Translations under genes and position numbers: made by a program
The notes under the pieces: model-generated
Database searches by the model: none
What the model saw: only the letters and a program-made list of their open reading frames with translations
Told to the model about the DNA's origin: nothing
Shown: positions 1-45,831 of the stretch, piece by piece
How the letters are laid out: each line of letters begins with the position of its first letter
Numbering within the stretch: the first letter of the stretch is position 1
Virus record (IMG/VR): IMGVR_UViG_3300023175_000071
Span: 1-45,831 of that record
Strand: one strand, 5' to 3'
Origin: a virus
DNA length: 45,831 nt

Positions 1-2
1 CA

Positions 3-152
3 CTTATGTTTTTGATAGGAACAACAGTTGACTACACACGCAGTTTAGTAGGTTCAACTTTTGAAATAAGAAATCCTAATGCCCAATCAGCTTGTGGTTG
101 TGGTGTTAGCGTAAATTTTGATATGGACAATCTTGCAAGTCCAGCAATATAA
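3..152 (+). CDS. A-type Fe-S cluster carrier (IscA/ErpA/HesB-like), C-terminal part
   Basis: The first 150 bases are open in the frame that stops with TAA at 150-152; the gene enters from the left, so only about 49 residues are visible. They read like the C-terminal half of the HesB/IscA family: a strand ending in [11 protein letters not shown] is followed by SACGCGVS, which carries the paired C-x-C cysteines that this family uses to hold an Fe-S cluster. A-type carriers pass Fe-S clusters to apoproteins in the cytoplasm. HesB-like genes are known in marine T4-like phages. The bacterial ferredoxin at 26316-26663 is a possible client. The N-terminal cysteine of the family cannot be checked here. 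Confidence 0.75.
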
Positions 153-166
153 CGGAGCATTAGCAA

Positions 167-3100
167 ATGGCAAAGCAACAAATTGACATTGGTGTAGAAG
201 GTAACGACGGCACAGGCGATAGTATTCGCGAATCGTTTCGTAAAGTTAACGAAAACTTTTCAGAACTTTATGCAGTTTTTGGTATAGGTGGACAAATATC
301 ATTTACTGATCTAAGCGATACACCAAATAGTTATGAAGGTAACGAAAACAAAATACCTGTAGTTCGTTCAGATGGCAGCGGATTAAACTTGTTAGAATTT
401 GCATCTGATAGTGCTCTTAATGATTCTAATGCAGATACTATAGGTTTTGATTTTACTGTCGACGGAAAGGTTATTCTTAAACAACTTGTTTCTAAAGTAT
501 CAAACGACCCTGCTCCAACACTTAGTGGTCCATTAGATGCTGCAACTCAACCTATTGCCAATGTTACAGTAAGTCAGGATGCAATAAACTATTTTAATGA
601 TGTGCACGGCACAGACTTAGAAATCGGTTCACTTGTTATTAATAAATCATATGCTGACAGAAACTATCAGCAAAAAGATGTTGCAGGCGGCGGATTAAGA
701 CTAGGTGATGAACCTCTAAATACAGACGAATATACAATTACAGCAAGCTCTTTTGTATCAGGTTACTTTAGAGTCCAGGAAGGACATGGACTGACTACAG
801 CATTTAATGGAGCTCCATTTGTTTATAATACTACAGGCGACGACCCAATCAACCTTGTTTCGGGCACAACCTATTACATAGGTATTGCATCAAATACAGA
901 TATAGGATTGTATGCTTCAGAACAAGACGCAGTCAATCTAAACGCACGTATTTTACCTAGTGGCGGCACAGGTGTAAGCACTCTTACTGATGCTGCATAT
1001 GATGACGATCTAGAAGGCAATTGGCTCGACAACGTTGCTTTACCTCGCAAGAGTATTGTAAGACGTCAAGGCGACACAATGACAGGCGCCTTAAACTTAT
1101 TTGATCATCCAGGAGAGCTTGCTGGAACAGGTTTGCCATTTGGCCCTGACGATTTACAAGCTGCAACAAAATTATATGTAGATAGTAATGCTGCAACCAG
1201 TAAGGTAAACATATTTGTGTCAGAAGCATCTGGTGATGATAGACAAACTTATACACCAGTTGGAAAAGAAGGTAGAAATCCTGCTTATGCCTATAAGTCA
1301 ATAAATGCTGCTGCTCGCAAAGCAGAAGAAATTATGATTGCTGCGCCAAAAGAACCTGGTCCGTATATGCAAACTATGACTTACAATAACGGAGAAGGAT
1401 ATGGCACAGTTATTACTTCGGGTATTACAAGTCCAATTGCAGGACGAAATGATGCTAGATCTTTAATTGTTGCTAACAAAGAATTTGTTGCTAAAGAAGT
1501 TATAGGATATATCAATTATACATATCCGCAGTTTGCAGATCAGTACAATCAAGAAACATGCCAAAGAGATGTAGGTTTAATCTTAGACTCTGTATCACTA
1601 GATGCAATGTTAGGAAATAACGCAAACTATCTATCACGCTATGCAGGTTTAAGATACTATTCTAATGTAAGTGCACAAAAGGCAATAGGTTCGCAAAAAG
1701 CATACACAGTTGCAGGCATAGAATATGCAAAGGTGCTTGTAAGAGATTACATTCTAACCAATACTGCTGTACCTACAACTTATCAAGATAGAGTTTTACA
1801 AACTATTGATCTAACAAAAACTCCTGACGCACAGGCAGATAATGCAATAGAAGCAAAATTTGATATTGTTTTACAGGTTATCGATGATGGTCCACTAGAT
1901 GCTCCAACAATTGTTGACGGACAAACAACATACAAAATTAATGTAGGTAACGGTAATTTCGGATTCATTGATCAAGCCAATCCCGAAAATACAGATATTA
2001 TTCCTGGTAAGGTAGTTAGAGGTAAAAGTTCTGGTGCTATAGGACGTATTATAGATTACAAACACGAGTCGGGTGCTAGACCTGTTTCAGTAATAGAAAC
2101 AGACGAGATAGAAGTCCAGTTGTTAGAACCAATTGAATTTGAGAACGGTGAAGAATTAGAATACGGTAATATTGTAAACCAAACACAAATATCAATACGC
2201 ATTGAATCGGGCATATATGAAGAAGATTTGCCTATTCGTGTGCCGCCAAATGTTTCAATTAAAGGTGACGAGTTTAGACGAGTTATTGTACGTCCAAAAA
2301 ATAGAGTTTCTCAATCACGTTGGGCAAATTTATTCTTCTATAGAGATGCTGAATTTGATGGCTTAATTTTAGGTAAAACCGGAATTGAAACAATTGATTT
2401 TGATGCAAGCACTGACGCTTTACGAGTGCCTGGTACTTATACTATCACCGATGTAGATTATTTCACAAATAAAAGTGGTAGTGATGCTGTTTTTGAAATC
2501 ACAGTAGGTGCAGGCGGCAGCGTAACAGATATTACAGTAATCAATCCAGGTAAGGATTTCCAGGCAAACGAAATAATAAGTGTACAAGACAATGCCCTAG
2601 GCGAAGGCGGCGCTGCACAATATAATTTTACTGTACTCACAGTTCCAAATGGTGTGCAGTATATCAATCCTTTGTCGGGGGAAGTGGACGGCTACTTCGG
2701 AAATCATTACTTGCTAAAACCTGATCAATTAAAAAACATAGGTGCTGGATATGAGAATGTAGGAACTTGGAATACTGCTGCACTTAGTTTAATAGACAAT
2801 AAAGAATTTATACAAGAGCAAGTTGTTAACTACGTAGAAACAACGTATTCTGCTCTTATTGGATCTGCTGGATATTCGAGAGCCAAGTGTTTTAGAGATG
2901 CAGGATTAATTGTCGATGCACTAGTAAATGATTTACGCAACGGCGGAAATGAATTTGCTTTAGAAGCACAAGGACAATACTATGCAGGTGCAGTAGAATC
3001 CGGTACAGAAACAGAAACTGTCGCGGGCATAAGACATATTTACACACTTGCTGCTGACATTATTAGAGGTATATCGCCTGCACCATTATATGGACCAAGC

Positions 3101-6100
3101 GGTGCTGCACCAGATCCTGGAGTCAATCTTGATTACGAGTTTGACAATTTCAACGGCGACGGAGATCCTACCGGTTGGGAAAGCGGAAAGATTTATCGCT
3201 TGGGCAATATTATTAAAGAAAATATACAAAGTGAGGATCGCTACTATACACCAACAATAGAACATGTGTCAGGTACAACATTTGATGCATCAGAAATTAA
3301 TTTATATTGGAGACAGATAGACGGTCCATCAACTGTTGTCAACAATCTAATAGAAACAGTCGTGTTTGCATTTAACTCGGAATATAATCCTCCATTGCGT
3401 AATGACGAAATGGATGTGTTCTTAATGAACGATGCAACTATACTACGTAACATTACAGGACAAGGACACGGCGGTTTCCAAATGGTGCTTGATCCAGAAG
3501 GACAAGTTCTAACTAAATCTCCATATTGTCAGACTGGTACAGGTTTTGCAAAATCAGATAACAAGCAAGTGTTTAGAGGAGGTTTATTAGTTGACGCCTT
3601 CGTAGGTAACTCTGCAATACAAGTCACAGAGCGTGTCGACGGTAATGCATTTAGATTAAGTGTACAAAGTTTAGGAAGCCAAACAGAGCCCCAAGGATTA
3701 TTTGTACGTAGACCCGAAACACCTAGTGTGTTTTACATAGATGGAAGACGTTTCCAAGTTAATGCTGTTACACGATATGACAAAGAATTTGGTACTGCTG
3801 AAATAATATTGTCACCTGACAGTAACGATGGTGCAGGATTTACAGGGCTTACTAGCGAACTAGCAAGCGGAGTAGATTTAGATGATTTATCTAGTCCAAT
3901 TGGAATAACCCTTCAAACAGCTGGTAATAGATCAATGCTAGGCAACGACTTTACACAAATCAACGACAAAGGTTATGGACTTGTTTGTGTCAACGGTGCA
4001 TTATCAGAAATGGTATCTATGTTTACATACTATTGCTGGAGTAGTTACTATTCAAAGAATGGTTCAGAAATTAGATCGCTAACAGGATCATCGTGCTATG
4101 GTGAATATGGACTTGTTGCAGAAGGCTCTGATCCTAACGAAATACCTGACGCAATTCAACTTGCGCAAGACATGGTAGAGCCTGCCAAAACTTTTGATGC
4201 TGACGTTATTCTAGAACTTACAAATCCTGTAATATTACAAGCAGGCGACGAAATAACACAAAACATCACAGGGGCAACAGGTGTTGTAGCTGTGAACACA
4301 AGTCAATTAGATGATAGTGTTGTTTCACCATCGGGCGATAGGACCATTTATTTGAAAAATACTAATGGTGCATTTGATACAACAAATGAATTACAAATAA
4401 CAGGACCTATAACAGGAGATTCTACTGTAACTGCATTAGGTGCAGGAAGTGTACCAGTTAGGGTTGACAACACAGGATATGGTAATAATAGATTATCTTT
4501 GTTCTTGTATGCATATGACTTCAAGGTAAATCCTTCAAATAGATCAGAGTTTGATATATGGCAACCTTCTGTTCCTGCATTTGCAAGGTACGAAGTTGCA
4601 AACGTTGCTCCTACAGGTGTTACGTTTGCATCACATAAAAATATTGGTACAGAAATTCCATTCGCATCTGAGAACACAAACAATCCACTTGCATCAGGTA
4701 TAATTTTTAATATCAATAGAACTATAAGATATGGTTATCAACTAGAAATAGTGAATGGCGGCGCAAATTATGAAGTAGGAGATAATTTTACAGTTAGTGG
4801 TGTAGAACTAGCAGGCGGAACTACAGACAATGATGCTTACATTACTGTTACAGAAGTTGACGGGGGCGTAGTAACTGCTGTAAATATTACTGGTTCACCA
4901 TTTGTAGATTCTAACACTCCTATGTTTGATGGTAGAGTTTTAAAACTTAACTTTTCAACAAGCGACAGCCAGTTTAGTACAAGTGGACTACTTGAAGATG
5001 TAGGCTTTGGTGAAAGAATTAACTATAGAAGAAACCAAACCCATATTATATCAGATTTTGCTAGACCAGATGTGCTTACTATTAGACCATCAACTGCTGT
5101 TATATTTGACGAAAATCCAGATTTTGTTTATAGATCAATTAGCTTCTTAACTTCGGACAGTCTAGGTAATGAACTAGAAAATGACGAGCTACAATCAGGA
5201 TTTGATTCAACTTATGATTACATTAGATTAATTATCAATACTGCAAAAGCACAAGAAGTACCTCTAGCAGGGACAGGAACTACAAAAGGCGGAACTATAG
5301 GCGACACAGTAATTGCTGTGCAGTCAACAGTTGACAGCAACGAAGTATTCCGTTTAAATAATAACGCAAGAACTCCAGAATCAAACAGACCTGTGGGCTG
5401 GACAGCAGATACACTAACTGAAGCACCTATAGTTGTATGGGAAGGTAAAAAGTTTTATGTATTCAACTATAGAGGTGTAGACGAAACTGACACAATAGTT
5501 CCGGTTGCAGAAGATAACGAATACGGTATAGTTGATATTGTTGCTATAGACAGTGTTAACTTAGAAGACTTTGTTCAACCAGGTCCTACACTCGCAGATG
5601 GTTTAGGGACACCTGTAGTTTTAGGATCAGAACTTGTTACGTTAAGATGTGGCCTACAAGCAGGAGCAACAGGCACTGTAACTGTAAACATATCAACATG
5701 TCGTGCTACATCACATGACTTCTTAGATGTTGGTTCAGGCGGATTTAACGAATCAAACTATCCAACTGTCATTTTTGGTGAGCCTTCGGAAAAAGATCAG
5801 GCTAAAGAAGTTGACGAACGTGGTAAGGGGCGTGTGTTCTATGTTTCAACAGACCAAAACGGTATCTTTAGAGTTGGTAGATTCTTTAGCGTTGACCAAG
5901 GTACTGGTACAGTTACATTTAGTGCATCACTAGCACTTTCAGATGTTGACGGTCTAGGATTTAAGCGTGGTGTTGTTGTCACTGAATTCTCAACTGATAC
6001 TGCAATGACAGATAACGCAGCTGACACAGTTCCAACTGAACTTGCTGTGCGTGGTTATGTAAACAGACGACTAGGTTACGATGTAAACGGTACACCAGTT

Positions 6101-8110
6101 GCTAACAAATTAGGTCCAGGTGTACTTGCTCCTAACGGTGCTGTTCCTATGACAGATGATTTAAACGCAGCAGGCAATACTATTACAAACATAAAAGAGC
6201 CTGATAGTTCATCAGATGCTGCAACTAAAAATTATGTTGACGAAGGCAGAGGTGTTCAGGACGAAATTAAAGACTTGCGTAGTTTGCAGTATCAAAGTTT
6301 TGATCAAGATCAATTGCTTGTTTCAACAGAATACAAAAAAATATTTGTATTAGGATCTTCTGTTGTATCAGGACCTTTTAGTAGAGGAGACAACTTTACT
6401 GGAACAATTACTGGTGCTACAGGACAAATTGTAGACGTCCAAGATGTAACTGGATATGAAGGCGATCTTGTAGAAATAACCTATACACCATTAACTGGTG
6501 AAATAAGTGATGGCAAACCTGTAGGTATATCAGCTGATCCAGATGTGTTAGTTGTTGCAGGCGGAGCAGAAGGTCTTGTTGTTGACGGACCAGTTGATGA
6601 ATGGGTAAATGGTGTGTTAAGTGCATCATCAGATATTGAAATACTTACCAACAAAGAAGTTACTGAAGTTGGCGGAGTTGTAACTGATCGCTTTACTACT
6701 ATAAACTTACAACTCAAGCCAAATGCAATTGTTAACGACGATGTATTCGGCGCAGCTAATATATCACAAACTAAACTTAATTTGAATGCAGCAACAACGA
6801 GAGCAGATGCTACTGGCATTACACAAAATGATCTTGGAGTAGCAGCATTTGATGACGCATTATTTACTACTACTAATGGCTTTGTAACTATTGCCAACGG
6901 CCAAATGCCTTTACAGAAAATTCAAAGAATTAATGACGGGACTGTGCTAGGTAACTATGCAGGTGATAGTTCAGATAATGATATAGATCAAATTCCGTTT
7001 AGCACAGTAATTTCAGAAGGCGGTGGCTTAGCTGATGAAGACTTTATAGTAGAGGTTCTCGATTCAGAAGATCCTGGTGAAGCTCTTATCAAAACAGGTG
7101 AAAGTACATACGGTATATCCAATGTAACTATTTCAGGAGAAGTTAATTCAATTGTTAAAACAGACGCTAACGGTAGTGTTCAGGCTAACTCACTTATACT
7201 AGGCGGTGACAGCACTTATGAAGTTTTATCACTAGACGGGACTACAGTTGTACTCAAAACTCCATCACAAGGTGAAATACTCCGTGCAGCAGGTGGTAGT
7301 GCTGGTACTGGCGGAAATCCAAGTGATCCAGGATATGTAGCACCTACATATCCAGATATCAGCATAGCAGGTAGTGTGAATATAAGCGGCACTGGCGTTA
7401 CTGAAAGTACACTACAAGGACTTTCAAACTTCAATGGCGAAAAAGTATTAGCAGTTGATTGGATTTACAGTTCATTCATAGAAGCACCTGGTGAAAAAGG
7501 TCCTGCATCAACAGGACTTGCTATTGGTGCAAATACTGGTGTAACTGTTGGAGGTCAAGTTGGTATTGTTGTTGCAGACTCTGCAACTAGCAGTTCCGTA
7601 CTACCTATTATAGTTGATAGCGCAAGAATTGTACCTGACACTGACAACACTTATGATATTGGTAGTGCAACATACAAGTATAAAGATGTTTATGCTACAC
7701 TATTTAGAGGTACAGCAACAGAAGCTTACTATGCTGACTTGGCAGAAAACTATGTTGCCGATGCAGATTATGAACCTGGTACAGTGCTTGTGTTTGGCGG
7801 AGAAAATGAAGTTACACAAAGCACAGACAAGTTAAGCAATAAGGTTGCTGGTGTTGTTTCTACAAATCCTGCATACCTAATGAACAGCCATCTAGAAGCA
7901 GAAAATGTTACAGCAGTAGCACTTACTGGTCGTGTTCCATGTAAGGTTATAGGCAAAGTTGAAAAAGGAGACATGCTTGTAACAAGTGCTATACCAGGAT
8001 ATGCTATTGCATCATCTTTACCACAAATTGGTACAGTAATAGGGAAAGCATTAGAAAACAAAGACGATTTAGATAAAGGTGTAATTGAAATTGTTGTAGG
8101 GAGACTATAA
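167..8110 (+). CDS. Giant tail-fibre / adhesion protein (2647 aa)
   Basis: Probable long tail fibre or host-adhesion protein. ATG has GGAG at 154-157. The N-terminus (residues 1-40, with GNDGTGDSIRESF and KVNENF) is a module shared with the proteins at 8243 and 15883, and probably anchors fibres to the virion. A stretch near residue 680 (ESGIYEEDLPIRVPPNVSIKG is its core) looks like pectin-lyase-type beta-helix. Two related helical segments begin near residues 437 and 878, each opening with NKEF and closing with AGI; they look like an internal duplication. The last 160 residues (from DTDNTYDIG near 2490, through YADLAE and YEPGTVLVFGG) form a compact C-terminal domain that I recall from marine phage fibres. 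No enzymatic triad is visible. Receptor and exact assembly position are unknown. Confidence 0.85.
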   Translation: MAKQQIDIGVEGNDGTGDSIRESFRKVNENFSELYAVFGIGGQISFTDLSDTPNSYEGNENKIPVVRSDGSGLNLLEFASDSALNDSNADTIGFDFTVDGKVILKQLVSKVSNDPAPTLSGPLDAATQPIANVTVSQDAINYFNDVHGTDLEIGSLVINKSYADRNYQQKDVAGGGLRLGDEPLNTDEYTITASSFVSGYFRVQEGHGLTTAFNGAPFVYNTTGDDPINLVSGTTYYIGIASNTDIGLYASEQDAVNLNARILPSGGTGVSTLTDAAYDDDLEGNWLDNVALPRKSIVRRQGDTMTGALNLFDHPGELAGTGLPFGPDDLQAATKLYVDSNAATSKVNIFVSEASGDDRQTYTPVGKEGRNPAYAYKSINAAARKAEEIMIAAPKEPGPYMQTMTYNNGEGYGTVITSGITSPIAGRNDARSLIVANKEFVAKEVIGYINYTYPQFADQYNQETCQRDVGLILDSVSLDAMLGNNANYLSRYAGLRYYSNVSAQKAIGSQKAYTVAGIEYAKVLVRDYILTNTAVPTTYQDRVLQTIDLTKTPDAQADNAIEAKFDIVLQVIDDGPLDAPTIVDGQTTYKINVGNGNFGFIDQANPENTDIIPGKVVRGKSSGAIGRIIDYKHESGARPVSVIETDEIEVQLLEPIEFENGEELEYGNIVNQTQISIRIESGIYEEDLPIRVPPNVSIKGDEFRRVIVRPKNRVSQSRWANLFFYRDAEFDGLILGKTGIETIDFDASTDALRVPGTYTITDVDYFTNKSGSDAVFEITVGAGGSVTDITVINPGKDFQANEIISVQDNALGEGGAAQYNFTVLTVPNGVQYINPLSGEVDGYFGNHYLLKPDQLKNIGAGYENVGTWNTAALSLIDNKEFIQEQVVNYVETTYSALIGSAGYSRAKCFRDAGLIVDALVNDLRNGGNEFALEAQGQYYAGAVESGTETETVAGIRHIYTLAADIIRGISPAPLYGPSGAAPDPGVNLDYEFDNFNGDGDPTGWESGKIYRLGNIIKENIQSEDRYYTPTIEHVSGTTFDASEINLYWRQIDGPSTVVNNLIETVVFAFNSEYNPPLRNDEMDVFLMNDATILRNITGQGHGGFQMVLDPEGQVLTKSPYCQTGTGFAKSDNKQVFRGGLLVDAFVGNSAIQVTERVDGNAFRLSVQSLGSQTEPQGLFVRRPETPSVFYIDGRRFQVNAVTRYDKEFGTAEIILSPDSNDGAGFTGLTSELASGVDLDDLSSPIGITLQTAGNRSMLGNDFTQINDKGYGLVCVNGALSEMVSMFTYYCWSSYYSKNGSEIRSLTGSSCYGEYGLVAEGSDPNEIPDAIQLAQDMVEPAKTFDADVILELTNPVILQAGDEITQNITGATGVVAVNTSQLDDSVVSPSGDRTIYLKNTNGAFDTTNELQITGPITGDSTVTALGAGSVPVRVDNTGYGNNRLSLFLYAYDFKVNPSNRSEFDIWQPSVPAFARYEVANVAPTGVTFASHKNIGTEIPFASENTNNPLASGIIFNINRTIRYGYQLEIVNGGANYEVGDNFTVSGVELAGGTTDNDAYITVTEVDGGVVTAVNITGSPFVDSNTPMFDGRVLKLNFSTSDSQFSTSGLLEDVGFGERINYRRNQTHIISDFARPDVLTIRPSTAVIFDENPDFVYRSISFLTSDSLGNELENDELQSGFDSTYDYIRLIINTAKAQEVPLAGTGTTKGGTIGDTVIAVQSTVDSNEVFRLNNNARTPESNRPVGWTADTLTEAPIVVWEGKKFYVFNYRGVDETDTIVPVAEDNEYGIVDIVAIDSVNLEDFVQPGPTLADGLGTPVVLGSELVTLRCGLQAGATGTVTVNISTCRATSHDFLDVGSGGFNESNYPTVIFGEPSEKDQAKEVDERGKGRVFYVSTDQNGIFRVGRFFSVDQGTGTVTFSASLALSDVDGLGFKRGVVVTEFSTDTAMTDNAADTVPTELAVRGYVNRRLGYDVNGTPVANKLGPGVLAPNGAVPMTDDLNAAGNTITNIKEPDSSSDAATKNYVDEGRGVQDEIKDLRSLQYQSFDQDQLLVSTEYKKIFVLGSSVVSGPFSRGDNFTGTITGATGQIVDVQDVTGYEGDLVEITYTPLTGEISDGKPVGISADPDVLVVAGGAEGLVVDGPVDEWVNGVLSASSDIEILTNKEVTEVGGVVTDRFTTINLQLKPNAIVNDDVFGAANISQTKLNLNAATTRADATGITQNDLGVAAFDDALFTTTNGFVTIANGQMPLQKIQRINDGTVLGNYAGDSSDNDIDQIPFSTVISEGGGLADEDFIVEVLDSEDPGEALIKTGESTYGISNVTISGEVNSIVKTDANGSVQANSLILGGDSTYEVLSLDGTTVVLKTPSQGEILRAAGGSAGTGGNPSDPGYVAPTYPDISIAGSVNISGTGVTESTLQGLSNFNGEKVLAVDWIYSSFIEAPGEKGPASTGLAIGANTGVTVGGQVGIVVADSATSSSVLPIIVDSARIVPDTDNTYDIGSATYKYKDVYATLFRGTATEAYYADLAENYVADADYEPGTVLVFGGENEVTQSTDKLSNKVAGVVSTNPAYLMNSHLEAENVTAVALTGRVPCKVIGKVEKGDMLVTSAIPGYAIASSLPQIGTVIGKALENKDDLDKGVIEIVVGRL

Positions 8111-8262
8111 TGCATCAAAAAGATATAAAAAACTTAGTGTCAAAAGGTGCGAAAGTTTCCTTAGACACTAAGAATCCACAGACTAGACAAGTAGTAGCTA
8201 CTGCGGGCAAATTAAGAATACAAGTAGCAAAAGGAGATCCAAATGGCACTAAAAACAATTGA
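8110..8262 (+). CDS. Small basic protein between fibre genes (50 aa)
   Basis: The ATG at 8110 overlaps the TAA of the giant fibre gene (TAATG), and the frame stays open for 50 codons to TGA at 8260-8262, overlapping the next fibre gene by 20 bases. The product begins MHQKDIKNLVSKGAKVSLD and is rich in Lys, Val and Gln. I do not recognise it. The start/stop overlap on the upstream side and the dense packing favour a real, translationally coupled gene. The overlap with the strong ribosome site of the 8243 gene (AAAGGAG) means the C-terminal part is constrained by two uses. It could be a fibre accessory protein, but nothing in the sequence shows that. Confidence 0.55.
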   Translation: MHQKDIKNLVSKGAKVSLDTKNPQTRQVVATAGKLRIQVAKGDPNGTKNN

Positions 8263-9820
8263 TTTAGGTACAAGCCCAAATAAAGGCGACGGAGATCCTT
8301 TACGCACTGCTTTTACTAAAATTAATGACAATTTTACTGAAGTATATGCTTTACTCGGCGCAGACGAAGTTGATACAGATGACGTTATTGCTCCAATGCT
8401 TGTACACAACAATCATACTAACGTTACAGTTACAAGAGACGATGACGCAGACCAAATAATTTTTACAGTTGATCAAGCAGTAACAGATTTGCAAGGTAGC
8501 GTATTTGGTGATGATTCAACATTACTTGTAGATGGTGTAAACGGCGTTATCCCAAGTGCAAATATATCAGGCACAGAAGCAACTAACTGGGACACAGCGT
8601 TTGGTTGGGGTGATCATAGCACAGCAGGTTATGCAGATGGTACTAATGAAGCAAACTGGGACACAGCGTTTGGTTGGGGTGATCATTCAACAGCAGGATA
8701 TGCACCACAAGCAACAACATATACCAAAGTAGAAGTTGACGCAGCAATAGCAGCACAACAGCACTTACCAGTAGGTGATTTACAAGGTAGTGTGTTTGCT
8801 GATGATTCAACATTGTTAGTAGATGGTGTGAATGGCAAAATTACTGGCGAGGTTACAGGCACTATATCTAGCACAAACTGGATGGCAGCAAGTGACAATT
8901 ACTTAACTATTTCAAATGGTGGCTCTACTGGTCCAGGTCCTATACAGATTGTTGCATCAGCAAATTTAGACTTGTCTTCTGGTACTAATAATGATATTAA
9001 TATTACACCACACGGTTCAGGTAGAGTAAAAGTTAGTGATGGTGCATTTGGTATTGTTGAAGCAGCAACCTTTATAGGTCACGCAGATAAAACAATGTAT
9101 CTGTCAAGTAAAACAACAGGTGCAGAAAGCACACACATTGCACTAGACAGCCAAAGCGGCGTAGCAACCACAATGTATGGTGCAGTTGATTTTGTAAGTG
9201 GAGGTTCAGTAGACTTTACAGGTTCAACTGTTACAGGATTACCTGCCGCTGGCGCAACAGAAATTAATGACCTTACAGATGTTGATACAGCAACTATAGC
9301 ACCAAGCAGAAGTATGCAACCTTTGATTTGGGACGACATAGATAGTAACTGGTATCCAGGAAACGGCATAAGCCTTACTACTAATCTTACAATGGAAGAT
9401 AATAGTTTTATTATGCTTCGTAAAAACGCTTACATAAACTTTGAAGGCTCTACTACAGATGGATTTGATACAAGATTAGAAGTTGTTGATCCAACAGCAA
9501 ACAGAACTGTAAGACTACCAGACGCAGATGGCACACTTGCACTAACAGCTGATATTCCAACAGCACTTTCAGATTTTACAAACGATTTAGATTACGCACC
9601 AATTGTAGGCGGAGCAATACAAGCAAACGGTTTACCTAGCGGTACAACATTTACAGACACACTTACATTACCTGTATTAACAGCAGAGCCTAGTAGTCCA
9701 GTAAACGGAATGGTTGCAGTTGCAGATGGTACAAGTTGGGATCCAATGTCAAACGCTGCACAAACTATGGTAGTGTATCTAGCAGGTGCTTGGAGACAAA
9801 TTGCACAAGGTGGCGTATAA
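8243..9820 (+). CDS. Tail-fibre protein with GSV-DDS repeats (525 aa)
   Basis: Probable tail-fibre subunit. ATG follows AAAGGAG at good distance. The N-terminus (IDLGTSPNKGDGDPLRTAF, then KINDNFTEVYALLG) matches the fibre-attachment module of the 167 and 15883 genes. It then carries two copies of a repeat of the form D-L-Q-G-S-V-F-x-D-D-S-T-L-L-V-D-G-V-N-G and two tandem copies of NWDTAFGWGDHSTAGYA. The C-terminal part ends with an NGMVAVADGTSWDP segment and a VVYLAGAWRQIA strand that has a counterpart at the C-terminus of the 862-aa protein encoded next. The two genes therefore look like diverged duplicates or recombining fibre variants. No catalytic motif is seen. Confidence 0.8.
   Translation: MALKTIDLGTSPNKGDGDPLRTAFTKINDNFTEVYALLGADEVDTDDVIAPMLVHNNHTNVTVTRDDDADQIIFTVDQAVTDLQGSVFGDDSTLLVDGVNGVIPSANISGTEATNWDTAFGWGDHSTAGYADGTNEANWDTAFGWGDHSTAGYAPQATTYTKVEVDAAIAAQQHLPVGDLQGSVFADDSTLLVDGVNGKITGEVTGTISSTNWMAASDNYLTISNGGSTGPGPIQIVASANLDLSSGTNNDINITPHGSGRVKVSDGAFGIVEAATFIGHADKTMYLSSKTTGAESTHIALDSQSGVATTMYGAVDFVSGGSVDFTGSTVTGLPAAGATEINDLTDVDTATIAPSRSMQPLIWDDIDSNWYPGNGISLTTNLTMEDNSFIMLRKNAYINFEGSTTDGFDTRLEVVDPTANRTVRLPDADGTLALTADIPTALSDFTNDLDYAPIVGGAIQANGLPSGTTFTDTLTLPVLTAEPSSPVNGMVAVADGTSWDPMSNAAQTMVVYLAGAWRQIAQGGV
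8585..8704 (+). repeat. Tandem 69-bp direct repeat inside the fibre gene
   Basis: Two nearly identical DNA segments starting at 8585 and 8654 encode NWDTAFGWGDHSTAGYA twice, with a period of 69 bases (23 codons). Most of the first 30 bases of each unit match exactly. Related copies encoding NWDTAYSWGDH occur at about 12051 and 12141 in the next fibre gene with a 90-base period. Such repeats could let fibre length vary by slippage or recombination. Confidence 0.75.
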
Positions 9821-9829
9821 GTTGATTAC

Positions 9830-9837
9830 GATAAATA
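9830..9837 (+). promoter_or_regulatory. T4-type late promoter box GATAAATA
   Basis: GATAAATA lies in the 40-base gap between two fibre genes, 23 bases upstream of the ATG at 9861. It matches the T4 late promoter core (TATAAATA) in seven of eight positions. The same box recurs ahead of 16635, 21159 and 29762. Late expression of the downstream fibre gene is the natural reading. Confidence 0.65.
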
Positions 9838-9860
9838 TGTATAACAATAGGATTTAGAGA

Positions 9861-12449
9861 ATGGCAAATAGATTTCCCCTAGTATTAGACACTACAGACG
9901 GCAATAAAATTAAGGAATTGCCCGACGGTGATAATCTAGATCTTACAAATAGTAGTATAATAAGCGTTAATGATATTAATTCTAGTGGAACTATCAGCAC
10001 TTCAGAATTATTAGTGCGAGGCTTTCCAGTAAAACCTGTAGGGTTTTCAGATTTAATTGATACACCTGCAACATTCGAAGACGCAGAAAACTTTTTTGTA
10101 AAAGTAAATTCCAACGGTGACGGAATCGAATATAGGCCATTGGGTGATCTAGGTACTATTAATGTACAGAACATTGTCGGCTCAGGCGATATAGAACCAG
10201 AAACAACTTTTACAGGCAATATAGGTACAGATGAAAGAGCTTGGAGCAGAGTAAGAGCAGTTAATTTAGTAGGTAATCTAGTTGACGAGTCAGGAAGTGT
10301 TGTTTTCAATTCTACAACAGGTTTGATTTCATATGCTGCACTAGGCGGCGCTCCTCAATTTTTATCTGAATTTACAGACGATATTGGTTTTTTAAGAATA
10401 GAGGATTTAGATGATCAACTAGGTAGTTTATTTAGCAGTGCACCATTTGTAAGTGATCTACAAGGATCTGTATTCGGTGACGACTCATCTATGCTTATAG
10501 ATGGAATAAGCAGTTTAGTTGTTGGTAATGTTGAAAACGCAACAACAACTAGTACAACAGTCACAGCAGGTGACGTGAATGCTACAAATGCATCTATCAC
10601 AACTTCTTTAGACCTTACAGGATCACGCACAAGTAATCTTACAATGATTACACCTATATCAGGTATAGGAGGATTAACACTTACAACAAGCGGTAATAAT
10701 CAACAAGAACTAATAAACATTCAACCAGCAGCAACAGGTGAAGTAAACATTACTGCTGATAAAATAAGATTCATCGGAGATGTAGTACAGCCTATAAATG
10801 CAAGTGGTGGCTTTGTTGGAGACTTAACAGGTTCTGTAGTTTCAGATAACAGCACAGTCATAATAGATGGTGTTGCAGGAAAAATAATTACACCCACAAT
10901 AGCTGGTCCTGCGTTTTTTGAAGACGATGTTGTTGTAAATGGTAATCTTACAATACAGGGCACAACAACAGAAATTAACAGTACAACACTAACAGTAGAC
11001 GATCTTAATGTTGTAGTTGCAAGTGGAGCAGCAGACGCAAATGCCGCCAATGGTGCAGGTCTTAGTGTTGACGGTTCAGGTGCAGCACTCACATATACAA
11101 GTGTTGATGATAGATGGAACTTTAATAAAGAATTAAATGTTGCAAGAGTTTACGGAAATGTAACAGGCGACTTACTTGGCGATGTTACAGGAAATGTGTC
11201 AGGAGATGTTACAGGAGATGTTAAAGCTCTCAACGGAGTGACAGTTCTTAATAGTGGCACAAATGGAATAGATGCTACATTTGCAGGTGATGTTATAGGT
11301 AACACTACAGGTTATCATACAGGCGATGTTACAGGATCAGTATTTTCAGATGATTCGTCTGTAATGGTAGATGCGGTCAACAATACTATGCATGCTACAA
11401 GTTTTGCAGGTATAGGAATAAATGTTTCATTAGTTGATACTAACGGTCCTGGACCATTACAAATAAAGGCAGGCGCAACTACTGATACTGGCAACACTAT
11501 TTTCATTAATCCGTACGGTAGCGACACAGTTGTTCAAACACAAGCAGAAACTCACACATGGCTTACAGGACCTTATTTAGATGCAGGTCCAAATCCTTCT
11601 TTAGAATTTAAAACAGCAGGTGCATTTACAGCCCTTGACGGTGCTTATTTTGTAGGCGATTTAACTGGTGATATTGATAATTCTACACTTAATATGGGTG
11701 CAACAGCAACAACAATCAACATTGGACATGCAGGTAGCACAACAAATATTGCAGGCGATGTAAGTTTTAATACGGCTCTATTTGTAAACAATATTACAGC
11801 AGACGATAGTATACAAATTACAACAGCAGCAGGCAACAACAACGGTATTACTTTAAGCCCGCAAGGTACAAATACTACTATTAATTTGCTTGCAGACGCT
11901 GTTAGATTATTTGGCACGCCGTTTAGCGATACATTAAATGCAAATGGCGGAATAGTAGGTGATATCAAAGGTAGTGTAGTTGGCGACGACAGTACAATAT
12001 TAGTAGATGCTGTAAACAATGTAATACCAAAAGCAAATGTTGAGGACAGCACAAATTGGGATACTGCTTATAGCTGGGGAGACCATGCAGGTGCAGGTTA
12101 TGCAACTACAGCAGATGTTAACACAGCTACAGCTAATGCAACAAATTGGGATACAGCGTATAGCTGGGGCGATCATTCACTTGCAGGTTACTTAACAGCT
12201 GGTGCATCGTTTACAGGAGATGTACAAGGTAGTGTGTTTGCAGATGACAGTAGTCCAATGGTTGACGCGGTGAATTATGCGATGTTTACTGACTTTATGA
12301 ATTTAACACCGTTAGCAATTGAACCAGAAAATCCAATAGATGGAATGGTCGTTGCTGCGGACAGAGTAACTTGGGATCCTGCGGCAAAAGGATCAGGAAG
12401 AAGTTATCCAGTTTATTACGACGGTGCTGTATGGCAGCCTTTATATTAA
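9861..12449 (+). CDS. Tail-fibre protein with GSV-DDS repeats (862 aa)
   Basis: Probable tail-fibre subunit with its own late promoter (9830) and an AGGA ribosome site. It lacks the GTGD N-terminal module of its neighbours and starts MANRFPLVLDTTDGNKIKEL. At least five copies of the D-x-x-G-S-V-x-x-D-D/N-S repeat are spread along it (for example DLQGSVFGDDS, DLTGSVVSDNS, DVTGSVFSDDS, DIKGSVVGDDS, DVQGSVFADDS), mixed with collagen-poor, Thr/Asn-rich beta segments such as GDVTGNVSGDVTGDV. Two NWDTAYSWGDH units lie near residues 735-765. The C-terminus (DGMVVAADRVTWDP, then PVYYDGAVWQPLY) parallels that of the 525-aa protein. It probably contacts the host surface, but no receptor can be inferred. 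Confidence 0.8.
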   Translation: MANRFPLVLDTTDGNKIKELPDGDNLDLTNSSIISVNDINSSGTISTSELLVRGFPVKPVGFSDLIDTPATFEDAENFFVKVNSNGDGIEYRPLGDLGTINVQNIVGSGDIEPETTFTGNIGTDERAWSRVRAVNLVGNLVDESGSVVFNSTTGLISYAALGGAPQFLSEFTDDIGFLRIEDLDDQLGSLFSSAPFVSDLQGSVFGDDSSMLIDGISSLVVGNVENATTTSTTVTAGDVNATNASITTSLDLTGSRTSNLTMITPISGIGGLTLTTSGNNQQELINIQPAATGEVNITADKIRFIGDVVQPINASGGFVGDLTGSVVSDNSTVIIDGVAGKIITPTIAGPAFFEDDVVVNGNLTIQGTTTEINSTTLTVDDLNVVVASGAADANAANGAGLSVDGSGAALTYTSVDDRWNFNKELNVARVYGNVTGDLLGDVTGNVSGDVTGDVKALNGVTVLNSGTNGIDATFAGDVIGNTTGYHTGDVTGSVFSDDSSVMVDAVNNTMHATSFAGIGINVSLVDTNGPGPLQIKAGATTDTGNTIFINPYGSDTVVQTQAETHTWLTGPYLDAGPNPSLEFKTAGAFTALDGAYFVGDLTGDIDNSTLNMGATATTINIGHAGSTTNIAGDVSFNTALFVNNITADDSIQITTAAGNNNGITLSPQGTNTTINLLADAVRLFGTPFSDTLNANGGIVGDIKGSVVGDDSTILVDAVNNVIPKANVEDSTNWDTAYSWGDHAGAGYATTADVNTATANATNWDTAYSWGDHSLAGYLTAGASFTGDVQGSVFADDSSPMVDAVNYAMFTDFMNLTPLAIEPENPIDGMVVAADRVTWDPAAKGSGRSYPVYYDGAVWQPLY

Positions 12450-12461
12450 TAGGAATTTAAA

Positions 12462-15400
12462 ATGAGCGAAAGAGAATACATAGTAAGTTTAAACAAAGGC
12501 GTAGACTACGAAGCATTTAATCAAGAGATGATTGCAACAACAGGTGCAGGAGCAATTCCAGGTCGTGCAGTAGAAGTTGCAAATGCTCGCCCAGGATCCC
12601 AGCGTAATACTCATTATAGTTTAACTGATGCAGAAGCTGCTGCATTAAATAATGATCCAAGAGTGTTAGCATGCGAATTACGTCCTGATCTAAGAGACGA
12701 CATAGAAATGGTAAGATTGACTTCACAACCAGGCGATTTTACTAAAACTAGTTCTGATTCAGGCGACTTTATAAACTGGGGTCTTGCTCGTTGTAATTTT
12801 ATAGATAATCCTTATATTGGTAATGCTGGTCCATCAGAATATAATCATACATTGGATGGCACAGGAGTTGATATTGTTATACAAGACAGTGGTATTCAAG
12901 TAGATCATCCAGAATTTGAAAATTATTCTGGAACCTCACGTGTGCAGCAAATTGATTGGTATTCTGCAAGTGGTTTACCAGGTACACAAAGTAGTAATCA
13001 TTACAGAGATTATGATGGTCACGGAACACATTGCGCAGGTATAGCCGCAGGACTTACTTATGGTTGGGCGAAAAATGCTAGAATCTATAGTGTAAAGGTT
13101 GCAGGCTTAGAAGGTTCCGGTGATTCGGGCACCGGTATAGATGTTAGTGACTGTTTTGATGTGATAAAAGAGTGGCACAATAATAAACCAGCAGATGCTG
13201 CTACAGGTGCAAAACGTCCTACAATAGTAAACATGAGTTGGGGATATGGTACATACTTTACACGTATAAGTGGCGGAACATATAGAGGAACACCTTGGTC
13301 AGGCTCCACTAGACGCACAGATTACGGAATGATAGGCACGTTCGATGGCGCAGGATATCGTTTTGGAGTTAGAGTAGCTTCGGTAGATGTTGACCTTGAA
13401 GAACTTATAGAGGCAGGAGTCCATGTATGTATCGCAGCAGGCAATAGTTTCCAGAAGATAGACGTTCCCGGAGGAGCAGATTACGATAACTTTTTTAATG
13501 ATTCTTTCTTTGGAGCAAGATATTATAATAGAGGAGGTTCGCCGCACAGCCAAAATGCCTTCATGGTAGGAAATATCGATAGTTCAATACATTCGAGTGG
13601 CAAAGAACAAAAAGCAGTAAGTTCGGAATCAGGTCCTGGTGTAAACATTTATGCTCCTGGCACGAATATAATGAGTGCATCTAGTACAGTGAACAAATTT
13701 GTAGATGGAGATTATCCTAGTAATTCAAGTTTTAAAATAATGAATATTAGCGGTACATCAATGGCTGCACCTCAAGTTGCTGGTATAGCAGCATTGTATG
13801 CACAGATACAACCAGACATTACTACTTCTGAAATGTTGAATTTCTTAACAAATAATGCTGGTAGTAGTAAAATTTACACAACAGGTTTAGATAACGATTA
13901 TGGCGACGAGCGCAGTATAAAAGGTGGTCCTAATCTTTTTGCCTATAATAAATTTAACTCTGCAACACAAATGCTGATAGGCGATGTTGACAAAGAAGGC
14001 ACACTTAATCCGACTTATAACCTGCAAGTATCTACAGTATCTGTAAACGAAGGCGGCTCGTTTACAATTACACTTACAACAACAAATGTAGCAGACGGAG
14101 TACAGATTCCATACACAATTTCAGGCGTTTCTTCTTCAGATATAGACGACGAAAGTTTGACAGGTAATTTTAATGTTTTACTAGGAACTGCAACATTAAA
14201 TATCAATGTTAGTGCTGATTTGACAACTGAAGGTCCAGAAACATTTAGATTAAGTTTAGACAATGAACCACAATTTGTAGATGTTACAATTAATGATACA
14301 AGTGTAGCAGTCACTCCTACATATACATTATCAGCAAGTGTTCCAAATGTATCTGAAGGTGATGATGTTACAATTACACTTACAACAGAATATGTTGATG
14401 ATAATACTAATGTTGCATATTTGATCTCTGGCGTATCTAGCGAAGATATTGCTGGAGAAAGTTTGAGTGGTAATCTAAACATCCAAAATAATACTGCTTC
14501 TATTATATTAAGAATTTCAGAGGATGCAACTACAGAAGGTTTAGAAACACTAATATTTTCGCTTGTAAACGGCGAAGACAGTATTTCAATAACAATTTCA
14601 GATACAAGCACAGCTGGTTCACAAGCATATAATTTATCTACAACTGCAAACGAAGTTAACGAAGGACAAAACTTTACTATTACGTTAGATACTTTAAATA
14701 TTCCTGATACAACAATTGTGCCTTACACTATCACAGGTGTCACTTCTGCAGACATCAACGGAGCGCCTACAAGTGGAAGTTTTACTATCTTGAATAACAC
14801 TGCATCAGTAGTGATCCAAACAACAGAGGATGCAACCACAGAAGGAGACGATAATTTTACTCTAACGCTGAATAACGGTGCAGATGAAATATCAGTTGTG
14901 ATAAAGGATACAAGTTTGACTCCTGAAGCGCAATTTACACTAACAGCTGACAGCACAACAGTTAATGAAGGAGATAGTGTTACTATTACTCTAACGACAA
15001 CTAATATTACAACCGGTGATCCTGTTGCTTATACAATCACTGGTATTGATGCGAATGATTTAAGTGCTGGTGATTTGACAGGTAACTTTACAATTGTTAA
15101 TAACACTGACGAACTTACATTTACTTTTGCTGAGGATGTAGCAACTGAAGGTACAGAAACTATGACGCTCACACTAGATGGGCCGGGAACAAGTATTGAT
15201 ATTACAATCAATGATACATCCCTTGCTCCAACTTACAATCTGACACCTAGTGCAGTGTCAGTTGACGAAGGTGAATCGTTAACTATTACATTAACAACCA
15301 CAGGAAGAAACGAAGGTGACAGTATTGCTTATTCAGTTACAGGAATATCAGAGGGGGATATATCAGCAGGTAGTTTAACTGGTGCTTTTGTGTTAGACTC

Positions 15401-15869
15401 AAATGGTAGTGCTTCTACTTCCTTTACATTTGTTGAAGATAGTGTGACTGAAGGAGATGAATTTTTCCAACTTTCACTTGAAGGTGGACCGACTGCATCT
15501 GTAAATGTAACAATTAATGATACTTCTTTAACACCTGCATTTGTACCAGATTATCAGATTACTGTTACTAATGCAGGTAACAATTACTACATGAGTGGTG
15601 AGGACAGAAATGGAACATTTAATAACCAGTTCCAACCAACACTAGCATACAACGACGGTGATAAAGTACAGTTTAATGTTGATGCAAGCACAGCTTCTGC
15701 ACACCCATTTTATATTAAAACACAACAGGTTGCAGGTACCGGTAGTCAGGCATCAGGCGTAGACGGCCAGGGTACAGGAACTTTGCAATGGACAATCGAC
15801 GGAACAGGAACTTATTACTACCAGTGTAGTATCCACAACGGCATGAATAACAGCATTACAGTAAGTTAA
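12462..15869 (+). CDS. Subtilisin-like (S8) protease with Calx-beta repeats and cupredoxin-like C-terminus
   Basis: Predicted serine endopeptidase of 1135 aa. The complete S8 set is visible: Asp142 in VIQDSG, His187 in DGHGTHCAG, the oxyanion Asn328 in IAAGNS, and Ser433 in SGTSMAAPQVAG. Residues 1-80 (YIVSLNKGVDYEAF, then ALNNDPRVLACEL) resemble an inhibitor-I9-type propeptide, so it may be made as a zymogen. Five Calx-beta-like repeats of about 100 residues follow (517-1025), each with SVNEG-type, TEG and INDTS segments; this fold often binds calcium. The last 100 residues have a type-1-copper-like ligand set: His1081, Cys1122, His1125 and Met1128. No signal peptide is seen. Its place inside the fibre block suggests a virion-borne protease acting on host surface proteins or on the fibres; this is inference. 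Confidence 0.88.
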   Translation: MSEREYIVSLNKGVDYEAFNQEMIATTGAGAIPGRAVEVANARPGSQRNTHYSLTDAEAAALNNDPRVLACELRPDLRDDIEMVRLTSQPGDFTKTSSDSGDFINWGLARCNFIDNPYIGNAGPSEYNHTLDGTGVDIVIQDSGIQVDHPEFENYSGTSRVQQIDWYSASGLPGTQSSNHYRDYDGHGTHCAGIAAGLTYGWAKNARIYSVKVAGLEGSGDSGTGIDVSDCFDVIKEWHNNKPADAATGAKRPTIVNMSWGYGTYFTRISGGTYRGTPWSGSTRRTDYGMIGTFDGAGYRFGVRVASVDVDLEELIEAGVHVCIAAGNSFQKIDVPGGADYDNFFNDSFFGARYYNRGGSPHSQNAFMVGNIDSSIHSSGKEQKAVSSESGPGVNIYAPGTNIMSASSTVNKFVDGDYPSNSSFKIMNISGTSMAAPQVAGIAALYAQIQPDITTSEMLNFLTNNAGSSKIYTTGLDNDYGDERSIKGGPNLFAYNKFNSATQMLIGDVDKEGTLNPTYNLQVSTVSVNEGGSFTITLTTTNVADGVQIPYTISGVSSSDIDDESLTGNFNVLLGTATLNINVSADLTTEGPETFRLSLDNEPQFVDVTINDTSVAVTPTYTLSASVPNVSEGDDVTITLTTEYVDDNTNVAYLISGVSSEDIAGESLSGNLNIQNNTASIILRISEDATTEGLETLIFSLVNGEDSISITISDTSTAGSQAYNLSTTANEVNEGQNFTITLDTLNIPDTTIVPYTITGVTSADINGAPTSGSFTILNNTASVVIQTTEDATTEGDDNFTLTLNNGADEISVVIKDTSLTPEAQFTLTADSTTVNEGDSVTITLTTTNITTGDPVAYTITGIDANDLSAGDLTGNFTIVNNTDELTFTFAEDVATEGTETMTLTLDGPGTSIDITINDTSLAPTYNLTPSAVSVDEGESLTITLTTTGRNEGDSIAYSVTGISEGDISAGSLTGAFVLDSNGSASTSFTFVEDSVTEGDEFFQLSLEGGPTASVNVTINDTSLTPAFVPDYQITVTNAGNNYYMSGEDRNGTFNNQFQPTLAYNDGDKVQFNVDASTASAHPFYIKTQQVAGTGSQASGVDGQGTGTLQWTIDGTGTYYYQCSIHNGMNNSITVS
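14010..15540 (+). repeat. Five Calx-beta-like protein repeats
   Basis: Five consecutive units of about 306 bases (about 102 codons) encode related beta domains in the protease gene. Each begins with a P-T-Y-N-L-like strand, continues with a VNEG...TITLTT segment, a TGN/SG...F-I strand, an E-x-x-T-E-G turn and ends with I-N-D-T-S or a close variant. The units are clearly diverged at the DNA level, so they are old duplications, not fresh tandem copies. Confidence 0.75.
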
Positions 15870-15882
15870 TTAGGAAAAATAG

Positions 15883-16353
15883 ATGGCAATTGAATTAATA
15901 AACATAGGGCAAATTGCAAACGACGGTACAGGAGATGACCTCCGTGAAGCGTTTGTAAAAGTTAACAGAAATTTCGAAGATCTAGACCTGCGTGACAATG
16001 AGAAAACCACTGTAACGAATACAGGCACAGGTATAGGTATTTTTGATAATATAGTAAATTATGACATTAGATTAAAATCCCTAGTTGCTGGTGATAATAT
16101 GTTTATAGACGCAACTCCAAATGGTGACATTTTAATTGCTTCTGATACAAATGCATTTACAGAAATTACTCTAGAAGTAGAAAACGGTGAAAAAACATAC
16201 CTTCAAGGGCAGAATATTAAAATCCACGGCGGCATAGGTATAGACGTAGAAGTTGCAGATAATGGATTTATTTACGTTAATAATAAGTATAACGATAAAC
16301 TAGAAAATGAATCAGATCCTAAACTTTCGGCTAACTTACGCAGACGACAATGA
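15883..16353 (+). CDS. Short tail fibre, N-terminal portion (frame broken at about 16336)
   Basis: Fibre-like protein starting with the shared attachment module (INIGQIANDGTGDDLREAF, then KVNRNFEDLDL). It runs in frame to LENESDPKLSANL and then turns into LRRRQ and stops at 16353. The expected continuation after DPKLSANL in such fibres is a D-x-N-x-x-D-I stretch, and exactly this (YADDNDILAVNTIQARTFLG) is encoded one frame over, in the segment annotated at 16307-16600. So the two pieces look like one gene of about 239 codons interrupted by a one-base change near 16330-16340. An error in the assembled sequence, a real lesion, or +1 frameshifting would each explain it. The ribosome site is AGGA upstream of ATG 15883. 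Confidence 0.7.
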   Translation: MAIELINIGQIANDGTGDDLREAFVKVNRNFEDLDLRDNEKTTVTNTGTGIGIFDNIVNYDIRLKSLVAGDNMFIDATPNGDILIASDTNAFTEITLEVENGEKTYLQGQNIKIHGGIGIDVEVADNGFIYVNNKYNDKLENESDPKLSANLRRRQ

Positions 16354-16600
16354 TATACTAGCTGTTAACACAATACAAGCAAGAACATTTTTGGGTAATG
16401 TTACAGGCAATGTTACAGGTTTAATAAATGGATACGATCCATCTACTATTGGTCCATACTTTGATCAATACTTTGATTTTGGAGATATAGGGCGCACTGT
16501 AAACAGTATAATTGATTGGATGTTAGAAGACGCAAATGTAGATTTTGGAACTTTTGCTTTACCAGACCCAAGGACAATTGACTTAGGATCTATTGCATAA
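16307..16600 (+). CDS. Short tail fibre, C-terminal portion in shifted frame
   Basis: Continuation of the fibre gene that starts at 15883, in the +1 frame. The nominal ATG at 16307 has no clear ribosome site, and its first residues (MNQILNFRLT) look like out-of-frame translation of the upstream gene. Fibre-type sequence begins at YADDNDILAVN (about 16335) and continues through FLGNVTGNVTGLINGYDP to an acidic C-terminus ending LPDPRTIDLGSIA. The frame upstream closes with TAG at 16301-16303, so any join must occur between 16304 and 16353. I regard it as part of a single broken or recoded gene and not as an independent gene. Confidence 0.55.
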   Translation: MNQILNFRLTYADDNDILAVNTIQARTFLGNVTGNVTGLINGYDPSTIGPYFDQYFDFGDIGRTVNSIIDWMLEDANVDFGTFALPDPRTIDLGSIA

Positions 16601-16608
16601 CTAAGTCC

Positions 16609-16616
16609 GATAAATA
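16609..16616 (+). promoter_or_regulatory. T4-type late promoter box GATAAATA
   Basis: GATAAATA in the 34-base gap after the short fibre gene, 18 bases ahead of ATG 16635. It matches the T4 late promoter in seven of eight positions and has the same form as the boxes at 9830, 21130 and 29732. It probably drives the YHYH gene late in infection. Confidence 0.65.
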
Positions 16617-16634
16617 CTGTATAAGGAACTTAGT

Positions 16635-19600
16635 ATGGCATTTGATCCAAAAAACATTTCGGTTAGCAATAATCAAACGATTTTTAAAAGTACAACACAT
16701 ATATCACTTGGACAGAATATAATTAGGTTCCAAAGTGACGGTGATCCGTGGCCTGCACGAGCAGGATTAGAGTGGGATTTTAATTTAGGCAGAACGTTTG
16801 GTCCTAACCCTAATACGATCCAAAAACAAGAGTATGATTTTAATTTTGTTTACAGGGCAGGGCAAAACACACAAAATCCACAAGTAAGTACATTTGGTAT
16901 ACACAGTATTTTTGTAAATGGCGTTGTTGGCACTGCTCCAAGTGCCGATGCAGGTATACCAGGAAGTAATTCTCGTCCACCTAGAGGATTCAGTTATGAC
17001 GCAGTTTATTTTGGTGAATATTTTGGTGTAGATCTAGGAGGAGGACATCCACAAGAAAAAGGCTCATATCATTATCACAGCAGTAATTTGATCAAAGGTA
17101 TGGATCTTGAAAGATTTTGGTTGTCAAATGATTATTTTAGAAACACAAATTACCAAGAAGATCATCTTAGACATCCAGATGGACACAGCAAAATTTTAGG
17201 ATTTTGTTTTGACGGATATCCAATTTATGGTCCATACGGTTATGATGCTCCACTAGACAATGAATCTTTAATAAAAAATCTTAGATCTGGCTATGCCTTA
17301 TTACCTACGGACAAACACAGACCCGATAAGTTTAAATACAAAGATACAATTAAGATAGATGGCATAGAAGTAGAGTTGTCCCCAGGTAGTTTTATTCAAG
17401 ATTACACATATAGAAAAAGCAAAGGTGACTTGGATGAACACAATGGAAGATTTTGTGTAACACCTGAGTTCCCACAAGGGACTTATGCTTACTTTTTAAC
17501 TTTTGCAGATAGTGAATTGACCACCCCTGAATATCCATACATAATAGGAAATACAACAAAGCAATCAATGGACATTCAAGAACCAGTTGATATAGGTGAT
17601 GTATTTACAAAACCTAGTTTATGGTCATTGCCTTCAGGAACAAAAATAAGCAATTTAGTAGAAAGACGCAATGTAAGTATTAGATTACCGATTGCTAATT
17701 ATGTAACAAATGCTAGGGTTGAATTAATTTCAGGAAACTTACCAGCTGGCTGTAGAATAGAAGGTATTTATATTAAAGGCACAACATACGAAGTACAAAG
17801 AGATACTTCATCAAAGTTTACTCTACGGGCGTATGTAGGAAATGATTTTGAAGATAGAACATACGAGATCGTTGTTACAGGACCAGACGAACCAGAATGG
17901 ATTACTAATGAAGGATTACTTCCTGTTGGATCAAATAACCAATTGTATATATTGGATAACCAGTTAATTGACTATGCTTTACTAGCAAGTGATACAGATT
18001 TATCGGCAGGTGACGAATTAGAATATTTTATTGCAGAAGGTGACGGGACACTTCCTCCAGGTTTGACTTTGTCAGGCGATGGAAGATTACAGGGTATTGT
18101 TGAACCACTACTTGCATTAGATCAATTTGTAGAAAGAGGCGGATATGATCAATCACCATATGGCGATTTGCCCTTAGACTTTGCACAACTTCCTAATAAT
18201 GGTTTTGGTAGTTTTTTCTATGATTCAGAACCATACGGATACAGCGAACCTACTAACCAAGTTAAAAAATTAAATAGATATTATCCATTCGCAGTAACAG
18301 TGACTGACGGAGACTCTTTTGTAAAACGTGAATTTAAAATTTACCTTGTAGGAGATGATTACCTTAAAGCAGATAATACATTGATGCAAACAGGTACAGG
18401 CGTGTTTACAGCAGACGCAACAAATGTTAGAACTCCGGAATGGTTAACACCCAAAGACTTAGGATTTTTGAGAGCAGATAATTATGTTCTTATACCAATA
18501 CAAACAATTGAAAATGACCAACTTGAAGGCACTGTGAGATACACACTGGAGCAACAAAACGACGATGGTACCAGAAGTGTCTTGCCACAGGGACTTAGCT
18601 TAGATTATTATAATGGTACTGTGTATGGTTACTTACCTTATCAACCTGCTGTTGTTAAAGATAATAAATTTACAATCAGAGCAACAAGACTTACTTTTGA
18701 TTTAGAAACAGTTGAAGTGTTTGGCACATACTATGAAGATGTGCTTTTAGGCAAAAACAGTTTCAAAATTTATAAAACTGACCTAACAGGATTAGACGAT
18801 GGCATAAACGATCTACTTGCATTGAGAGGGCGTAATATTCTTCTTGGTAACAGGAACTACAATATTATAAATGTCGATGATTCAAATCCAGATTATGATG
18901 TAATTTTCTTAGACGATACTCTTGCACCTGAAATTAGTTTAGTATTATCGCAAACAGGTAATGTAGGAAATAATTTTATTTTTGTTAATAGGTTAAATGA
19001 AAAAGAAAAAGTAAAATATAAAAACAGAACACTTGCATTTAGTGATAACGACAAGTATAGGATTGATAGTATAACTCCATATATTGAGTACGATGTTGTA
19101 CAAACTACACCTGCTAATGATCCTATTTTTCCATATGGTGCGCCTGAAAACATTCAAATAGGTGCAAACTATTTTGTTGGCGATTATGTAACATACACAG
19201 ATGAAGTAGGCGGTAATAATTTCATATACATTTGTACAGAAGCACATTCTACTACAGCACAAATTGACGAGAATGACGAATTTGTACTAGGACCTGATGG
19301 GAATCAACTTGTTGTTTTTAACACAGATTATTGGACACAAGTAGCAGAAAACTTAGAAAGTATGACTCAAGAGCAACAATTGACTGCTGTAAAACAAGCT
19401 ATAGAATCAAAATACGGAAGGCCTGCGTATATAAAAATTAAAAGTAATAACGTATGGAATCTAAAATTACCCAGCACAAGTTTAACTAGAATTAAACAAA
19501 ACATTAGTCAATTTTTTAAAGGCACCGACAGTGCTTCGTTTAGAATAGATTTAATAAGAGATAACGAAGATAGAGTAGGGTTAGGTTCTAATTTAAGATC

Positions 19601-21125
19601 TACCCTAAACCAAGGTCGTAACATTGGCATAGCGTTATTTCAAAATGACTTTTTCAGTAAAAACATAGTAATTTCTGCAAGGGACGAAGTAGATATACCA
19701 AGCAGTACAAGAACATTTGAAGTAAAAACTATAGGTGAAGTGGAAAGTGCAATTAAATGGCTTACTCCGAGCAATCTAGGAAATATCACAGCTAATATCC
19801 AAAGCACGTTATCTATAAAAGCTGAAAGTACTGTACCTGATACAAAAATGGTATATATAATTACTTCTGGAAAATTACCCAACGGCATGAAGCTTACCTA
19901 CGATGGTCAAATTATAGGTGCGCCTAGACAGTATACTAACACAGATGGCGCAGGTTTAACATATTTCGACTCAGGTATGACATGGGATGGCAACTTTCCA
20001 GGCGACACATCTTTTGATAGAGAATTTAAATTTACTGTAGAAGCACGAGATAGATTTAATTACGCAGCAGTTTCTAGAGAGTTTACTGTTACTATTGAAG
20101 ATAATGATAATACTCAATACACAAAAATTTATATGAAGCCTATGCTTAGTATAGAAGAAAGATATTATTTGCAAGGCTTTACTAGTGATTTTAGCATTTT
20201 TGAAGAAGATAAATTATATAGGCCGCAAGATCCTGATTTTGGTGTGCAAAAGAATCTAGAATTACTTGTATTTTCAGGAGTAGAAGCAAAAGAAATTAAA
20301 GAATTTGCTGCGGCTGCTGCAAAAAATACAAAGCGTAAAAAATATAATTTAGGACAAATTAAATCAGCTGTAGCTAAATTACCTGGTACTAATGAGGTAG
20401 TATATGAAGTAGTGTATATACCTGTGTATGATCCTGCAGATACATCAGATGGTAACACCAGAGAAAAATTTACAATAGCAACACAAAACCAGCTTACTGT
20501 AGATAGTATTCAGTACAATTCCGCAGACGATGTAACTCGTACTGGTGCAGGAGATGATGTTATACCAGTATATGGGCGAGCAACAGTAAAATTTGTAAAC
20601 ATCGAGGCAGACATACTTACAATTGATCTTAGAGACTCGCCAGATGCAGAACTAAATGTAGACGATCAAGATTTTGAAATCGTAATTAAAAATCAAGACA
20701 ATGTCACAGTCACATTACAAAAATCAGATGCAGAACCCTACAAGATTTTACCAGATCCTATAAACACATTAAAAGTAGACAGTGATGCAGTGAAAGTAAG
20801 CCAATCAAAAGATAACATAAGATATATTAGTAACTTTACAAATATGCGTAACAATATTGCACAAATTGGCGAAACAAACAGGAGCTATTTGCCATTATGG
20901 ATGCGCACACCGCAGGAAGGTTTACAAGAGTTAGATTATGTGCCTGCGATACCTTTGTGTTATTGTAAACCAGGATATTCTGATGATATAATAAGAAATC
21001 TTAATGCTGCTAATTTTGATCCAAGACAGATAAATTATGATATAGATAGATATATTGTAGTGAGAGCAGATGATAAGGCAGATGAAACTTTCATCGTATT
21101 CGCAAACTATCAATTCAATGTATAA
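16635..21125 (+). CDS. YHYH-domain structural protein (1496 aa)
   Basis: Large probable virion protein, behind a late promoter and an AAGGA ribosome site. Residues about 60-310 form a YHYH domain: the YHYH signature is at 145-148, preceded by a GGGHP turn and followed by HPDGHSKILGFCFDGYPIYG with its conserved His, Asp and Cys residues. YHYH domains occur in marine phage structural proteins and in environmental bacteria; their activity is not established, although the clustered His/Asp residues suggest metal binding. The rest is beta-rich with putative-Ig-like segments (for example LPAGCRIEG and LPPGLTLSGDGRLQG), which resemble cadherin-like modules. A Lys/Ala helix-rich part lies near 1220-1260 (EFAAAAAKNTKRKKY). 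Baseplate or fibre-associated adhesion is a reasonable guess. Confidence 0.75.
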   Translation: MAFDPKNISVSNNQTIFKSTTHISLGQNIIRFQSDGDPWPARAGLEWDFNLGRTFGPNPNTIQKQEYDFNFVYRAGQNTQNPQVSTFGIHSIFVNGVVGTAPSADAGIPGSNSRPPRGFSYDAVYFGEYFGVDLGGGHPQEKGSYHYHSSNLIKGMDLERFWLSNDYFRNTNYQEDHLRHPDGHSKILGFCFDGYPIYGPYGYDAPLDNESLIKNLRSGYALLPTDKHRPDKFKYKDTIKIDGIEVELSPGSFIQDYTYRKSKGDLDEHNGRFCVTPEFPQGTYAYFLTFADSELTTPEYPYIIGNTTKQSMDIQEPVDIGDVFTKPSLWSLPSGTKISNLVERRNVSIRLPIANYVTNARVELISGNLPAGCRIEGIYIKGTTYEVQRDTSSKFTLRAYVGNDFEDRTYEIVVTGPDEPEWITNEGLLPVGSNNQLYILDNQLIDYALLASDTDLSAGDELEYFIAEGDGTLPPGLTLSGDGRLQGIVEPLLALDQFVERGGYDQSPYGDLPLDFAQLPNNGFGSFFYDSEPYGYSEPTNQVKKLNRYYPFAVTVTDGDSFVKREFKIYLVGDDYLKADNTLMQTGTGVFTADATNVRTPEWLTPKDLGFLRADNYVLIPIQTIENDQLEGTVRYTLEQQNDDGTRSVLPQGLSLDYYNGTVYGYLPYQPAVVKDNKFTIRATRLTFDLETVEVFGTYYEDVLLGKNSFKIYKTDLTGLDDGINDLLALRGRNILLGNRNYNIINVDDSNPDYDVIFLDDTLAPEISLVLSQTGNVGNNFIFVNRLNEKEKVKYKNRTLAFSDNDKYRIDSITPYIEYDVVQTTPANDPIFPYGAPENIQIGANYFVGDYVTYTDEVGGNNFIYICTEAHSTTAQIDENDEFVLGPDGNQLVVFNTDYWTQVAENLESMTQEQQLTAVKQAIESKYGRPAYIKIKSNNVWNLKLPSTSLTRIKQNISQFFKGTDSASFRIDLIRDNEDRVGLGSNLRSTLNQGRNIGIALFQNDFFSKNIVISARDEVDIPSSTRTFEVKTIGEVESAIKWLTPSNLGNITANIQSTLSIKAESTVPDTKMVYIITSGKLPNGMKLTYDGQIIGAPRQYTNTDGAGLTYFDSGMTWDGNFPGDTSFDREFKFTVEARDRFNYAAVSREFTVTIEDNDNTQYTKIYMKPMLSIEERYYLQGFTSDFSIFEEDKLYRPQDPDFGVQKNLELLVFSGVEAKEIKEFAAAAAKNTKRKKYNLGQIKSAVAKLPGTNEVVYEVVYIPVYDPADTSDGNTREKFTIATQNQLTVDSIQYNSADDVTRTGAGDDVIPVYGRATVKFVNIEADILTIDLRDSPDAELNVDDQDFEIVIKNQDNVTVTLQKSDAEPYKILPDPINTLKVDSDAVKVSQSKDNIRYISNFTNMRNNIAQIGETNRSYLPLWMRTPQEGLQELDYVPAIPLCYCKPGYSDDIIRNLNAANFDPRQINYDIDRYIVVRADDKADETFIVFANYQFNV

Positions 21126-21129
21126 TAAC

Positions 21130-21137
21130 GATAAATA
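21130..21137 (+). promoter_or_regulatory. T4-type late promoter box GATAAATA
   Basis: GATAAATA lies directly after the YHYH gene stop and 21 bases before ATG 21159. The same sequence and spacing recur at other late genes in the window. It would drive the short fibre-like gene at 21159 and perhaps the small gene behind it. Confidence 0.65.
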
Positions 21138-21158
21138 ATACAAAGAGGAAAGACACCT

Positions 21159-21746
21159 ATGGCAAGTAACATTATAAGTTCAACAATTGACGAAAGCTAT
21201 CCAGTAGCAGGTCAAGATAACGACACTCAAGGATTTCGTGATAATTTTAATATTATCAAAACTGGGATGAGTGTAGCAGCTACTGAGATTACAAATCTTC
21301 AAAATGGTACTGCAAAACTTACTTCTGAAAACGATTTTAACGGAACTAGATTAACAGACGGAACATTGCATGCTAGTACAGAGTCTTTCCTAGCAAAAAG
21401 TGGAATAGCATCAAACCAGGAAATTAACTTTTCTCAAGGCATGTATCAAAGCATACGATTTGCACAAGAAGCAGCAGGTCAAACTATTCAACTAACATTA
21501 GCAGGCTTCCCAGCAGACGGTGATAGAGTAGCACGTTTTAGAGTGCAAATGTTTGGACCAGGTGTAGAAGATGTAGTAAATGTAACTTTTAATGCTTTGG
21601 GTGGCGGATCTATTAAGAAAAGTCCTAGATTTCCTATGGCATTGGAAGTAGATAGTGCAGATGATCCTGTAATATTAGAATTTTGGTCATACGACGGTGG
21701 CAACAGTGTTATCTATGCAGACTATTTGGGTAGGTTTAGTGCATAA
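21159..21746 (+). CDS. Short fibre-like structural protein (195 aa)
   Basis: Probable virion structural protein closing the fibre block. Ribosome site AGAGGAAAG. The N-terminus (SSTIDESYPVAGQDNDTQGF, then RDNFNIIKTG) is a variant of the fibre attachment module, with a GQDNDTQGFRDNF core in place of GTGDxxRExF. A short helical linker (TEITNLQNGTAKL) leads to a compact C-terminal beta domain ending YADYLGRFSA. The length fits a short capping or connecting fibre. It has a late promoter at 21130 and its stop overlaps the next start (TAATG). I recall similar proteins in marine T4-like phages, but cannot name a T4 equivalent. Confidence 0.65.
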   Translation: MASNIISSTIDESYPVAGQDNDTQGFRDNFNIIKTGMSVAATEITNLQNGTAKLTSENDFNGTRLTDGTLHASTESFLAKSGIASNQEINFSQGMYQSIRFAQEAAGQTIQLTLAGFPADGDRVARFRVQMFGPGVEDVVNVTFNALGGGSIKKSPRFPMALEVDSADDPVILEFWSYDGGNSVIYADYLGRFSA

Positions 21747-21979
21747 TGCATCCATTTATCAATGACGCACATACTCTCACTGAAGCAGAACTAGAAGAAA
21801 AAATACATAAACTTAATAGAATTTACTTCATTACTTCTAATGAAGAAACACGTCACCAATTAATACTCGCACTTGACACATACAAAATAGCTCTACAAGA
21901 AAAAAGAATTGAGAATCAAAAGAAAAATCAACAAGGTCCAGACGAAAATGGACTTGACAATCTCATTAATATCAGTTAA
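21746..21979 (+). CDS. Small helical protein, unknown (77 aa)
   Basis: ATG 21746 overlaps the stop of the fibre-like gene (TAATG), so translation is probably coupled. The protein is short, charged and almost wholly helical (LTEAELEEKIHKLNRIYFIT, then a Lys/Gln-rich tail). No domain is recognised. The helix pattern could form a coiled coil. A chaperone for the preceding fibre is possible from position alone, but there is no sequence proof. Confidence 0.6.
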   Translation: MHPFINDAHTLTEAELEEKIHKLNRIYFITSNEETRHQLILALDTYKIALQEKRIENQKKNQQGPDENGLDNLINIS

Positions 21980-21988
21980 ACTACATGC

Positions 21989-22510
21989 ATGATTATGAAA
22001 ACTGACGATCTAGGTATACCTCGCTTCTCTAATCGCGACCTTGTTGATATGATCTATAGTGGAAATATTGACAAAGTGCACGTAGTTTTATGCGATCCTA
22101 GCGACGACATTGACAAGTTCAATAGTGCAATGGAAGCTCAAGGTATGAATCCATTGCAAAAGTATATTCCACTAGATGTAGATCAAAAGACTTTTGACGG
22201 TGTATGCCAAGGTGAATGGTTTATGCCTGATGAATATAAAAATATGGATATATATTCGTGGGTTGAACAAAGATGCAATACACACGATGAAGTTGCTAGA
22301 ATTGACGAAGAATTTATTGCGTATGAAGAAAAGGGTTTACTAGATTTACTTCGCTATATGGTGTATCTTGTAGATTTTATGCGTGAGAACAACATTGTAT
22401 GGGGTGTAGGACGTGGATCTAGTGTAGCGAGTTATGTACTTTATATTATAGGAGTACATAGAATAAACTCAATCCAATATGGCCTGGATTGGAGAGAGTT
22501 CTTAAGATAA
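21989..22510 (+). CDS. DnaE-like GRGS-motif protein (173 aa)
   Basis: The C-terminal third (residues about 135-173: WGVGRGSSVASYVLYIIGVH and then a YGLDWREFLR end) closely resembles the part of bacterial DNA polymerase III alpha (C-family) that carries the GRGS motif and the helix ending in F-E-R-F-L. In the full polymerase the catalytic P-D-x-D-x-D motif comes directly after this point, and here the protein stops. It therefore lacks the catalytic aspartates and cannot be a polymerase by itself. The N-terminal 100 residues are acidic and unassigned. It lies between the fibre block and the metabolic genes. Possible roles are a decoy or modulator of host replication or a nucleotide-binding fragment; function is unknown. 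A second ATG two codons in is an alternative start. Confidence 0.6.
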   Translation: MIMKTDDLGIPRFSNRDLVDMIYSGNIDKVHVVLCDPSDDIDKFNSAMEAQGMNPLQKYIPLDVDQKTFDGVCQGEWFMPDEYKNMDIYSWVEQRCNTHDEVARIDEEFIAYEEKGLLDLLRYMVYLVDFMRENNIVWGVGRGSSVASYVLYIIGVHRINSIQYGLDWREFLR

Positions 22511-22536
22511 GTACATTTACTCATAGGAGAATAAAC

Positions 22537-22944
22537 ATGGCAAAAGGCAAAAAAATGTATAGAAGTATGCGTGGAAAAGCTGTAGATATGGATCTTTTAA
22601 CTAAAAAGAATGAATTAGTTCCGGCAGTAGGAAACGCTAAAGTTAATGCACGTGGTGATGAATTAGGTCCAGGTGGAGTTATTTTACGAAAGAGAGAAGA
22701 TATTGTAAAAGAATACTACTCACAGGTAGGCTCGTCTAAAAGACCAAAGCCTACAGTAGATGCGGAAACTGAAGAAGTTGTCGAAGAAGCTGTAGAAGAA
22801 ACTGTAGTTGAAAAACCCAAAGCAGCACGTACAACAAAAAAATCAGCAGCGCCTGCAGAAGTTGCAGCTGAAGAAGCGGCTCTTGATGATCAAGAGGAAT
22901 GGGTAGAAGACGAAGATGGAAATTTTGTAAGAAAAGGTGCTTAA
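22537..22944 (+). CDS. Conserved-looking small protein with acidic, Ala-rich tail (135 aa)
   Basis: I place the start at ATG 22537 because AGGAG lies just ahead of it and an upstream start would run into the preceding gene. The N-terminal half is basic and well structured (MAKGKKMYRSMRGKAVDMDL, then a NARGDELGPGG turn and ILRKREDIV). The second half is low complexity: Glu/Val-rich, then Lys/Ala-rich, ending EDEDGNFVRKGA. From memory this N-terminal pattern is common to marine T4-like phages, but no function is known to me. The charged disordered tail suggests a binding partner, perhaps a head or scaffold protein. Confidence 0.6.
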   Translation: MAKGKKMYRSMRGKAVDMDLLTKKNELVPAVGNAKVNARGDELGPGGVILRKREDIVKEYYSQVGSSKRPKPTVDAETEEVVEEAVEETVVEKPKAARTTKKSAAPAEVAAEEAALDDQEEWVEDEDGNFVRKGA

Positions 22945-23348
22945 TGTCTATAAACATCAATACTATTAAAGGAACACCTAGAGCAATTGGAAATAGAGTA
23001 TTAGTAACTGATATGTATTTCGGTGACCAAACTACTGCTAGTGGACTGATTATTAGATCTGATGACGGAACAACACGGGGAGTATATCCTCGTTGGGGTA
23101 AAGTTTATTCTAAAGGTCCTGATAACAAAGACGACTACAAAGTAGGACAATGGATCTTAGTTGAGCACGGCCGTTGGACACGAGGTATAAAACTTGATAC
23201 TGAAGCAGATGGTGAGATTGAAATACGTATGGTAGAAGCAGAAAGCGTCTTAGCATACAGTGACGAAAAACCTAGCGATGTTCGTATTGGATCAGAATAT
23301 AGCGACGGTGAACATGCAACAATTGATCCAAGTGCTTTTATGAGGTAA
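22944..23348 (+). CDS. GroES-like co-chaperonin (gp31-type candidate)
   Basis: Starts at ATG 22944, overlapping the previous stop (TAATG). The 134-aa product has the layout of the GroES fold: RAIGNRVLVTDM, then TASGLII (the GroES mobile-loop neighbourhood), a G-K-V-x-S-K-G-P strand, KVGQWILVEHG and a closing MVEAESVLAYSDE strand like the GroES I-x-E-x-D-I-L-A-V end. T4 encodes gp31, a GroES replacement that lets host GroEL fold the large capsid protein; this would be the counterpart. The tail after residue 110 is acidic and specific to this protein. With DnaJ and ClpA farther on, it is one of three proteostasis genes in the window. Confidence 0.65.
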   Translation: MSININTIKGTPRAIGNRVLVTDMYFGDQTTASGLIIRSDDGTTRGVYPRWGKVYSKGPDNKDDYKVGQWILVEHGRWTRGIKLDTEADGEIEIRMVEAESVLAYSDEKPSDVRIGSEYSDGEHATIDPSAFMR

Positions 23349-23350
23349 AA

Positions 23351-23737
23351 ATGACAAATCCATTTAAAGACATTGATACGTTTGGTTCAGCATGTGATCA
23401 AGAACCAAGTGAAGCAAACTATAAAATGTATCTTAGTTTGATCAAAGAAGAATTTGAAGAACTACAAGAAGCAGTTGAAGCAAACGATACTGTAGAACAA
23501 CTTGATGCACTAATTGATATTTTAGTTGTTACTATGGGTGCTATTCGTGCAGGCGGATTTGACGGAGAAGGTGCTTGGAAAGAAGTTATGGATACAAACT
23601 TTGCAAAGATTGATCCCGACACAGGTAAAGTACGCAAAAGAGAAGATGGTAAAGTGCTGAAGCCAGAAGGCTGGCAGCCTCCACAATTAGACAAGTTCTT
23701 ACCACAAGAAGTTGAAATACTAGGCGTTCCAGTCTAA
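23351..23737 (+). CDS. mazG: MazG-like / phosphoribosyl-ATP pyrophosphohydrolase-like protein
   Basis: 128-aa protein of the all-alpha NTP pyrophosphohydrolase superfamily. The metal-binding signature is visible: KEEFEELQEA (E-E-x-x-E) followed about 25 residues later by EQLDALIDILVV (E/D-x-x-D). The C-terminal part (KIDPDTGKVRKREDGKVLKP, then GWQPPQL) is characteristic of phage members of the family. Such enzymes hydrolyse (d)NTPs or related nucleotides to monophosphates. In phages they are proposed to tune nucleotide or alarmone pools. It sits beside folA/thyA-type nucleotide genes, which fits. Three bases separate it from the GroES-like gene. Confidence 0.78.
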   Translation: MTNPFKDIDTFGSACDQEPSEANYKMYLSLIKEEFEELQEAVEANDTVEQLDALIDILVVTMGAIRAGGFDGEGAWKEVMDTNFAKIDPDTGKVRKREDGKVLKPEGWQPPQLDKFLPQEVEILGVPV

Positions 23738-23751
23738 ATAAAATAAAATAC

Positions 23752-23780
23752 TTGACTCCTTACAGTTTATACGTTATAAT
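23752..23780 (+). promoter_or_regulatory. Near-consensus sigma70-type promoter
   Basis: TTGACT at 23752-23757 and TATAAT at 23775-23780 are separated by exactly 17 bases, which is the ideal arrangement for host housekeeping RNA polymerase. It lies in the gap after the mazG-like gene and about 28 bases ahead of the ATG at 23808. Such a strong host-type promoter, in contrast to the NATAAATA boxes elsewhere, marks this transcription unit as probably early. Confidence 0.85.
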
Positions 23781-23807
23781 ATGTATAAAATGTAAGGAGA
23801 TCTCTTG

Positions 23808-23975
23808 ATGTTAATACCAGCACCACAAACAGCAGGCATTGGTACTACAGGCGCAACAGGTATTGTGCTAATGGTACTTCATATTACTGGATATTTAACA
23901 GGTTGGGCTTGGCCTATCTTGTACGTATTATTAATTCTTTCAGGCATTGGACAGGAAAATAGAAAAGGCAAATAA
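23808..23975 (+). CDS. Small membrane protein behind the early promoter (55 aa)
   Basis: A GTAAGGAG ribosome site stands 8 bases ahead of ATG 23808; the frame closes with TAA at 23973-23975. The product has a Gly/Thr-rich start (TAGIGTTGATG) followed by a long hydrophobic stretch from about residue 18 to 48 (IVLMVLHITGYLTGWAWPIL and on), enough for one long or two short membrane spans, then a basic tail (ENRKGK). I do not recognise a family. A strong promoter and ribosome site indicate high early expression, so it may modify the host membrane early. A holin is possible by size, but early timing argues against it. Confidence 0.65.
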   Translation: MLIPAPQTAGIGTTGATGIVLMVLHITGYLTGWAWPILYVLLILSGIGQENRKGK

Positions 23976-23977
23976 AT

Positions 23978-24508
23978 ATGACAACTCACGCAATGATCGA
24001 TTTAGAAACACTGCACACTACACCTCAGGCTACTGTGCTCACAGTAGGTGGTGTAAAATTTAATCCTTTTACAGACGAAGAACCACATAGCGAGTTTTAT
24101 TACAAACTTGATCTAGACATGCAAGACAGAGCAGTAAGTGATGATACAGTTGCATGGTGGGGCAGACAAGATGCAGCTGCTCAGGAAGAAGCGTTTGGAG
24201 AAGAAGGTAGAGTCGATCCAGAAATGTTTCTAAGTACATTACCAAAATGGATGAATGGTGTTGATATTCTGTGGGGACACGGTTACGGTTTTGATATAAC
24301 CATACTAGAGGATATGTGCAGACAATATAGTAAGTCTATTCCTTGGAACTTTTGGCAAGTGCGTGATAGCAGAACTATGTTCGGATTTTTAAAATCTGAT
24401 CCTCGCAAAGGTATGCAGTCTAATTTGCACAATGCACTAGCAGATGCTTACTACCAAGCAAAAGGTGTACAAATGGCATATAAAGAATTAGGCTTAGTAT
24501 ATGCATAA
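23978..24508 (+). CDS. dexA: DnaQ-fold 3'-5' exonuclease (DexA-like)
   Basis: 176-aa exonuclease of the DEDDh type. The acidic ligands are visible: Asp8 and Glu10 in MIDLETL, Asp106 in GHGYGFDITIL, and His151 with Asp156 in HNALADAYYQA. The layout and length resemble T4 DexA and related phage exonucleases that degrade DNA or RNA from the 3' end. It begins two bases after the small membrane-protein gene and its end overlaps the next gene (ATGCATAA), so it probably belongs to the early unit from the promoter at 23752. Host nucleic-acid breakdown or repair is the likely job. Confidence 0.8.
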   Translation: MTTHAMIDLETLHTTPQATVLTVGGVKFNPFTDEEPHSEFYYKLDLDMQDRAVSDDTVAWWGRQDAAAQEEAFGEEGRVDPEMFLSTLPKWMNGVDILWGHGYGFDITILEDMCRQYSKSIPWNFWQVRDSRTMFGFLKSDPRKGMQSNLHNALADAYYQAKGVQMAYKELGLVYA

Positions 24509-25379
24509 ACAACCACACCAATTTAACTTCCATTTAGAACATGAAAAATTAGTTTTTTCTGCTGTTGTTGGAAGTCGTTTGGTGGGTTCAAACAAAGAAA
24601 ATAGTGATATAGATAAAATTGACTTGTATTCTCACTCTGTACATGCAAATCCTTTTTTTGAATATCCAATAGGCGAAGAAATAGTATCTATTGAAAATAA
24701 AGATACTATGCAAGAATCTTGTGCAGCTTTACTTATTAATTTTGCATCAATGCTAATTCAGCCAAAGACACTAAATGCAAACACTATGTCACAACTTATA
24801 AAGCATCTAGCTGCAATTAAGTTCAATAAAGTAGAAGTATTTGATGAAGAAAAGTATAATTTGTATGTTGATTTATTGCAAACACCTGGTTACGGAAACA
24901 CATTTTGGCAACAAGCTCTAATACACTATAATAATTTTTGGAACTGTATGCCAACAATAGAGTGTAATTGGAGTCAAAAATTTGATGAAAATAATAGAGA
25001 TCATGTAATTAAAAAAGAAGAATGGTTTGTACACAATCTTGGTTACTTCCCGCAGGTTGATAGTAAGGTTGGATTTGATGTAAAATATGTGTCTTGGATG
25101 CTAACAGACATAATTTTAATAAAGCATATATTGTGGAACGAACATTTGATTGACACAGACGAATTACAAATTTTAATTGATATAAAAAATAGTAAAATGC
25201 ATTGGACTGATGTAAAAGACGTAAAAAATAAATTATGGAAAAATGCTAGGAACAGTGTAGAAAGCCCTAACAGTTCTTATTTGTTAGGAAACGGATTTGA
25301 TATAGAAACTGCAAAAAATAAAGGTTTATTTGGAATAAAAGGTTTACTTAATTTCATTGAGAGTGTACAATACAAATAA
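24501..25379 (+). CDS. Predicted nucleotidyltransferase-fold protein (292 aa)
   Basis: Starts at ATG 24501 inside the end of the exonuclease gene. Residues 20-45 (VVGSRLVGSNKENSDID followed by KIDLY) carry the G-S-x-x-x-G-S...D-x-D signature of the nucleotidyltransferase superfamily, with Asp36 and Asp38 as probable metal ligands. A family of RNA-repair-associated transferases (RlaP/YcgL type) has a similar start. The rest is helical with many Trp, Asn and Lys residues and I cannot assign it. Substrate could be RNA, tRNA or a protein. The early-type unit and the neighbouring exonuclease make a nucleic-acid role likely. Confidence 0.5.
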   Translation: MHKQPHQFNFHLEHEKLVFSAVVGSRLVGSNKENSDIDKIDLYSHSVHANPFFEYPIGEEIVSIENKDTMQESCAALLINFASMLIQPKTLNANTMSQLIKHLAAIKFNKVEVFDEEKYNLYVDLLQTPGYGNTFWQQALIHYNNFWNCMPTIECNWSQKFDENNRDHVIKKEEWFVHNLGYFPQVDSKVGFDVKYVSWMLTDIILIKHILWNEHLIDTDELQILIDIKNSKMHWTDVKDVKNKLWKNARNSVESPNSSYLLGNGFDIETAKNKGLFGIKGLLNFIESVQYK

Positions 25380-25401
25380 TATATGATACGAGGAACAAAA
25401 A

Positions 25402-26316
25402 TTGAAAGAGCTATGGGTAGAAAAGTATCGTCCTAAGACGGTAGATGGTTATGTATTTAGAGATGAAGCTCAGCGAAATCAAGTAAATACATGGATAAAG
25501 GACAAAACTATTCCGCATTTGTTGTTTAGCGGAAATGCAGGTATTGGTAAAACAACACTTGCTAAACTGTTGTTTAACGAACTAGATGTTAATGACCTAG
25601 ACATACTAGAAATAAACGCAAGTCGTACAAACTCAGTAGACGATGTACGTGATAAAATTGTAAACTTTGTTCAAATGATTCCATTTGGCGAGTTTAAGGT
25701 GGTACTATTAGATGAAGCTGACTACTTATCTCCAAACGCTCAAGCGGCACTGCGTGGTGTTATGGAGGAGTATCATACTACTGCTCGTTTTATTCTTACT
25801 TGTAACTATCCAAATCGTGTTATACCCGCTTTGCACAGTAGGTGTCAAGGTTTCCACATTGCTAAAATTGACCAAACTGAGTTCACAGCTAGAGTTGCTG
25901 AAATTCTTATCACTGAAGGTGTTACTCCTGATTTGGATACACTTGATACATACGTAAAAGCAACTTACCCAGACTTGCGTAAGTGTATCAACACTGTACA
26001 AATGAATAGCGTTGACGGTGTATTGAACAAACCTAATGAAGGTGACACTGGCGAAAGCGACTGGAAACTTGAAATGGTTGAACTGTTTAAAGCAGGCAAG
26101 ATTCAAGAAGCACGTAAACTCTTGTGCGGAGCCATCCGTCCAGAAGAGATGGAAGAAGTGTATCGTTGGCTGTATGATAACATTGAATTGTTCGGTGACG
26201 AAGAAAAACAAGATACAGCAGTTCTAACAATTAAACAAGGAATGGTTGATCACACGCTTGTTGTGGATCCTGAAATTAATTTAGCGGCGACATTAATTCG
26301 CCTTGCGAGGATATAA
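25402..26316 (+). CDS. 44: Sliding-clamp loader large subunit (gp44 family)
   Basis: AAA+ ATPase that loads the phage sliding clamp at primer-template junctions. The 304-aa product is close to T4 gp44 (319 aa). Motifs: Walker A GNAGIGKT at 44-51, Walker B VVLLDEAD at 100-107, sensor-1 TCNYPNRV near 133-140 and the SRC motif at 146-148 with the arginine finger. The start is TTG at 25402, chosen because AGGA precedes it and the conserved [11 protein letters not shown]-terminus follows directly; no ATG is available. The partner gp62 gene does not follow, in contrast to T4, and I find no candidate in this window. The stop overlaps the ferredoxin start (TAATG). Confidence 0.92.
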
Positions 26317-26663
26317 TGACATATCTAGTTACAGAAAATTGTATTAAGTGTAAACATACTGATTGCGTAGAAGTATGTCCTGTAGACTGTTTTTATGAAG
26401 GTGAAAACTTTTTAGTAATCAATCCTAACGAATGTATAGATTGCGGAGTTTGTGTTCCAGAATGTCCTATTGATGCTATTGTTGCAGACAGTGACTTGTC
26501 AGAACCAGAACGAATAAAATGGATTGAAATAAACGACCGCTATGCAAATATTTGGCCTGTAATTACACAATCAAAAGGCTCATTACCCGATGCAGTTGAT
26601 TGGGAAGATGTGCCTAACAAATTAGAACTTCTAAGTCCAGCAGCAGGGGAAGGAGATGTTTAA
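26316..26663 (+). CDS. fdxA: Bacterial 7Fe-type ferredoxin (FdxA-like)
   Basis: 115-aa low-potential electron carrier. The N-terminus carries two cluster motifs: [19 protein letters not shown] and then [18 protein letters not shown], the pattern of [3Fe-4S][4Fe-4S] ferredoxins of the FdxA type, whose length (about 107-115 aa) and C-terminal extension ([13 protein letters not shown]) also match. The family is widespread in Proteobacteria; it differs from the plant-type PetF ferredoxin known in cyanophages. Start and stop overlap the neighbours (TAATG both sides), so it is co-translated with gp44 and folA. The electron acceptor is unknown; a reductase in nucleotide synthesis is an attractive guess. 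It was probably acquired from a host. Confidence 0.9.
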
Positions 26664-27160
26664 TGATACGTGCAATTTTAGCGTGTGATGATAAAGGTGG
26701 AGTAAGTAAAGATGGTACACTACCATGGCCACACAATAGCACAGACTTAAAATGGTTTAAAGACAACACAGCAGGACATATTGTTGTAATGGGATCTACC
26801 ACTTGGAAAGATCCTCACATGCCTCGACCTTTGCCTAAACGTGTAAATGTACTAGCAACTAGTAAAGAAACTGATTATCCTGGAGCACATGGTTATATTA
26901 ATGGCGATCTATGTGCAGGTGTACGCAGTTTAGAAATAGAATCACCTGGTTTAATTACCTGGATCATTGGTGGTCCAAACATTATTGAACAAACACTAGG
27001 AGTAATTGACGAATTTTATTTAAGTCGTATTCCAGGAGAATATGAATGCGACACGCATCTACCATTAAAAAAGATCGAAACATTATTTGAAAGATCTTGG
27101 TGTGAAGAAAAGGATGGCGTGACATTTGAAATTTGGAGTAAACGTGAAACAGTATCTTGA
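26663..27160 (+). CDS. folA: Dihydrofolate reductase
   Basis: 165-aa DHFR, which regenerates tetrahydrofolate with NADPH after thymidylate synthesis. Features: [18 protein letters not shown] (with the substrate-loop region), LPWPHNSTDLKWFKDNT (active-site helix with acidic Asp), VVMGSTTW for NADPH binding, WIIGGPNIIEQ and an FYLSRIPGEYECDTHLP end. Length matches bacterial enzymes. The ATG at 26663 overlaps the ferredoxin stop, and its 3' end overlaps thyA by 17 bases, so the two halves of the folate cycle are coupled. Confidence 0.92.
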   Translation: MIRAILACDDKGGVSKDGTLPWPHNSTDLKWFKDNTAGHIVVMGSTTWKDPHMPRPLPKRVNVLATSKETDYPGAHGYINGDLCAGVRSLEIESPGLITWIIGGPNIIEQTLGVIDEFYLSRIPGEYECDTHLPLKKIETLFERSWCEEKDGVTFEIWSKRETVS

Positions 27161-28010
27161 TGCACTAAAATATATAATAGAAAACGGTAATGATCGCAGT
27201 GATAGAACAGGTGTAGGCACACGAGGTGTTTTTGGCTATCAAATGCGTTTTGATTTGCGGAATGAATTCCCTGCTGTAACAACAAAGAAGCTTGCATGGA
27301 AGAGTGTAGTAAGCGAGCTACTTTGGATGCTAGAAGGATCTAGTGACGAGCGTAGACTTGCTGAAATACACTATGGCAAGCCGAGAGAAGAACTTGTAGG
27401 CAAAACAACCATTTGGACTGCTAATGCAGATGCACAAGGTAAAGATTTGGGGTATATCAACGACGATACAACTAAAGACCTAGGCCCTGTATATGGACAC
27501 CAATGGCGTAAGTGGGATGCACAACTAGGGTTTGTCGACCAAATTGCAGAAGTGCTTGAAAATATGTATTATGACCCAGATAGTAGACGTCACATTGTAA
27601 GTGCGTGGAATGCTGATAGAGTAAATGTCATGGCACTTCCGCCTTGTCACACACTATTCCAGTTTCATATACAAGACGGTGAACTAAGTTGTCAATTATA
27701 TCAACGTTCAGCAGATATGTTCTTAGGTGTTCCATTTAACATTGCAAGTTACAGTTTATTGACGCATATGTTTGCACAGTTGCTTAATTTAAAAGTAGGT
27801 GATTTTGTATGGACTGGTGGCGATTGTCACATCTATCAAAATCATATGGAACAAGTTAAGGAACAAATTACAAGAACTCCTCAAAGCGGACCTAGTTTGA
27901 TAATGCCTGCATTTACAGATTTAGATGAACTTGTAAAAACTACTCCAGATCAGTATAAACTTATAAATTATACTCCAATGGATAGTATTAAAGCACCAAT
28001 GGCGGTATAA
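27144..28010 (+). CDS. thyA: Thymidylate synthase (ThyA)
   Basis: Makes dTMP from dUMP with methylene-tetrahydrofolate. The catalytic Cys is residue 168 in ALPPCHTLFQFH; also visible are SRRHIVSAWNADRVN with the phosphate-binding arginines, CQLYQRSADMFLGVPFNIAS and the DCHIYQNH segment. I choose GTG at 27144 because GGAG at 27134-27137 is 6 bases ahead and the start then reads VKQYLDALKYI, like T4 td (MKQYQDLI). That gives 288 aa, close to T4 td (286). A TTG at 27126 is the longer alternative. There is no sign of an intron, in contrast to T4 td. Confidence 0.93.
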   Translation: MKQYLDALKYIIENGNDRSDRTGVGTRGVFGYQMRFDLRNEFPAVTTKKLAWKSVVSELLWMLEGSSDERRLAEIHYGKPREELVGKTTIWTANADAQGKDLGYINDDTTKDLGPVYGHQWRKWDAQLGFVDQIAEVLENMYYDPDSRRHIVSAWNADRVNVMALPPCHTLFQFHIQDGELSCQLYQRSADMFLGVPFNIASYSLLTHMFAQLLNLKVGDFVWTGGDCHIYQNHMEQVKEQITRTPQSGPSLIMPAFTDLDELVKTTPDQYKLINYTPMDSIKAPMAV

Positions 28011-28011
28011 C

Positions 28012-28233
28012 ATGTTTAATAACGACGAAGAAAACTACGAATTACAACGAGAAGCAAAAGAAGTTGCTCGTAAAACAATGCAAATGGATGACTGGGAACG
28101 CTATGTTGAAGGTGCAGCATTTAAAATTTTAAAACTAGAGCGAGAACTTACACGCTTAAAATTTAATTTTTATCTTTTATTATTTTTTATATTTGGTTTG
28201 CCTATTATACTTAGATTATTAGGAATAGGATGA
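28012..28233 (+). CDS. Small protein with C-terminal membrane anchor (73 aa)
   Basis: Begins one base after thyA. The first 50 residues are charged and helical (EENYELQREAKEVARKTMQM, then FKILKLERELTRL), consistent with a coiled coil; residues 52-70 (FYLLLFFIFGLPIILRLLG) form one clear membrane span at the C-terminus. It is a tail-anchored type protein with the charged part in the cytoplasm by the usual rule. No family is recognised. Its stop overlaps the next start (ATGA). Confidence 0.65.
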   Translation: MFNNDEENYELQREAKEVARKTMQMDDWERYVEGAAFKILKLERELTRLKFNFYLLLFFIFGLPIILRLLGIG

Positions 28234-28466
28234 AGCATATAAGTGCATTCTTTGATAGAGTAGAGGAGCCTAAAGAAAAATTTGCTTGGTTGCCTGTCAA
28301 AAGTAGTTTTAGTAAAAAACGTATATGGTTAAAAAAATATATAGAATTACACATATATTTTGACGAAACTGGCAGACCTCCAATACAAGGACGTAGTTGG
28401 ACTTTAAATTATACGCAAAACGAATATTTGTTGTACTTGCTAAAGAAAGAAAATAATGAAAAGTAA
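28230..28466 (+). CDS. Small basic protein, unknown (78 aa)
   Basis: ATG 28230 overlaps the stop of the membrane-anchored protein (ATGA), and its end overlaps the deaminase gene by 11 bases. The product is rich in Lys, Tyr and Trp (FAWLPVKSSFSKKRIWLKKY) and looks like a small alpha/beta fold. I do not recognise it. The coupled position in the thyA-to-deaminase run suggests expression with nucleotide metabolism genes, but no enzymatic motif is present. Confidence 0.6.
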   Translation: MKHISAFFDRVEEPKEKFAWLPVKSSFSKKRIWLKKYIELHIYFDETGRPPIQGRSWTLNYTQNEYLLYLLKKENNEK

Positions 28467-28896
28467 GTTTATAAATGCATATATGGACGTTGCTGAACGT
28501 TTTGCACAACTAAGTAGTGCCAAACGTCTACAAGTAGGAGCGATTGTTGTAAAAGATGATCGTATTATCTCCATTGGCTACAATGGTATGCCCAGTGGCT
28601 GGGATAACTGCTGTGAGGAATGGTACGGTGAAGACGAATGGGGTAATACTATTACCAAAAGCAAAAAGGAAGTGCTTCACGCAGAATCAAATGCGATTGC
28701 TAAACTTGCCAGATCTTCTGAAAGCGGTGAAGGGGCAACTATTTTTATCACACACTCACCTTGCATAGAGTGTTCCAAGCTCATTTATCAAAGTGGTATA
28801 TCAACTGTGTACTACAAAAATGAATATCGTAGTACACAGGGAATTAAATTTTTAGAGAAGTCAAATATTACAGTTATTCATCACCATAAATCTTGA
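28456..28896 (+). CDS. cd: dCMP deaminase (T4 Cd-like)
   Basis: 146-aa zinc-dependent deaminase that converts dCMP to dUMP and so feeds ThyA. Zinc ligands and the catalytic Glu are visible: His75 and Glu77 in VLHAESNAI, and Cys103 with Cys106 in SPCIECSKLI. The N-terminus (SAKRLQVGAIVVKDDRIIS) and the G-Y-N-G-M-P-S segment are typical of the phage and bacterial dCMP deaminase family. A shorter insertion than in T4 Cd is seen between the G-Y-N and H-A-E motifs. The 3' end overlaps the convergent phoH gene by 23 bases. Confidence 0.9.
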   Translation: MKSKFINAYMDVAERFAQLSSAKRLQVGAIVVKDDRIISIGYNGMPSGWDNCCEEWYGEDEWGNTITKSKKEVLHAESNAIAKLARSSESGEGATIFITHSPCIECSKLIYQSGISTVYYKNEYRSTQGIKFLEKSNITVIHHHKS

Positions 28897-29596
28897 GAAC
28901 TTCTTTTACAGCTTCGTGTCTTTCTATATCTCCTTGTCCAAAGTTTACAATATCTATATGAGATAAATTTGCTTCTGCAAGACGGTCTGTAAAGTCTATT
29001 AGACCATTATCCTTTAGTCTATCTGCTTGAGCTAGATCGCCTGTTACAGCCATCATAGAGCCTTCGCCTAGACGTGTAAGTAGCATTTTCATTTGATTTT
29101 GAGTAGCGTTCTGCATTTCATCAGCAAGTATAAAACTGTTTTTAAAAGTTCTACCTCTCATATATGCTAGTGGCGCTATTTCAATTATACCCTCTTCGAT
29201 CATGCCTTCTATTTCTCTTGCATTGAAATATTCTCTTAGTACGTCAAATATAGGTCTAGTCCATGGAGCCATTTTTTGTTCTAGTGTTCCTGGTAAGAAG
29301 CCTAAGTCTTCATCTACGCTAACAGCAGGTCTTGTAACAATGATCTTATCAATTTGCCCTTCCTTGAATAGTTTAACTGCGACCTGTACTGCAAGTAGTG
29401 TTTTACCCGTACCTGCAGGACCGATTCCAAATACTATGTCTTTGGTTTCGTCTAACAATTGAAGTACATATTGTTCTTGATTTCTATTTCTTGGAAGTAT
29501 TTTTACTTGTTGTTGTTTTTGTGTTGTAAAGTTGACGTTAACTACATTACTATAGTTATTTTTTGACTGCCGGGCAGCCTTTCTCTTTGCACCCAT
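28874..29596 (-). CDS. phoH: PhoH-like P-loop ATPase
   Basis: 240-aa protein of the PhoH family, the only - strand gene here. Walker A GPAGTGKT at 59-66, Walker B in SFILADEMQNAT, the V-T-R-P-A-V motif and MAVTGDLAQADR are all present. It corresponds to the core ATPase form without the PIN domain. PhoH is a hallmark gene of marine phages; a link to phosphate stress or RNA metabolism is proposed, but its role in infection is unproved. Translation starts at ATG 29594-29596 with a strong AAAGGAGG site. A T4-type late promoter on this strand and a leader hairpin lie upstream. It is convergent with, and overlaps, the deaminase gene. Confidence 0.92.
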   Translation of the reverse strand: MGAKRKAARQSKNNYSNVVNVNFTTQKQQQVKILPRNRNQEQYVLQLLDETKDIVFGIGPAGTGKTLLAVQVAVKLFKEGQIDKIIVTRPAVSVDEDLGFLPGTLEQKMAPWTRPIFDVLREYFNAREIEGMIEEGIIEIAPLAYMRGRTFKNSFILADEMQNATQNQMKMLLTRLGEGSMMAVTGDLAQADRLKDNGLIDFTDRLAEANLSHIDIVNFGQGDIERHEAVKEVLKIYGDE

Positions 29597-29620
29597 TAAG
29601 TGTCCTCCTTTGGATGTGGA

Positions 29621-29654
29621 GTAGAACGCAGTGTGTAGAACACACTTGCTCTAC
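29621..29654 (-). promoter_or_regulatory. Hairpin in the phoH 5' leader
   Basis: On the + strand the segment reads GTAGAACGCAGTGTGTAGA and then ACACACTTGCTCTAC. The outer arms GTAGA/TCTAC and the inner arms GCA-GTGTGT/ACACAC-TTGC pair around an AGA loop with one bulge and a small internal mismatch. It lies between the late promoter at 29660-29667 and the ribosome site at about 29604-29610, so any phoH mRNA from that promoter would carry it. It could protect the 5' end or control translation. Confidence 0.55.
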
Positions 29655-29659
29655 AAATG

Positions 29660-29667
29660 TATTTATA
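29660..29667 (-). promoter_or_regulatory. T4-type late promoter TATAAATA for phoH
   Basis: The + strand reads TATTTATA, that is TATAAATA on the - strand, an exact match to the T4 late promoter core. It lies 63 bases upstream of the phoH ATG and is the only exact eight-base match I found in an intergenic region. It indicates that phoH is made late, or also late. Confidence 0.65.
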
Positions 29668-29731
29668 AGTTTGAATACTATAAAAAACACTTTGTTTTCT
29701 CTTTACAAAAAAATCATAAGTAGTCTTTTCA

Positions 29732-29739
29732 GATAAATA
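29732..29739 (+). promoter_or_regulatory. T4-type late promoter box GATAAATA
   Basis: GATAAATA lies 22 bases ahead of ATG 29762 and is divergent from the phoH late promoter 65 bases away. It would start the late transcript for the two unknown genes and the lysis cassette that follow. Confidence 0.65.
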
Positions 29740-29761
29740 ATATAAAGTGATAGGTTTCAAT

Positions 29762-30271
29762 ATGCATGATTCATTAGACATAATCAAAAACATAGAATCA
29801 ATCTATGATTCTAATACAGCTTTCAAAGTGTTAAAAGATTTTGAGAGAGTGCTTGACCATTTAGACCTTTATGTGTATAAAAATTGGGAAGATGGAGAAC
29901 TAGCAGAAGGACCAAACATTGGACGGCATTGGGTAACATGCAGCTTTTATTGGCCTGAAGATAAAATGCCAGATCCAATGGGCGGAAAGCGTCTTATAGA
30001 TTATGACTGTAAAGTAAAATACAAAAAGACGTCTTTAATATTACCACGTAAAATTGAATCGCCAGATGATATTCGCCCAGGTACTAAAAAAGGTAAACTA
30101 GACAGACATCCTATATGGGTAGTTGAAATAATGATGCCAAAGAAACTAATTGCTGACATATATACAGGTTATTTAGACGACATGTCTGCAACTGCTGATA
30201 CAATGGCACCTGCACCAGAAGCGCAGCAAGCAGACGAACTGGCTGCAGAAGCACCAGAGGGAGCTGAATAA
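29762..30271 (+). CDS. Conserved-looking phage protein, unknown (169 aa)
   Basis: I choose ATG 29762 (MHDSLDIIKNIESIYD); a GTG 15 bases earlier would fall too close to the late promoter. The protein has a helical N-terminus, a central GRHWVTCSFYWPEDKMPDP stretch, a KVKYKKTSLILPRKIESPDD segment and an Ala/Glu-rich tail. From memory, this P-D-P-x-G...R-P-G-T-K-K-G-K-L pattern recurs in marine T4-like phages without a known function. Late promoter and coupling (TAATG) to the next gene suggest a virion component. Confidence 0.6.
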   Translation: MHDSLDIIKNIESIYDSNTAFKVLKDFERVLDHLDLYVYKNWEDGELAEGPNIGRHWVTCSFYWPEDKMPDPMGGKRLIDYDCKVKYKKTSLILPRKIESPDDIRPGTKKGKLDRHPIWVVEIMMPKKLIADIYTGYLDDMSATADTMAPAPEAQQADELAAEAPEGAE

Positions 30272-30990
30272 TGACTTTGCGTACAGGAGATTTACAACAC
30301 CTTGTCGATAAGGTTGTAGAAATAGATTCATATAAAAGTAAGATGGGCTCCGACTCTGATATTATCACAATAGCATTTAGTACAAAAACAGGCGAATCGG
30401 CAACTGACATGAGTAACTTTTTTGAAAGAGGTTATTCATTTGTTTTAGATGCTGACGCTACTTCGGGAGAAACTAGCGACGGTACTTACAAAGTTTTTGT
30501 AGAAATTGAAAGAACTGATGATGCGTCAGACAATATAATGGAATTGATAGACGGTGTATCAAAACTTGCTGACACTAATGATATGAGATTCAGATATTAC
30601 AAAAACTTTAAGAGCCAAAGTTTTTCACAAGAAAATTTACAAGAATTTCTGCCAACAACCGCAGACGATTATGACGTTGCAATACAAGAAACAAGATTAC
30701 AAAATTACAAAAACTTTTTTGATAAAAGTTTTGTAGAAGAAGTGTATATGGAAGACAATATGCTTGTTATTAAAAAAGCATATGCAGATCCAATAGCATT
30801 TGAATTTAAAGATATAGGGCCGACACAAGAAACACTGGATTCTATTACAGAATCTTTTAACGCTGACGACTTTGCAGAAATTATTTTTCTTACAAAGTAT
30901 ATAGGCGACTACAATATTACTAAATATGGGCGTAAGTTAACTTTCGAAAATGAGGGGCACACTCTTGTTCTTGAAAGGATTGTAGTATAA
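30271..30990 (+). CDS. Probable late protein, unknown (239 aa)
   Basis: ATG 30271 overlaps the preceding stop (TAATG), so both are made together from the late promoter at 29732. The product is acidic, with an alpha/beta start (HLVDKVVEIDSYKSKMGSDS) and a C-terminal half rich in Phe and Tyr (YKNFFDKSFVEEVYMEDNML), ending in a beta-like TKYGRKLTFENEGHTLVLER. No motif is recognised. It precedes the endolysin gene by 11 bases, but nothing ties it to lysis. Confidence 0.55.
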   Translation: MTLRTGDLQHLVDKVVEIDSYKSKMGSDSDIITIAFSTKTGESATDMSNFFERGYSFVLDADATSGETSDGTYKVFVEIERTDDASDNIMELIDGVSKLADTNDMRFRYYKNFKSQSFSQENLQEFLPTTADDYDVAIQETRLQNYKNFFDKSFVEEVYMEDNMLVIKKAYADPIAFEFKDIGPTQETLDSITESFNADDFAEIIFLTKYIGDYNITKYGRKLTFENEGHTLVLERIVV

Positions 30991-31001
30991 AGGATAAAAA
31001 A

Positions 31002-31349
31002 ATGGCAGCAGAAGATTTTGGCTTTGAATTCACCGAAGAAATGGTGATAGAATTGCTTCGCGGAAACGAAGAAGCAGAAGATTGGTACGATGCAATGTGT
31101 GAAATACTTCCTCTTTGGGAGGTTGACTCTGCAGAGCGTGTAGCGATGTTTATTGCACAGTGTGGACATGAATCAAACAATTTTAAAGTACTAAGTGAAA
31201 ATTTAAATTATAGTGCAAAAGCACTTAACGCAATATTTCCAAAATATTTTGAAAGGGCAGGTAGAGATGCTCAAGAATATCACAGACAACCACGCAAGAT
31301 TGCAAATGTAATTTATGCAAACAGAATGGACAATGGCGATATTGATTAA
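31002..31349 (+). CDS. GH19-type endolysin, N-terminal portion (in-frame TAA)
   Basis: Lysozyme/chitinase-like (GH19) endolysin that would cut the glycan chains of the cell wall. Residues 51-72 (IAQCGHESNNFKVLSENLNY) contain Glu57 and Glu66 in the positions typical of the catalytic and assisting acids of phage GH19 enzymes, and FPKYF and NVIYANRMDNGD follow as expected. At codon 116 a TAA (31347-31349) ends the frame. The very next codons, in the same frame, read GDGWTFRGGGILQLTGRYNY, the normal continuation of the domain. So the gene runs 31002-31850 with one stop inside it. A TCA (Ser) or GAA (Glu) codon is the likely original. It may be a sequence error, a true lesion or a readthrough site. 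Confidence 0.82.
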   Translation: MAAEDFGFEFTEEMVIELLRGNEEAEDWYDAMCEILPLWEVDSAERVAMFIAQCGHESNNFKVLSENLNYSAKALNAIFPKYFERAGRDAQEYHRQPRKIANVIYANRMDNGDID

Positions 31350-31433
31350 GGCGACGGCTGGACATTTAGAGGCGGCGGCATTCTACAACTTACAGGTCGT
31401 TACAACTATACGAAGTTTGGCGAAGAAGTTGAC

Positions 31434-31850
31434 ATGTCACCCGAAGAAGCAGTAGAATATGTGCGCACCAAAAAAGGCGCACTAGATAGTGCTTGCTGGT
31501 TCTGGGATACAAATGGTCTAAATAAGTATGCAGATGCAATGGACATCAAAGGTGCTACAAAACGTATCAACGGTGGTTACATTGGTTTAGAAGATCGTGA
31601 AAAGCATTACAAACACGCTATGGAAGTGCTAGGCGGCGACTGGGAACCAGCTGCTATTGTGTACGAAACAGTGCGTTTAGGATCAAAAGGACCAACAGTA
31701 CGTGCAGTGCAAGAAGAATTAGAAATTGGTGCAGATGGAGTCTTTGGTAGAGGCACAGAAGCACACGTAAAAGCTTGGCAGGAAGAAAACGGTCTAACAG
31801 CAGACGGTATTATGGGTCCTGCAAGTCTTAAATTAATGTTTGAGGGTTAA
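31434..31850 (+). CDS. GH19-type endolysin, C-terminal portion with peptidoglycan-binding domain
   Basis: Same frame as the segment ending at 31349; open from 31350 on. The first possible independent start is ATG 31434, which would omit the GGGILQLTGRYNY substrate-cleft part. Residues after that start cover the end of the GH19 domain (ALDSACWFWDTNGLNKYADA, then ATKRINGGYIG) and a complete PG-binding-1 domain at the C-terminus (RLGSKGPTVRAVQEELEIG, ADGVFGRGTEAHVKAWQEEN, GLTADGIMGPASLKLMF). Modular GH19 plus peptidoglycan-binding endolysins are known in phages, though the binding domain is more often at the N-terminus. Alone this piece could bind cell wall but not cut it. Confidence 0.78.
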   Translation: MSPEEAVEYVRTKKGALDSACWFWDTNGLNKYADAMDIKGATKRINGGYIGLEDREKHYKHAMEVLGGDWEPAAIVYETVRLGSKGPTVRAVQEELEIGADGVFGRGTEAHVKAWQEENGLTADGIMGPASLKLMFEG

Positions 31851-31853
31851 ATT

Positions 31854-32357
31854 ATGAAACTGTCAGGAATGCTTTTAATTGTTATAATGACTATGGGTGG
31901 TATAGGATATTGGTATTACACTGATACACAACGGACTATTGCTGTACTAACTGAAAACAATGCTAAACTTGAACTGGCAGTTGCCACAAACGAAGAAACA
32001 ATCAAGGCAATGGCGGCGGATTTTGCTGCCGCTAATGAAGAATTAAAAAAAGTAAACACTGAGTTTGCTAATATTCGTAGACAAAATCAAGAACTAGCAA
32101 ATAAACTAGCAGATATTGATATGACCGCAGCAGCCATAGCTAACCCAGCAGCAATTGAAAGAGCGGTAAATAGAGGTAGTATAAATGCAGGCAGATGCTT
32201 TGAATTATTAAGTGGTGCTGAACTAACAGAGGATGAGAAAAATGCAGAAAATGCAAGGTCTTTTAACAAAGAGTGCCCTTGGCTTTATGATACTTATAAG
32301 TCTCGCGGCATGCTCAACGACCCCACAAGTAATACAAATAACCAGCAAACCGATTGA
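31854..32357 (+). CDS. Predicted i-spanin (Rz-like)
   Basis: Inner-membrane subunit of the spanin complex that fuses inner and outer membranes at the end of lysis. The 167-aa protein has one N-terminal membrane span (MLLIVIMTMGGIGYWYY, residues 6-22), then a long charged coiled coil (residues 30-100, with heptad-like Ala/Leu/Glu spacing), then a periplasmic end with two Cys (GRCFELLSG, ECPWLYDTY). The layout and the place three bases after the endolysin are those of Rz. The o-spanin gene is embedded in its 3' end in another frame, the classic Rz/Rz1 arrangement. Confidence 0.75.
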   Translation: MKLSGMLLIVIMTMGGIGYWYYTDTQRTIAVLTENNAKLELAVATNEETIKAMAADFAAANEELKKVNTEFANIRRQNQELANKLADIDMTAAAIANPAAIERAVNRGSINAGRCFELLSGAELTEDEKNAENARSFNKECPWLYDTYKSRGMLNDPTSNTNNQQTD

Positions 32358-32715
32358 TAAACCGGAATTGGTGCTACCGCCAGTTGACGAAGTCAACATG
32401 CGCCGTATTGAGTGGATTGTTATTAACGAAAATAATATCGAAGAAGTAAAAGCTCGTATTGAAAGCGAAGGCAAGGCATTTGCCTTCTATGCACTAACCG
32501 GTGACGGTTATGGAGCTTTAGGATTAAACTTTTCAGACATTCGTGCGTTAGTACAGCAACAACAACAGATTATTGTTGCATATGAAAACTATTACAAAGC
32601 AGCAAACAAAGCTCTTGATGAAGCAGAAGCACAGCGTCAAGCTGAAGAAGAAGAAGATGCTGCAAGAGAAGCTCAACTTAATAAAGGTATAGACTTAAAC
32701 CCATTCAATGATTAA
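32242..32715 (+). CDS. Predicted o-spanin lipoprotein (Rz1-like)
   Basis: Outer-membrane partner of the i-spanin. The N-terminus is a lipoprotein signal: basic start, hydrophobic run (SALGFMILIS) and lipobox L-A-A-C with Cys24 as lipidated residue. Mature protein: a Pro-rich start (ITSKPIDKPELVLPPVDEV), a compact middle and a helical Gln/Glu/Ala-rich C-terminus. It is longer (157 aa) than typical Rz1 proteins. I choose ATG 32242 because AGAGG lies 9 bases upstream; ATGs at 32233 and 32251 are in the same frame. It overlaps the i-spanin gene by 116 bases and the next gene by 8. The C-terminal helix could meet the i-spanin coiled coil. Confidence 0.72.
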   Translation: MQKMQGLLTKSALGFMILISLAACSTTPQVIQITSKPIDKPELVLPPVDEVNMRRIEWIVINENNIEEVKARIESEGKAFAFYALTGDGYGALGLNFSDIRALVQQQQQIIVAYENYYKAANKALDEAEAQRQAEEEEDAAREAQLNKGIDLNPFND

Positions 32716-34228
32716 TAATAAGTCCGTTTTCCTAGGGCTTAGATTGTGTGAACATGACACAAACATATCTTTGTCTATAGGCACTACTGTCAAATATAGA
32801 AAGACAGAACGAAACACACAAATTAAACATCATTCTTTTGCTAATCTTTATGATTGGTTGTTTGTTTTAGAAGAATGGAATATTGATGTTGCTGATATAG
32901 ATGCAATAGGAATTGTCGTTGACGATAAAAACTATGATTGTATATCAGTAAATGATTACGATGCTCCGTATGAATTACTTAACCATTCTTACCCTCACTG
33001 GGATCATGTTAAATGTCCAATTTATAGAATAGATCATCATTATGCACATGTAATGAGTTGCTGGCCTATGGGTATTGAGTCTACAACAGACTTTGTTTTT
33101 GACGGTTTTGGTGATGATGAACGTTCGCATACAATTTATAAAAACAAAAAAGTATTTCATTATGCCAAGTTGTCTGAAGCAGAAAGTATTGGTCGCTACT
33201 TTGGTACTATAGGTTCGCATGTAGGTATGAAGGGTTATTTGCTAGATCATGCAGGCAAATTAATGGGGCTAAAATCCTACGGAAATTTTGATGTTGAGTT
33301 TTATAAACAAATTTCTCATTGTGGTATGTACGATGTTGCAGAACTTCTAAACATACAAAAATGGTATGCTTACAAAGGTACTAATAATTTAGAAGAAAGC
33401 AAATGGGTAGACTGGTTGCGTACAATACATGATCATTTAGAAAAAATTTATCCTAACTATTTTTTAAAATTTTGTAATCCGGACGAAATAATTACATATT
33501 CAGGCGGAATCGCACAAAATACAGTTATTAATACTAAAATTAAAGAAGTTATTCCTAATATTCATATACCTCCGCATTCTCCAGACGATGGATTAAGTTT
33601 AGGATGTATAGAAGTATTAAGACAAATATACGATGCTGAACCTTTTGATACTGACGGATTCCCATTTTGGCAAGATGATCAAGAACCTAACACGGTTGCA
33701 AGTTCTAAAACTATTAAAGAAACAGCAGAAAGACTTGCTAGAGGAGAAATTGTAGGCTGGTATCAAGGCAAAGGTGAAATAGGTCCAAGGGCACTAGGAA
33801 ATAGATCAGTTTTAATGAACCCTAGTGTTAAAGACGGAAAAGATATAATTAATAACAAAGTTAAATTTAGAGAACCATATAGACCTTTCGGTGCATCAAT
33901 ATTGCTTGATTATACAAATGAATATTTTGAATGGGATGAACCTAGTCCTTACATGCTTTATGTTCAAAAAGTTAGAGATAAACAAAAATTTAAACCAATT
34001 ACACACATAGACGGTACTTGTCGTATACAAACTGTAGGTAATGAAAATTTACTGTATGCTGAACTTATAGAAGAATTTAGAAAGCTAACAGGAATACCTA
34101 TGCTGTTAAACACAAGTTTAAATGTCAATACAAAACCCATTGCAGGATATAAAAGTAACGCATGGGAAATATTCCACAAAACTGCTATAGACAGAGTTGT
34201 AATAGGTAACGAAGTTTTACAAAAATAG
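32708..34228 (+). CDS. NodU/TobZ-family carbamoyltransferase
   Basis: 506-aa O-carbamoyltransferase. Such enzymes use carbamoyl phosphate and ATP to form carbamoyl adenylate and transfer the group to a hydroxyl of a sugar, antibiotic or nucleoside. Visible marks are an ASKHA-like N-terminus (FLGLRLCEHDTNISL), a metal/substrate site HHYAHV, FDGFGDDE, the SGGIAQNTVIN segment, GEIGPRALGNRSVLMNP (the YrdC-like C-domain start), REPYRPFGASI and TGIPMLLNTSLN. Homologues occur in marine T4-like phages. The acceptor is unknown; DNA bases, a virion glycan or a host surface sugar are candidates. ATG lies inside the end of the o-spanin gene, so it is probably expressed with the lysis cassette. Confidence 0.85.
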   Translation: MINNKSVFLGLRLCEHDTNISLSIGTTVKYRKTERNTQIKHHSFANLYDWLFVLEEWNIDVADIDAIGIVVDDKNYDCISVNDYDAPYELLNHSYPHWDHVKCPIYRIDHHYAHVMSCWPMGIESTTDFVFDGFGDDERSHTIYKNKKVFHYAKLSEAESIGRYFGTIGSHVGMKGYLLDHAGKLMGLKSYGNFDVEFYKQISHCGMYDVAELLNIQKWYAYKGTNNLEESKWVDWLRTIHDHLEKIYPNYFLKFCNPDEIITYSGGIAQNTVINTKIKEVIPNIHIPPHSPDDGLSLGCIEVLRQIYDAEPFDTDGFPFWQDDQEPNTVASSKTIKETAERLARGEIVGWYQGKGEIGPRALGNRSVLMNPSVKDGKDIINNKVKFREPYRPFGASILLDYTNEYFEWDEPSPYMLYVQKVRDKQKFKPITHIDGTCRIQTVGNENLLYAELIEEFRKLTGIPMLLNTSLNVNTKPIAGYKSNAWEIFHKTAIDRVVIGNEVLQK

Positions 34229-34229
34229 G

Positions 34230-34237
34230 AATAAATA
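34230..34237 (+). promoter_or_regulatory. Late-promoter-like box AATAAATA
   Basis: AATAAATA directly follows the carbamoyltransferase stop, 19 bases ahead of ATG 34257. It fits the NATAAATA form and the spacing of the other late boxes in the window, with A in place of the usual G or T. It would drive the three small membrane-protein genes. Confidence 0.5.
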
Positions 34238-34256
34238 CATTAGCGGAGGGTAGCTA

Positions 34257-34619
34257 ATGGAAATGATTAGTCGTATGTTCGGCGATACGCTGTGGATTTA
34301 CACAGCAATAGCTGGATCGCTGTTGGGCGCAGCATTTTTAGCGTGGTTTAGAAACACACACGCAGCATTATACTTAATGTCTAAATTTGATGCACTACTA
34401 GATAGTCTAGTAGATCGTTTTGGTTGGGACTTCCTTCAAGACGATCCAGAGGCATGGCGCAAAAGATATCCAAAAGTAACTAAAAAAATTGATGATCTAG
34501 AAGCACGTATACGTGAACTAGAGACTAATAGTCACCCTCCAAAAGAATTATATGAATTTGAAGTTTGGCCTGAGCTAGATGCTAGACTAAAAGCATTGGA
34601 GAAGAAACGTGGAAAATGA
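34257..34619 (+). CDS. Membrane protein with cytoplasmic coiled coil (120 aa)
   Basis: Ribosome site GCGGAGGG ahead of ATG 34257. Residues 10-30 (LWIYTAIAGSLLGAAFLAWF) form one membrane span; the rest is charged and helical, with a coiled-coil stretch near the end (KVTKKIDDLEARIRELE, then ARLKALEKKRGK). No family is recognised. It is the first of three overlapping small membrane-protein genes. A holin, or part of a holin complex, is possible because no other holin is evident near the lysis genes, but one span with a long soluble tail also fits other membrane roles. Confidence 0.6.
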   Translation: MEMISRMFGDTLWIYTAIAGSLLGAAFLAWFRNTHAALYLMSKFDALLDSLVDRFGWDFLQDDPEAWRKRYPKVTKKIDDLEARIRELETNSHPPKELYEFEVWPELDARLKALEKKRGK

Positions 34620-35025
34620 AATAATGAGTGCAGGAGGCGTAGGACTTGAATTAGCAGAATTAGCAACACCTTTTATTGCAGCATTAGTTGCATTAGTTGT
34701 AACACTAATGTTTAAAGATTATGCAACTAAAATAGCAAAGGGCATGGCTTTCAAAATGAATCCAGCATTCAAAGAAGGCGACAAAGTTATACTAGACGGT
34801 GAAAGAGCACTAATAGTTAAAATAGGTAATACAGAAACTGTATTTGGTATACACAAAAAAGGTGGTGAATTTGATGGCGACTATATATGGCGCTATGTAC
34901 CTAACGAAAGAATACCAGGATTAAAGATTGAAAAGATTATCTTTGATGCAACACCAGAAGTAAATGAAAGAAAAATTGAACAAAATGGGCATAAGATCGA
35001 CACACTTATTAAGGAGGGAAAATAA
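34609..35025 (+). CDS. MscS-like beta-domain membrane protein (138 aa)
   Basis: I favour GTG 34609, because GGAGAAG lies 5 bases ahead; ATG 34624 is the alternative. One membrane span lies at about residues 19-35 (TPFIAALVALVVTLMF). It is followed by KDYATKIAKGMAFKMNPAF, then KEGDKVILDGERALIVKIG and TETVFGI. This order, a pore-like helix followed by an F-x-x-G-D-x-V beta strand, is like the MscS mechanosensitive channel core (pore helix plus beta domain). It is far smaller than MscS, with one span in place of three or more. It could form a small channel or interfere with a host channel. This is a weak-to-moderate fold inference. Confidence 0.5.
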   Translation: MENEIMSAGGVGLELAELATPFIAALVALVVTLMFKDYATKIAKGMAFKMNPAFKEGDKVILDGERALIVKIGNTETVFGIHKKGGEFDGDYIWRYVPNERIPGLKIEKIIFDATPEVNERKIEQNGHKIDTLIKEGK

Positions 35026-35453
35026 TGCCACGTAAAAAACCAGAAGAACTAGAAAGCACCCCAGCAGCTGAACCAGCAGCGGCACCTGCCCCTGCTCCGG
35101 CTCCCGAAATATCATATGAAAGAAAAATGACTATTGATAACGGTGCATTGCCAGCAAGTGCAGATATGAACGGTGACGGTCATATTTCAAAACAAGAAAT
35201 GGAGATGCATTTAGAATTCAAACGTAAAGAACTAGAGGACCAAGATGCTATGCGTGATGCACAGCGTTCTATGGCATGGTTTGCTCTGTTTGGTATGTTA
35301 TTATATCCATTTGCAGTTGTTGCAGCAAGTTATTTCAATCTTGATAATTCTGCAACTGTGCTAGGATCAATGGCAGCGACATACTTTGTTTCTGTTGCAG
35401 CGATTGTAATGGCATTCTTTGGTGCTAATGCATATTCTGCTAAAGGTAAGTAA
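35025..35453 (+). CDS. Membrane protein with canonical EF-hand loop (142 aa)
   Basis: ATG 35025 overlaps the previous stop (TAATG). The N-terminus is disordered and Ala/Pro-rich (AAAPAPAPAPE). Residues 47-58 (DMNGDGHISKQE) are a textbook EF-hand loop with Asp, Asn, Asp at 1, 3, 5 and Glu at 12, so calcium binding is likely. Two membrane spans follow (about 87-105, WFALFGMLLYPFAVVAASYF, and 115-137, GSMAATYFVSVAAIVMAFFG) with a short loop. Two spans with small size would suit a holin, and a calcium-binding domain facing the periplasm or cytoplasm could sense a change; this is inference. Confidence 0.6.
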   Translation: MPRKKPEELESTPAAEPAAAPAPAPAPEISYERKMTIDNGALPASADMNGDGHISKQEMEMHLEFKRKELEDQDAMRDAQRSMAWFALFGMLLYPFAVVAASYFNLDNSATVLGSMAATYFVSVAAIVMAFFGANAYSAKGK

Positions 35454-35469
35454 TCACTACTTATAGTAC

Positions 35470-35508
35470 ATAATAGTCCGTGCGATAAGTAATTGTATGG
35501 ACTATTAT
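35470..35508 (+). promoter_or_regulatory. 10-bp inverted repeat across the dnaJ start codon
   Basis: ATAATAGTCC (35470-35479) and GGACTATTAT (35499-35508) are perfect reverse complements with a 19-base loop. The second arm contains the last base of the dnaJ ATG (35497-35499) and the first codons, and no convincing Shine-Dalgarno lies in between. In mRNA this stem would hide the start region. That is the layout of a translational switch or thermometer, plausible for a heat-shock-type gene. Confidence 0.55.
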
Positions 35509-36321
35509 TCTATTTTAGGTGTTCAAAGGACTGCTTCGCAGGATGAAATAAAAAAAGCCTTCAAACGTAAGGCAATGCAACATCATCCTGACAGAGGAGG
35601 CAACCAAGAAGAATTTAAACGTGTTACAGAAGCATACGAAATACTAAGTAACTCGGATAAACGTTCTGCCTACGACAATCCTGGTCCAGACTTCCAATTT
35701 AACGCAAATCAATTTAGAAATGGAGGTAACCCTTTTGCAGGAACACCCTTTGATCATATATTTGGCCAGGGGTTTGCAAATGTTAAGACTCCTAGAAATA
35801 GTGATATACATGTAAAAGCAGAAATAAGTTTGCAAGATGTTTTAAAAGGAAAAGATGCAATCATTCAATACCAAACTAGAACAGGTAAACTAGAAACAGT
35901 AACAGTAAGTATACCTCCTGGGGCAAAAAACGGAGATACAGTTAGATATCAGGGATTAGGAGACGACGGATATCATCAATATCCAAGAGGCGATTTGCAT
36001 GTAAAAATTAGAGTTAAAAAACAACATAACTGGGAAAGAGATAATGACAATTTAATTACCAAAAAGGTAACAAATGTATTTGACTTATTGCTAGGTTGTG
36101 TTATAATAATGAATACATTAGACGGTAAGCAAGTTAGATTAAAAATTCCAAAAGGCACAAAATCAGGACAAGTTTTCAACATACCAGGATACGGTATTCC
36201 AAACATTAATACAGGCAAAAGAGGTAATTTGTATGTGGAAATTGATGCAAGTATACCAAATATAGAAGACGAAAGTATTTTAAGAGAAATAGAAGATCTT
36301 AAAAAGAAGATTTACAAATAA
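35497..36321 (+). CDS. dnaJ: DnaJ-like co-chaperone (type II, CbpA-like)
   Basis: 274-aa J-domain protein that would stimulate host DnaK. The J domain occupies residues 1-60 with HPD at 30-32 (MQHHPDRGG). A short Gly/Phe-rich linker follows (FRNGGNPFAGTPFDHIFGQG). There is no Cys-rich zinc domain, so it is the CbpA/type II form. The C-terminal client domains are complete (AEISLQDVLKGKDAIIQYQT, VSIPPGAKNGDTVRYQGLGD, PRGDLHVKIRVKKQHNWERD, then GKRGNLYVEIDASIP). It is followed by clpA, a pairing that suggests joint use in protein remodelling. An inverted repeat overlaps the start codon. Confidence 0.92.
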   Translation: MDYYSILGVQRTASQDEIKKAFKRKAMQHHPDRGGNQEEFKRVTEAYEILSNSDKRSAYDNPGPDFQFNANQFRNGGNPFAGTPFDHIFGQGFANVKTPRNSDIHVKAEISLQDVLKGKDAIIQYQTRTGKLETVTVSIPPGAKNGDTVRYQGLGDDGYHQYPRGDLHVKIRVKKQHNWERDNDNLITKKVTNVFDLLLGCVIIMNTLDGKQVRLKIPKGTKSGQVFNIPGYGIPNINTGKRGNLYVEIDASIPNIEDESILREIEDLKKKIYK

Positions 36322-36339
36322 TAAAAGGTGTATATATCT

Positions 36340-38580
36340 ATGGTAGAACCAAGTAAAGAGCTACAAGCAATATTTGATAAAGCAGTTAAAGATGCAAAAA
36401 AATTACAGCATGAATACGTGACTGTAGAACATCTTGTGTATGCAATTTTTTGTAGCGAAAATTTCTGTAAATTATTAGAAACTTTTGGAGCTGATATTCA
36501 GTATATCAAGTCTAATCTTGAGCATTATCTCAAGAATGAACTAGACGATATTAAAACAGATATGGTAAAGTATAAACCTAAGAAAACTTCTACAGTTGAA
36601 AGAGTGTTAAACAGAGGCTTTACCCAAGTTTTGTTTGCAGGTAGGACTACTATTGAACTTACAGATGTCGTGTTAAGTGTTTTACACGAGAAAAAATGTG
36701 TAAGTGTGTTCTATCTGAACAAAGGCGGCATTGATAAAGCAAGTTTAAGCGCATTTGTCGACGAAACTATGGATGAATTAGAAGACGAAGAATTGCCGAG
36801 CGAAGCACGTAGAGCCCTTAAAAACTTTACAACAGATTTGAACGCTGAAGTGAAAAAAGGCAAAGTTGATCCTATTATTGGACGCTCAGAAGAATTAGAA
36901 AGCCTTGCTCTTGCACTTGGACGTAGAAGCAAAAACAATGTACTAATGGTAGGCGACCCTGGTGTAGGTAAAACTGCTATTGCAGAAGGACTTGCATTTA
37001 ACATTGTCAATGACAATGTACCGGAGTTCTTAAAAGAGTACAAAGTTTATAATCTTGATATTGGCAGTATGCTTGCAGGTTCAAAGTATCGCGGTGATTT
37101 TGAAGAACGGTTTAAACTTGTACTACAGGCACTTACAAAACAAGGTAAAACAATCATGTTTGTTGATGAAGCACATATGATGAACGGTGCTGGCGCTGCC
37201 GGTAGTGGCAGTTCCAACGACCTTGCTAACATGTTGAAGCCTGCATTAACAAAAGGTGACTTAAAAGTTGTTGCATCCACTACTTGGGAAGAATATCGCA
37301 AGTATTTTGAAAAGGATCGTGCATTAATGCGCAGATTCCAACGTGTTGTTATCAGTGAGCCAAGTTCAGAAACCACAAAAGATATCTTACAAGGTATCAA
37401 AAAGTATTATGAAGATTATCATGCAACAACTATTACAGATTCTGCTATAGAAGCAGCAGTAAAGTTAAGTGTAAAATATCAAACTGATAAAAAATTACCT
37501 GATAAGGCAATTGATTTAATAGATGTAGCTTGTTCACGTTTTAAAGTAAATGATCAAACTGAAAACAAAGTTGTTACAGAAGAAAACATTCAATATGAGC
37601 TATCTAAAATGTTGAATCTTCCTGAAGAACAGGTTGCACAACGTGAAACAGAAAATTTAAAAAATCTAGAAGACAATCTTAAGAAAGTTGTCTATGGTCA
37701 AGATGAAGCAATTGAAGGTATTGTTGATAAAATTCTTGTAAGCCAAGCAGGTTTAAAACCAGACGATAAGCCAATTGGCGCATTTGTGTTTATGGGTCCA
37801 ACAGGTACAGGTAAAACAGAAACAGCAAAACAACTTGCTAAAAATCTTGGTGTACAACTTGTGCGCTTTGACATGAGTGAATACATGGAGAAACATTCAG
37901 TTGCTAAACTAATTGGTTCACCTCCGGGTTACGTTGGTCACGAAGACAATGCAGGCCAATTAATTACAAAATTACAAGAATATCCTAACTGTGTTTTATT
38001 ATTAGACGAGATAGAAAAAGCACACCCAGATGTATCTCAAATTTTGTTACAAGTAATGGATAACGGAAAAGTCACAGGATCAAACGGTAAAGAAGCAGAT
38101 GCTCGCAACTGTACACTTATCCTTACAACTAACCTAGGTGCTGCTCAAGCAGAGAAAAATTCTATAGGTTTTGAAAGCCAAAGTGATTATGATTATGAAG
38201 ATACTGAAATTAAGAGGTTTTTTGCTCCTGAATTTAGAAATCGACTAGACGGTATTATAACATTTGCTAAGTTGGGCAAAGAAGTTATGATGAAAATTGT
38301 TGGCAAGTTCCTAGTAGAACTAAAGAACATGGTGTCAGACAAAAATATTGAAATTAAAATAACTGACGAAGCACTTGATTACTTAGTAGACAAAGGCTTT
38401 GATCCAAAAAATGGCGCCCGTCCTTTACAGCGTGTAATTGATAAAGAAATTAAACGTCCTTTAAGTAGACAAATACTTTTTGGTGACTTACAAAATGGTG
38501 GTAAATTAACAATTGATTACGATGATAAAATTACACTCCGTACAAGTTCTGTAGAGGAGAAAGAAGCTGAAACAGCGTGA
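36340..38580 (+). CDS. clpA: ClpA-type AAA+ unfoldase
   Basis: 746-aa Hsp100 ATPase, close to E. coli ClpA (758 aa). I choose ATG 36340 behind AAAGGTG; a GTG at 36328 adds four residues. The N-domain (residues 1-70, with HEYVTVEHLVYAIF) is of the Clp-N type. D1: Walker A GDPGVGKT at about 205, Walker B TIMFVDEAHMM. D2: Walker A GPTGTGKT at about 486, LLLDEIEKAHPDV, and sensor/finger APEFRNRLDG. There is no ClpB-type middle coiled coil. Residues 609-611 are Ile-Gly-Phe (NSIGFESQ), in the place of the IGL loop by which ClpA docks on ClpP, so it could drive host ClpP. The adaptor and targets are unknown. Confidence 0.92.
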   Translation: MVEPSKELQAIFDKAVKDAKKLQHEYVTVEHLVYAIFCSENFCKLLETFGADIQYIKSNLEHYLKNELDDIKTDMVKYKPKKTSTVERVLNRGFTQVLFAGRTTIELTDVVLSVLHEKKCVSVFYLNKGGIDKASLSAFVDETMDELEDEELPSEARRALKNFTTDLNAEVKKGKVDPIIGRSEELESLALALGRRSKNNVLMVGDPGVGKTAIAEGLAFNIVNDNVPEFLKEYKVYNLDIGSMLAGSKYRGDFEERFKLVLQALTKQGKTIMFVDEAHMMNGAGAAGSGSSNDLANMLKPALTKGDLKVVASTTWEEYRKYFEKDRALMRRFQRVVISEPSSETTKDILQGIKKYYEDYHATTITDSAIEAAVKLSVKYQTDKKLPDKAIDLIDVACSRFKVNDQTENKVVTEENIQYELSKMLNLPEEQVAQRETENLKNLEDNLKKVVYGQDEAIEGIVDKILVSQAGLKPDDKPIGAFVFMGPTGTGKTETAKQLAKNLGVQLVRFDMSEYMEKHSVAKLIGSPPGYVGHEDNAGQLITKLQEYPNCVLLLDEIEKAHPDVSQILLQVMDNGKVTGSNGKEADARNCTLILTTNLGAAQAEKNSIGFESQSDYDYEDTEIKRFFAPEFRNRLDGIITFAKLGKEVMMKIVGKFLVELKNMVSDKNIEIKITDEALDYLVDKGFDPKNGARPLQRVIDKEIKRPLSRQILFGDLQNGGKLTIDYDDKITLRTSSVEEKEAETA

Positions 38581-39265
38581 ATCAAATAAGCTTCACTATG
38601 GAAAGTATTTGTACAAACTTGTACTGCATAATTCCCTTAACTCTATTTTTCGCACAGAATTACAGAAAAAAGGGGATTTAAGTCATGCACGTTCTCATTT
38701 AGATCGACTTTATGCAGACTATGAAAACGGTATACCCTTAAAACGTACTCTGTTTCGTACTGATTTGCCGGTTACAAATAACGATTTCTTTGATGCAAAT
38801 GATATTTACAATCATTTAAAAGCCAACACTGACCAAGTATTAGTAAGAGTAGGTGCATGTCATAGTTTAATACTATATTCTAACAACAAAAACCTATTAA
38901 CTAGTTTAGGCGGAAAGCTTAGAACTAAAGATGTAGAATTTTTTGAGCCTCGTGTGCAAGATAAAGAATTTTTGTTAAGCAATGATCATACTGTTATTGT
39001 TAGTAACAAGCCAAAATATTCTATTCGATGTATTTTGGGCAGAAAAAAAGCATCTAAAGAACTAGGCATGTGGTTAGAAAACAATAAAGATAAAAGCAAA
39101 GTTGGTAAAATTGCATTAGAAACATTATTGAATTCTGGCTATGCAAATGGACTCTATTTCTATGTAAGAGATGAAAAAGTTTTACAATTAGTTACATTGA
39201 TATGCGGTGACAATATACGTAAAATTGAAAAACTGGTTTGGAAACAAGAATTAGATAAATATTAG
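38567..39265 (+). CDS. Unknown protein, possibly with CTG start (232 aa; shorter form from TTG 38609)
   Basis: The frame is open from 38555. No ATG or GTG is available at the front. A TTG at 38609 has only a badly spaced GGAAAG. A CTG at 38567 lies 7 bases after GAGGAG (38554-38559), inside the end of clpA, and its product begins LKQRESNKLHYGKYLYKLVL; the Y-G-K-Y-x-Y-K part looks like a real N-terminus that the TTG start would cut off. The body is basic, alpha/beta, with RVGACHSLILYSNN and KYSIRCILGRKKASKELG. I do not recognise the family. It may be translated by coupling to clpA. Confidence 0.55.
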   Translation: MKQRESNKLHYGKYLYKLVLHNSLNSIFRTELQKKGDLSHARSHLDRLYADYENGIPLKRTLFRTDLPVTNNDFFDANDIYNHLKANTDQVLVRVGACHSLILYSNNKNLLTSLGGKLRTKDVEFFEPRVQDKEFLLSNDHTVIVSNKPKYSIRCILGRKKASKELGMWLENNKDKSKVGKIALETLLNSGYANGLYFYVRDEKVLQLVTLICGDNIRKIEKLVWKQELDKY

Positions 39266-39266
39266 T

Positions 39267-39611
39267 ATGGCAGCAACTAGTGAAACAATTTTAACAACCA
39301 ACACTCATCCAGGTGATAGCACAATTGAAAGTGTCACAGGAGAGAAATACAAAGGAGACGGCTATTATGGACGCTCTGATGGTCTACATACTCTTCAATA
39401 TAGTTATACAGGCTTTACCGGAACATTAGTTATAGAAGCAACGTTGGCGATTGACCCAACTGGCGCTGATTGGTTTTCTGTATTATCACTTGTTGCTGAA
39501 CAAGAGACAGATAGTCAAATTAAAAGTGTAACAGGCAATTATGTTTGGCTTAGAGCAAAGATTATGAATTGGACAGACGGCACCTTAGATAGTGTTGTTT
39601 TGAATCATTAA
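39267..39611 (+). CDS. Small beta-rich virion-type protein (114 aa)
   Basis: Starts one base after the previous stop. It is a Thr/Gly/Ser-rich beta protein with the flavour of a phage head-decoration or fibre-tip domain: GDGYYGRSDGLHTLQYSYTG, then GTLVIEATLAIDPTGADWF and TGNYVWLRAKIMNW. The succession of strands looks like a jelly-roll or Ig-like sandwich. From memory similar sequences accompany structural genes in marine phages. No T4 counterpart can be named. Confidence 0.6.
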   Translation: MAATSETILTTNTHPGDSTIESVTGEKYKGDGYYGRSDGLHTLQYSYTGFTGTLVIEATLAIDPTGADWFSVLSLVAEQETDSQIKSVTGNYVWLRAKIMNWTDGTLDSVVLNH

Positions 39612-39620
39612 GGTAAAATC

Positions 39621-40184
39621 ATGGAACATTTTGTAAGAGTAGTAATGGAAAAACAAGAAGGTGCGCAACTATTAGACGAAAGCATCTTTGCAGAACAAGA
39701 AATTTACGAAACTGAGCAAGGTGCTACAGTATACGAAATAGCACTCCCCCGCCAATTAGATGAAGAAGAAGCAGACGAATACGCAAATCGTTTAGCAAAT
39801 TATATGTTTGAACAAGGTTATGATGACTTTGATATTGAAATTTCAACAGATTTAGGGGAAGACATTGTAGAGGAAACTTACGACGGTGATGACTTTTTCT
39901 TAGAGTACGGTGTAATGTGGTTTAACGAAGATGAAATCGATGAAGCAGAATACCAAGGCCGTAAAGTTCCACTAGGCAAGCCTATGCGTGGCGATGTTAA
40001 AAAGTTTAAAGTATATGTTAAAGACCCAAAGACTAAGAATGTTAAAAAAGTTAACTTTGGTGATCCTAACATGAAGATTAAAAAATCAAACCCGGCACGT
40101 AGACGTTCATTCCGTGCAAGACACAACTGCGATAACCCAGGTCCAAGAACAAAGGCAAGATATTGGAGTTGCCGCAAATGGTAA
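39621..40184 (+). CDS. Acidic N-domain protein with basic Cys-containing C-terminus (187 aa)
   Basis: The first 120 residues are strongly acidic (EEADEYANRLANYMFEQGYD, DDFDIEISTDLGED). The last 60 are strongly basic (GKPMRGDVKKFKVYVKD, KKSNPARRRSFRARHNC, then GPRTKARYWSCRKW) with two Cys. The two-faced charge suggests a nucleic-acid or capsid contact by the tail. I recall this basic C-terminal pattern (F-G-D-P-x-M...K-K-S-N-P-x-R-R-x-S-F-R-A-R-H-x-C) from several marine phage proteins with unknown function. The gene is 9 bases after its neighbour and its end overlaps the next by 7. Confidence 0.6.
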   Translation: MEHFVRVVMEKQEGAQLLDESIFAEQEIYETEQGATVYEIALPRQLDEEEADEYANRLANYMFEQGYDDFDIEISTDLGEDIVEETYDGDDFFLEYGVMWFNEDEIDEAEYQGRKVPLGKPMRGDVKKFKVYVKDPKTKNVKKVNFGDPNMKIKKSNPARRRSFRARHNCDNPGPRTKARYWSCRKW

Positions 40185-40510
40185 AACTTGTAGAATTTGC
40201 AAAAGCAGTTGATAAGAAAATGCCTTTCAGTCCTGTAGACGACTGTGCTATCTATATGCGCAATGATCCTATGTTTTATAGAAAACATTTCTTTCCTGCT
40301 GTAATAAAAATGCAGGAAATGTATAAGAAAAACCAAAAGGTAAATGCATCAAAATGCATGGGTGACTGTGTCAATAGGGGTATTGAATCGTATTGCAAAG
40401 AATACAAGCTTGGCAGATCTGAAAATATATTTAAGGATGAAGATAAAGAAGCTTTAGTCAAAAAATTGTTTTCTGAAGAGATGAAACAAATCAAAGACGG
40501 AGCATACTAA
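40178..40510 (+). CDS. Conserved-looking small protein, unknown (110 aa)
   Basis: Start ATG 40178 chosen because GGAG lies 9 bases before it; an upstream TTG (40163) is less likely. The protein is helical and basic, with VDDCAIYMRNDPMFYRKHFF, PAVIKMQEMYKKNQK and a Cys pair in KCMGDCVNRGIESYC. The RNDPMFYRKHFFP part is, from memory, repeated in marine T4-like phages. Its stop overlaps the next start (TAATG). No function can be stated. Confidence 0.6.
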   Translation: MVKLVEFAKAVDKKMPFSPVDDCAIYMRNDPMFYRKHFFPAVIKMQEMYKKNQKVNASKCMGDCVNRGIESYCKEYKLGRSENIFKDEDKEALVKKLFSEEMKQIKDGAY

Positions 40511-41880
40511 TGCTACTACGGGAACTGTTTGAAGAAACGAAAAAAACAGCAGTTCTAGCTTTTGGTAGGCTGAATCCTCCCACTGTAGGTCATGCAAAGT
40601 TAGTTAGTACAATAGAGTCTTTTGAAGGAGACCACTATCTTTTCTTATCTCAAAGCCAAAAACCTAAAACAGATCCTTTAGACTTTCCAACAAAACTAAA
40701 GTTCGCAAAACAATTTTTTCCTGGAATAAACATAGGACATCAAAGTGTACGTACACCAGTTCAAGCATTAGAAATGCTACAAAGTTTAGGTTACACTGAT
40801 GTAATTTTTATTGCAGGTTCAGATCGTGTAGATGGTTTCCAAAAACTGTTCAATACATACAACGGTCAACCAGACAAATCAGGAAAAGTTCCGTTTAAAT
40901 TTAATTCAATCAAAGTAGCAAGTGCAGGAGAACGTGATCCAGATGCAGATGATGTAAGCGGTATGAGTGCAAGCAAAATGCGTGTAGCAGCAGCTTCAGG
41001 GGACATAGAAGCATTTGCAAAAGGCGTACCAAATCCTAAACTAGCCAAAACTATGTTTGATGCTGTACGCAAAGGCATGGGTATTACTGAGCCTGTAGAA
41101 GAAATAATGGCTTTTGGTATTCCAAGTAGAGCTAAAAGAGCTACAATTAAAAAGAAAAAAGAAAAATTCGACGAACCAAGTAGCATCAGAGATAGAATAG
41201 CAGCGAGAAGAAAAGCTGCTGCAAAAGGCGACAAGGATGCATGGAAGTCTAAAAAAGAATTAGTAACAGCAGAAGCAGATTTAGTTTTAGACAAACAGGC
41301 TTTGGTAAAATATATCAAAGATCAGATCCAAGATTACGTAAACAGAGAGGATAGTGTTGAAAACCTTTCTGCTTTATTAAAATATATTGCTGGTAAACAA
41401 ATAACATCTAAAGGAAAACGATTTGTTGTTTCCAAAGAGGATATACAAGAGGCATTATCTACAATAGAACGTGAACTTACCAAAGGCGAAGAAAAGAAAA
41501 AAGAAAAATACGTCAAAGAAGAACAACAACTAGATGAAATTGCACCAGCAGTGGGTGCAGCAGTTATGTGGATACTTCGTTGGATTGCTGTAAGAGGTGC
41601 GTGGCCTGTATTAAAATGGTTGTTAAAGAAATTTGCAAAATATATCATAGGTGGTAGCGCAGCAGCAATTGCCATAAGTGAAGGATGGGAATGGGTTACA
41701 GATAAAATTGGCGAAGAAGCAACACAAATGCTTATCGACAACAAGTTTACTATTGCAATGGCTGTAACACTTATCTTAGGTGCAGTTGTACTTAAAAAAT
41801 GGATAGAAAAGCACGGCGAGAAGTTTGCTGCTAAGTATGCAGAATCTTTAGAACAAGGTGATCTATCGTGGATGAACTAG
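40510..41880 (+). CDS. NMNAT/cytidylyltransferase-like domain fused to a membrane domain (456 aa)
   Basis: N-terminal 190 residues form a Rossmann nucleotidyltransferase: FGRLNPPTVGH (18-28, the T/H-x-G-H motif), VIFIAGSDRV and SGMSASKMRVAA (the I-S-x-x-x-x-R-like site). This class joins NMN, pantetheine phosphate or glycerol phosphate to a nucleotide; NAD synthesis or salvage is the usual guess in phages. A Lys-rich linker follows (AKRATIKKKKEKF, RDRIAARRKAAAKG). The C-terminus has two hydrophobic segments (about 350-393, AVMWILRWIAV and YIIGGSAAAIAI, and 414-432, FTIAMAVTLILGAVVL). The fusion would put the enzyme at a membrane or in the virion. The start MLLRELFEET resembles the start of the protein at 42327. 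Confidence 0.68.
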   Translation: MLLRELFEETKKTAVLAFGRLNPPTVGHAKLVSTIESFEGDHYLFLSQSQKPKTDPLDFPTKLKFAKQFFPGINIGHQSVRTPVQALEMLQSLGYTDVIFIAGSDRVDGFQKLFNTYNGQPDKSGKVPFKFNSIKVASAGERDPDADDVSGMSASKMRVAAASGDIEAFAKGVPNPKLAKTMFDAVRKGMGITEPVEEIMAFGIPSRAKRATIKKKKEKFDEPSSIRDRIAARRKAAAKGDKDAWKSKKELVTAEADLVLDKQALVKYIKDQIQDYVNREDSVENLSALLKYIAGKQITSKGKRFVVSKEDIQEALSTIERELTKGEEKKKEKYVKEEQQLDEIAPAVGAAVMWILRWIAVRGAWPVLKWLLKKFAKYIIGGSAAAIAISEGWEWVTDKIGEEATQMLIDNKFTIAMAVTLILGAVVLKKWIEKHGEKFAAKYAESLEQGDLSWMN

Positions 41881-42083
41881 AGTATATTAAAAAACTAGCA
41901 GGTGTAAACGAATACAAAGGTTACACAGAGTATACTCTTGAAGATATGAGCCATACTGCAACTGAATTAAAGAAAAAAGAAAAAGAACAAAATATTAAAC
42001 CAGGTGACAAAGAATGGTTTGAATTATGGTTTTCAAAACCTTATATGACAGGACATACTTTTAGAGGACGTAAGAAAAAATGA
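41868..42083 (+). CDS. Small charged protein, unknown (71 aa)
   Basis: ATG 41868 lies inside the end of the preceding gene (13-base overlap) and its own stop overlaps the next start (ATGA). The product starts MDELEYIKKLAGVNEYKGYT and is highly charged, with KKKEKEQNIKPGDKEWFELW and a basic end (RGRKKK). It has no known domain. Tight coupling to both neighbours supports it as a real gene. Confidence 0.6.
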   Translation: MDELEYIKKLAGVNEYKGYTEYTLEDMSHTATELKKKEKEQNIKPGDKEWFELWFSKPYMTGHTFRGRKKK

Positions 42084-42325
42084 GCTTGAAGACTTGGTGG
42101 CAAAGAGTAACACGAGAAGAATATGAGCTAATCATAACAATTCCCGATGAAGTAACTGTACATCAGGATGGTGCAAGAACAGAAAAATTCAAAACACAAA
42201 CATATACAGCCAAAAAAATAATAAAAACAATGCCTAAACATTTTGTGTTTGTAGATATGGATGGTAAACGCAATGAAATAAAGTTGCAAAGACCTGCAGA
42301 TTTTCACGTAGTAAAGATTTGGTAA
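42080..42325 (+). CDS. Small beta-rich protein, unknown (81 aa)
   Basis: ATG 42080 overlaps the previous stop (ATGA). A basic N-terminus (MSLKTWWQRVTREEYELII) is followed by alternating strands: TVHQDGARTEKFKTQTYTAK, PKHFVFVDMDGKRNEIK. It looks like a small barrel or sandwich of the kind found in phage accessory proteins. I cannot assign a family or function. Confidence 0.58.
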   Translation: MSLKTWWQRVTREEYELIITIPDEVTVHQDGARTEKFKTQTYTAKKIIKTMPKHFVFVDMDGKRNEIKLQRPADFHVVKIW

Positions 42326-42326
42326 A

Positions 42327-43895
42327 ATGCGTATAAGAGATTTATTAGAAGATGGTAGAATTGTAAAGGGTGTCAACACAACAGCAGATGTTGACACTAA
42401 TTCTATATCTCGTGAAGCAGCAAAATTTGGAAACAAAGTGGACAAAGACGGAAAGCCGCCAACTTTGAGTAAAAAAGTTAAAGGTAAAAGTACAAATGTT
42501 TTGTATAATCTAGGTTTAGCAGAAGGACAACTGATTCCTAATCCTCCAAACACATTTCTAACAAAATCTGATACTGCATACGATCACTACAAAATAGGAA
42601 CTAATCTAGCAAATCTCAAAGCAGTTCCCAAAGGTGCAAACTACGACGAACCTGACGTTGTAATTGCTCCGTATGCAGGCAAGAAAGAAATGAAATATCT
42701 AATGAAGCAATTGAAGCGTATTGGATATGATGTTCAAGGCGCTGCTGGCTATCAAGATGCACATTTTGACGACGAACCAACAGGTGGCGAAGCACCTCCG
42801 CAGGTAAAAAATTATGGTCCTTTAGGCAGAGTTAAACTGGTGCAGTTAAGAACAGTTCAAAAAGAACGCTCTTACAAAAAATTAATAAAGCAGCTAGAAA
42901 GAGTATTGAAGGATGATTATGCACCCATACAGATTGATCGTAAGGGACGCATAGTTAACGGTCATCATAGGTACGATGCTTTGCGTCTTGCAGGTGCCGA
43001 GTATGCTCGTGTACATATGGCAGACGATGTATTGGAAGATATGCTAGACGAAGGTTGGAGCAAAAAGTACAAGGATAGTATTAATTGTTCTAATCCAAAA
43101 GGATTTAGTCAAAAAGCTCATTGTGCAGGACGTAAGAAAAACGAAGACATAGATGAAAACTTTGCTGACGGTAAGAAAAAAGGGTTAATAAAAGCAACAA
43201 AAGAAGACATAGCTTCTTATAAAAAAATTATAGGTCTTGCAAAAAAGGCTCATGAAACTAACGAGTTAGAACCGTACTTTTATGATGCAGTGAAAATTAC
43301 TTTTAATATGAACTTGTATAAAAAATATCCTAAACTTCTAAGCACACTTTTAAAAGTAGGAAGAAAAGTTTCAAAAGATGATTGGCCTTATACTGTTAAA
43401 GATATTAAGAAAAATACAGGCATTGATTTAGAAGCACATATTATAGAAAACTTTGCTGATGCTACCAAAGCAAAAGCAGCAACAGATGTAGCATATAATG
43501 AAAGTACAGACTTAGATAGTCTTAGAAAGTTTGTAAGGTCTCAACGAGAAGCACCTGACCAAGTTCTTTATCAAATGATGATGGCTCCAGATACTTATGG
43601 ACACTCAGCATCAAACTTTGTAAGAAGTTGGTATGAGAAAACAAAAGAAGAAAATGGTTTAAATGATGTAGATTCAGCGTTAGAAATAATGGTTGATGAA
43701 CTTGGATTGAATGAAAACTTTGCTGACGGTAAGCGTAAAGGCAAAAGCAGACCAGGGCGTGTAAAACGTGCAGGTGCTAGTTGCAATGGTAGTGTTACAA
43801 GTTTAAGAAAGAGAGCCAAGAATAGCTCAGGTGAGAAAGCGAGGATGTATCATTGGTGCGCAAACATGAAGAGTGGAAGAAAGAAAAAGTCATAG
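42327..43895 (+). CDS. ParB/sulfiredoxin-like domain protein with ENFADGK repeats (522 aa)
   Basis: Multi-part protein. Start MRIRDLLEDGRIVKG resembles the N-terminus of the protein at 40510. Residues about 165-235 hold a ParB/sulfiredoxin-type core: PIQIDRKGRIVNGHHRYDAL with the G-H-H-R motif at 212-215, a fold that binds nucleotides (CTP or ATP) in several families. Residues 250-270 form a KYKDSINCSNPKGFSQKAHC module. The motif ENFADGK/ENFADAT occurs three times (about 277, 374 and 463). The C-terminus is very basic and has two Cys (GRVKRAGASCNGSVTSLRK, RMYHWCANMKSGRKKKS). Phage proteins with this mixture are of unknown function; virion packaging or DNA binding is plausible. An L-A-E-G site at 64-67 fits the T4 prohead-protease consensus. 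Confidence 0.62.
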   Translation: MRIRDLLEDGRIVKGVNTTADVDTNSISREAAKFGNKVDKDGKPPTLSKKVKGKSTNVLYNLGLAEGQLIPNPPNTFLTKSDTAYDHYKIGTNLANLKAVPKGANYDEPDVVIAPYAGKKEMKYLMKQLKRIGYDVQGAAGYQDAHFDDEPTGGEAPPQVKNYGPLGRVKLVQLRTVQKERSYKKLIKQLERVLKDDYAPIQIDRKGRIVNGHHRYDALRLAGAEYARVHMADDVLEDMLDEGWSKKYKDSINCSNPKGFSQKAHCAGRKKNEDIDENFADGKKKGLIKATKEDIASYKKIIGLAKKAHETNELEPYFYDAVKITFNMNLYKKYPKLLSTLLKVGRKVSKDDWPYTVKDIKKNTGIDLEAHIIENFADATKAKAATDVAYNESTDLDSLRKFVRSQREAPDQVLYQMMMAPDTYGHSASNFVRSWYEKTKEENGLNDVDSALEIMVDELGLNENFADGKRKGKSRPGRVKRAGASCNGSVTSLRKRAKNSSGEKARMYHWCANMKSGRKKKS

Positions 43896-44026
43896 AACTA
43901 TTCCCAGACACTAGCGACATAGAAACAAGTCATTATGTTGCCAAGTTAAAAGAACACGAACTCCGGCGAGCCAGCACTAACGAACGACAAAACTACTGGA
44001 AAACATACAGGGAATACTTAAAATGA
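43853..44026 (+). CDS. Small charged protein in a non-ATG frame (57 aa)
   Basis: Fills the gap between two genes. TTG at 43853 (with GAGGA at 43841-43845, 7 bases ahead) or GTG at 43856 opens a frame ending at TGA 44024-44026, which overlaps the next ATG (ATGA). The product reads VRKHEEWKKEKVIELFPDTS, then a helical KLKEHELRRASTNERQNY and WKTYREYLK. It is nearly all helix. The start is in the end of the 522-aa gene, in another frame. Coupling at both ends supports the call. No function known. Confidence 0.58.
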   Translation: MVRKHEEWKKEKVIELFPDTSDIETSHYVAKLKEHELRRASTNERQNYWKTYREYLK

Positions 44027-44211
44027 AGATGAACGAAATAGTAAAGGAAACTACAACAGCGGGATCTGTTGCAAGCGTTGCTACACCTGTGGGTGGATTA
44101 GTAAGTCGTCAAATGAAAAATCCAGACGGTACTGTAAAAAATGCATTAGACGTTGATATTAATGTATTAGGTCACAAAAAGAAAAAATCAAAAAGCAAAA
44201 ATAAAAAATGA
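44023..44211 (+). CDS. Small protein with basic tail (62 aa)
   Basis: ATG 44023 overlaps the preceding stop (ATGA), and its own stop overlaps the next start (ATGA). The sequence starts MKMNEIVKETTTAGSVASVA, has a Gly/Pro middle (TPVGGLVSRQMKNPDGTV) and ends in a run of Lys (HKKKKSKSKNKK). From memory, short proteins with an E-T-T-T-A-G-S-V-A start are found in marine T4-like phages. A DNA- or capsid-contacting role is suggested only by the basic tail. Confidence 0.58.
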   Translation: MKMNEIVKETTTAGSVASVATPVGGLVSRQMKNPDGTVKNALDVDINVLGHKKKKSKSKNKK

Positions 44212-45113
44212 AAAAACTATTCATTACCTTTGGTTGTAGCTGGACCATGGGTGTAGGAACATACTATTATGAAGGTATGTCAGAAAAAGAATACTATAAT
44301 ACATGGGACAGGCCGGAAGGCACTTTTCGTGAAATTATCGCTAAAGAGTTAAGTGCAGACACTTTAAATTTTAGTATAGGCGGAACAAGTAATCAAAAAC
44401 AATTTAGATTTGCAAAACACTTTTTTCCAAGTGACGAATTTAACAATATAAAAGAAAAGTATGACGAAATTATAGTACTTTGGGGTATAACATCTACTGC
44501 TAGAACAGAAATATATGACTACAGAACACAGGATCTTAAAAATATAATTCTACCTAATCCTAAATTCAGTTGGCAAAAAGTAGTCAACAATGAAAACTAC
44601 ATTATAAAACAATGGATGAGATTTTTTTATAATCATGATCATGAAGTACATGCTCTTGCAAAAGAAATGCATTTTTTTAACAGTTACTTTGCAGCATTAG
44701 GTATTAAAAACTACTGGTTTGACACATTTAATCATCATGATTATGAAAAATCGCACCCTGCTGTAGCCAATTTCAGCACAGACGAATATACAGTTGAAAA
44801 AGATCGTAGACAAAAAGATCATGATCACCCTGTTACAACCACTATCAAAGAAGTAAGTGTAGATAAAAACAAAACAATAGATAATATGCTATTTTATAAT
44901 CGCAGTCCTAGAGATATATGCAGTATACTTTGTAAAAATGCTGGGATGAAAAAATTAGATAAAGAGTATCATACTTCAACCTACAAAGAAGATACAAATA
45001 GAATAAAATTTTTAGCAGAAAATAAAATTGTTAACCCATATAGCTATCATCCAACAAAATACGGACATCAACTAATAGCAGAATTAATACTAAAAGAAAT
45101 AAATACACTATAA
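44208..45113 (+). CDS. SGNH/GDSL-like hydrolase (301 aa)
   Basis: Predicted hydrolase of the SGNH superfamily (esterases and carbohydrate O-acetyl esterases). The N-terminus ITFGCSWTMGVG holds the nucleophile Ser11 in place of the G-D-S of classical GDSL proteins; a SIGGTSNQ segment suits block II, EIIVLWGITSTART lies at the block III position, and the C-terminus NPYSYHPTKYGHQLIAELIL carries the conserved H-P-x-x-x-G-H. Between them are His/Asp-rich loops (FNHHDYEKSHP, KDHDHPVTT). Similar genes exist in marine phages. It may remove acyl groups from a host or virion glycan. ATG overlaps the previous stop (ATGA). Confidence 0.68.
   Translation: MKKLFITFGCSWTMGVGTYYYEGMSEKEYYNTWDRPEGTFREIIAKELSADTLNFSIGGTSNQKQFRFAKHFFPSDEFNNIKEKYDEIIVLWGITSTARTEIYDYRTQDLKNIILPNPKFSWQKVVNNENYIIKQWMRFFYNHDHEVHALAKEMHFFNSYFAALGIKNYWFDTFNHHDYEKSHPAVANFSTDEYTVEKDRRQKDHDHPVTTTIKEVSVDKNKTIDNMLFYNRSPRDICSILCKNAGMKKLDKEYHTSTYKEDTNRIKFLAENKIVNPYSYHPTKYGHQLIAELILKEINTL
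45098..45105 (+). promoter_or_regulatory. Late-promoter-like box AATAAATA
   Basis: AATAAATA lies in the last codons of the SGNH gene, 29 bases before ATG 45135. It fits the NATAAATA form, but it is partly coding (Glu-Ile-Asn-Thr) and the spacing is a little larger than for the other boxes. It would drive the next gene late. Confidence 0.4.
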
Positions 45114-45134
45114 TACGTATTATGGAGCAGCTCA

Positions 45135-45831
45135 ATGAGAGATAAAGAAATTAGTGAAGGCTTAGGTGATATGGCTCACATGGCTGAAAAAGACCATGAA
45201 GTGCAGATGGCCAGAGCAGACCTATACAAAATAGCAAAGTATTCAATCAAACTCCACGAAATGCTAAAGAATGTTTCTGAAGCAGAAGGATTAGAAGGTT
45301 GGGTACAATCTAAGATTACAAAAGCAGCAGACTACTTAGGCTCAGTATATCATCATTTAGATTATGAACAAGCAACAGGCGAACTTGGTGAAGGCGCAGG
45401 TAAGCATTGTTCATCTAAGTGCTGTGGAGAAGATGTAAAAGCAGAAGACTGTAAATGTCCTCCAGACTGTAAAGGTTGTAGTTGCAACGCAGTAACAGAA
45501 GCAACAGAAAAGGCATCTTGTGGATGCGGACCAAGCTGCTCACATTGCGGTGGTAAGCATTCAATGAATGAAGTTGGTAAAAAATGTGAGTGCTGTGGTA
45601 AAGAAATTAAAGCAGTTGCAGCAGAAGGTAAATCACCTCACAAAAAAGGTACTAAAAAGTACAAGAAGCATATGGCAGCAATGCATGCTGAAAGTGCTAA
45701 CGATACTTACAAACAAAGACTACATGCCAAACTTGCAGAAAGATCATTAACTAAAGACGAATCTAAAAAAAAAGAGAAGTACGTTAAAGGTATGAAGAAA
45801 GCCAAAGGTGATTTTAAAGATCGTTATGGCA
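45135..45831 (+). CDS. Cys-rich protein with helical N-domain, cut by window end (at least 232 aa)
   Basis: Open from ATG 45135 (GGAG at 45124) to the last base. The first 80 residues are a helical domain (HEVQMARADLYKIAKYSIKL, EGLEGWVQSKITKAADYLGS) that, from memory, recurs in marine T4-like phage virion or scaffold proteins. Residues about 94-155 hold 17 Cys in short spacings (HCSSKCCGEDVKAEDCKCPP, then CKGCSC, CGCGPSCSHCGG and KCECCGK), a pattern of zinc-ribbon-like metal sites. The C-terminus seen is Lys-rich. An I-S-E-G site at residues 6-9 fits the T4 prohead-protease consensus. It may be an internal head protein; this is inference. Confidence 0.62.
   Translation, partial: MRDKEISEGLGDMAHMAEKDHEVQMARADLYKIAKYSIKLHEMLKNVSEAEGLEGWVQSKITKAADYLGSVYHHLDYEQATGELGEGAGKHCSSKCCGEDVKAEDCKCPPDCKGCSCNAVTEATEKASCGCGPSCSHCGGKHSMNEVGKKCECCGKEIKAVAAEGKSPHKKGTKKYKKHMAAMHAESANDTYKQRLHAKLAERSLTKDESKKKEKYVKGMKKAKGDFKDRYG

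Follow-up and report, generated by a model that had tools for sequence, protein, structure and literature searches.

S8-family peptidases have been annotated in the phages S-H9-1, S-H38, S-WAM2, Sf-FR1 and S-CREM1, and those of cyanophages were discussed by Sullivan et al. 2010 (PMC3037559). Because of these precedents, the original prediction of an undescribed system is not supported for the system as a whole. The part that seems to be undescribed is the cupredoxin module of the tail, whose copper ligands are conserved: we found no relevant description of phage cupredoxins or tail plastocyanins in the open-access literature, nor among the annotated names that we encountered.

The protein analyzed here, of 1135 aa, is encoded on a 45,831-nucleotide stretch of viral DNA (IMG/VR record IMGVR_UViG_3300023175_000071), which as a whole is referred to as the window. 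Its closest described counterparts are the cyanophage S8 peptidases (P-SSM2 PSSM2_297 / T4-GC 292, S-H9-1, S-H38, S-WAM2, S-CREM1 and ACG-2014e/h/j; phrog_9158), which have a prodomain, an S8 core and the same place among tail genes, and those of ACG-2014h/j and S-H9-1 also end in a cupredoxin. On the other hand, core identity is about 25-37%, and, where examined, they do not have the five-repeat rod, these repeats being found elsewhere. S-SCSM1_228 shares the prodomain, the S8 triad and the location in a tail block, but it is 1411 aa long and LamG domains replace the repeats and the cupredoxin. In Atu_ph07 gp329, the S8 triad is likewise followed by Ig-like repeats, there is a tail-fibre gene two genes away, and the clamp loader and ClpA match those of the window; its repeats, however, are He_PIG repeats, and it has no cupredoxin.

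Individual domains have known counterparts. Proteinase K and subtilisin (PF00082) have the same fold, triad, oxyanion Asn and, apparently, prodomain arrangement, whereas the window protein differs in its phage tail context, its C-terminal rod and tip, and its lack of a signal peptide. The tip has the fold of amicyanin, plastocyanin and Cu nitrite reductase (PF00127), with an H...CxxHxxM motif at amicyanin spacing, but it is fused to phage tail proteins and its single-sequence Pfam score is below the cut-off. The repeats resemble the Calx-beta domains CBD1/CBD2 of the Na/Ca exchanger in their conserved acidic positions and, probably, in their beta-sandwich fold; they are below the Pfam cut-off and end in xDTS, not DDD. 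The residues and domain order predicted earlier for this ORF proved correct residue for residue, and the features are as follows.

9861..12449, + strand: upstream neighbour, an 862-aa tail-fibre-family protein (phrog_9729)
12462..15869, + strand: complete ORF of 1135 aa, with prodomain, S8 protease, five Calx-beta-like repeats and cupredoxin
12462..12716, + strand: putative I9-like propeptide at fold level, residues 1-85 (model strands and helices at 4-85)
12717..12773, + strand: low-confidence linker, residues 86-104 (pLDDT < 50 at 87-95), a likely processing region
12774..13931, + strand: proteinase-K-like S8 catalytic domain, residues 105-490 (HMM, PDB sequence search, model)
12885..12887, + strand: catalytic Asp142 (37/37 relatives)
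13020..13022, + strand: catalytic His187 (37/37 relatives)
13443..13445, + strand: oxyanion Asn328 (37/37 relatives)
13758..13760, + strand: catalytic Ser433 in GTSMA (36/36 relatives with sequence there)
14007..15527, + strand: five Calx-beta-like repeats, residues 516-1022 (repeat profile; six conserved acidic positions)
15537..15866, + strand: cupredoxin domain, residues 1026-1135 (profile, model, ligand conservation)
15702..15704, + strand: putative copper ligand His1081 (87/90 non-redundant domains)
15825..15845, + strand: putative copper-ligand loop C1122-x2-H1125-x2-M1128, amicyanin spacing (C 87/90, H 87/90, M 84/90)
15883..16600, + strand: downstream neighbour whose N-terminus resembles T4 gp9/10 (the type for baseplate attachment), with a 2-base difference that splits the gene

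The protease core and its probable propeptide

Several lines of evidence identify the core. Firstly, the Pfam HMM Peptidase_S8 (PF00082) matches residues 133-481 with 106.1 bits against a cut-off of 21.8 (E 2.8e-30), and keratinase, aqualysin and proteinase K were matched in a PDB sequence search. Secondly, the AlphaFold model of residues 1-512 (pLDDT 86, pTM 0.89) resembles the proteinase-K-type subtilisins 2b6n, 1sh7 and 2prk, with TM scores by target of 0.81-0.84 in a PDB structure search. Thirdly, the catalytic residues occur in the order D-H-N-S, with D142, H187 and N328 invariant in all 37 distinct relatives and S433 in the 36 that have sequence there. In the S8-only search set, pattern matching found all four catalytic motifs in 70 of 72 distinct ORFs, and the remaining two each lack one pattern. 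Because the active-site motifs are kept in both sets, the S8 protein is not a decaying enzyme. The HMM match, the proteinase K fold and the invariance among relatives thus uphold the predicted triad of Asp142, His187 and Ser433 with Asn328, as well as the designation as a protease, and the model indicates that the protein is a pro-subtilisin with a proteinase K fold.

The N-terminal segment had been described as I9-like, which is plausible at the level of the fold but not seen in Pfam, whose Inhibitor_I9 profile had no match on the 1135-aa protein up to E 10. The pro-enzymes 3afg and 3whi align with the model of residues 1-512 over 508-528 columns, N-terminal segment included, these being whole-chain alignments that carry no per-domain score. 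At fold level, the model supports an I9-like propeptide in residues 1-85, and at residues 87-95, the expected place of a pro/mature junction, its pLDDT is below 50. No signal peptide was seen in the N-terminus, and the protease itself has no recognised virion-attachment motif.

The repeat rod and the cupredoxin tip

A repeat profile delimits five repeats (residues 516-614, 617-716, 720-818, 822-920 and 922-1022; each E < 1e-30), and six positions are acidic (Asp/Glu) in at least 95% of 140 distinct repeats. The protein scored 12.3 bits against the Pfam Calx-beta (PF03160) cut-off of 27, and a PDB profile search with the repeats found no related chain by sequence. An assignment to Calx-beta on sequence alone, being below threshold in both searches, was therefore rejected. 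With a model of the last repeat plus the tip, CALX CBD12 was found at rank 2 with a probability of 1.00 and a low TM over the two-domain model, and we keep the term Calx-beta-like on the basis of the fold and the acidic residues. The five Calx-beta-like repeats originally claimed are thus confirmed in number, and the Calx-beta likeness is retained below the level of a Pfam assignment. The conserved acidic positions presumably correspond to the calcium ligands of NCX, and calcium binding by the repeats is plausible from sequence and model.

In the case of the tip, the cupredoxin profile matched Cu nitrite reductase (2vmj, 1.8e-5), plastocyanin and amicyanin, and Cu nitrite reductases and CueO were among the top PDB matches of the tip model, in which pLDDT within the domain is mostly 90-98. 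The isolated single-sequence domain narrowly missed Pfam Copper-bind (PF00127), with 18.7 bits against 21.2; both the Calx-beta and the cupredoxin calls are made on fold, profile and ligand conservation, with scores below the Pfam thresholds. The putative ligands are H1081, C1122, H1125 and M1128, the last three in a CxxHxxM loop with amicyanin spacing. Among 90 cupredoxin domains with pairwise identity below 80% (median 36%), Y95 (domain numbering) occurs in 90/90, each His and the Cys in 87/90, and the Met, like G41, in 84/90, these being the most conserved positions. The HCHM set is complete in 83 of them, an axial Gln occurs in three and an axial Leu in one, so that Gln, a natural type-1 variant, makes up three of the seven departures. 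Gln replaces this Met (CxxHxxQ, as in stellacyanin) in the C-terminal copies of loci L094, L125 and L127. The fold, the profile and this conservation bear out the predicted His/Cys/His/Met copper-type site, and copper binding by the tip is plausible on sequence and structural-model grounds.

It is possible, although in our estimate somewhat unlikely, that the cupredoxin and Calx-beta-like domains are metal-free beta-sandwich spacers or adhesins, an explanation that would fit either of the protease roles considered below. Phage fibres commonly contain Ig-like modules, the cytoplasm in which virions are put together has little free copper, and the single-sequence Pfam scores are under the cut-off; against these points stand the presence of H, C, H and M among the top conserved positions of domains this divergent, the natural type-1 character of three of the seven ligand departures, and the six acidic repeat positions.

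Gene context, module distribution and virion evidence

The predicted location in a tail-fibre block was confirmed in the window, in the reference phages and in PHROG tallies. Fibre, baseplate or virion-protein genes surround the S8 gene in 13 of the 13 reference phages inspected. In environmental loci, the upstream gene belongs to phrog_9729 (tail fibre) in 12 of 35 cases and to phrog_677 (baseplate wedge tail fibre connector) in 10 of 35, and the downstream gene to phrog_677 in 16 of 34. The gene at 15883-16600 of the window consists of two ORFs (156 + 97 aa), and is an intact gene of about 239 aa in the near-identical contigs L002-L004 and in relatives such as L058; the 2-base split is either a sequence error or a real variant.

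Further downstream, the backbone genes at 25402-41880 (clamp loader, ClpA) are closest to those of the jumbo phages PA5oct, Phosso and Atu_ph07, the clamp loader matching PA5oct at 55% and Atu_ph07 at 49%, and the ClpA-type ATPase matching jumbo phages at 41-45%. The gene order S8/fibres - clamp loader - ClpA resembles that of Atu_ph07, and the fibre block resembles cyanophages. Judged from sequence, the window genome is a mosaic of a jumbo-type backbone and a cyanophage-like fibre block. A cyanobacterial host, deduced from the fibre block, was rejected as unproven, since the clamp loader and ClpA match PA5oct and Atu_ph07 and the gene order is like that of Atu_ph07.

The S8 core is present in at least 580 viral loci, mostly as a free-standing protease of about 515 aa in tail/baseplate blocks of marine T4-like phages. 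In the set gathered with S8 as the query, 53 of the 70 complete ORFs are 504-544 aa long without additions, for which reason we rejected the view that rod and tip are required parts of the protease. The cupredoxin in this set lies in the same ORF in 14 of 72 cases and in an adjacent ORF in 17; there is none nearby in 39, and two are truncated. A quick tree was built from 73 S8 domains, part of which were gathered via the cupredoxin, and 10 of its inner branches have weak support. On this tree, the state of the cupredoxin (absent, C-terminal, ahead of the catalytic domain, or on both sides) changes at least 11 times. Based on the domain tallies and this tree, the core protease would work without rod or tip, and there have been repeated gains or losses of the tip.

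The cupredoxin module itself is found in at least 499 environmental viral loci and, among 50,697 phage records, in 207 that are nearly all from cyanophages. Its carriers include S8 proteases, gp9 proteins ("baseplate wedge tail fiber connector") and the proximal fibres of P-SSM2 and S-SCSM1, and rod repeats and tip also occur on other tail proteins, such as the virion-tagged S-SCSM1_231. Copies ahead of the S8 catalytic domain were observed in L127 (2455-8352), L043 (8251-13761; P-HM1) and L130-L132, and in the P-HM1 type cupredoxin copies flank the S8 domain on both sides. This placement suggests that the two modules were fused independently. Cellular homologues of the cupredoxin occur in RTX-like alphaproteobacterial proteins and, in flavobacteria, in short proteins whose N-termini are lipoprotein-like. 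Flavobacterial/Bacteroidota carriers of the same family, with such N-termini, are present on the MAG contigs L139, L143 and L142, and the phage module may have come from cellular proteins of this group.

Another domain, of about 250 aa, rich in conserved His/Glu and with the motif EVIEHV(M/F/L)HT(L/I)HMHG, is inserted at varying sites of S8 proteins: between repeats in L007, L009, L010, L037, L062 and L074, after the S8 domain in L035, and within it, after about residue 153, in L033 and L034. It had no significant Pfam match in L037, L035 and L033, and its sequence suggests a second enzyme domain that is mobile and may depend on metal.

The claim that the protease is virion-borne finds its support only through homologues. 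The deposited record of S-SCSM1 labels the S8 homologue S-SCSM1_228 (SSCSM1_228, QFG06492.1) as "(virion protein)". The S-SCSM1 study applied LC-MS/MS to CsCl-purified virions and found 45 proteins (PMC9602691), against 48 "virion protein" tags that we counted in the record. We take the tag to denote MS detection, because non-structural proteins such as NMNAT and a translational repressor are tagged and several predicted structural proteins are not. In Atu_ph07, virion proteomics set a virion gene cluster of CDS 284-329 (PMC6102473); gp329, the last gene of this cluster, is an S8 protease with complete triad motifs, and the numbering fits the paper (gp292 = ClpA), its detection in virions being deduced from the cluster boundary. 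S-SCSM1_228 and gp329 are only about 30% identical to the 1135-aa protein and end in LamG and He_PIG, respectively, without a cupredoxin. The cupredoxin-carrying proximal fibre of S-SCSM1 is virion-tagged.

Possible roles of the protease, and the possibility of tail-borne copper

Sequence comparison and models establish the domains, the triad, the conservation of the metal ligands and the tail gene context of the 1135-aa protein. With moderate confidence, we propose that it is a zymogen subtilisin attached to the tail or baseplate of a large marine T4-like (jumbo-type) myophage, where it would trim host surface proteins, its rod and tip being metal-bound. The protease would be expressed along with the fibre genes, and the I9-like propeptide would keep it inactive until lost, probably through self-cleavage near residues 86-104. 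Once in the virion, the active protease may trim proteins of the S-layer, the outer membrane or appendages and so give the fibres access to their receptor. The 515-aa core would suffice for this trimming, and, because most relatives are without both, rod and tip are not essential to the core function. The rod would consist of five calcium-binding Calx-beta-like repeats stiffened by calcium, and the cupredoxin tip may bind one type-1 copper ion; by attaching to a partner on a surface or fibre, this tip probably keeps the protease in position.

An unlikely alternative is that the enzyme is a maturation protease, which cuts fibre or baseplate proteins of the phage itself as the particle is assembled and then remains in it as a spent component. 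The S8 gene abuts fibre/connector genes, often 0-4 bases apart, phage head maturation uses proteases, and a zymogen suits timed assembly; long rods and a metal-site tip, however, are unexpected for an assembly protease, and T4-type tails are not known to require proteolysis. It is very unlikely that the protease is instead released for lysis or host takeover and is not a functional part of the virion, its detection in virions being carry-over, which the S-SCSM1 authors raise for some enzymes (PMC9602691). The consistent association of S8 with tail genes, the presence of domains common to structural tail proteins and an N-terminus in which no signal peptide was seen all argue against release. 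Finally, some S8 homologues elsewhere act as scaffolds, but a catalytically dead subtilisin serving as a binding scaffold was rejected as highly improbable here, the triad and oxyanion Asn being invariant and complete in essentially every relative.

Beyond the tail-attached zymogen proposed above, we tentatively suggest that tails of marine T4-like/jumbo-type phages may carry blue-copper (type-1) centres, as a mobile module on proteases, gp9-type connectors and proximal fibres that would take up copper from seawater, play a role in infection, and have been repeatedly gained, lost or moved on S8 proteases. Iron in phage tails has already been discussed in the literature (the Ferrojan Horse idea), and in the open-access literature that we searched no discussion of copper in phage tails was found. 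With the copper-site module in 207 isolate records and at least 499 viral loci, phage-borne copper becomes directly testable in isolates already available, such as P-SSM2, S-SCSM1 and S-H9-1, and the S8 protease is a concrete candidate for the means by which large marine phages pass through protein-covered cell surfaces.
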